32,556 nt of DNA, from positions 1 through 32,556 of the IMG/VR virus record IMGVR_UViG_3300042197_001543. One strand, 5' to 3'. Shown one piece after another: positions 1-32,556 of the stretch. Made by a program: the position numbers and the translations under genes. Source of the DNA: a virus. The notes beneath the pieces were generated by a model. That model did no database searches. It saw only the letters and a list, made by a program, of their open reading frames with translations, and had not been told where the DNA came from. The stretch's first letter is position 1. Each line of letters opens with the position of its first letter.

Positions 1-1940
1 CTGCCCGATGTGACGGTGGCCCATGTGGAGTCTCCACGCAGGTAGGTGGTGGAGTTGGCCGTGCCGGTGGCAAGGCGGGCCGGGTCGATGATGCCGCTTT
101 CAATCGCCGATGCGCTATGTGCATGAGAGACGGAAGCCGCCCCAACATTCGCTGCATTGAGGCTGACGGCACCCGTCTGGCCGTTTACGCTCGTTACTCC
201 ACCCGCGACTGTGACTGCGCCGGTCTGTCCGTTGACGCTTGTCACGGGGGCCGCTGCAACAACCGCACTGGTGAAGTCAGTGATCTGGCTGGCGGTGTGC
301 GTGTGGCTTGCGCTGGCATACGATCCGGCGGGCTGCTTGGCGTCGAGAGCCGCCTGCAACCCTGTCACATCACCAACGACATGCTGATGGGCAGTCGGGG
401 TGCGGGCGTTACTCAAACGTGCATCGGTCGTGCTGACCGCATTGGCAACGTCGGCCACATCGAGCGTAACGCTGCCTGTCCTGCCAGCGACTTGCTGCAC
501 CGGGGCGGCGGCTGCGGCCCTGCCGGTGGTGAAGTAGAGGTTGGTCGTGCCTTCCGCAATCACATCGGTCGAGCCGGGGGAGGCGACGATCTCAACGTAC
601 TGCGTTGCGGCCCAGCGGTAGACCTTGCCGCTGTTGACCGCGATGTAGATTTTGCCTTCCTCGCCTGCGGTTGGCAGGAGAGCCGTGCTGTCCACTTCAA
701 TCACATCGTCAACGAACGACGGCAGTTGGGCGGCTGGCACCTTGCCGCCCACCAGCGTGGCGTAAGCCCCGGCCTCCTGCTTTTGATCGAGAGCAGTCTG
801 GAGTCCAACAACTGCACTGATCGTGTGGGTGTGCGTTGACGCGGCGTATGCGCCAGCCGCCTGCTTGGAATCGAGCGCGGCCTGCAAGCCGCTGGTGTCA
901 GCGATCACATGCGAGTGGACTGTCGCAGCGTATGAGCCACTGGGTTGCTTCGCGTCGAGCGCGGCCTGCAATCCCGTTGTCGCGCTGATCGTGTGGGTGT
1001 GGACGGCGGCAGCGTATGAGCCAGATGGCTGTTTGGCGTCGAGTGCCGACTGTAGCCCATCTACGGAAGAGATCGGCTGAACCCCGGTGTGCGTCGTGCG
1101 GTCGCGAAGTTGGGCGTCGGTCGCATTGGCCGTGGCCCCGGTGGCAATCCCGTCGAGTTTGGTCTTGTCTGCCGACGCAGCCCACCATGCCTCGATAGTG
1201 GATCGCACCACCGACGAAGCCCGCCACCGGGCAGTGGTGGCATCGTAGGTGATCGTGATTGCACCATTGGCCGGAATCGTAATGTCTGCCCCGGTGGGGG
1301 AGATCACCCGATTGGCTGCGACCGACGAGGTGGATTCGTGTGCAATCGTGATGGGAAACGATCCGACGTTGTGGAGTGCTGCTGCTGATCCGGCCTCGGC
1401 CACGAAGCCAGTGATCGTGCGAGCAGCATCCGAAGAGAGTCGGATTTGGTTCGCGCCAACTGAGAGGGCGTAGTTGTTCTGGTTGGCCGTGATCGGCGCA
1501 GGCGTGTTGAAGACCGCAGCGGCCCCGGCGAGGTACACGCCGAAGAAGGTGTCGGTGGCGGCGGGGGCGACAGAGAAGGTGATCTGCGAGCCTGTGACGG
1601 TGTAGGCCACTTCTGGCTGTTGCACCACACCGTTAATCAGAATCAGAAGCGAGGCGGCAGTGGCGGGCGTTACTGCCGTCGCGCCGATGGCAAGGTTGAA
1701 CGTGGTGGTCGCGCCGTTGAACGTCAGGGCGTTCAGCGTTCGATTGAGCGCGGAGCCGCCGCCGCCGCCGCCGCCTGCGCCGCCCACGATGTAAGGCAGG
1801 CTGTTGTAGCGCGTGGTGCCGTCACCGACTTTGAGTTTGTTCGTATCAGTCTCAAAGTAAATCTCTCCCGCATTCGGGATTTCGTTTGCTGCGGTGAGGC
1901 TGGCGAGAGTGCCGCGACGATGCTGGACAATGGGGGGCAT
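1..1940 (-). CDS. Tail fibre protein with Mtd-like N-terminal domain (partial, C-terminus off the left edge)
   Basis: An open minus-strand frame begins at ATG 1940 and runs off base 1; 646 codons are visible. The first ~55 residues read RRGT..LTAANE..AGEIYFETDTNKLKVGDG, then YNSLPYI, which is the Mtd-type N-terminal fold of many phage fibres. A Gly run follows at about residue 60. Residues ~295-400 hold four ~28-residue units of the form GLQxALDxKQxxGxYAxxxHxHxIS, and a fifth lies near 527-550. Later segments (GRTGSVTLDVADV, SVNGQTGAVTV, YLRGDSTWATV) are stock fibre sequences. The protein should sit at the tail tip and contribute to host adsorption. The start overlaps the stop of the upstream fibre gene as TAATG, which implies coupled translation. 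The missing C-terminus would carry any receptor-binding head, so specificity cannot be judged. Confidence 0.85.
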   Translation of the reverse strand, partial: MPPIVQHRRGTLASLTAANEIPNAGEIYFETDTNKLKVGDGTTRYNSLPYIVGGAGGGGGGGSALNRTLNALTFNGATTTFNLAIGATAVTPATAASLLILINGVVQQPEVAYTVTGSQITFSVAPAATDTFFGVYLAGAAAVFNTPAPITANQNNYALSVGANQIRLSSDAARTITGFVAEAGSAAALHNVGSFPITIAHESTSSVAANRVISPTGADITIPANGAITITYDATTARWRASSVVRSTIEAWWAASADKTKLDGIATGATANATDAQLRDRTTHTGVQPISSVDGLQSALDAKQPSGSYAAAVHTHTISATTGLQAALDAKQPSGSYAATVHSHVIADTSGLQAALDSKQAAGAYAASTHTHTISAVVGLQTALDQKQEAGAYATLVGGKVPAAQLPSFVDDVIEVDSTALLPTAGEEGKIYIAVNSGKVYRWAATQYVEIVASPGSTDVIAEGTTNLYFTTGRAAAAAPVQQVAGRTGSVTLDVADVANAVSTTDARLSNARTPTAHQHVVGDVTGLQAALDAKQPAGSYASASHTHTASQITDFTSAVVAAAPVTSVNGQTGAVTVAGGVTSVNGQTGAVSLNAANVGAASVSHAHSASAIESGIIDPARLATGTANSTTYLRGDSTWATVTSG

Positions 1941-2509
1941 TAGACAGTCCCTCCATCAATCTTGAGCGAGGAGGAGAGTTTCGCTGCCGTCACGCTGCCG
2001 TCAGTCGGGACTCGCTGATCGGACAGGCGGGTGTCGGAACCAATTACCACCTGAGTGCTTGTGGCGTTGCCCACCGCAGGAACGTCACGCGATGCAGAGG
2101 TGCCAACGTCTGTGATCGCACTGAGCGTGTGGGTGTGTACGGTCGCCGCCTTGCCGTCGAGCGCAGCCTGCAAGCCCGTTGTCGCACTGATCGTGTGAAC
2201 GTGGACGAGAGGGGCGTATCCAGCGTTCAGCGTCGGAAGGAGATCGGTGATCGCATCGACGGTGTGGTAATGGACGGCATTGGCGTATGAGCCAGATGCC
2301 TGCTTGCCGTCGAGTGCTGCCTGCAATCCCGCAACGTCACCAATGATGATGTCGTTGTTGATGTAGCCGAGAGAGTTCCACGGCGTCACGCCGTCGCCAA
2401 CCTTGAGCCGGTTGGTGTCTGTCTCAATGACGATCTGCCCTGCCGCTGGCGTCTCGTTCGCAGCGGCTAGTGCGGCGGAAGTTCCGCGCCTCTGCTTGAA
2501 GACTGCCAT
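1940..2509 (-). CDS. Short tail fibre protein, paralogue of the downstream fibre
   Basis: This 189-aa protein has the same Mtd-like N-terminal module as the fibre that follows it (KQRRGTSAAL, AAGQIVIETDTNRLKVGDG, PWNSLGYI, residues ~5-50). Two GLQAALDGK units lie at about 63 and 110, and then come TLSAITDVGTSASRDV and VVIGSDTRLSDQR, which are common fibre stalk motifs. It stops at SSSLKIDGGTV with no globular C-terminal domain. It may be an adaptor or stalk piece onto which another fibre trimerises, or a fibre that lost its head. Its stop overlaps the next ATG (TAATG). The shared domain with the neighbour suggests tandem duplication or domain swapping. Confidence 0.8.
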   Translation of the reverse strand: MAVFKQRRGTSAALAAANETPAAGQIVIETDTNRLKVGDGVTPWNSLGYINNDIIIGDVAGLQAALDGKQASGSYANAVHYHTVDAITDLLPTLNAGYAPLVHVHTISATTGLQAALDGKAATVHTHTLSAITDVGTSASRDVPAVGNATSTQVVIGSDTRLSDQRVPTDGSVTAAKLSSSLKIDGGTV

Positions 2510-2512
2510 TGA

Positions 2513-2857
2513 CTAAACCTCGGCGCGACGGGCGGCGTACTCTGCGGACAGGGCGGCGCGATGCTGGCCGTAGGCGAGCATGATCGCGGTCAGTTCCTCG
2601 ATCTCTTCCATGTCATGCGGCACCCCATCCATGTCCACCACGGGCGGGATCGGCAGGCCAAGCGATGCGGCTTCCTTCGCGAGAACGAAGTTGCCGGTGA
2701 GGAGCGTCACATCGCTCTCGGTTAGGCCCAACTTCCAGCCGTCGTTGGTTGTGAAGCCCTTGGCGACCTCATCGCGGAACCACAAGTCCACTTCGCGTAG
2801 TGCCTTTTTGCGGTCGATCTCTGCCTTCTTGGCTGGGTCTACAGTTATGAGTCCCAT
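2513..2857 (-). CDS. Fibre-associated / DUF4376-like phage protein
   Basis: This 114-aa protein starts MGLITVDPAKKAEIDRKK and ends with a helical AYGQHRAALSAEYAARRAEV segment. Helical, charged proteins of this kind (I think of the DUF4376 type) are often coded beside phage fibres and are sometimes proposed as fibre assembly factors; that role is inference here. The frame is open further upstream to 2935. I prefer ATG 2857 because it overlaps the upstream gene's stop as TGATG and because the extra upstream residues are Arg-rich shadow sequence. It lies in the fibre cluster, three bases before the 189-aa fibre. Confidence 0.65.
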   Translation of the reverse strand: MGLITVDPAKKAEIDRKKALREVDLWFRDEVAKGFTTNDGWKLGLTESDVTLLTGNFVLAKEAASLGLPIPPVVDMDGVPHDMEEIEELTAIMLAYGQHRAALSAEYAARRAEV

Positions 2858-3105
2858 CAGTTGCTCTCCTGCTCTGCGAACCATGCTTCGGGGCCGATGC
2901 CGTAGCCATCCGGCTCGGAGAAATCTGCCGTCCAAGCGTCGATGTAGGTGCGGTCGGGGGGAAGGTCGGCGTTGTCGATGATGAGGTATGGTCTGCCAGC
3001 CGGAACGTCCTTGCGGGCGATCTCCTCGACGGGAATGCCGCAGTCGGCAGGCATCACCATCACCAAGCCGCCATTATCGTTGGGATAGAAAATCGTCTTG
3101 TCCAT
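2857..3105 (-). CDS. Small conserved phage protein of fibre loci
   Basis: The protein is 82 aa and begins MDKTIFYPNDNGG. The core VEEIARKDVPAGRPYLIIDNADLPPDRTYIDAW..DFS matches, from memory, a short family found next to tail fibres in many phages (pattern VPAGKPY.IVD..DLPSDRT...AW..DF). The function of that family is unknown to me. ATG 3105 was chosen over ATG 3108 and longer starts because a GAGG motif lies 5 bases upstream of it. The 3' end overlaps the next gene as TGATG, so it probably shares its message with the fibres. Confidence 0.65.
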   Translation of the reverse strand: MDKTIFYPNDNGGLVMVMPADCGIPVEEIARKDVPAGRPYLIIDNADLPPDRTYIDAWTADFSEPDGYGIGPEAWFAEQESN

Positions 3106-3112
3106 CATGTCC

Positions 3113-4006
3113 TCACAGGAAAACGGCGGTTGTCCAGCGGTAGGCATCTACGAATTCGAGGCTCGTAAATGTGTATGTCGAGCATGTGAAGGAATGTGTT
3201 GCTAGAGTGCCGAATCGAAACAGGTAGTCAGCCTGCTGGTTTGTGCTTCCAGTGACGCAGTAGGCGGCACTAGGCATCGGCGTGGTGAAGTTCACCCCAT
3301 ACACGCCAGCCTGCGAGCGGGAAATGGAGGAGACATTCTGCGAGGCATGAATGAAATTGGACTCTGCCAGCACCCACGCGCGACACGCCAGCATCGGCAG
3401 GAGGGTTGACCCGCCAGCGGCAACGGACTGCATCGCGCCGGTGGCCGTGACCCGCATCCGCTCGACGCCGCCCGTGACGAGCGAGAGCGTGTCTGCGCCG
3501 CCCAGCCGTGCGATGCCGGTATTCGTGTCGCCAGAAAACGAGTAGGCGGGACTGCCAGCGGTTCCATCGACAGACCGCACCTGACCGCTGATGCCGCCGC
3601 TGACCGACAGATCGCCGCTCACCGTGACGGTGCCGGTGAACGTAGGGCTGTCCGACGATTGCAGTGCGTTGAGGTAGGTGCGGGCATCTCCAGCCGTGCT
3701 GACCGCCAGCAGGCCGCGGGCATATGGAGTGCAGGGGATTTCCGTTCCCGCGCCTGCCCCGGTGAGGGTGCGAGACAGGAGTTTGTCTGGCCCGGTGAAC
3801 CCCACCTTGCCAGCGGTCACGGCACCAGCGGCGATCTTCCCTTCGGTCACAGTCCCGTCACCGGGAGGCCCGCCGCCGATGGCTGCGATCTGGGCAGCAG
3901 TGGCCTTGCTCGTCTGCGTCAGGGCGGCATCCACGATTGGGATGATGTCGTTTGCCTGGACGCTCGAGATCGCGGGCAGTTCGGAAATCTTGACAGGATC
4001 GGCCAT
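3113..4006 (-). CDS. Tail fibre / receptor-binding protein
   Basis: This 297-aa protein begins MADPVKISELPAI, a common fibre N-terminus that docks to the tail. The middle has the stalk motifs GDGTVTEGKIAAGAVTAGKV, SPTFTGTVTVSGDLSVSGG and YSFSGDTNTGIARLGGADTL with TGGVERMRV. The last ~90 residues (CRAWVLAESNFIHASQNVSSI, VYGVNFTTPMPSAAYCVTGS) match the widespread C-terminal domain usually written AWVNFNGTGTV...NVSSITD...Y.VNFTT.MPDANY. That domain is typical of trimeric phage fibres and probably contacts the receptor. A GAGGTGA Shine-Dalgarno precedes the ATG, and the ATG overlaps a TGA from a short upstream frame (TGATG). Confidence 0.88.
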   Translation of the reverse strand: MADPVKISELPAISSVQANDIIPIVDAALTQTSKATAAQIAAIGGGPPGDGTVTEGKIAAGAVTAGKVGFTGPDKLLSRTLTGAGAGTEIPCTPYARGLLAVSTAGDARTYLNALQSSDSPTFTGTVTVSGDLSVSGGISGQVRSVDGTAGSPAYSFSGDTNTGIARLGGADTLSLVTGGVERMRVTATGAMQSVAAGGSTLLPMLACRAWVLAESNFIHASQNVSSISRSQAGVYGVNFTTPMPSAAYCVTGSTNQQADYLFRFGTLATHSFTCSTYTFTSLEFVDAYRWTTAVFL

Positions 4007-4071
4007 CAGCTCACCTCGGGGTAGGTCATTGTGTCGCCGGCCAGCTCGCCTTCGTCAGCAAGAATTCTCAA
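4006..4071 (-). CDS. Possible 21-aa mini-gene (TTG start) coupled to the fibre gene
   Basis: Between the 476-aa gene and the fibre gene is a short frame starting TTG at 4071, overlapping the upstream TGA, and ending in a TGA that overlaps the fibre ATG as TGATG. It encodes RILADEGELAGD followed by TMTYPEVS. The same TGATG arrangement joins clearly real genes at 2857, 29050 and 31236, which is why I list it. A GGAAGA lies 5 bases before the TTG. It could instead be a C-terminal extension of the 476-aa protein reached by frameshifting, or simply a coupling leader. Confidence 0.3.
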   Translation of the reverse strand: MRILADEGELAGDTMTYPEVS

Positions 4072-5498
4072 GCCATTCTTCCACTGAGCTGGCGGATGAT
4101 GTCAGTCGTTTGACCAGGCTGCGCAGGCGCCGGCCGCTGCGGGGGCTGCTGCGGCGGCGGCTGCATCATGGGCGGTGCCTGCGGGACGATCTGCTCCCGG
4201 CTCCGCAGCTCACTGCGGGGCAGGATCTGGATCGTGGGGCCGCCACCGGCTGGGGATTGCTGGGCGTTGCCCTGCTGGGGCCGGCCCTTTCCGCCGAAGT
4301 ATCCAAGACCGTATGCAGTCGGGACTCCGACCACTGCGCCTCCAAGTGCGTAATCAAACCAGTTGTCTCGCACGTTGCGGCCAACACCCCTGGCGGCGGC
4401 AAGAATTCGCGAGTTCTTCACGGCCTTTGGAACTTCCGGCGGGGGCGGGTCATCGGGCGGGCCGCCGGGAGGGCCGCTCGGAGGTGGCGGCGGCGGGGGT
4501 GCAGCACTGCCACCGCCACGCTGCTCGACAATCCCCACCCGCTGCGAGCCGGTGGGAATGTTTGAGCCGGCATAGAACGCATCGCCCGTTACTTGCTGGG
4601 GAGCGCCGGGGTCAGCGATCTGCGTCTGAAGCTTGCTGGCATCGCTGGCGAGCTGCTCTCGCGAGGTGGCCCTGGCCGCTGCCGTTCTGTCAGCCGCCTT
4701 GGGCTTGCTGGGGTTAGTACCCTGCCGGTCGATGAGGTTGATCAGCTCCTGCATGGACGGGGTCGCCGGATCTGCCGGGGCGATGTCCACCATCGTCGGC
4801 TTTTGGATGCCGCCACCAGGGGAGATCATCGACTCAAAATTGCCGACCGGCGGGCGAGCCTCTTCTTGGAAGAACCCAGGCCCGCCGCGGCGGATGCCAT
4901 CGGAATAGAACCCGCGGCCCTCGCGATCCTTGGGGGCTTCCTTCGCAGCAGCGGCACCGGCTTCGTCTGCCCTGGCGACTGCCTCTGTTTCCATCTCGGG
5001 GGCTGACGTTCTCGGGACATCGCCGCCGTCGCGGGACTCCACCGTGTCGCCGGCATCATCGACCTTGCCGCGAATGTTGCTCGGTCGCTCGCCTTGTGTC
5101 GCCAGAGAATCGTAGGTGGACTTCAGATCTGCAAAGCTTGTCCTGGCGAGGTCAATGCCAGCCCCGCTCGGGGAAGCCTTGATGGCATCAGTCATTGACT
5201 GCGTTTCGTCAACCATGAACTGCTTGACGGCAGTGTATTGATCGTCGTTCGCGAGGAGCGACTTGATCACATCATTGGAGTAGCCCGCCTGCTCGAGCTG
5301 CGGGAGGAGCTTGTAGTCCAGCTCAAAAGCCTGGTTAACGCTAAGACGCCTTTCGGTGGCGCTGTCCCGAAGAAGCTGCCGCGATTTCTCGGACAGGTCG
5401 GTGACAGACTGAGGATTTGGGGCGTCAACTCGCCGCCCCTTGCCTGCCGCCTTGCCCGCTGCCTCGGCTGCGTTCTTTACTGCGTTCGGTGCTGCCAC
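4068..5498 (-). CDS. Proline-rich virion-type protein with one hydrophobic segment
   Basis: This 476-aa protein is not assigned to a family. Residues ~1-25 are Ala/Lys-rich (NAAEAAGKAAGKG), residues 35-145 look helical and charged, and a Pro/Gly tract lies at ~334-357. A Gly-rich hydrophobic stretch at ~381-403 (YALGGAVVGVPTAYGLGYF) could cross a membrane, and the C-terminus is Gln/Pro-rich. Low-complexity proteins with a glycine-zipper-like segment, coded between nozzle and fibres in short-tailed phages, are often ejected internal proteins; that role is inference. The start is GTG 5498, preceded by GGAGAT at good spacing. Confidence 0.7.
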   Translation of the reverse strand: MAAPNAVKNAAEAAGKAAGKGRRVDAPNPQSVTDLSEKSRQLLRDSATERRLSVNQAFELDYKLLPQLEQAGYSNDVIKSLLANDDQYTAVKQFMVDETQSMTDAIKASPSGAGIDLARTSFADLKSTYDSLATQGERPSNIRGKVDDAGDTVESRDGGDVPRTSAPEMETEAVARADEAGAAAAKEAPKDREGRGFYSDGIRRGGPGFFQEEARPPVGNFESMISPGGGIQKPTMVDIAPADPATPSMQELINLIDRQGTNPSKPKAADRTAAARATSREQLASDASKLQTQIADPGAPQQVTGDAFYAGSNIPTGSQRVGIVEQRGGGSAAPPPPPPPSGPPGGPPDDPPPPEVPKAVKNSRILAAARGVGRNVRDNWFDYALGGAVVGVPTAYGLGYFGGKGRPQQGNAQQSPAGGGPTIQILPRSELRSREQIVPQAPPMMQPPPQQPPQRPAPAQPGQTTDIIRQLSGRMA

Positions 5499-5508
5499 TG
5501 GGTATCTC

Positions 5509-6096
5509 CTATCCCATCAATCCGCCGAGGAAACGCTGGTTGCTCCCCATGTTCATGGGCTGCTGGGGCATGTTCTCTTCACCCATGAGGGCCATGAGAT
5601 CGAGTCCCTGCTTGCCCATTGGCATGTCCTGCTGGCGGGCCATGTACTCGGGAATTGAGTCTGCACGGCCACCGGGAATCTCGCCATCGGGCAGGGCCGG
5701 CGGCATTTCGTTAGGCATGCCAGACGAGACAGGCTCATATCGCGAGCCATCATCCATCGGCTCGTCGCCCATCAGCATGGGCAGGCCGCCCGCCATCTGC
5801 ATGTACTCCTCGCGCGCCTCGGGCGGGAGCTGCATGAGGGCATCCATGAACGGCTGCGTCATCGTCGGATCGGCCCCAGGCTTCGACGGGTCGGCCTCGG
5901 CATTCACCCTGGAGAGCAGCTCGGCAATCTGGGCCTTCTCCTCGGGGGAGGCAGACTGCATCCGCATGATCAGCTCCTCGGTGATCGCATCCACCTCGCG
6001 GGCGTTGCGGGCCGGGATCATGTCGGCCGGCGGATCCTCAAGGAGCTGGGCCTCGAGGTCGGGCGTCGGCATGGAGGGCTTGCGGGGAGGGAGCAT
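5509..6096 (-). CDS. Met/Pro-rich hypothetical virion-type protein
   Basis: The protein has 195 aa and no recognised domain. It is unusually rich in Met, Pro and acidic residues; examples are MIPARNAREVDAITEELIMRMQ, in the N-terminal third, and the C-terminal run GEENMPQQPMNMGSNQRF. The segment around residues 30-70 (EELIMRMQSASPEEKAQIAELL) is predicted helical from its pattern. Two adjacent ATG codons are possible; I chose 6096 because GAGG lies 5 bases ahead of it, against 2 for ATG 6099. It lies in a head-to-tail row of small genes between nozzle and fibres and is probably a minor structural or ejection protein. Confidence 0.65.
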   Translation of the reverse strand: MLPPRKPSMPTPDLEAQLLEDPPADMIPARNAREVDAITEELIMRMQSASPEEKAQIAELLSRVNAEADPSKPGADPTMTQPFMDALMQLPPEAREEYMQMAGGLPMLMGDEPMDDGSRYEPVSSGMPNEMPPALPDGEIPGGRADSIPEYMARQQDMPMGKQGLDLMALMGEENMPQQPMNMGSNQRFLGGLMG

Positions 6097-6103
6097 CATT
6101 GCC

Positions 6104-6436
6104 TCACGAAGGGGTATAGGGCTTGCCGATCTTGCCGGCAGACTTCTTGGCGACCGTCTTCTTCGGGGGTTCCAGCTTGTCGCCGGCCTCCTCGGAGATG
6201 TCTTCCTTAGTCACGGGGATGTCCTTCGGGGCGCCATGCTCCGAAGCCAGCTCAACGAGCTTTTCGTTTTCATCGTCCGCGTCCTCGGTGGCCTCGTCTT
6301 CGGCCTCGACCTCGAGCGGCTTCTTGTTCCGCTTGTGCAGCGGCAGCGAGCGATTCTGCTCGGTCGAGATCGCCTCGCGAAGCATGCGGCGAACCGCACT
6401 CTCCTTGAGATCAGCCAAGTCGATATTCCATTCCAT
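6104..6436 (-). CDS. Charged 110-aa hypothetical protein
   Basis: The frame starts at ATG 6436, eleven bases after the previous gene's stop and behind an AGGAGAAAG ribosome site. Residues 1-40 (MEWNIDLADLKESAVRRMLR...) are amphipathic. Residues ~43-70 are strongly acidic (VEAEDEATEDADDENEKL), and residues 89-106 are Lys-rich (PPKKTVAKKSAGKIGKP). No family is recognised. The acidic/basic split resembles small nucleic-acid or protein-binding accessory proteins, but nothing decides it. The same frame is open upstream to 6943, but that part is the shadow of the next gene. Confidence 0.6.
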   Translation of the reverse strand: MEWNIDLADLKESAVRRMLREAISTEQNRSLPLHKRNKKPLEVEAEDEATEDADDENEKLVELASEHGAPKDIPVTKEDISEEAGDKLEPPKKTVAKKSAGKIGKPYTPS

Positions 6437-6446
6437 CGTCTTTCTC

Positions 6447-6959
6447 CTACATGAGGGCGCCGGCAATCGTGGCGGCGTTTTCCCAACTCTGCTGGGCATC
6501 GAGCATCGTGCGATCGTAGCGCTGGAGATCCACATCGGCCTTCCGCTTGTAGGCCGCCATCCGCTCGCGGTTGCGGACATCGTCGCGGTCAAGCAGTAGA
6601 TCCCGCAGCCACCCCTGCTCGCCGGCCAGCCGCTCTTGGAACTCCAGCTCGGGAGCCTTCTGGCTGGCGAAGCGGTTGAGCTGATCCTGCTGGGCTTGGG
6701 CGTATCCCTTTCCGGCTTCCGCGTCCGCCAAGAGGCCAGCCCGAAACGCCGACATCTTTGAGCCGGCCTGGATGCCCTTGCCCATCTGCCCGCTGAACTG
6801 CCGCGTGTCGCCTCCAAACGCAGCCTTCGCCATCGACTCGTTGCGAGAAGAGATCGCCAAGTTCTCGTTGGGCTTGATCGGCCCCGAGAATGTCGTGGTG
6901 TAGTTCTTGTCGGTCTGGAACTGCCGCGGCAGGAATCCAGCACCAGATTGGGCGAACAT
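6447..6959 (-). CDS. Helical hypothetical virion-type protein
   Basis: This 170-aa protein begins MFAQSGAGFLPRQFQTDKNY and continues into long helix-forming, Gln/Ala/Arg-rich sequence. Examples are YAQAQQDQLNRFASQK at about 86-101 and LDRDDVRNRERMAAYKRKAD in the C-terminal third. There is no recognised domain, signal peptide or membrane span. The start ATG follows the upstream TAA by one base, with GGAGGG about ten bases ahead. The heptad-like helical content and the position between nozzle and fibres suggest a coiled-coil internal or ejected protein of the short tail. Confidence 0.65.
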   Translation of the reverse strand: MFAQSGAGFLPRQFQTDKNYTTTFSGPIKPNENLAISSRNESMAKAAFGGDTRQFSGQMGKGIQAGSKMSAFRAGLLADAEAGKGYAQAQQDQLNRFASQKAPELEFQERLAGEQGWLRDLLLDRDDVRNRERMAAYKRKADVDLQRYDRTMLDAQQSWENAATIAGALM

Positions 6960-6960
6960 C

Positions 6961-7491
6961 TTAGAGGAACCCTCCGATCATGCGGAGGGCAGCGGCAGTG
7001 ATCTGGGCCTGGGCCGCAGACCTTGCCCGCTTGCCGCGGGCATAGATGTCCTCGACGCCCTCGGAGTATCGGACGTTCGTGTCGGTGTCGAACGTGGCCT
7101 TGGAGGAGTCCATGCGGAAACGGTCTTGAGCGTTCTGCCGCTGCGACAGGATGTCCTGCGCTCGAGCCTGCTCGGCCTGGGCGCGGTACTTCGTGTTGAA
7201 CTCATCGGCCGACCGCTGCATGGCATTGCTGCTGGTCTGTGCCGTGGCCTTGGCGAATGCCGCTCGCGAGCGGTCACCAGAGGAACCGGAGAGCGACATG
7301 TTGGTCAGCCGTGGCGTCTTGACGGCTGCGATCGTGCTGCGGACTGACTGACCAAGCGGGTCTTTCGTGGAGATGGCAGAGCTGTAAAAGCCCTTCGCAT
7401 CCATCGGGCCGATGACGGGAAACCGCCTGCTCTCGTAGCCCGGTTGCGGGGCGCGTCCGATCGGATCTGGTCGCTTGGGTACGGGCCTCAT
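6961..7491 (-). CDS. Helical hypothetical virion-type protein
   Basis: This 176-aa protein is basic at the N-terminus (MRPVPKRPDPIGRAPQPGYESRRF). Residues ~75-165 form a long Gln/Ala/Arg helical region (NTKYRAQAEQARAQDILSQR and RGKRARSAAQAQITAAAL). It ends in the short hydrophobic MIGGFL. Its composition closely resembles the following 170-aa protein, so the two may form one complex or be diverged duplicates. It begins three bases after the upstream stop. Function is not recognised; an ejected or tail-lumen protein is the most natural guess from position. Confidence 0.65.
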   Translation of the reverse strand: MRPVPKRPDPIGRAPQPGYESRRFPVIGPMDAKGFYSSAISTKDPLGQSVRSTIAAVKTPRLTNMSLSGSSGDRSRAAFAKATAQTSSNAMQRSADEFNTKYRAQAEQARAQDILSQRQNAQDRFRMDSSKATFDTDTNVRYSEGVEDIYARGKRARSAAQAQITAAALRMIGGFL

Positions 7492-7494
7492 GGC

Positions 7495-8049
7495 CTACAA
7501 CATGCCTCGCAGTGAATTGCTGACCACCCGAATCTTGATGACGGTGCGGCCCGCCTCTTCGACAACCTCGGCCTCTAACAATCCTTTTGGGTCGAATTCC
7601 ACCGAAATCGGCACGGCCTCCACGACCCCGGTGGCGTGATTGAGCCGAGCATGCTGCCCGCCCATCCGCTTGACGTTGAGCGCCACCTCTGCCTGGGCTA
7701 CCTCGTTCTCGGCCCCGGTGGCGACCGACACGAACGATCCGCCCTTCACGCCTGGGGTGCTGATGGTCGGATTCGCGCTGGCCGGCTGGCTTCCCTCATA
7801 GGGATGCTGCCCGCCCCTGGGAAGCGTCGGGGTCACTGCCTCCCGAGCCGGATAGTCCAGATTGGTCAGGACATACCGTCTGGTGTCGGAGTCGATCATC
7901 CGCATGGACTTGGTCGGCGTGGCATCTGCGAGCTGCCGGCCGATGTTCGTCCTGCCGGTGGCTACATTGGCGATCGCATTGCTGATCACCTTGGCGGCGG
8001 CGGGGCTGACGCCACCCACGATAAGACTGTTTTCAAGGTCACTCGCCAT
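7495..8049 (-). CDS. Hypothetical structural-region protein
   Basis: The protein has 184 aa from ATG 8049 (MASDLENSLIVGGVSPAAAK). The N-terminal ~50 residues are helical (KVISNAIANVATGRTNIGRQ). The C-terminal half is beta-rich (ENEVAQAEVALNVKRMGG, VEAVPISVEFDPKGLLE, RTVIKIRVVS). No family is recognised. The frame is open to a GTG at 8061, but ATG 8049 has the more natural start sequence. The start overlaps the 3' end of the nozzle gene by 11 bases, so coupled expression is likely. A minor tail component is plausible. Confidence 0.6.
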   Translation of the reverse strand: MASDLENSLIVGGVSPAAAKVISNAIANVATGRTNIGRQLADATPTKSMRMIDSDTRRYVLTNLDYPAREAVTPTLPRGGQHPYEGSQPASANPTISTPGVKGGSFVSVATGAENEVAQAEVALNVKRMGGQHARLNHATGVVEAVPISVEFDPKGLLEAEVVEEAGRTVIKIRVVSNSLRGML

Positions 8050-11000
8050 CTGGCACCACACCGTTGACGGTTACGCTGTGCAGGACGAACGGCTGCTCGG
8101 CCTTGATGCTGGGGTCAGGGATCCAGAAGTTGGATCGCTTCCACGGGCTGGACTGCTCCGGTCGGGCGTATAGCTCGACTTGGAGGTGCTGGTCTTCCCC
8201 GGTCAGGTCGGTGTGGGTGCGAGCGGCGAACTTGGCCTTGGCGACCCCGGTCGCGAACCCCAACGCAGAAGCCAGCCGGTTGGTGTTGAGGACGGTGGAG
8301 GCGCTGTCCTGCCGGTGGGAAAATCCCCCTGGCCCACCAACGGATCGGCGGGCGACGTTAGGCCGCATCTCGACGCGACCGTTGAACCGCTCGATCAGCT
8401 CTACATCCTTGTCGCCAGCGGTCGGGGTGTAGACCACCGTGACCGACCGATCGATGAGGGCATCGCCGCCCTTGACGTTCTCCTCGTTGGCGAGCTGCAT
8501 GTAGCCGGTCGCCATGCGGAACGGGATATGGATGCGATACGGCTTGCGGAACGTCACATCCATTGGGGTGCCGCCCAGCTCGAGGTATGCCGTGGAGGTT
8601 CCCTCTTGATTTGTGCGGGCCGCACCGTAGAGCATCGCCACCGGGATGCCGCCTGGATGCTCCAGATAGATGTCCTTGCCGTCGATGCTGGAGACGAACG
8701 CATTGAGCGGGATAAAGTCACCGATCGCCTCCATGCCGATCTCGACCGGGGGCGGCTCGTTGGTGATGGGGCGAAGAATGTCTTCGACAACCGCGGACGC
8801 AGACTGCCCCTGCGAGAGCAGCGTGATTGGCCTGTCGATCACCACTGCCGAGCCATCAATGCTCACGATCTTCGCATTGGCAGGAATCATTGTGGATGTG
8901 ATTACCATCCCGACCCCAACGCCCACAGCATCGGAGAGCGTCAGCGCTGTGCTGGATTGACCCAGCGTTACCGTCACCGGCTTGCGGAACTCCTGCGTCA
9001 ACAGCGACCCGCCGGCCTCGGTCATCAGCGGTGAGTTGGCTTCACGCTGGAGCTGGGCCGTGCGAGCTGGGTCGAGCCTGACGAATGACTCCCCGAGAGC
9101 AACCGTGCAACCACGCACCACGCGCGGGGTCACCGAGAAGTTGGCAAAGGCCACGGCTTGGATGCCACCAGGCTCGGGCGGCCCGATGGTCAGCTTGATT
9201 GGGTAGTACTCGACGCCGCCCAGCACCCGCCCGTCGTGAGAGGCCAGCAGGAACCCGCTCTCGGTCGCCAGCTCGAGGCCGCCCTTGGCCTGCCAGCCTG
9301 GGTTCTGGATCACAACATCCACCAAGCGGCCTTCGCTCACCACCCCCTGGACGGTCGCCCCTTCGCAGTTCGGCACCGTGATCGTCGGGGCTTCACGGTA
9401 GCCCGACCCGCCCTCCGAAACGAAGCAGTCGGTGAGGCAGTCATTGGCGTGATCACTGTCGCCGCTGATCTCATAGAGGTTGCCGTCCACCGCCCCTAGC
9501 AGCATCGTGTTGATGCGGGCGTCACCGGGCCGGCCCGTGCAGGCCGCGGTCGGACTGTTGGGGTAACTCTCTGTCCACCACGTTTTGGCCTGGATGTCGA
9601 AGCACAGGGCGAGCGACGGCGTGTCGGTCGGGTTCGACTTCACGCAGCAGAAGAACCGCAGGATGTGCGTCCTGGGATCCGATTGCAGGAAGAAGGTTTC
9701 CCGCTTGGAGAAGTCGAGCAGCTCGCTGACGAAGTAATCGCGGATGGGGGTGCTGATGTCAGCCACCTCTCCGTTGCGAGCCATCGCATAGATGCCCGAC
9801 TCATCGGCGGCATAGAGGATGTTCTCATGGATATCCCAGCACCGCTGATGCAAGCAGCCGCGGTGGCTCATCATCTGGATCGTGGCGTCAATCGCAGGGT
9901 CGGTGTTGTAGCTGACCGCGTAGGTGTGCGTGTGCTGCATCGCCAAGAGCATTGAGCCGAACGGCACCAAAGCAGTGAGAACGTCGGTGCTTTTCTGGTT
10001 GTTCTGGATCGGCAGCTCATTGACATCGGGCAGGCTCTCAAACTCATCGAACTCGCTGTAGTACAGCGTGTTGGCCCCTTCGCCGCTGGTGGAGACTCCC
10101 ATCCACAAGCGATCTTGGAATGCCACGGCCACCGACATATCGCTGCGAGGCTTGCCGAATCGGTAGGCATTCACGCTGCCGTTGGGCAGGACGATCGGCA
10201 TGGCGGCATAATTGGCCCGCTCGGGATCGAACAGCTCTTCGTCGGTCAGCGTGTCTGCGCCGACGATCTGCACACCGTTGGACGATGGGATGCCGTAGGC
10301 TTCGGTGCGATAGAAGATCAACGACTGATCCGCACTCGTCCTCCATAGCTCGACCATGTCGGCCCGAGCTGGCGGCGTGGCACCGGGGAGCGACCACTCC
10401 ATCTTGGAAGAGTGCGTCCGAGCGTCGTTTGGCCCAGCGTCCACATCGGTGATCGGGGAGAGGTCACTGTAGGCAATGGGCTTGGAGAGGTCGCGCACGA
10501 TCGCCGTAGCCGACTGCCCCTGCGTGAGGGCCGTAATCTCTCGACTGATCTCGACTTGGTCGTTGGTGACACTCTTCACCAGCGAACCGAACGGCAGGGA
10601 CGAGGAGTCGAGCATCATCCCCGGCTTGATTCCCGTGGCGTCGGAGAGCGTCAGTGTGGTGGCAGATTCGGCCCTGGTCACCGTGACCGTCTTGATCACT
10701 GTCTCCGACCTGTCCACATAGCGGTAGGCACAGCGGTACTTGCCGCGCATGGTCGGCCGCATGACGGGCGTGAGCTGGGCGGCGCGGGCCGGGGTGAATA
10801 GTTCGGGGGTGAGGTTGTAGCCGAGGCCGGGATCAACAATGCGAACGGACTCGATCCGCCCGTTCTCTACCCGAGGCTCGACCGACAGGCCGTAGCCCTG
10901 ACCTCCACCTCGCACCTCAATGGTAGGCGGGGAGAAGTAGTTGCGCCCCTTGTTGCGGATCACCACGTTGGCGATGTGGCCCTGTGCCATGGCCGAGAGC

Positions 11001-13471
11001 GTCTGAAGCGTGGAGGCTGTCCACGTTACGGTCTGGGCTGCGACGGCCTGGGCGACGGTCTGCGTGAGGCCACGCCTGTAGAGGGTGAGCGTTCCCGTCT
11101 GGCCGGTCGCGTAGCCGTCGCCGGGGATCGTGACTTGCACCGGGGTGATGAGCGTCTGGGGCGGGCCGTGCGGGGTGCCGCTGTCAGGGACGTTTGCCGT
11201 CAGGCGGTACTCAATGAAGCGTCCGTTGGCGTTGTACGGGCCATGCCCCCTGCGGACGGTGTTCTTCGCCGCCGAGGTGTTGTAGTCCACATGCTGGGCA
11301 TACGGGTTGGCTTGGTATATGCGGAATGCAAACAACGCACCTTGCTGCCAGCCGCTGCCTGGGTCGGTGATCGTTATTGAGCTGGCCGTGGCCGCGGCAC
11401 CATCGGGCGTAATCCCGACGATTGGCCGGCTCGTCCCAGAACCAGGCGACCACCAACTGAGCCGATTCGTCTGGGATTCCTTGACGCTGGTTGGGCGGTT
11501 CTGCCCATCGGTCGTGACCCACGACTCGGGGGCTTCGGTCAGCGGGATCCTGACCTCGGGGGCCACCGCATCGGGGAACTGGTCAAACGGTTCGAGCGCC
11601 GTGGAGATCGCCGCACCGCCCAGACTCTTTATCGACTTTGCTCGAGCAGAGGGCCGCAGCCGGAATCGCAGATACTTGGCCGTGACGCCGCCGATAGTCT
11701 CCTGCGTGACCTCGACATCGGCTCGCGTCCACTGGCTCAAATTGCTGGAGTACACCCCGGTGCAGAACCACACCGATAGCTTGCTGTAGTCGGGGAAGTA
11801 GACATCTGCCCGCCGGCCGTTGACTGACCCCGAGAAGCCTCGCACGAACTGACTGCCGCTGGCCTGCAAGCCGCCGTAGCTCTGATTCTCGGCACTGTTG
11901 GCAACGTCGTTCAGTGATCCGCCCCAGTACTCTCCATAGAGATACCGGGCCATGTTGTCGGTGACGGCGATCGAGCTGGTGCTGGCGGTGTTGAGGGCAT
12001 AGCCCAGCGGCTGCGGGGAGAACTCGACGGTGGCGTGCGCCCCGGCCCCGGTGGACGAAGACGATGTCAGCGGGATGTTGGCATAGAACCGGCGGCGGGC
12101 CGAATCGTAGTCTGCCTTCGCCTGTCGCACCTGGGCGGGCCTGGAGAACGTCGCCTCGTAGGCAGTACTTGCGACCGGCGACCATGTGGTATCGGAGATG
12201 GTGACTGTCGAGTCGGTGGCGTTGATGGCAGTGACCGTGACCGTCGATGTGCTGAACGGCGCCATCGCTGGGTACATGGTCACCACATCACCGACCGCAA
12301 TGCCGGCCACGCTATTAAGCGTCAGTGCTGTGATGCCTACCGTCACGTTGCCGCTGGTGGTGGCGGTGGCTCGCGTAACCGTGAACTGCGTGGCGTTCAC
12401 AACCGTGGCAGTGAAAGTTGCGTCGGTTGCCGTGCCGCTGGTGAAGTCCAAGAACACGCTCTGTCCGCTCGCAAGCCGGTGGGCCACTGATGTCGTGACC
12501 GTGAGCGTTGTTCCCGTCTGCGAGTATGTTCCCGCGATAACCGGAGCCGACCGCACCTTCTCGGTCGCCACCCGCGGGGCAGACATGTAGAGGATGCTGT
12601 TGTCAGAGGTGCCGTTGGTCGCACCGTAAGTCTCGGTGGTGGTGGCAGCGGTTCCGGTGACGGTGCCGGCGGCCGTTTCGCTGAAGCCCGCCATGACCCG
12701 AGCCGCGGTGGAGATTTCACCGTAGGCCCGAAACCCGGTGCCGATCTTGTCGAGGGCAACCGACAACTCTGGCTGGGATTGATAGTTCTCCCCACCGTCG
12801 AGGATGTCCACGCCAACCACGTTGCCCTGCTGGACGATCGACTTCAGCTTGGCCGGCCGGTCGGGGGTGCCTCCAATGATCGTGATGGCGGGCGGCTCAT
12901 AGTAGGAACCGCCACCATCCTTCACATCGACGCTCTCGATGTAGTACCCGCTCCCCGAGGCGATGACCGAGGGGGCTGAGAGCGGAGCGTCCAGGCCCAT
13001 GTCCAAGGCCACGTTCGCCAAGTCGGACGGGCGGTAGAGCTTCGGCCGCACGTTGTTGCCGTAGACGATGAACATCCGGCCGTGCCTGTCCTCGGCCACG
13101 CAGAAGTTGGCAATGCTCGAGAGCGGCTGCGTGTCGATGACGCGGGACTGATTTCCCTCCACCCGCCTGACCATCCAGACATATTCGTATGGATCTTCCA
13201 GGGCGTTGATCTGACTGATGGTCAGCGTCTTCCTGACCCGTACCTTCTGGAACCAGAGGAAGTCAGAGGGAGAGCCGACCAGCGAGGCACGGCGGTAGAG
13301 GCCGTAGATGGTTTCGTCATCGTACTTGCCGTAGATCTTCTTCAGACCCTTGCGGGCAATCAGCATCCCAGGCCGGCGGGACTGAAGATTGTTGAGGACA
13401 CGCAGCTCCCCCGGTCGCAGCAGATACTGCGAGGCATCCTCATTGAAGCCCAGCCACTGTCGGATCTTCAT
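8039..13471 (-). CDS. Giant tail nozzle / stabilisation protein
   Basis: This 1810-aa protein directly follows the head-tail adaptor (ATGA overlap), the usual place of the nozzle protein (T7 gp12 / tail tubular B-like) in short-tailed phages. The N-terminus (NEDASQYLLRPGELRVLNNL, RRPGMLIARKGLKKIYG) resembles nozzle openings, and residues ~1105-1330 (FQDRLWMGVS, AADESGIYAM, FDIQAKTWWTE) have the propeller-like repeats of that family. It is about twice the usual ~800 aa. The extra length is inserted beta modules: GSGYxxxP-type segments at ~172-240, 831-890 and 1353-1395, and two copies of a VTVT..(S)TxLTLSDAxG..xGM...GQSAxAxV.D..xPI module at ~928-999 and 1498-1569. A looser third copy is near 377-435. 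It should form the distal tail tube and anchor the fibres. Confidence 0.85.
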   Translation of the reverse strand: MKIRQWLGFNEDASQYLLRPGELRVLNNLQSRRPGMLIARKGLKKIYGKYDDETIYGLYRRASLVGSPSDFLWFQKVRVRKTLTISQINALEDPYEYVWMVRRVEGNQSRVIDTQPLSSIANFCVAEDRHGRMFIVYGNNVRPKLYRPSDLANVALDMGLDAPLSAPSVIASGSGYYIESVDVKDGGGSYYEPPAITIIGGTPDRPAKLKSIVQQGNVVGVDILDGGENYQSQPELSVALDKIGTGFRAYGEISTAARVMAGFSETAAGTVTGTAATTTETYGATNGTSDNSILYMSAPRVATEKVRSAPVIAGTYSQTGTTLTVTTSVAHRLASGQSVFLDFTSGTATDATFTATVVNATQFTVTRATATTSGNVTVGITALTLNSVAGIAVGDVVTMYPAMAPFSTSTVTVTAINATDSTVTISDTTWSPVASTAYEATFSRPAQVRQAKADYDSARRRFYANIPLTSSSSTGAGAHATVEFSPQPLGYALNTASTSSIAVTDNMARYLYGEYWGGSLNDVANSAENQSYGGLQASGSQFVRGFSGSVNGRRADVYFPDYSKLSVWFCTGVYSSNLSQWTRADVEVTQETIGGVTAKYLRFRLRPSARAKSIKSLGGAAISTALEPFDQFPDAVAPEVRIPLTEAPESWVTTDGQNRPTSVKESQTNRLSWWSPGSGTSRPIVGITPDGAAATASSITITDPGSGWQQGALFAFRIYQANPYAQHVDYNTSAAKNTVRRGHGPYNANGRFIEYRLTANVPDSGTPHGPPQTLITPVQVTIPGDGYATGQTGTLTLYRRGLTQTVAQAVAAQTVTWTASTLQTLSAMAQGHIANVVIRNKGRNYFSPPTIEVRGGGQGYGLSVEPRVENGRIESVRIVDPGLGYNLTPELFTPARAAQLTPVMRPTMRGKYRCAYRYVDRSETVIKTVTVTRAESATTLTLSDATGIKPGMMLDSSSLPFGSLVKSVTNDQVEISREITALTQGQSATAIVRDLSKPIAYSDLSPITDVDAGPNDARTHSSKMEWSLPGATPPARADMVELWRTSADQSLIFYRTEAYGIPSSNGVQIVGADTLTDEELFDPERANYAAMPIVLPNGSVNAYRFGKPRSDMSVAVAFQDRLWMGVSTSGEGANTLYYSEFDEFESLPDVNELPIQNNQKSTDVLTALVPFGSMLLAMQHTHTYAVSYNTDPAIDATIQMMSHRGCLHQRCWDIHENILYAADESGIYAMARNGEVADISTPIRDYFVSELLDFSKRETFFLQSDPRTHILRFFCCVKSNPTDTPSLALCFDIQAKTWWTESYPNSPTAACTGRPGDARINTMLLGAVDGNLYEISGDSDHANDCLTDCFVSEGGSGYREAPTITVPNCEGATVQGVVSEGRLVDVVIQNPGWQAKGGLELATESGFLLASHDGRVLGGVEYYPIKLTIGPPEPGGIQAVAFANFSVTPRVVRGCTVALGESFVRLDPARTAQLQREANSPLMTEAGGSLLTQEFRKPVTVTLGQSSTALTLSDAVGVGVGMVITSTMIPANAKIVSIDGSAVVIDRPITLLSQGQSASAVVEDILRPITNEPPPVEIGMEAIGDFIPLNAFVSSIDGKDIYLEHPGGIPVAMLYGAARTNQEGTSTAYLELGGTPMDVTFRKPYRIHIPFRMATGYMQLANEENVKGGDALIDRSVTVVYTPTAGDKDVELIERFNGRVEMRPNVARRSVGGPGGFSHRQDSASTVLNTNRLASALGFATGVAKAKFAARTHTDLTGEDQHLQVELYARPEQSSPWKRSNFWIPDPSIKAEQPFVLHSVTVNGVVPDGE

Positions 13472-14721
13472 GTGATGTCAGGCCGCATCTTGGAGTACCA
13501 ACCGGCCGACCGCGGCCCCGAATAGGTGTATGAGCTGGGGCGGCCCGACATCGGCGTCACGTTGTCGAACTCCATCGCAAGCCGAAGGTCGCGGGTGAAC
13601 ACAACCATCGCTTCATTGAACGGCTTGCCGGCGATCCGCGCGTACCACATCTCGCAGGCCGACAGGATTGCCGTCCACATCTGGGGGCTGGCGTCGATAA
13701 CGTCGGTGATCGCGTACTTCGTGTTGGCCGGCAGCGTCACGGCCTCGCTCGAGTACAGCGGGCTGGGGGCGGGCGTCGAGCTGCCCACCACACCACCGTC
13801 ATACTCGTCGGGGCTGGGGATCCCGTATGGGCCGGGGCGGTTGTAGATCGTTTCGCTGCTGACATAGAGGCTCGTTGCGGAGTTCCACCGCTCGATGCGC
13901 CGCTCCATCACGAATGGCATCGTTGAACCAGCGGGGTCGGCCTCCATGCCAGCCGCACCAAATCGGATGTAGGCACTCGCACAGTCCTGCGGGAATGCCG
14001 TGCCGGTTCCCGTGACGGTCGGGATGTTGCCGGGGGTGGAGAGCGACATCTTCACCGTTCCCTGCCGCGCGAGCCGCTCATAGCCCATGTACTTGATCGG
14101 CTTGGGCGTGACGCGGTAGGTGTAATGCACCACCGTGCCGCCGGCCGGGACTCCCACAAACCGCACTTGGTATCGATCGGGGTCGTTGTCCGACCGCATC
14201 ACGGTGTAGTAGTACGGCTCTCCCGATCCTCGCGTGTTCACCTCAAGCCGCTGCCACTCCTGGGGAGAGAGGTAGCAGTGCAGGGTGCCGACCGTGTTGG
14301 TCACCAAAGAGTCGAGGTCTTTGAGGTCGGCTGGCAGATCGTAGTAGGTCTGGGGCTTGACCGTGATTTCGCTGCCCGACTGACGGGCGGGAACGTCCAC
14401 CGTGACGATGTTGCCGTTGACCGACTGAATGCGGATCGGGTTGGAGAAGAACTCGGCACTCACATCGACCATGCGGCCGGGGATGAAGCCCTTGGGATCC
14501 GCCACCGTCATGTCCTTACTGCCCTGCGTCACGGTCGCAGTGGTCACGATCTGCTGGGTCGTGAACGATCCGGTGCGAACATGCCAGAGCCAGTTGCGGC
14601 ACTGCATGACCTCACGCACCCCGTGGATCACGGCCTGCCGGATAGTCGCATGCTCGCCGTCCTGCGCGCCGCCACCGGCACCCGAGAGCAGGAAGTAGAC
14701 GATGTCCTGGGCGGTGTTCAT
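13468..14721 (-). CDS. Head-tail adaptor / tail tubular protein A-like
   Basis: The 417-aa protein begins MNTAQDIVYFLLSGAGGG and has helical N- and C-terminal parts (TIRQAVIHGVREVMQCRNWLW; AILSACEMWYARIAGKPF) around a beta insertion. The helical frame with Trp-rich ends and a DLPADLKDLDSL segment resembles adaptor proteins that ring the portal (gp11 of T7 / gp4 of P22 type). Residues ~60-115 (VTQGSKDMTVADPKGFIPGRM...IQSVNGNIVTVDVPA) match the LTLSDAxG..GM module repeated in the adjoining nozzle. Gene order portal - adaptor - nozzle supports the call. Both ends overlap neighbours as ATGA. Confidence 0.75.
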   Translation of the reverse strand: MNTAQDIVYFLLSGAGGGAQDGEHATIRQAVIHGVREVMQCRNWLWHVRTGSFTTQQIVTTATVTQGSKDMTVADPKGFIPGRMVDVSAEFFSNPIRIQSVNGNIVTVDVPARQSGSEITVKPQTYYDLPADLKDLDSLVTNTVGTLHCYLSPQEWQRLEVNTRGSGEPYYYTVMRSDNDPDRYQVRFVGVPAGGTVVHYTYRVTPKPIKYMGYERLARQGTVKMSLSTPGNIPTVTGTGTAFPQDCASAYIRFGAAGMEADPAGSTMPFVMERRIERWNSATSLYVSSETIYNRPGPYGIPSPDEYDGGVVGSSTPAPSPLYSSEAVTLPANTKYAITDVIDASPQMWTAILSACEMWYARIAGKPFNEAMVVFTRDLRLAMEFDNVTPMSGRPSSYTYSGPRSAGWYSKMRPDIT

Positions 14722-15254
14722 GCCTTGACCTTCCTGCCGTACTTGGACACCACCATCTCGCGCAGCTCACCCGACTTCATGCCGGGGTTGGTCTTCCGCT
14801 CCCGCTGCATCAGCTCCTTGGTCAGCCGCTCACTGAGGGGCTTCGACTTCGGGCGATCCATCGGAGTCCCCTTATGCTCCACCGCCCCCGACACCGACAG
14901 GTTCCGCTCCACCGCGACCCGCTTGATGTCATCGGCCCCCGACACCCATGCCTTGGGGTCGGCCGGCCCGCGGCCGTCAGCCAGCCCGCCTGCGTAGTAC
15001 TTGCCGCTGACGTTGATCCCCGCTCGCTTTGCCAGGGTCACGATGTTTTGGGCGTGATCGACGGGCATCTCGTCTAGCTGCTGGTTGTTCATCCGACCGA
15101 ACATGAAGGATCGGTCGGTGCCTCTCACTCCCGGCGGCTTCTGGAGGGCGCACATCTCGGCCCACCGCTCGGTCGCCCCCTCGGCTCGCAGCTTCAGAAA
15201 GAACTCCTCGACGCTGCGGCCCGCTGCCCGCACCTCGGGAGGAACGTCGATCAT
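14718..15254 (-). CDS. Conserved phage protein downstream of portal
   Basis: This 178-aa protein starts MIDVPPEVRAAGRSVEEFF. The segments FFLKLRAEGATERWAEMCALQ, GTDRSFMFGRMN and AKRAGINVSGKYYAGGLAD with DPKAWVSG.DDIKRVA look like a compact conserved phage protein that I have seen in structural loci but cannot assign a function. The C-terminus is basic (MKSGELREMVVSKYGRKVKA). The frame is open upstream to 15443, but that part overlaps the nuclease gene and looks non-coding; a start at ATG 15290 (MELGKPSATSKGM) is a weaker alternative. It ends ATGA with the adaptor, so it probably belongs to head completion or tail joining. Confidence 0.65.
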   Translation of the reverse strand: MIDVPPEVRAAGRSVEEFFLKLRAEGATERWAEMCALQKPPGVRGTDRSFMFGRMNNQQLDEMPVDHAQNIVTLAKRAGINVSGKYYAGGLADGRGPADPKAWVSGADDIKRVAVERNLSVSGAVEHKGTPMDRPKSKPLSERLTKELMQRERKTNPGMKSGELREMVVSKYGRKVKA

Positions 15255-15510
15255 GCCTTTTGAGGTAGCGGAAGGCTTTCCCAACTCCATCAGAATCATC
15301 TCCAAGCAGTGCGATTGCGGAGTTGCATTTCTTGCAGAGCAGTCCGCGGATCGCGTTCGTGTCGTGGCAATGATCAACGCACAGCAGCTTCTTCCGATCG
15401 CATATCTCGCACCTACCTCTATTTCTGGCCTCCAGCCGCTCAAATGCTGCTAGGGTGATCCCGTAGCGCAGCCAGAGGTTGGACTGCCGCTTCCGCAGCG
15501 CCTTGTCCAT
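14977..15510 (-). CDS. Endonuclease VII-type HNH nuclease, apparently missing its stop codon
   Basis: Residues 1-87 form a recombination endonuclease VII domain: RYGIT at 15-19, zinc pairs C34-x2-C37 and C59-x2-C62, active-site D46-H47-x-H49 and N63 straight after the second zinc pair, then LLGDD and AFRYLKRHD. Such enzymes cleave branched DNA (resolving Holliday-type junctions before packaging) or act as free-standing homing nucleases. Family members usually end just after the YL..H segment. Here the frame runs on for ~90 Arg/Gly-rich residues that are the shadow of the downstream gene. A TGA that would end it overlaps the next ATG (15251-15254) but is one base out of frame. The start is coupled to the portal stop as TAATG. 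Confidence 0.75.
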   Translation of the reverse strand: MDKALRKRQSNLWLRYGITLAAFERLEARNRGRCEICDRKKLLCVDHCHDTNAIRGLLCKKCNSAIALLGDDSDGVGKAFRYLKRHDRRSSRGAGSGPQRRGVLSEAASRGGDRAVGRDVRPPEAAGSERHRPILHVRSDEQPAARRDARRSRPKHRDPGKASGDQRQRQVLRRRAG

Positions 15511-17537
15511 TAGCCAGTGGGTGGTTGGAGTTCGGGCGGGATTTCTGGTGAGGGGAGTCCGCGAGGCGCAGCCCCTGCCGCCGCAGCACCGCCGTCACCG
15601 GGAGGAAGCGATGGGGGCGCGGCAGCAGGGGGTTGCGGCTGGGGAACGAGGTACGGGCCAGGATCGATGTCAAGGCTGTCGGCCCAATCCTTGATGAGGG
15701 CATTGAACGGATCCACGACGCCGGCCCCGACCAGGCTCGACAGAATCGGGCCGAGGGTCTGGACGGCGAGCTGCATCTGCTCGACACGGGTGGCTTTGTT
15801 GGGCTTGCGGGCCGAGCCGGCTTCGACGCGGTAGAGGAAGTCGCGAGTCAGGCCGACGATGTCACGCTGCATGACATGCTGCCCCCAGGCGGCGGCACCG
15901 AGCGGGCCAAGCACCGGCACCACATCCTGCGGCTCGAGCAGCCAGCGAGCAGCCAGCGCCTCGCGACGAGACAGGAGGCTCATGGTGTCCTCGAGTTCGT
16001 TCGCCATGTTGTCGGGCCTGACCGCGATGTTCTCGTTCTTGATGTTCGCTTCCGCTGCACTTCTGAACTGGCTTCTGGTGTAACCGTAGGCCAGTTCGGT
16101 GAGTCCCGTGCGTTGAGCGAACAGATCCGACACCGCAGAGATGATGTCCCAGAGATCCTTCGTGACCTGGGGGAACTGGAACACGCTCATCACATCTTCG
16201 ATGCGACGGCCGAGCAGCTCCGAGAGTTCGACAATCTTGAACCCGCCTTCGCTGGGGGCGAGGATCTGATCCTTGAGATCCTGGTCGGCGGCCTTCTGCA
16301 CCGCCACCATCGTTTCGCAGGAGGTCGCGATGCGGGTGGCGAGGAAGCTCATCGCCCAATTCAAGAGGCGAAGCTCACCGATCGCCGGCCGGATGTGGCT
16401 GATCGGCCACGCATACCCCGGCTTCCAGTGGAATGCCAGCGGCGTGAAGGGCCAGCCGTTGGGATCCGCGTAGAAGGGGATCGGCCAGGAGGTGCGGGCG
16501 ACCAGGCTCTGCGGCAACCCGAGCTGCGGATCGACTTCCTCATCCATCACAGACGGCGGGATGTTGAGCGGGTACTGCACCCCCTCGCAGATCACCAGAT
16601 AGGTGTACTTGCCCAGGCTGTCGAAGACGCCCTTGCTTTCCTTCGGTGCATCCTTGAGTCGGTCACCGAGGCCGCACTTGCTCCAGATCTTGTAGAACGT
16701 CACCAGCTCGTTGGTGTTTTCTTGGTTCTTCTTCTTGCCTCGCGGCTCCCGGCCCAGCTTGGCTTCGTCCTTGTCATAGTGCTTCTTCAAGTCCTCGACC
16801 GGGATGCCGTAGGTGGCGGCGACCTCGAGCAACGGTCGGACGCACTTCTTCGCACACCAGAGCATGTCATCGGGATTGTCGAAGTCGGGGTCGATGAGGA
16901 GGTTGTCCACCGAATCGTAGAACGACCCAACCATCCGCATCGGCGGGCGGCTGGCATCCCCCGAGGTGTCGATGATGGTCATCTCTGTCCAGAAGACACC
17001 CATCCCCTTGACCATCGCTTCGTTCACGACGCGACGGGCCTGCCGCTTCAAGTCCAATTCGACGGGCGACCAGTTGAGATACGCCTCCATCAACTTGGCG
17101 GCGATACCACGCCCCTGCCGCTCCTGCTGCTCCATCATGCCCACTTGCAGGAGCTGCTGCTGGTCGGGCGTCAGACCCTCGGGGCCGGCCGGCCCGTCCA
17201 TCCCAAACGCTTCGGGACTGAGCTGCGGATGCCCCATGACCGTCACCGTCCGCACCGGATTCCGGTGATAGATGACGCTGGCAAAGATCTCGACCAGCTC
17301 GAAAACACGGTTGAGCTGGACTCTGAAGGCCGGGGGTGCGATGGACGAGTTGTAGCCCCGCTCACCGCGGGAGTACCCGTCCTTCCACATCCAATTATGC
17401 TCGCCGTCGAAGAACTGGCTGGCCTCCTTCGCATCTTCTGCGAAGGGCTTCTTGTAGTCCTGCGCAGCCTTCAGCTTCCTGAGCCAAGTGGCCGTGATCT
17501 GGCGAAGGGGGTTACTTGCCGGCAGCTTCTCGGCCAC
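15510..17537 (-). CDS. Portal protein
   Basis: This 675-aa protein should form the dodecameric portal at the capsid vertex through which DNA is packaged and ejected. Evidence is its size, its place after large terminase and before adaptor, and its motifs. These are FDGEHNWMWKDGYSRGERGYN at ~43-63, IAPPAFRVQLNRVFELVEIF at ~66-85, a clip/stem-like mid region (SFYDSVDNLLIDPDFDNPDD), and the helical tail-side region WDIISAVSDLFAQRTGLTEL..Y. The C-terminal ~50 residues are Pro/Ala/Gly-rich and probably disordered. Translation starts at GTG 17537 with AGCGAGAAG upstream, and the start overlaps the preceding gene by 26 bases. The large portal is like those of other short-tailed phages. Confidence 0.88.
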   Translation of the reverse strand: MAEKLPASNPLRQITATWLRKLKAAQDYKKPFAEDAKEASQFFDGEHNWMWKDGYSRGERGYNSSIAPPAFRVQLNRVFELVEIFASVIYHRNPVRTVTVMGHPQLSPEAFGMDGPAGPEGLTPDQQQLLQVGMMEQQERQGRGIAAKLMEAYLNWSPVELDLKRQARRVVNEAMVKGMGVFWTEMTIIDTSGDASRPPMRMVGSFYDSVDNLLIDPDFDNPDDMLWCAKKCVRPLLEVAATYGIPVEDLKKHYDKDEAKLGREPRGKKKNQENTNELVTFYKIWSKCGLGDRLKDAPKESKGVFDSLGKYTYLVICEGVQYPLNIPPSVMDEEVDPQLGLPQSLVARTSWPIPFYADPNGWPFTPLAFHWKPGYAWPISHIRPAIGELRLLNWAMSFLATRIATSCETMVAVQKAADQDLKDQILAPSEGGFKIVELSELLGRRIEDVMSVFQFPQVTKDLWDIISAVSDLFAQRTGLTELAYGYTRSQFRSAAEANIKNENIAVRPDNMANELEDTMSLLSRREALAARWLLEPQDVVPVLGPLGAAAWGQHVMQRDIVGLTRDFLYRVEAGSARKPNKATRVEQMQLAVQTLGPILSSLVGAGVVDPFNALIKDWADSLDIDPGPYLVPQPQPPAAAPPSLPPGDGGAAAAGAAPRGLPSPEIPPELQPPTG

Positions 17538-17841
17538 GTTGCTTCTCGCTCTTTTCCGTAGGTGCCATCAGCTCACGCATCGCCTTCGTGCTGGGGGCGA
17601 AGTCCCAGACGCCCAGATCCTGCCAGCCGTGGTCGCCGTGCAGTGCCGGATCGTCACGGTGGTGGACGCTGTTGCGAACCAGCACATAGCCGGTCGGCGT
17701 GAACGTCACGATGCTTATGGTCGAGTCGCCCGGTTCAGAGGCGACCCAGCCTACGGTCGGGTCAGAGAAGGTTCGGAAGTCGGTGCTGAACAGCACCACA
17801 TCACCGATCTGCGGGATCGGCATTCTCCAGTGATCACTCAT
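17512..17841 (-). CDS. Hypothetical protein between terminase and portal
   Basis: The protein has 109 aa from ATG 17841, which has a GGAGGACG site 5-6 bases ahead and overlaps the terminase stop by 8 bases; the frame is open to 17874 but without a better site. The sequence PQIGDVVLFSTD, GWVASEPGDSTISIVTFTP, NSVHHRDDP and GVWDFAPSTKAMRELM is a small beta-rich domain, probably SH3-like from the GDVVLF start. The tail is charged (EKSEKQRGREAAGK). I know proteins of this general pattern from phage packaging loci but no function. The basic tail and the position could suit a packaging or portal-binding accessory. Confidence 0.65.
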   Translation of the reverse strand: MSDHWRMPIPQIGDVVLFSTDFRTFSDPTVGWVASEPGDSTISIVTFTPTGYVLVRNSVHHRDDPALHGDHGWQDLGVWDFAPSTKAMRELMAPTEKSEKQRGREAAGK

Positions 17842-19561
17842 TGCGTCCTCCAGACTGTGGCCCCAAGTAGACATAGGAACCCTGCTCGTTTGTCAGCCGT
17901 TTTTTTCGCTCGGCCAGCCACTTCACCCACCAAGGGTCGGGGCCAAGCGATCGCGCCGGGGGGCGGTGGTAGTGCGGGCGGTATGCGCAGAGGTACTCCA
18001 AGCACTGGCAGATATGCACCTCGCCCTTCGTGTTGGGCTTGTCGGTGACGATCGCCGTGCCGGCAACGTGGTTCACCTGTTTCCGATACCGCTTGATCTC
18101 ACGCTCGAGGTCTGGCACCGCCCCCTCCAAGACTCGCAGCAGCGGGGTGCCGATCGGCCGGATATGCATGGCATTACGGGTGGATTCGCAACGGGCGATA
18201 ATGTCATCGCAGCCGGCCAGGAACGATGCCCCGGTGATCTGGCTGCGGATATTGCGTTTGACGAGCTGCTCGGTGTACTGCTCGACGGGGAGCCGGCCCG
18301 AGCCGATGTCACGCAGCCGGCCGCCGTGGGCGTCGATGATGAAGGCATGGAAGTGCCAGCCCCTGACCTTCTGCTCAAAGTTCTCCCCGAAGATCTGGGC
18401 GTTGCACTGCCGCAGATAGAGCTGGTCATAGACGAGCCAGAACTCCTCCGAGGGAGGCACCGCGGCAAACATGATGGCCGTCACAGAGTGGCCTGGATCG
18501 ATCACGGCATAGCGGCACCAATCGTAGGGAATCTGCCCGTCCTTGAGATCCGACCGCTTGTAGCCGTGGATCCGCATGTCAAAGTTGGGGTAGACCAAGA
18601 CAGAGTCGGTGATGAAATCGCCCTCGGCCCGCATGCGGAGAACGTCCTCGCCCGCGGCGGCCCACCGCTCGACCGACTTCTTCTTCTCCTCGTCATCGAT
18701 GTAGGGGTTGTCGAGGAACCGGAGCTTGAACTGCCGGATCGGTGACTTGTCGCCTAATGCCTGCTCGCTGGCATCGGCCCGCTCTTTGAGATTCAGCAGG
18801 GCGTTATTCGTGCTATGTGGCATAGCCGACCAACAAAATACGCCTTTACGATCCGCGAGTCGGGCCTGGGCCTCGGGGATGTGACGCTCATCGTTTAAGT
18901 CTTCGTCGCAGTGGATACGGTTGGCCTGGTAGCCTTGCGCAGGCTCGCCTTCACTACTGAAGAAGTGAATAACCCAGCCAGTAGTAAGGGTGCATTGCTG
19001 CATGTAGTTGGCACTCTTCAGCACCCAACTACTCGCCTTCACGAACCGGGGCGGGATGAGCGGTGGTGCGGGCTTCCGCTCTGACTTGCGAGCCGCATCA
19101 TTCACGGGATCATAGGCCCGCCACTCCCCGGTGGTTTCGTCCTTAATGATGTAGAACGCACCCTGACCAAAGAGCATCGGCACTACCACCAGACCGATGT
19201 GCTTCCAATCCCGGCCGATGATGACGAGGATCCCGTCCTTCTTGGGATACTTGTCATAGGGATCTTGGCCCGTCACCGCGCGAGCGTCCTCCACGAAGGT
19301 GCAGAGGGACTTGCCGGAACGGTTGCCTCCGATGACGAGGATTTCACTCGCTCGGCACTTGTGGATCTCCTCCTGCTGCGGGTTCGCCCGGTACAGCTTC
19401 AGCGCCTCGGTTCTCCGCTCTCGCAGCTCGCTTTGCAGCTCTTTGAGGCTTTCGCGCTGGTACTCCGAGATCGTCGGAATGCTCGGCACTGATGGCGGGG
19501 CTACCTTCGGATGCTTCTTCTTCCGGCGCCGGGAGGGCTTCGGGTCGTTCGGGTCTGACAT
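17834..19561 (-). CDS. terL: Terminase large subunit
   Basis: This 575-aa DNA-packaging motor ATPase/nuclease starts at ATG 19561 (MSDPNDPKPSRRRKKK), behind GGGGAGAA at nine bases. Walker A is IGGNRSGKS at ~77-85, and Walker B plus catalytic acid is RIHCDED at ~215-221. The adenine-side motif ANPQQEEIHKC lies at ~59-69. The RNase H-like nuclease carries VIDPGHS with Asp near 355 and IIDAHGG with Asp near 410. It uses ATP to pump DNA through the portal coded next door and cuts genome ends. The first 218 bases overlap the small-terminase-like gene in another frame, which is unusually long. The basic N-terminal 20 residues are not part of the ATPase. Confidence 0.93.
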   Translation of the reverse strand: MSDPNDPKPSRRRKKKHPKVAPPSVPSIPTISEYQRESLKELQSELRERRTEALKLYRANPQQEEIHKCRASEILVIGGNRSGKSLCTFVEDARAVTGQDPYDKYPKKDGILVIIGRDWKHIGLVVVPMLFGQGAFYIIKDETTGEWRAYDPVNDAARKSERKPAPPLIPPRFVKASSWVLKSANYMQQCTLTTGWVIHFFSSEGEPAQGYQANRIHCDEDLNDERHIPEAQARLADRKGVFCWSAMPHSTNNALLNLKERADASEQALGDKSPIRQFKLRFLDNPYIDDEEKKKSVERWAAAGEDVLRMRAEGDFITDSVLVYPNFDMRIHGYKRSDLKDGQIPYDWCRYAVIDPGHSVTAIMFAAVPPSEEFWLVYDQLYLRQCNAQIFGENFEQKVRGWHFHAFIIDAHGGRLRDIGSGRLPVEQYTEQLVKRNIRSQITGASFLAGCDDIIARCESTRNAMHIRPIGTPLLRVLEGAVPDLEREIKRYRKQVNHVAGTAIVTDKPNTKGEVHICQCLEYLCAYRPHYHRPPARSLGPDPWWVKWLAERKKRLTNEQGSYVYLGPQSGGRNE

Positions 19562-20066
19562 TGATCGTTCTCCCCTGGAATGCAGACAGTGCCTGCTCAA
19601 ATCTCTTGTCCAGCTCGGCCTCCAGCTCCTCCTCTGTCCAGAGCGAGAGCGGCTTCTTTGCACCACCGGAATCGACGTTCTTCGTGACCATCCGGCAAAT
19701 CGTCTCGAGCAGCCGGTTGCGTGCCGACGAGCCTGGGGCGGAATCCCAGTACTGCTTCACCATGACGGCCGCCATGCCACCCGTGCCGCCGAAGTACTGG
19801 AAGATCTTCTCGATCACCTCGGCCGTGTGCGGGATGTTGCTGCCGCCACGGCTGGCCGCCTTGAGGAACAGGTCAACGCCGCCGTCCTCGATCTCGCGGA
19901 GAGTCTCCTCCCGCTTGAGAGCAGCCTTGTCCTTGCTCTCCTTCCGCTGGCGTGACCGGCAATTGAGGCACTCCGCAGTGAAGGTTTCGTAGTCCTTCCG
20001 CCACCGGAAATGCTGCTTGTCTAGCGGGAAGGTATTGCCGCAGACGTTGCACGTTCGCTCTTCCAT
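19344..20066 (-). CDS. Small-terminase-like zinc-finger protein
   Basis: The protein has 240 aa from ATG 20066. Residues 5-37 hold a two-CxxC zinc knuckle (CNVCG...CLNC) within FPLDKQHFRWRKDYETF, followed by a charged linker. Residues ~65-130 are helical (SNIPHTAEVIEKIFQYFGG, GSSARNRLLETICRMVTKN) and resemble the oligomerising core of small terminases. The position directly upstream of terL supports a DNA-recognition role in packaging; this is inference, since sequence similarity among small terminases is low. The tail is acidic and then Ala/Arg-rich, overlapping terL by 218 bases. There is no clear ribosome site: ATG 20078 and TTG 20111 are alternatives, and a promoter-like TATGAT sits only 7 bases ahead. 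Confidence 0.65.
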   Translation of the reverse strand: MEERTCNVCGNTFPLDKQHFRWRKDYETFTAECLNCRSRQRKESKDKAALKREETLREIEDGGVDLFLKAASRGGSNIPHTAEVIEKIFQYFGGTGGMAAVMVKQYWDSAPGSSARNRLLETICRMVTKNVDSGGAKKPLSLWTEEELEAELDKRFEQALSAFQGRTINVRPERPEALPAPEEEASEGSPAISAEHSDDLGVPARKPQRAAKRAARAENRGAEAVPGEPAAGGDPQVPSE

Positions 20067-20073
20067 GCCGTCG

Positions 20074-20104
20074 ATCATAGGCCCAGCGACCTGGGGTATG
20101 TCAT
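20074..20104 (-). promoter_or_regulatory. Candidate promoter for the packaging/tail unit
   Basis: On the minus strand ATGACA (20104-20099) is followed after 19 bases by TATGAT (20079-20074). These match the sigma70 boxes TTGACA and TATAAT at 5 of 6 (the -10) and at 4 of 6 (the -35). It lies just after the terminator that closes the capsid unit and just before the terminase genes, where a promoter is expected. The -10 ends 7 bases before ATG 20066, so the message would be leaderless or nearly so. The 19-base spacer is long for sigma70. Confidence 0.4.
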
Positions 20105-20112
20105 CAAGCAAA

Positions 20113-20143
20113 GCGGCCCGCGAGGTGGTTCCCCGCGGGCCGC
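20113..20143 (-). terminator. Hairpin terminator after the capsid unit
   Basis: A perfect 10-bp GC stem (arms 20113-20122 and 20134-20143, GCGGCCCGCG and its complement) encloses an 11-base loop. On the minus strand it is followed by TTTGCTT. It lies 27 bases after the stop of the last capsid-unit gene and ahead of the terminase promoter candidate, so it should separate the two transcription units. The T-run is short, so it may be a partial terminator. Confidence 0.75.
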
Positions 20144-20169
20144 ATGCTGTTGGTGTTGTCCCGGCTTGG

Positions 20170-20745
20170 TCAGATCAGTGCCGAGGCAAGGTTGATGCGG
20201 GTGAGCTGGGCCGAGGCCGAGGTGTTGGCGCCCTCGATCTGCTGGCCGATCGCAAAGCCGGTGGTGGCCGTGACGATCGAGCCGGCCGTAGCCGACACCT
20301 GCACCACGGCACCGGCATTGATAGCCGCAGCCGTCTGCTTCGCATCGGTCGGCCCCTTCACGACGAGCCACACGATGTCGTTCTGGCGAAGCTGGCCGGT
20401 CAGGTACTCGTCCAGCACACCGTAGGCGACTCGCTCCACGACGGTCGTGGCCGAACCCTTGCTGGTGAACTCGGTCAGCGGCTTCGCGGCGTCGAAGAGG
20501 TACACCTCGCCGGCCACCGTCGAAGCGTCATCGACCGTGCTGCCCTTGTAGCGGGCGGCCACGCAGTAGACGAGCCGGTTGCTGTTGCGAACCCCCGTGG
20601 AGGGATTCACATCTTGGAAGACCTTGACCTGACCGACGATCTCGCCGCCGGCAATCGGGTTGCCCGAAGAGTCCACCTCGATGGCTTCGCCGCCCAGGAG
20701 CGTCGTGCCACGACGGAAACTCGGATCGCTGAAGATGCTCGACAT
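20170..20745 (-). CDS. Head decoration / capsid-accessory protein
   Basis: This 191-aa protein follows the major capsid gene by 24 bases and has a strong AAGGAGAAA ribosome site, both suited to abundant expression. The sequence is beta-rich throughout (RRGTTLLGGEAIEVDSSG, AGEVYLFDAAKPLTEF, VWLVVKGPTDAKQTAAAINA, GAVVQVSATAGSIVTATTG). It ends in ASAQLTRINLASALI, where small head-coat proteins often have similar Thr/Ala-rich strands. It has no Cys-rich or membrane features. I infer a capsid decoration or stabilising protein from position and composition; a head-fibre or minor tail component is possible. Confidence 0.6.
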   Translation of the reverse strand: MSSIFSDPSFRRGTTLLGGEAIEVDSSGNPIAGGEIVGQVKVFQDVNPSTGVRNSNRLVYCVAARYKGSTVDDASTVAGEVYLFDAAKPLTEFTSKGSATTVVERVAYGVLDEYLTGQLRQNDIVWLVVKGPTDAKQTAAAINAGAVVQVSATAGSIVTATTGFAIGQQIEGANTSASAQLTRINLASALI

Positions 20746-20769
20746 GACTTCGATTTCTCCTTGAGGGGA

Positions 20770-21918
20770 TTAGGCAGCCGCGGTGACCGGGGCGAGCAGG
20801 AAGAAGTTTCTCGGACTCCGAAAACGGAGGTTGCCGAGAGATGAACAAGCGTACCGGTACGCCTGGGTCTCCTCGTCGAAGAACGGCCCCTCGGCTACGA
20901 AGAGCTGATTCTCGAGACACCGGAGTTCGAGGTTCCCGATCGAGAGTCCGTACCCGCGGCCGGCTGGACAAGCGTACTCCGAGCAGACCTCGACGCCGTC
21001 GAGCTGGGTGACATCGGTGAAGCCCATCGACTTCAGGCCGTTCTCCTTGCTGACTGCGATCCGTTCCTTGTCCGAGAAGGTGTTGAGGAACTGGATGTAC
21101 AACTGTCGATCCAGAACGACCATGTCGATCTGGCTCTCCTTCGTGTCGTTCCGCTTGCACTGGTGGATGCCTTCGCGGATGGCGAAGACACAGTTGGATC
21201 GCCAGTTGCGATTGCCGGCACTGTTGAAGGAGCTGGCGTTGTAGTTGATGATCACCGGAGACATGAAGTCGAGTTCTGGATCGACCGGCACGTTCGGCCA
21301 CGACCCGGTGGCAGCGTTGATGCGGCCACCGCCGTAGAAGCCCAGACGAGTCGAAAGACCCGCGTAATTGTCATCGGGATAGCCGTAGCGGTCGGCCGTG
21401 TTGCCGGTCGTGCGCTTCGCAGCCACACCCGACGCCGACTCATCGACGGTGCCATCGTAGTTGAGGAACGAGTCCATGCCGTGGAAGTCGTTCTCGGCAC
21501 CGGCAGCGTTGCCGTCCTTGTACGGCTGATACGAGAGGTGCTGCTCGAGCGACTCCTGCAACCGGCTCGCCATCTTGCCGGCGACATCGACCAGCGCCTG
21601 CTGGCCGCGGTTCTCAAGGAGTTCACGCCTGTACACCGCGTCCGTGGTCGTAAAGCCACGCCACGGCAGCTCGAGCCGCTTCCACATGTTGATGCGGCTG
21701 AACGTCCGAGGAGTGTCGCCAGTGTTCCCGGTGACGGGGGCGTTGCGAAAACGGATGTTCCAGTCGAAGCCGCGACCGGATTGGTTCATCACGACGTTGC
21801 CGGATTGTTCCAGCATCGCGAAGATCTTGAACTTGCGAAACGTCGCCAGCTCTTCTTCCCGAAGGTGCTGTACAATTGTCGTCCCGATAACCCGCGCCCA
21901 ATCCGTAGGACTCGCCAT
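20770..21918 (-). CDS. Major capsid protein
   Basis: The 382-aa product follows the scaffold gene and precedes the decoration gene, the standard capsid order. The N-terminal part (TIVQHLREEELATFRKFKIF) and residues ~60-75 (NAPVTGNTGDTPRTFSRINMW) fit an HK97-fold coat arm. Later come an E-loop-like Gly/Asn-rich region (DRYGYPDDNYAGLSTRLGFY) and a hydrophobic A-domain core (QIDMVVLDRQLYIQFLNTF). The C-terminus NLRFRSPRNFFLLAPVTAAA is also typical. It should self-assemble into the icosahedral head around the scaffold. The ATG is preceded by CGAGGAAAAC. The exact capsid subfamily cannot be told by eye. Confidence 0.82.
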   Translation of the reverse strand: MASPTDWARVIGTTIVQHLREEELATFRKFKIFAMLEQSGNVVMNQSGRGFDWNIRFRNAPVTGNTGDTPRTFSRINMWKRLELPWRGFTTTDAVYRRELLENRGQQALVDVAGKMASRLQESLEQHLSYQPYKDGNAAGAENDFHGMDSFLNYDGTVDESASGVAAKRTTGNTADRYGYPDDNYAGLSTRLGFYGGGRINAATGSWPNVPVDPELDFMSPVIINYNASSFNSAGNRNWRSNCVFAIREGIHQCKRNDTKESQIDMVVLDRQLYIQFLNTFSDKERIAVSKENGLKSMGFTDVTQLDGVEVCSEYACPAGRGYGLSIGNLELRCLENQLFVAEGPFFDEETQAYRYACSSLGNLRFRSPRNFFLLAPVTAAA

Positions 21919-21942
21919 TTTTCGTTTTCCTCGTTAGGAGTT

Positions 21943-22992
21943 TCAGGACAAACCTTGCTCTTGCAGTTGTGCCGCAAGCTTTTCAGCGAAGGTCATCGGT
22001 TTCGTGGGAACTCTCGCGTCGGTGCTGGCCGCCGTCCGCTGGCTCGCAGTTCGCATGGCCTGCGATCGCAGGAATTCCATGTTCTTTTGAGCAGCGGCGT
22101 TGGCGGGATTCACGGTCGGCTGCGGCGCCGGCTGTTGAGCCGGTGCCACATACTGCTGGACTTGCTGCGATCTCTGCATGTTCGCGAGAAGTAAGTCTCT
22201 CTCGACCATGCGAGTCGCATACTCCCAACGGGCTTTCGCCCCTTGGATGCCCAGCGACCGTGCATCCTGTATATATTTCTGGGCAAGCAGACCCTCTGGA
22301 GATGCATTGCCGTTTTGGTCGTAGAGCCAATCTGAGTTCTGCTGTTCCAGGGAGGACACGAATTGCTCCTCCTGCATGCGGCCCAGCCGCTCCTGCACGA
22401 TGCTTTCCGCCCGCTCCACGGCCACCTTTTCGACCATCGGGCCGAGGGCGGCCTGCGGATCCTCGAGGAACTTCTGGGCGAAGTTGGCCTTGTAAGCCTG
22501 GTACTCCGACAGGGCGTGTCGAGCATCCAGCGGGGCATCCTCGGAGATCACTTCCCGGCCGTGCTGGTCGCGGATCAAGTACTGCTTGTAGGCGTCACGA
22601 ACCTTCGGCGGGTTCCACCAGGGCGACTCTTCGACCTTCGGCTGCTGCTGCGGAGCCTGCTGGGCGGCTTGACGCTGCGAAGCCACCCACTGCTCGAACT
22701 GCTCTTTCTTGGAGAGATATTCGCTGGCAACCGGGATGATGCTCTGGTACTGCTGGAGCGCGTGCGTGGCCGACTGCTCACGCTGGAGAGCCTCATATAG
22801 CCGTGAGGCTATGGCTCGATCGTCGGCCCCTTGGAACTGCGGGAGCTGGCGGAACGCACCCCAGACTTCGCCGGTTCCTGCGGCGGGCGCCGATCCTTCT
22901 GCTTGGGATGGCGACGAATCAACTTCCGGCGACGGGGTGGACTCGACTGCGGCTTCAGTGGATCCAACGTCTGCGACTTCTTCTTCGGCCAT
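21943..22992 (-). CDS. Capsid scaffold protein
   Basis: This 349-aa protein is highly charged and almost all helical. The N-terminus is acidic and Ser/Pro-rich (MAEEEVADVGSTEAAVEST), and Gln-rich coiled-coil segments follow (LQREQSATHALQQYQSI, QWVASQRQAAQQAPQQQ, VERAESIVQERLGRMQEEQF). The C-terminus TFAEKLAAQLQEQGLS is an amphipathic helix that could bind the coat. This composition, with no Cys and few aromatics, directly before the major capsid gene, is the hallmark of phage scaffolds, which guide procapsid assembly and then leave. The start has a GGAGGG ribosome site 8 bases upstream. Confidence 0.82.
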   Translation of the reverse strand: MAEEEVADVGSTEAAVESTPSPEVDSSPSQAEGSAPAAGTGEVWGAFRQLPQFQGADDRAIASRLYEALQREQSATHALQQYQSIIPVASEYLSKKEQFEQWVASQRQAAQQAPQQQPKVEESPWWNPPKVRDAYKQYLIRDQHGREVISEDAPLDARHALSEYQAYKANFAQKFLEDPQAALGPMVEKVAVERAESIVQERLGRMQEEQFVSSLEQQNSDWLYDQNGNASPEGLLAQKYIQDARSLGIQGAKARWEYATRMVERDLLLANMQRSQQVQQYVAPAQQPAPQPTVNPANAAAQKNMEFLRSQAMRTASQRTAASTDARVPTKPMTFAEKLAAQLQEQGLS

Positions 22993-23043
22993 TGCATGCC
23001 CTCCTGGGTATGCAACCGATTCTGGAGAGGGCAGTGCGGGCTA

Positions 23044-23056
23044 TGTCAGCAGTTTT
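23044..23056 (-). repeat. 13-bp motif AAAACTGCTGACA, copy 1 (candidate promoter -35 region)
   Basis: On the minus strand AAAACTGCTGACA begins at the last base of the giant gene's TAA (23056) and lies ahead of the scaffold gene. CTGACA followed by 19 bases and CAGAAT would be a weak promoter for scaffold and capsid. The identical 13-mer recurs at 27857-27869, the end of the accessory segment. Both copies sit at gene-block boundaries. Confidence 0.4.
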
Positions 23057-26000
23057 TATTGGTTCTGCCGCCACTGATCGTATGCCTGCTCCTCGGGCGT
23101 CTTCTGCTTTTTGTTCCACTGGAACTTCTGCTCGAAGAACCGATCATCCCGCTTCTGCGTGGCGATATCACGACGATCGTTCAGCTCCTCAATCGACATC
23201 GCATTCGGATCGACGCCGGGGAGGAGAGCGTTGTCCTGCTCGGGGGTTCCCATGTAGTTGAGGTAATTGCCGGGGCCGGCGAGCGTAGATCCGATGGCGA
23301 CATCGGTGAAACCGTCGATCGGCGCATCGCCAGCCTGACTCGCCACCGCAGCCCCAACACCCTTGGCCGCACCTCTGCCCAGGCCCATGCCAGCGTTGAT
23401 CATTGACCGCACCGTGCTGCCGGCCGGCTTGAATGCCCCCGCGGCCAGCCCAGCCAGCCCACCCGTCGCCGCCGACGCGGCCATGATCCCTGCCGATGGG
23501 ATGTTGCCGACCGTGTTCTGGAGGAACTGCGGCCCGTACTGGTTGTAGGCGGGCGGCCCCCAGGTCTTCTGCGTCTTGGATCCAGTGATATTGTCGAATG
23601 CCTGCTGCACGTTCGGGTAGGTGGTGGCACCCCAGGCCAGCCCCTCCTCGCGATCCTTCATGTGACCCTGCCGCTGCCAATCGAACATCTCACGGCTCAT
23701 GCCGGTTGGCAGGATCGGCTGCTCGCGGTCGAATGCCTGGTGCCGAGCCTGCTGGAAGTTCCAATCGCTCGAGTCCATGTCCTGACCGCTCAGTGCCTGC
23801 CCGAGGTTGGTGCGGGAGAAGTCAGCGAAGAAATCGTAGAGCGGCCACGAAGCCCGCCCGACTGCCGTGGACATGTCGCCGCCAGCTCGTAGGAGTCCTT
23901 GGACGTTGTTCATGCCGGTGGACGCGAACCGGGAGGTGCCGTCTTGGTCGCGGAACGCAGCCGGCTCGCCCTCTCGCTGCCTTGAGCGGAAGAAGTCGCG
24001 GTTGGCTCGGCCGAATCGACCCTCGGGGCCGGGGCTGAAGGTGAGTTCGTGGAAGTCACGGCGGGAGTCTCCATCCACAAACCCGCTCGCGAAAGCCATC
24101 GTGTTGGACATGCTGTCCGCGTAGACAGGGGCATGCTCGCCGTCGAGCGTGGTTCGCAGCAGCTCATAGCCGCGGAGGGCTTCAAAGTTCTCGGCCGTGC
24201 CGGGGGTGACCATCGACTCGGCCCAATCCCCGTGCTGCTGCTTCAGAGCGTCGAGCTGCTCCTGCGGCATGGGATCGACCTTGGCGTATTTGCCTTGGGG
24301 GGAACTCTCCTTGAGCGAACCCATCATCCGGTTGACGATGTCATCGGCCATGTAGTCGGTTTCGAGGTAGGTGCCAGAGAGCCGGCCGGCCACGCGATCC
24401 AGCACCTGCGCTCGAGCAGCGTCATCCATCCGCCCGCCGTATACATCGAGGTACTCGCCCACGAACTTGGCCGGGGTGATGCGGTCGAAATCATCGCCGT
24501 CGATGAACCTGACCCCCGTGTCCTTGGCGGCACCGACGCGGATGATCGGCTGGCCCAGCACCTCGGTCACGTTTCGCTGGAACTTCTGCTGCTCCATCGA
24601 CGGGCCTTCGGTCTTTAGCCGCTGGGCATGAGCCTGCCACTCGGTCGGGCTGATAGCCATCGAGAAGTCGTTATCCCCGACCACGCCGCGAACCAGATCC
24701 TGTGTGGTGCCACCGCTTCCGGTCGGCAGCTCACGCCGCTCGTTCACGCTCTGGGCCTGGGCCATGACCGGGGCCGCGGCCAACCCGGCTGGCATGTCGC
24801 GGAGCTGGGCCTGCATGGCGCGGACATTGTCCTCTGGCGTGGCGTTGCGCAACTTTGCTTTTATGCTTTCGTGCGATTGGTACAGATCCCGAGCCATGTC
24901 GTTGATCTGCTCGTCCGGCGCCGCGTACACCGCATCACGCGCGGCCCTTCCGCCAGCAGGGTTGTACTCGCCGCCGGCAAAATTGAGATCATCCCCAGTT
25001 GCCATGAATCCTTCGCCCGCAACGGCAGAACGCACTCTCCTAGCAAGCGATTGCTCTGGCGTCACATCAACCCATTCGCCTCCTACCCACCTCTGACCGG
25101 GAGGCTGGCCTGGTGGCAGCGGCTCAAGACGGCCGCCAACGTATTCGCTATCGCCCTCCATTTCGCCGTTGAGATAACGCCGGTAGGCGTCCCTCACTTG
25201 CTCCTCAACAGAAGGCGACGGGCCGCCATCAAACTGCGACTCATCCGGCGAGATTTCTTCTTCGGCCGGATCGCCCTCGTCCATCTCCTCGAGCCGGTTG
25301 TCCCAATCGTCCACGATCTGCTCACGCTGGGCGTCGAGCTTCTCGGCGGTCTTGAAGTCGCCCTTCTCATACGCCGAATCCACTTGCTTGGTGAGGCGGG
25401 CGATCTTCCGCTGCGTCTGCCACGGCATGGCGGCGCGGAGTGCGGCGTCGGAGTTGGGCAGGATGGGCTTGGCCTCGGCCTCGCTGCCGCCGGTTGCGAG
25501 GCCCGTGCCAGCGCCAATGGCGACGGCGGCCGGGATGCCTTTGGTGATGATGTTCTTCCGCATCTCGTCGGAGATGACACCGCGCCAGCCGGATGGAGGA
25601 GTCGCCTGCCTAGAGGCGTCGTAGGCAGCGTTGGCCTGCTTTGTCAGTGCTGTGCGTACGCGATCCAGCTCCTGCATGTCCTCGACATGCTTCATCACGG
25701 CCGGCATGATGCGATGCGCCTCTGAAAACAACTGGCTGCTGCCTGCGCCAGGCTTGCCTCGCCGCTCCCAAATGTAGTTTCCGACCGCATCCCTCAACTC
25801 GTTGGCGCGTTGAGTCCGCAGCCATTGATCATCCACATCTAGCCTTGATCTCATCACGGCATCGTTTAACGCCCGCTGGGTTCTGTCGCTTACGTCTGGA
25901 AGGCGAGCGTCACCGATGCCTTGCACGGCCTGCTGCTCCACGAGCTGCCTTATGAGAACGGCCGTGTCGTTCAACTGCCGCTCGGCCTCGTTGGCGTTCT

Positions 26001-27168
26001 GGCCTAATGCCCGCCAGTTTGCTTTAGTTGGAGCCTCGACAGTGGCAGGGCCACTCTCTCGAAACCCACCCAGCTTCCTGCCGGCCCGCTCCACCTCCGA
26101 GGGCAGAACCTTGCCGTAGCGGTGCTGGGCATGCTCAAGCGGCATCCCAACAGTCTCACTCACCCACTCTGGGGATGCGATCTCCACGGCAGCCTTGCCT
26201 TGGCGAGCAGCCTCGAGCAACAGCCGCTTCGCGTCCAACTCTGACTGCACTTGCTCCAAGGAGTACGGTCGCGTTTCGGCACCAGATTTCGCTGCCTTGA
26301 TGTTCCTGTTGTGGGCATCGCTCTGACTCTCGAGCAGCCGCAGTGCATCGCCTTGCTCTGCGAATCGCATGTGAGCAACGGCATCGCGAGTGGTGGCATT
26401 CTTGACATCCTGCGGCGCGCCCCACGGTTGCGGGTACGCCTCGTGCCAGTGATGCGGAATGTTTGGCATCCAAGACACTGGTGGCGGCGATCCTTCTGGG
26501 GCCGCGTTGTTTTCCAAAAACACAAGCTCGGTGTAGTTTGTCGCCCCGTCTGGCTTGTAGTCATGGAATCGTGTGGTGCCGTGCGGTGTTTCGGCGCCGA
26601 TTCCACCGATCGGAGCCTGCGGTGCAGTGCGGCTGGCCTCTTGATCTTTTAGATAGTCCAGATACCGGATGACGTGCGCGGCCTCCTCGTCGCTCATCTC
26701 CCATCGTTGTCGCCAATCTGGGTATGCCCTGGCAACCGCTAGCCCTTCTTGCGGTGAGTCGAATCCGAGGTTGTCCTCGCGGTTGATTGCTTCTAGTGCC
26801 GGGAGGCGAATTTCATCTGGAACCTTTTGCCGCGCAAACGACACGGCCGGCAAGTTCTCCGAAAGCCTCACTTCTCTAGTCGTGAACACCGGACTCCGCT
26901 CGCGAACCGCCGCCAGCAGCTCGTCGCGAGGGACTGTGGTGCGGCCGGCCGTGATGGAGTCGAAGTCAACCGCCTTCAGCTCCCAGCCTGGGATGCCGTC
27001 CTTGTACCGCTTCAGCAGGCCGGGGAGTTCCTGCACCCTGACGTTCTCGGGAAGCCCCTGCACAGCTCGCTCAAGGCGGGAGTAGATCCCAGGCCCAGGC
27101 TTGTGTTCCAGCAAGGCGACGATGTTGTTCGCCCGCAGGCCGCCGCGGACGGCATTAGGAGTTGCCAT
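23056..27168 (-). CDS. Giant polyvalent-type virion protein, probably injected with the DNA
   Basis: The protein has 1370 aa. Residues ~26-100 (GIYSRLERAVQGLP, LLKRYKDGIPGWELKAVDFD, VPRDELLAAVRERSPVF) match a module I know from MuF/DarB-like polyvalent proteins (F.S.L..A...LP...K..GV...E..W.GL...VTK.E.L..L). Residues ~195-290 (GTTRFHDYKPDGATNYTEL, HHWHEA, AVAHMRF, LRLLESQSDAHN) match a second polyvalent module, usually YREL..HW..NV.AH.RF..LEEIQSDWH. A Gly-zipper hydrophobic stretch lies at ~544-561, and a Gly/Ala-rich hydrophobic region at ~1225-1290. Proteins with these modules are thought to enter the host with the genome. The gene begins 14 bases inside the preceding membrane-protein gene. 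The enzymatic activity is unknown. Confidence 0.75.
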   Translation of the reverse strand: MATPNAVRGGLRANNIVALLEHKPGPGIYSRLERAVQGLPENVRVQELPGLLKRYKDGIPGWELKAVDFDSITAGRTTVPRDELLAAVRERSPVFTTREVRLSENLPAVSFARQKVPDEIRLPALEAINREDNLGFDSPQEGLAVARAYPDWRQRWEMSDEEAAHVIRYLDYLKDQEASRTAPQAPIGGIGAETPHGTTRFHDYKPDGATNYTELVFLENNAAPEGSPPPVSWMPNIPHHWHEAYPQPWGAPQDVKNATTRDAVAHMRFAEQGDALRLLESQSDAHNRNIKAAKSGAETRPYSLEQVQSELDAKRLLLEAARQGKAAVEIASPEWVSETVGMPLEHAQHRYGKVLPSEVERAGRKLGGFRESGPATVEAPTKANWRALGQNANEAERQLNDTAVLIRQLVEQQAVQGIGDARLPDVSDRTQRALNDAVMRSRLDVDDQWLRTQRANELRDAVGNYIWERRGKPGAGSSQLFSEAHRIMPAVMKHVEDMQELDRVRTALTKQANAAYDASRQATPPSGWRGVISDEMRKNIITKGIPAAVAIGAGTGLATGGSEAEAKPILPNSDAALRAAMPWQTQRKIARLTKQVDSAYEKGDFKTAEKLDAQREQIVDDWDNRLEEMDEGDPAEEEISPDESQFDGGPSPSVEEQVRDAYRRYLNGEMEGDSEYVGGRLEPLPPGQPPGQRWVGGEWVDVTPEQSLARRVRSAVAGEGFMATGDDLNFAGGEYNPAGGRAARDAVYAAPDEQINDMARDLYQSHESIKAKLRNATPEDNVRAMQAQLRDMPAGLAAAPVMAQAQSVNERRELPTGSGGTTQDLVRGVVGDNDFSMAISPTEWQAHAQRLKTEGPSMEQQKFQRNVTEVLGQPIIRVGAAKDTGVRFIDGDDFDRITPAKFVGEYLDVYGGRMDDAARAQVLDRVAGRLSGTYLETDYMADDIVNRMMGSLKESSPQGKYAKVDPMPQEQLDALKQQHGDWAESMVTPGTAENFEALRGYELLRTTLDGEHAPVYADSMSNTMAFASGFVDGDSRRDFHELTFSPGPEGRFGRANRDFFRSRQREGEPAAFRDQDGTSRFASTGMNNVQGLLRAGGDMSTAVGRASWPLYDFFADFSRTNLGQALSGQDMDSSDWNFQQARHQAFDREQPILPTGMSREMFDWQRQGHMKDREEGLAWGATTYPNVQQAFDNITGSKTQKTWGPPAYNQYGPQFLQNTVGNIPSAGIMAASAATGGLAGLAAGAFKPAGSTVRSMINAGMGLGRGAAKGVGAAVASQAGDAPIDGFTDVAIGSTLAGPGNYLNYMGTPEQDNALLPGVDPNAMSIEELNDRRDIATQKRDDRFFEQKFQWNKKQKTPEEQAYDQWRQNQ

Positions 27169-27535
27169 TTACCCACTTCCTTCGCCACATGCGGAGCCGC
27201 GCGCGGTGTTCCTTCCGCCGACGCCACCACTTCAAGATGAGATCCACGATGATCGGCAGCAGGATCTGGAGGGCCACGATCCACACGCTGCCGAATTTCT
27301 TGTCGCCATAGACCAGGGCCATGTGACGCTTGACGCTGTGACTGAGCTGGAGCATCGAAGCCATCTCGTCATCGCCGCCGGCCCGCGCAGCAGAAAGAGC
27401 CTCGTCGGGCCACTCATGGATGGCAGCGGATACGGCATCGAATACCGCTTCCTTGCCAGCCAAGTTCTTGCGAATCGGCAGCTCCGACCAGACCCATTCC
27501 TGCAATTGCTCGAGCGTGCGTGTTGGCAATGGCAT
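27155..27535 (-). CDS. Small C-terminally anchored membrane protein
   Basis: This 126-aa protein has a soluble, partly acidic N-terminal region (LEQLQEWVWSELPIRKNL, SAAIHEWPDEALSAARAGG). One hydrophobic span at ~82-101 (GSVWIVALQILLPIIVDLIL) is followed by an extremely basic tail (KWWRRRKEHRARLRMWRRK), giving a strong N-out or tail-anchored topology signal. A single span with a basic tail could suit a holin-like or virion membrane-contact protein; nothing else supports lysis. The start follows the Cys-rich gene's stop by three bases with little ribosome site, so coupled translation is likely. The 3' end overlaps the giant gene by 14 bases. Confidence 0.7.
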   Translation of the reverse strand: MPLPTRTLEQLQEWVWSELPIRKNLAGKEAVFDAVSAAIHEWPDEALSAARAGGDDEMASMLQLSHSVKRHMALVYGDKKFGSVWIVALQILLPIIVDLILKWWRRRKEHRARLRMWRRKWVNGNS

Positions 27536-27538
27536 TGA

Positions 27539-27688
27539 TCATCGCCCGCAGCCGCAGTCACACTTGCTCTTGCCGCAACTGCACTTGCCCTTGGATGCAC
27601 GGTCTTTCATCCGCTGGCCCTGCATCTTTTCGTATGCGGCGTCGAACTTGTCCTTGATGTTCTTCTTGATGACTTTCTTCTTCGCCAT
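27539..27688 (-). CDS. 49-aa Lys-rich protein with a cysteine-rich tail
   Basis: ATG 27688 follows a near-perfect GGAGGTGAT ribosome site at 8 bases, the best in the window, and the frame ends at 27539. The N-terminal half is very basic (MAKKKVIKKNIKDKFDAAYE). The C-terminal 14 residues hold five cysteines, at 36, 38, 43, 45 and 47 (KCSCGKSKCDCGCGR). The CxC and CxCxC spacing suggests metal binding as in metallothionein-like peptides, or a disulphide-rich tail; no family is recognised. It is the first gene after the 27758-27794 terminator and so opens the capsid unit. The strong site implies high expression. Confidence 0.75.
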   Translation of the reverse strand: MAKKKVIKKNIKDKFDAAYEKMQGQRMKDRASKGKCSCGKSKCDCGCGR

Positions 27689-27858
27689 AGATGGGATCAC
27701 CTCCCTTCCGTTGGTAAGAGTGCGAGGATCTCTGCCTTACTTATGGGCATCAAAAGACGCGGCCCGACGCAGAAGGGTGATGCGTCGGGCCGCGCGGGGC
27801 CGCACTAGGTGCGACCGACAAGGAGCAGCTCAATCATCCAAGGGATGGAGCTGGCGTG
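27689..27858. other. Intergenic operon boundary (no gene)
   Basis: These 170 bases separate the accessory segment from the capsid unit. They hold the terminator hairpin, the ribosome site of the Cys-rich gene and the edge of the second AAAACTGCTGACA copy. No open frame looks coding. I see no convincing sigma70 promoter between the hairpin and the Cys-rich gene, so the capsid unit is probably read by transcription through the hairpin or by an unusual promoter. Confidence 0.6.
27758..27794 (-). terminator. Strong hairpin terminator closing the accessory segment
   Basis: A 14-bp perfect stem (27758-27771 with 27781-27794; inner arm GCGGCCCGACGCA) has a 9-base loop. On the minus strand it is followed by TCTTTTG. 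The plus-strand side has no T-run, so it acts on leftward transcription. The arm shares GCGGCCCG with the other terminator at 20113-20143. Confidence 0.85.
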
Positions 27859-27869
27859 TCAGCAGTTTT
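27857..27869 (-). repeat. 13-bp motif AAAACTGCTGACA, copy 2
   Basis: This is an exact copy of the motif at 23044-23056, here spanning the TGA stop of the 83-aa gene. CTGACA is followed after 18 bases by GATGAT, a weak promoter match. A start here would run straight into the hairpin 35-70 bases downstream, which suggests an attenuator-like arrangement if it is a promoter. Confidence 0.35.
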
Positions 27870-28110
27870 CTCGGAACATCCGCCGGGGAGGCAGGAGAGT
27901 GGGCGGCATGCTCGGATCGAGCATCGTGCCGGCGTAATGCCAGAACTTGGCTACCCGATCCAGCTCATCGCGGACGATGCAAAGCCGGTAGTAGTGGGAT
28001 TCACCGTCGCGGGCAATCGTGCCGAAAGCCTGTGAGTGCGACATCCCGTCGAAGAGCGGGAACTTCTCGCCACACAGTGGGCCACCGATGCATTCGTAGC
28101 GTTTTCGCAT
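27859..28110 (-). CDS. 83-aa hypothetical protein
   Basis: The protein begins MRKRYECIGGPLCGEKFPLF and continues SHSQAFGTIARDGESHYYRL, then DRVAKFWHYAGT and a Pro-rich end (PPTLLPPRRM). GGPLCGEKF...Y.L resembles short phage proteins described only as hypothetical, and I cannot assign a function. The start codon sits inside an interrupted palindrome (28110-28134) right behind the HTH gene, so its translation or transcription may be controlled there. No Shine-Dalgarno motif is visible. Real coding is likely because the sequence is well behaved and no competing frame covers it. Confidence 0.6.
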   Translation of the reverse strand: MRKRYECIGGPLCGEKFPLFDGMSHSQAFGTIARDGESHYYRLCIVRDELDRVAKFWHYAGTMLDPSMPPTLLPPRRMFRENC

Positions 28111-28134
28111 GACGCCCAGTTTATGGGCGCGTCA
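28110..28134. promoter_or_regulatory. Interrupted palindrome between the HTH gene and the 83-aa gene
   Basis: Arms TGAC/GTCA (outer) and GCCCA/TGGGC (inner) flank TAAAC, with a two-base GC bulge on one side. Outer GCAT and ATGC extend the symmetry to 28107-28139. It covers the ATG at 28110 and starts 13 bases after the HTH gene's stop. It could be an operator, perhaps for the HTH protein, or an RNA hairpin hiding the start codon. Confidence 0.4.
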
Positions 28135-28146
28135 AATGCGTCCAGG

Positions 28147-28371
28147 CTACTTCCGCAACTTGGGCCGGCCGCTGCCTGGTGTCTTCTGGAAGGCGAGGGC
28201 AGATTTCTTGTTGACCAAGTAGTTCCGGCCGAACTTGATGCCGACGATCCTGCCCATGATCACAAGGCGGCGGATGTATGTCTCGTTGAAGTCGAGAAGG
28301 CGAGCCGCCTCGGGGAGCGTCACCATCTCCTCTAGGTCGATCGGCGTCACTTTTCTTGCCTTCTTTGCCAT
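28147..28371 (-). CDS. Excisionase/MerR-type helix-turn-helix DNA-binding protein
   Basis: The protein has 74 aa. Residues ~17-60 (MVTLPEAARLLDFNETYIRRLVIMGRIVGIKFGRNYLVNKKSALAF) form the winged HTH of the HTH_17/excisionase group: LPEAARLL is helix 1, NETYIRRLVIMG the recognition helix and IKFGRNYLV the wing. Basic flanks (AKKARKV; SGRPKLRK) add DNA contact. Such proteins act as phage repressors, activators or recombination directionality factors. No integrase is in the window, so I favour a transcription regulator. A good promoter (TTGACA, TATACT) ends only 6 bases before the ATG and no ribosome site exists, so the message should be leaderless. Confidence 0.82.
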   Translation of the reverse strand: MAKKARKVTPIDLEEMVTLPEAARLLDFNETYIRRLVIMGRIVGIKFGRNYLVNKKSALAFQKTPGSGRPKLRK

Positions 28372-28377
28372 GCTGCG

Positions 28378-28408
28378 AGTATACGCATCGCCTAGAACTC
28401 ACTGTCAA
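28378..28408 (-). promoter_or_regulatory. Promoter of the HTH gene, leaderless arrangement
   Basis: On the minus strand TTGACA (28408-28403, a perfect -35) is followed by a 19-base spacer and TATACT (28383-28378, 5 of 6 to the -10 consensus). ATG of the HTH gene starts 6 bases later, about where transcription should begin. The -35 lies just before the stop of the upstream 164-aa gene. Confidence 0.6.
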
Positions 28409-28886
28409 TATGGGGGTTATTCAGCGTGGAGATCGGCCGCAGATCGGACTGCGGAATGTAGTAGGCCGGCCCGCGGCCCGACTTGTCCTTCCAGTACTTC
28501 TCCTGCTTGCCCTCGCGAGCGTAGATCCAGCCGCGGATCTTCCCGACCCCGCTGTTCACGCAGACCAGGATGTACTTCTTGTCATCGGAGTCGTTGTTGT
28601 TCAGCACCAGATGACCGGAGTCATAGGTAGTCGTGCGGACTTGGTACTCCCCGACATCCTCTCCGCGGAACAGCCCAGCCCCAGCCCAGAACCTGTCGAG
28701 GTGCTTGGCGACCACGCACTCCCCGACCGAGCCGATCAGATCGAGCAGCTCCGCGTCGGCTGACTGCGCCCCGTAGAAGTTCTTCCTGCCCTTCGCCCGA
28801 GCCGATGCCCTACGGAGGGAGCCAGCTATGAGGGCGTGGAGGTACTCGGAGTTGTCGAGTGTGACCGTGACCGTTTCGGGAATCAC
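28392..28886 (-). CDS. Restriction-endonuclease-fold-like phage protein
   Basis: The protein has 164 aa from GTG 28886, which overlaps the upstream TGA as GTGA; the longer frame to 28973 is shadow. The pattern SVGECVVAKHLDRFWAG, GEDVGEYQVRTTTYDSGHLVL, DSDDKKYILVCV and KIRGWIYAREGKQEKYWKD follows the PD-(D/E)XK layout: a helix with GE, a strand with D, then a QxR strand where active enzymes have ExK, and further strands. The Gln/Arg replacement makes catalysis uncertain. Proteins of this shape occur in many phages without a known job. It lies just downstream of a C5 methyltransferase, which makes a role in DNA protection or cutting an attractive but unproven idea. Confidence 0.65.
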   Translation of the reverse strand: MIPETVTVTLDNSEYLHALIAGSLRRASARAKGRKNFYGAQSADAELLDLIGSVGECVVAKHLDRFWAGAGLFRGEDVGEYQVRTTTYDSGHLVLNNNDSDDKKYILVCVNSGVGKIRGWIYAREGKQEKYWKDKSGRGPAYYIPQSDLRPISTLNNPHIDSEF

Positions 28887-29050
28887 CGGAACGCACCCTG
28901 CAAGATGTAGCAGCCGAAGGCGATCCAGAAGGCGCCGGCCACAAAGTCGATCATCAACTGCTGCCGCCGCCACTGCTCGCGGGCTTCCTGCCGCCCACGC
29001 TCAATCTCGGCCATGATCCGCATTAGGTCTTCGTCGCCTTCCGATGGCAT
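28883..29050 (-). CDS. 55-aa membrane protein
   Basis: ATG 29050 overlaps the methyltransferase stop as TGATG and has GGAGG six bases upstream, so I prefer it over ATG 29086. An amphipathic, charged N-terminal half (MRIMAEIERGRQEAREQWRR) precedes one hydrophobic span (MIDFVAGAFWIAFGCYILQG). It ends GAFR. The layout suits a small single-pass membrane protein with a cytoplasmic helix. The function is unknown; translational coupling on both sides (TGATG and GTGA) ties it to the methyltransferase and the nuclease-fold gene. Confidence 0.65.
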   Translation of the reverse strand: MPSEGDEDLMRIMAEIERGRQEAREQWRRQQLMIDFVAGAFWIAFGCYILQGAFR

Positions 29051-30237
29051 CACGCACCTCCTCTGGCAATCCGCTCGCCAATCCACCGCATGACCGGCAC
29101 CGCCATTGAGTTGCCCAACGCCCGGTAGCGTGGCCCGTCTGCGGCTGGCTTGCCTCGATGCGTGACCAGCGTGTAATCGTCAGGAAATCCCTGCAATCGC
29201 TCGCACTCGCGGGGCGTCAGGCGGCGAACACTTCCAGGCATTACCACGCCCAAGCCTTGATGGCTCCCGTCACTGTGGCCGCTCGACGACGGGCAATCTG
29301 TCCTATTGCCCGTCATCCATGCCGGTTGGTTGCTGTAACCGCTGTAGGTAAAACCCTCTGCCACCACCGTAGTCGCCCGCGTTTCCCCGCTATCGAAGAC
29401 ATTGAACGTCGGAGCAGCTTCCCCTGGCACCCATGTCTCATCGTCCTTGTTGCTCTGGGCGCTTTTGCTTTTGGTGAAGGGCTGGGACACACAGTTATGC
29501 ATGCGGAAGGTCGTGCCTTCGTGCGTGTAGGTGCGGCCCTCATTGGCGCTGATCGGATCGGCTAAGACACCATCTGATGTGTATGCGAGAAGTTTGCCAG
29601 CATCTAGGTCGTCGTTTGACGCTCCACCGGTGCGGCCAGAGCGCGCCGTAATTGCTCCGGTAATTCTTTCCCCCTTCTCTCGGCTCGGCGGATTATCCCG
29701 GCGCACGCTTTCGCACTCAAAAAGTACTTTTGCTGCACTTCGCATGTCTCCAAGACATCCGACAACGAACACACGGCGGCGTCTTTGGGCCACTCCGAAC
29801 CATTGAGCGTCCAGCACTCGGTAGGCGAACCCATACCCCAGTTCAGCCAACGCGCCGAGGAAGGAACCAAAATCCCTTCCTTGTCCGCTGGACAGGACAC
29901 CGGGGACGTTTTCCCAGACAACCCATTGAGGTCGGTAGCGTTGAGCGATTCCAAGAAACGTGAGCATGAGGCCGCCTCGGGGGTCGAGAAGCCCTTGTCG
30001 GAGGCCGGCGACCGAGAACGATTGGCAGGGCGATCCGCCGACCAGAAGGTCGATTGCTTCTCCATCAGTCCACTCCTTGAACTTCGTCACATCCCCGCGG
30101 TTCTCAAAACCCCATCGCTGCTCGACAACTGCGGATGGGAAGGCGTCGATCTCTGCCGTCCAGGCACATTCCCATCCAAGCGGTTGCCATGCGACATGGG
30201 CCGCACCGATGCCGTCGAATACGCTGGCGTATCTCAT
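29050..30237 (-). CDS. C5-cytosine DNA methyltransferase
   Basis: The protein has 395 aa from ATG 30237 (MRYASVFDGIGAA). All main motifs are visible: I (FDGIG, ~7-11), IV with catalytic Cys (GGSPCQSF, ~67-74), VI (WENVPG, ~108-113), VIII (QRRRRVFVV, ~151-159), IX (RRLTPRECERLQGFP) and X (RALGNSMAVP). It transfers a methyl group from SAM to C5 of cytosine in a specific DNA sequence. The target-recognition region between VIII and IX is ~180 residues, enough for a full domain; its specificity is not readable. Phages use such enzymes to hide from host restriction. It overlaps the 59-aa gene as ATGA and the membrane gene as TGATG. Confidence 0.93.
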   Translation of the reverse strand: MRYASVFDGIGAAHVAWQPLGWECAWTAEIDAFPSAVVEQRWGFENRGDVTKFKEWTDGEAIDLLVGGSPCQSFSVAGLRQGLLDPRGGLMLTFLGIAQRYRPQWVVWENVPGVLSSGQGRDFGSFLGALAELGYGFAYRVLDAQWFGVAQRRRRVFVVGCLGDMRSAAKVLFECESVRRDNPPSREKGERITGAITARSGRTGGASNDDLDAGKLLAYTSDGVLADPISANEGRTYTHEGTTFRMHNCVSQPFTKSKSAQSNKDDETWVPGEAAPTFNVFDSGETRATTVVAEGFTYSGYSNQPAWMTGNRTDCPSSSGHSDGSHQGLGVVMPGSVRRLTPRECERLQGFPDDYTLVTHRGKPAADGPRYRALGNSMAVPVMRWIGERIARGGA

Positions 30238-30413
30238 CGCTCTTGGTAGTACCGTCTGATCTGGAACTCTTCGGGTGTCCATGACCGCTTCAGCCGGCGG
30301 CAGAACACTCGGATCTGCAAGCCGTTCGGATCCGGCGCTCGCACCGAATGCCCGCCGCGATGCCCAAGGTTTTCCGGCAGCGAGTTAGTTTCCGCAGTAG
30401 CCTTCGCACTCAT
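30234..30413 (-). CDS. 59-aa basic hypothetical protein
   Basis: The frame starts at ATG 30413 behind GGGGAT at about seven bases and reads MSAKATAETNSLPENLGHRG, then VFCRRLKRSWTPEEFQIRRY. Its start lies 29 bases inside the alpha-hydrolase gene and its stop overlaps the methyltransferase ATG as ATGA, the same coupling used by clear neighbours. RSWTPEEFQ hints at a short helix-rich DNA-binding tail, but no family is recognised. The longer open frame to 30662 is shadow of the upstream gene. Confidence 0.5.
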   Translation of the reverse strand: MSAKATAETNSLPENLGHRGGHSVRAPDPNGLQIRVFCRRLKRSWTPEEFQIRRYYQER

Positions 30414-31236
30414 CTTGGAATCCCCGGAAAAGCATTTGGCCCGTCCGCTCATGCTCGGGCCGCAGATCCACTTGATCGAGCGGGACGCACTGCCTGTGAA
30501 GAAACCGCTGTGCATCCAAGCCCGTGCCGGTGCGGCAGACATGGTCGATCTCCACGGCCCTGGCCCATCCCTTGGGGTCGTGATCACGCAGCAGCCGCCA
30601 CTCCTCGTCTTTCTTGAACGGGCAGAACACGCAGGCTGACCTGGGAACTGGATGCGGAACACGCTTCTTGAGGTACTCCACGCAGTCGCCGCGGGTCATC
30701 TCCATATCCCAGAGCGGAAACTCCACCCGCCAGTTCTTGGGCTTCGCCATGAACCGCTGCTTCACGCGGATTACCCGCTTCGGCTCATCGAAGGACAGGC
30801 CCATGTACTGGACGCAGACATCGTCCTTGGGGATGCCACGCCCAGCCTCTGCCCCGAAGACTTGCCGCCGGATCGCCTGCTCGATCGGCACGACCTTGAA
30901 GTCCTTTGTGCATTGCCGCTGCACGGCCCCCATGCGGCCGTCAGGGTGCTTGGTGAAGGCTGGGATGCTGATGTAGTGGCCGCCATCTGTGCGGGCGTTG
31001 CCGTTGGCGTCTGTACCTTTATCCAAGGCATCGCCAAGCCGGCCGGCCGTGCATCGCAGGATCGGTGGGCCACCTAGAGAATCCAGCCACTCAAGGTGCT
31101 TGTAGACATCGTCTGGCTCTTCTTGGGTGTCCGCGAAGATGGCATAGTCGAATTCGTGGACTTCGCCGTCGAGGGCCATGAGGTAAAGGGTTGTGGACTG
31201 CACCCCGGCACCCAGGTTGAGAATGTGCTTTTCCAT
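30385..31236 (-). CDS. PAPS-reductase-like nucleotide alpha-hydrolase
   Basis: The protein has 283 aa from ATG 31236. The N-terminal PP-loop-type nucleotide-binding turn is NLGAGVQSTTLYLMAL (residues 7-22), with GAGVQS in place of SGGKDS, as in a phage branch of the PAPS reductase/DndC-like family. FADTQEEPDDVYKHL matches the adjacent D-T-x-x-E..V strand. Later motifs are QCTKDFKVVPIEQAIR and CVFCPFKKDEEW. Members use ATP or PAPS alpha-phosphate chemistry in sulphur transfer or nucleoside modification. The substrate here is unknown; neighbouring methyltransferase and nuclease-fold genes suggest nucleic-acid modification. It starts in a TGATG overlap. Confidence 0.78.
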   Translation of the reverse strand: MEKHILNLGAGVQSTTLYLMALDGEVHEFDYAIFADTQEEPDDVYKHLEWLDSLGGPPILRCTAGRLGDALDKGTDANGNARTDGGHYISIPAFTKHPDGRMGAVQRQCTKDFKVVPIEQAIRRQVFGAEAGRGIPKDDVCVQYMGLSFDEPKRVIRVKQRFMAKPKNWRVEFPLWDMEMTRGDCVEYLKKRVPHPVPRSACVFCPFKKDEEWRLLRDHDPKGWARAVEIDHVCRTGTGLDAQRFLHRQCVPLDQVDLRPEHERTGQMLFRGFQDECEGYCGN

Positions 31237-31658
31237 CACGCATGCTCCCGAATGCTCGACCACGAATGGCTGGAACCGTCGCTCGTCATGTAGGAATCTT
31301 GGCCTAACTCCCTCCGCAGCAGCTCGCCTAAGTCGCGGGCCGTGCTGCGGAGGGTGTATAGATCAGAGGGTAGCCGAGGGTAGTTGCGGAATGTCACCAC
31401 AAAACCCGCTTCCTCGCCGCCCCGGTAGATGTAATCAGTCGGGGAAACGGTGACACACACCGAATGCTCCGAGCAGAAACGCCGGATGATCTGCTTGGCA
31501 TGAGCGATGTCGCCAGCCATGAACAGCTCCACCGCGTGGGCAGGCTCATGCAGCGACTTCCCTTCGGCAGAGCGACTGCCTGGGGATTCGATGTGAGTTG
31601 TCCTGCCGTACATGTGGGTGTTCCCCACTCGGACGATCCTGGGCGTGTCCTCGAGCAT
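31236..31658 (-). CDS. 140-aa hypothetical protein
   Basis: From ATG 31658 the product starts MLEDTPRIVRVGNTHMYGRT. The central part (LHEPAHAVELFMAGDIAHAK, IIRRFCSEHSVCVTVSPTDY) mixes helix and strand. The C-terminal part (RSTARDLGELLRRELGQDSY) is helical. HxxAHAVELFMAGD...IIRRFC resembles small phage early proteins of unknown role. An ATG at 31685 is possible but overlaps the previous gene by 25 bases. Its stop overlaps the alpha-hydrolase ATG as TGATG, so it is in the same message. Confidence 0.6.
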   Translation of the reverse strand: MLEDTPRIVRVGNTHMYGRTTHIESPGSRSAEGKSLHEPAHAVELFMAGDIAHAKQIIRRFCSEHSVCVTVSPTDYIYRGGEEAGFVVTFRNYPRLPSDLYTLRSTARDLGELLRRELGQDSYMTSDGSSHSWSSIREHA

Positions 31659-31660
31659 GA

Positions 31661-31987
31661 CTACATAGGCCCCAAGGAATGCCACTTCCGGTACATGGCA
31701 TCGAACAACCGCTCGCCCCCGGCCAGCTCTACAAAGGTCTGCCAGCCGGGGTGCTTGTTGTTGACCTGCTGGTTGATGAAGTTTTCGGTGGTTATCAGTT
31801 CACCGTCATGCACACCGCTCAACAGGACGCCGCCCTCGCCCTTCACGATGAAGTACTGCATTTCGTGCGGGTTGTACACATGGTCAACGGACATCCAAAG
31901 ATCTGACAGGTCGCGGGCCTTGATCATGCCGACGATCTTTTCGTCTGCCTCACCATCGCACTTCCATCGCACCAGATAAGTCTTCAT
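31661..31987 (-). CDS. 108-aa hypothetical protein, first gene of the leftward unit
   Basis: ATG 31987 (MKTYLVRWKCDGEADEKIVG) has AAGGG six bases upstream. The first half is beta-rich (YLVRWKCDG, MQYFIVKGEGGVLLSGVH) and the second helical (TENFINQQVNNKHPGWQTF). No family is recognised. The frame is open to ATG 32035, only two bases after a promoter-like GATAGC, so a leaderless longer form (MSCMSRPADLRRKKG...) is possible, but the internal ribosome site favours 31987. As the first leftward gene it is probably expressed early. Confidence 0.65.
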   Translation of the reverse strand: MKTYLVRWKCDGEADEKIVGMIKARDLSDLWMSVDHVYNPHEMQYFIVKGEGGVLLSGVHDGELITTENFINQQVNNKHPGWQTFVELAGGERLFDAMYRKWHSLGPM

Positions 31988-32037
31988 TGAACCCTTCTTC
32001 CTTCTGAGATCAGCCGGCCGGCTCATGCACGACATCG

Positions 32038-32066
32038 GCTATCCCCCTGTTTTAAAAGCGTGTCAA
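32038..32066 (-). promoter_or_regulatory. Candidate leftward promoter
   Basis: On the minus strand TTGACA (32066-32061, perfect -35) is followed after 17 bases by GATAGC (32043-32038, 3 of 6 to the -10). The spacer includes TTTTAAAA. It lies about 50 bases ahead of the first leftward ATG. The -35 is strong and the -10 weak, so an activator or a relaxed sigma factor may be needed. Confidence 0.4.
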
Positions 32067-32257
32067 ACGCTACTGCGGATTTTTTCTTCGACGCAGTTGA
32101 CGGGGTCTTAGGATGGGGAGAACCGAACACTCAACCTCGCCCAGCGCCGGATGCCGCGCCCTACGGCATCTACCAGCGGCAGGCAGAGGTAGCCCCCAGG
32201 CGTCAGCGGCCCCACAAAGGCGAGGCAACGATGGGACGGGGGCAGTGGCATTCTTGA
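32060..32257 (+). CDS. Possible small plus-strand gene
   Basis: A 65-aa frame opens at GTG 32060 and reads NATADFFFDAVDGVLGWGE, then PAPDAAPYGIYQRQAE and GEATMGRGQWHS. Its composition is more protein-like than any minus-strand alternative across this stretch. It has no visible ribosome site, overlaps the -35 of the leftward promoter candidate and has no recognised family. It could be a chance frame in a control region. Confidence 0.25.
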   Translation: MSNATADFFFDAVDGVLGWGEPNTQPRPAPDAAPYGIYQRQAEVAPRRQRPHKGEATMGRGQWHS

Positions 32258-32293
32258 TTCGCGAACATGGAACTCCCCATCCGTAAGAAATAA

Positions 32294-32331
32294 GCACCAC
32301 TTTTCGTATGAATTCCGATACGAAGTGGTGC
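32294..32331. promoter_or_regulatory. Long inverted repeat upstream of the plus-strand gene
   Basis: GCACCACTT(TT)CGTAT (32294-32309) pairs with ATACGAAGTGGTGC (32318-32331) across an 8-base loop containing GAATTC; the only mismatch is a two-base TT bulge. The inner TTCGTAT/ATACGAA is perfect. It ends 22 bases before ATG 32354. On the minus strand it is followed by a T-rich run (TTATTTCTTA), so it could be a leftward terminator; it could equally be an operator or a 5'-leader hairpin for the rightward gene. Confidence 0.6.
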
Positions 32332-32353
32332 GCATTTGATGGCAAAAAGTGGC

Positions 32354-32556
32354 ATGAAAGCGACACTCACCTTCAATCTGCCCGACGAGCAGGGCGACTT
32401 CGACGCCGCCATCGCTGGCCGCAAAGCCCTGCTCGCCCTGTGGGAGATCGACCAGCGGTTGAGGTCGCTGCTCCAGCACGGCGAGCCATCGGACGCAGAG
32501 CGGCGGCTGGCAGAGGAGATCCGACAGATGATCCGCGAAGAGTGCGTGGAGGCGCT
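32354..32556 (+). CDS. Small conserved phage early-type protein (partial, runs off the right edge)
   Basis: ATG 32354 opens a plus-strand frame with 67 full codons before the edge. It starts MKATLTFNLPDEQGDFDAAI and continues ALLALWEIDQRLRSLLQHGE, then RRLAEEIRQMIREECVEA. The opening [MK]ATLTFNLP[ED]...A..G.K....L.E.D..LR..I..G matches a short phage family I recognise from early regions and know only as hypothetical. It is the only confident plus-strand gene and marks the strand switch. An AGTGG just upstream is a poor ribosome site. Confidence 0.75.
   Translation, partial: MKATLTFNLPDEQGDFDAAIAGRKALLALWEIDQRLRSLLQHGEPSDAERRLAEEIRQMIREECVEA

Follow-up and report, generated by a model that had tools for sequence, protein, structure and literature searches.

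A giant gene upstream of the head genes

The window, that is, the whole stretch of DNA analysed here, is an entire IMG/VR record of 32,556 bases. Its minus strand carries, at 23056-27168, an open reading frame with an ATG start that encodes a protein of 1370 aa; the plus strand of the same interval contains stops throughout. In the order of minus-strand transcription the giant gene is preceded by the first gene of the slot, which encodes a 126-aa protein (27155..27535, minus strand) that has a single hydrophobic segment, ends in a basic C terminus and is conserved in four related loci (L016, L027, L030 and L049). It is followed by a scaffold-like gene (21943-22992, minus strand), assigned from position, size and composition only and without a family match in Pfam or PHROG, and by the gene for the major head protein (20770-21918, minus strand; phrog_9953, E 9e-8). 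Further along lie a large-terminase candidate with weak matches, a portal (phrog_156, E 4e-6), an SU10-type adaptor (PF24175, E 4e-6), an 1810-aa head-closure/tail protein and genes for tail fibres, in which an Mtd_N domain and phage tail repeats were recognised. In the window and in its relatives alike, the giant gene is encoded beside late virion genes. The original prediction had placed the gene before the scaffold of a short-tailed phage. The position is borne out, the giant gene directly adjoining the scaffold-like gene, with the major head gene beyond; a short tail is plausible given the SU10-type adaptor and the fact that no sheath or tape measure was recognised in the window, but is unproven because the record may be a fragment.

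The window is GC-rich, and since long antisense frames are common in such sequence, the coding status of the giant ORF was tested. The frame could have arisen by chance, or from an assembly artefact joining two genes; the abundance of such frames speaks for this reading, as does the separate occurrence elsewhere of the protein's two main parts (X and the core, described below). Against it, the same fusion of X and core is present on independent contigs; homologues of 1355 aa, found on two contigs, cover the giant protein over its full length at 59% identity, and a codon comparison with one 59%-identical relative gave an overall dN/dS of 0.23. The conserved fused relatives refute both chance and artefact, to which we assign a negligible probability. 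The 1370-aa protein that had been predicted here is the product of a real gene under purifying selection.

No family in Pfam, PHROG or NCBIfam matched the whole giant protein, and the same libraries held nothing credible for X or the core when the whole protein, its modules and its relatives were searched. A tblastn search of 50,697 phage records, with the whole protein, both modules, one free X protein and the capsid protein as queries, returned nothing significant; neither the giant nor the capsid protein led to a cultured relative. There is no relative of X among GTDB genome contigs, and we therefore name no host. It had been suggested that most of the roughly 1000 residues beyond the N-terminal motifs match nothing; this holds for library families, but most of these residues form a helical core that is conserved throughout the phage family.

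Two parts of the giant protein

Scans with capsid proteins identified two lineages, that of the window with 77 loci and a second one with 80. At loci of the window's lineage with enough upstream sequence, an ORF of ~400-1420 aa usually lies immediately before the scaffold. In pairwise comparison, most of the shorter proteins of this slot proved homologous to the last ~540 residues of the window protein, and the N-terminal parts differ. The common part, an all-helical core (residues 831-1370; 23059..24678, minus strand), is shared by slot proteins throughout the phage family; its place is immediately ahead of the scaffold and capsid genes, where it stands alone or with another N-terminal head.

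The window-type N terminus is found in the fused relatives L002/L003, L004 and L010 and their near-copies. Eighteen loci were identified by a search with the first N-terminal module alone (module A); 12 of these do not belong to the fused group and, like L101, encode free proteins of 453-523 aa. The free proteins align with window residues 1 to ~555 and terminate directly after an 'SDEMRRR-hydrophobic' segment; later scans added a free form of 570 aa. We refer to this unit as X (residues 1 to ~565 of the window protein). Free X genes likewise lie upstream of the phrog_9953 head protein, and in the second lineage free X also precedes scaffold and head protein. One free X protein shows a chance-level minor head match (E 0.06). 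Because X occurs as a free gene elsewhere, the giant protein is, close to certainly, a modular fusion of X with the core. The original pairing of two N-terminal modules was sound: both belong to the one unit that also exists alone.

X comprises module A, a second module named here after its QSD motif, a helical part and a hydrophobic tail. Module A (residues 20-100, 'GIYSRLERAV...VPRDELLAAVRE'; 26869..27111, minus strand) is almost invariant among fused relatives, 68-75% identical in free X proteins and confidently modelled as an alpha/beta unit. The QSD module (residues 188-375; 26044..26607, minus strand) has thirteen invariant residues (Y212, E214, W241, H266, R268, R277, E280, Q282, S283, D284, K314, E329 and Y351) and a pN/pS of 0.16 in the codon comparison with one 59%-identical relative; its fold weakly resembles that of acetyltransferases. 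Both motifs lie where they had been predicted, within conserved domains; the second domain extends beyond the proposed limits of 195-290. Next comes a fast-evolving segment (residues 382-520; 25609..26025, minus strand), all-helical in the model, and pN/pS is about 0.5 over residues 373-520. The junction (residues 529-567; 25468..25584, minus strand) is the counterpart of the tail in which free X proteins end; it reads 'RGVISDEMRKNI', then the hydrophobic stretch GIPAAVAIGAGTGLATG, then AEAKP. Beyond it lies a linker (residues 578-624, 'RAAMPWQTQRKIARLTKQVD...'; 25297..25437, minus strand) that is nearly identical across the four fused relatives, with a dN/dS of 0.12 over residues 581-640. Of the two Gly-rich hydrophobic stretches that had been predicted, both Gly/Ala-rich, one is located within the junction (residues 544-560), the other, seen in the sequence, within the core (residues 1226-1242; 23443..23493, minus strand). 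The polypeptide thus joins several modules (A, QSD, the helical part and the core), none with a confidently assigned activity; no enzyme domain was recognised in it, and the zincin-like peptidase motif HExxH is absent.

The two modules of X differ in their trees. Module A places the fused genes in a single clade (support 100/97). In the QSD tree the window and L002 fall with the free X proteins of L087 and L101 (support 99/97), and the AU test rejects a tree in which the fused genes stay together (p 0.022), a result to be taken with some caution because the program warns of long branches. With that caution, the trees show what appears to be domain exchange between free and fused X within the fused gene.

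Fold comparisons of X and the core

An AlphaFold2 model of residues 1-580 was built from 16 sequences (mean pLDDT 74.6, pTM 0.56). Compared with viral models, the X model gave nine matches at E <= 1e-3 (best E 4e-8), all to large proteins of 763-1172 aa and seven of them labelled uncultured Caudovirales phage; three further entries among the best 15 are annotated 'Large polyvalent protein associated domain'. Matches to solved structures were weak (best E 0.13, probability 0.87). Among the PDB matches listed with a probability above 0.3, 13 of 14 are acetyltransferases, mostly p300/CBP and including two RimI. X is possibly of acyltransferase class, judging from these weak fold matches (E 0.13), which come without sequence support. 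The QSD module has no Pfam or PDB sequence match. Its kinship with gp16 of phage phiGT1, annotated as RimL-like, was considered and rejected, a profile comparison showing no similarity. For the core, a model built from 23 sequences (pTM 0.72) is helical throughout and has no counterpart among PDB folds, known ejection proteins included.

The original prediction had proposed comparing the N-terminal segments with polyvalent-protein (LPD) and MuF-associated domains and modelling the central region. The first comparison succeeded in part: X matches some viral models annotated as polyvalent, but no specific named LPD or MuF domain. Modelling covered residues 1-580 and the core, and found residues 382-520 and the core all-helical, the core having no solved relative.

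Exchangeable heads in a cassette slot

Across the family the core bears alternative heads of ART-PolyVal, kinase-like or HExxH type. ART-PolyVal (PF18760) matches the N terminus of the slot protein in L030 (E 3e-6, only narrowly above the cut-off) and in L036 (E 3e-5). In L002 and its copies the giant gene is immediately preceded by a free gene of 327 aa that also matches PF18760 (E 4e-6), and there is no such match anywhere in the window; where the 126-aa gene meets the next gene, L002 has the ART gene and the window has none, in near-identical start contexts. Heads in L014, L018 and L052 carry an H-x-GN-x-G...VIDG motif. Kinase-PolyVal (PF18762) was tried as their identity and did not match, so the label kinase-like rests on the common H-x-GN-x-G...DG motif. 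The head of L024 carries HEMRH, and free HExxH genes precede the core in L060, L063 and L072; this family is not uniform, the motif being missing from L070 and L071. Twin-arginine-like motifs occur in some slot proteins.

HMMs for four families were built for this analysis and applied to 140 distinct loci. Of the loci, 58 have at least 6 kb of sequence upstream of the capsid gene, and 36 of these contain one or more of the families within that distance; downstream of the capsid gene there is none (0/106 loci). Distinct fused proteins number four for X, four for ART and three for the kinase-like type, and free effectors comprise 28 ART, eight X, eight HExxH-type and three kinase-like proteins. 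The slot is a cassette site, and the giant gene is therefore not isolated: its description as a single gene is true within the window, but in relatives the slot holds further effector genes.

A hydrophobic segment lies within the last 45 residues of all 14 free X proteins and of 19 of 31 free ARTs, against 8 among 249 control ORFs taken from these loci. The tail counts as a feature of two families and not as 33 events, since homologues are not independent. The corresponding segment at the junction of X and core probably serves loading, membrane passage, or separation (cleavage) of head from core. A C-terminal tag, [LI][RK][KRQ][YF][GA], was examined as a mark of all effectors and discarded, being confined to ARTs and one kinase-like protein; the more general feature of effector tails is hydrophobic character only, not a sequence tag.

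The giant protein as a putative carried effector

If the giant protein is delivered by the virion, then events might run as follows. It would be made late, together with scaffold and capsid; the core would carry it into the procapsid, from which it would be ejected along with the DNA. Early in infection the X head, which may be an enzyme of acyltransferase type centred on the E-x-QSD motif, would then modify a host component. We judge the window protein, by a slender preference, to be a polyvalent-type effector fused to a carrier. In favour of this reading are the purifying selection on the gene, free X genes at the equivalent position in a second lineage, the alternative heads on the core, the concentration of effector families upstream of the capsid gene, the presence or absence of an ART gene between L002 and the window, the exchange seen in the trees, the viral fold matches, the tail enrichment in free X and ART proteins, the ART gene of the cultured phage phiGT1 and published precedent (PMC5512222, PMC9503650). 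Packaging and injection seem fairly probable, and for an enzymatic effector role the chances look even. The original idea of a polyvalent protein is on this account partly supported, because X has the fold matches described and effector heads occur at the same slot and on the same core; no specific named LPD or MuF domain was matched. The more specific proposal, that the core is a dedicated capsid-loading carrier with exchangeable heads, the hydrophobic tail a delivery tag and X a new enzyme family round E-x-QSD, is less likely than not.

The core's lack of resemblance to any known ejection protein counts against an effector and its carrier, as do the weakness of the fold matches behind the enzymatic class of X and the lack of a recognised enzyme domain and of HExxH in the window protein. 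The core might be no more than an ordinary ejection protein inside the virion that assists DNA across the envelope, X being a structural, non-enzymatic extension: the core is helical, has a Gly/Ala-rich hydrophobic stretch and lies within the head operon, and X matches no enzyme family. Against this, X also exists as a free gene, the same core carries ART-PolyVal and other enzyme-like heads, and the invariant polar residues of the QSD module look like those of an enzyme; we consider this account unlikely. Somewhat less likely still is that the slot serves as a late accessory locus and that its unpackaged products act in the producing cell, in lysis timing, superinfection exclusion or assembly help, a function that the 126-aa membrane protein at the start of the slot would share. 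The hydrophobic segment and basic tail of that neighbour, the effectors found as free genes without the core and the twin-arginine-like motifs agree with such a role. What argues for packaging instead is that effectors are repeatedly fused to one core, itself confined to the position directly before scaffold and capsid, and that published precedent favours the packaging of ARTs in such head-linked contexts (PMC9503650).

An effector fused to a carrier would be of interest because the injection of polyvalent proteins is itself predicted and one can seldom see which part takes them into the virion. In the present case a single family has a constant rear part in a fixed slot and a front that varies between a new domain, ART, kinase-like and peptidase-like types, free or fused; this makes carrier, junction and tail directly testable. 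X adds an effector-like family missing from current libraries. A carrier with exchangeable heads, if the proposal is true, would parallel polymorphic toxins in a form packaged in the phage head.

Multidomain phage effectors that are encoded next to head genes and injected have been published (PMC5512222; PMC9503650), and ART, kinase and HExxH peptidase classes have been described for polyvalent proteins (PMC5512222). Like polyvalent proteins (Iyer et al. 2017, PMC5512222), the window protein is large, multidomain and encoded beside head genes; its slot relatives carry ART-PolyVal, kinase-like and HExxH domains, and the X model finds matches among proteins whose annotation names polyvalent-associated domains. 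Unlike them, it matches no described polyvalent domain by sequence, and its family keeps one conserved core in one fixed slot and exchanges one recognised head at a time. A zincin-like peptidase is common in polyvalent proteins and not obligatory; the window protein lacks HExxH, which is present in heads or neighbours in L024, L060, L063 and L072.

To GNAT acyltransferases (p300/CBP, RimI) the X model has weak PDB fold matches (E 0.13 or worse, no sequence support); the invariant motif of X is E-x-QSD, and the classical Q-x-x-G-x-G signature is not evident. Sulfitobacter phage phiGT1, whose virion has been analysed by mass spectrometry (PMC10386132), encodes in gp5 (MT584811; BAR32501 relatives) a homologue of the free ART of L002 (32.5% identity, E 2e-30). 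The phiGT1 ART gene precedes the scaffold and capsid genes, with one small gene between ART and scaffold; phiGT1 has no match to X or the core, and the window has no ART gene. MuF-linked head effectors likewise combine a virion-associated part with variable effector domains (PMC5512222, PMC9503650), virion association being predicted in the present case. In MuF fusions the enzymatic effectors are C-terminal, whereas in the window family the variable part is N-terminal, and neither the window protein nor the core family has a MuF match. By architecture, neighbourhood and kin the window protein fits the published pattern of multidomain effectors beside head genes. What is new relative to the literature found is X as a family, a helical core that stays constant while heads are exchanged in a single slot, and a hydrophobic tail common to unrelated effectors.

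Other genes of the window

All five genes described here lie on the minus strand. Upstream of the slot, the position just before the scaffold and capsid genes, are a C5 cytosine methylase (29050-30282; PF00145, E 6e-58) and a PAPS-reductase-like gene (30385-31263; phrog_424, E 5e-37). Between the portal gene and the next gene, and overlapping another frame, is an ORF (14977-15510) whose N terminus, by eye, is endonuclease VII/HNH-like (CEIC...CVDHCHDT...LLCKKCN). A 1810-aa protein (8039-13471) matches head-closure Hc2 (phrog_460, E 3e-14) and also several baseplate and virion structural families. The 476-aa Pro-rich protein at 4068-5498, which has one hydrophobic stretch, resembles the giant protein by eye at its N terminus (VAAPNAVKNAA versus MATPNAVRGGL).

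Variation in the slot

In a few related phage loci the ORF preceding the scaffold is unrelated to the giant protein's helical core, among them L044 (3761-5992, 743 aa) and L047 (7651-8847, 398 aa); the core is therefore losable or replaceable. Slot proteins of two further loci, L026 (3816-4874) and L033 (1274-4897), contain twin-arginine-like motifs (SRRDFLRG, SRREFLRG), with an NCBIfam formate_TAT match (E 0.012) under the family cut-off.

A kinase-like protein with a tail close to that of free ART proteins

The kinase-like protein of locus L090 (2534-3241), so named from its motif, ends in LRQYGFTAPVAAGAAQ, almost identical to the tail of free ART-PolyVal-type (ART) proteins, LRKYGLLAPVAAGAAA. 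It is as if the tail had been retained and the enzyme head before it swapped.
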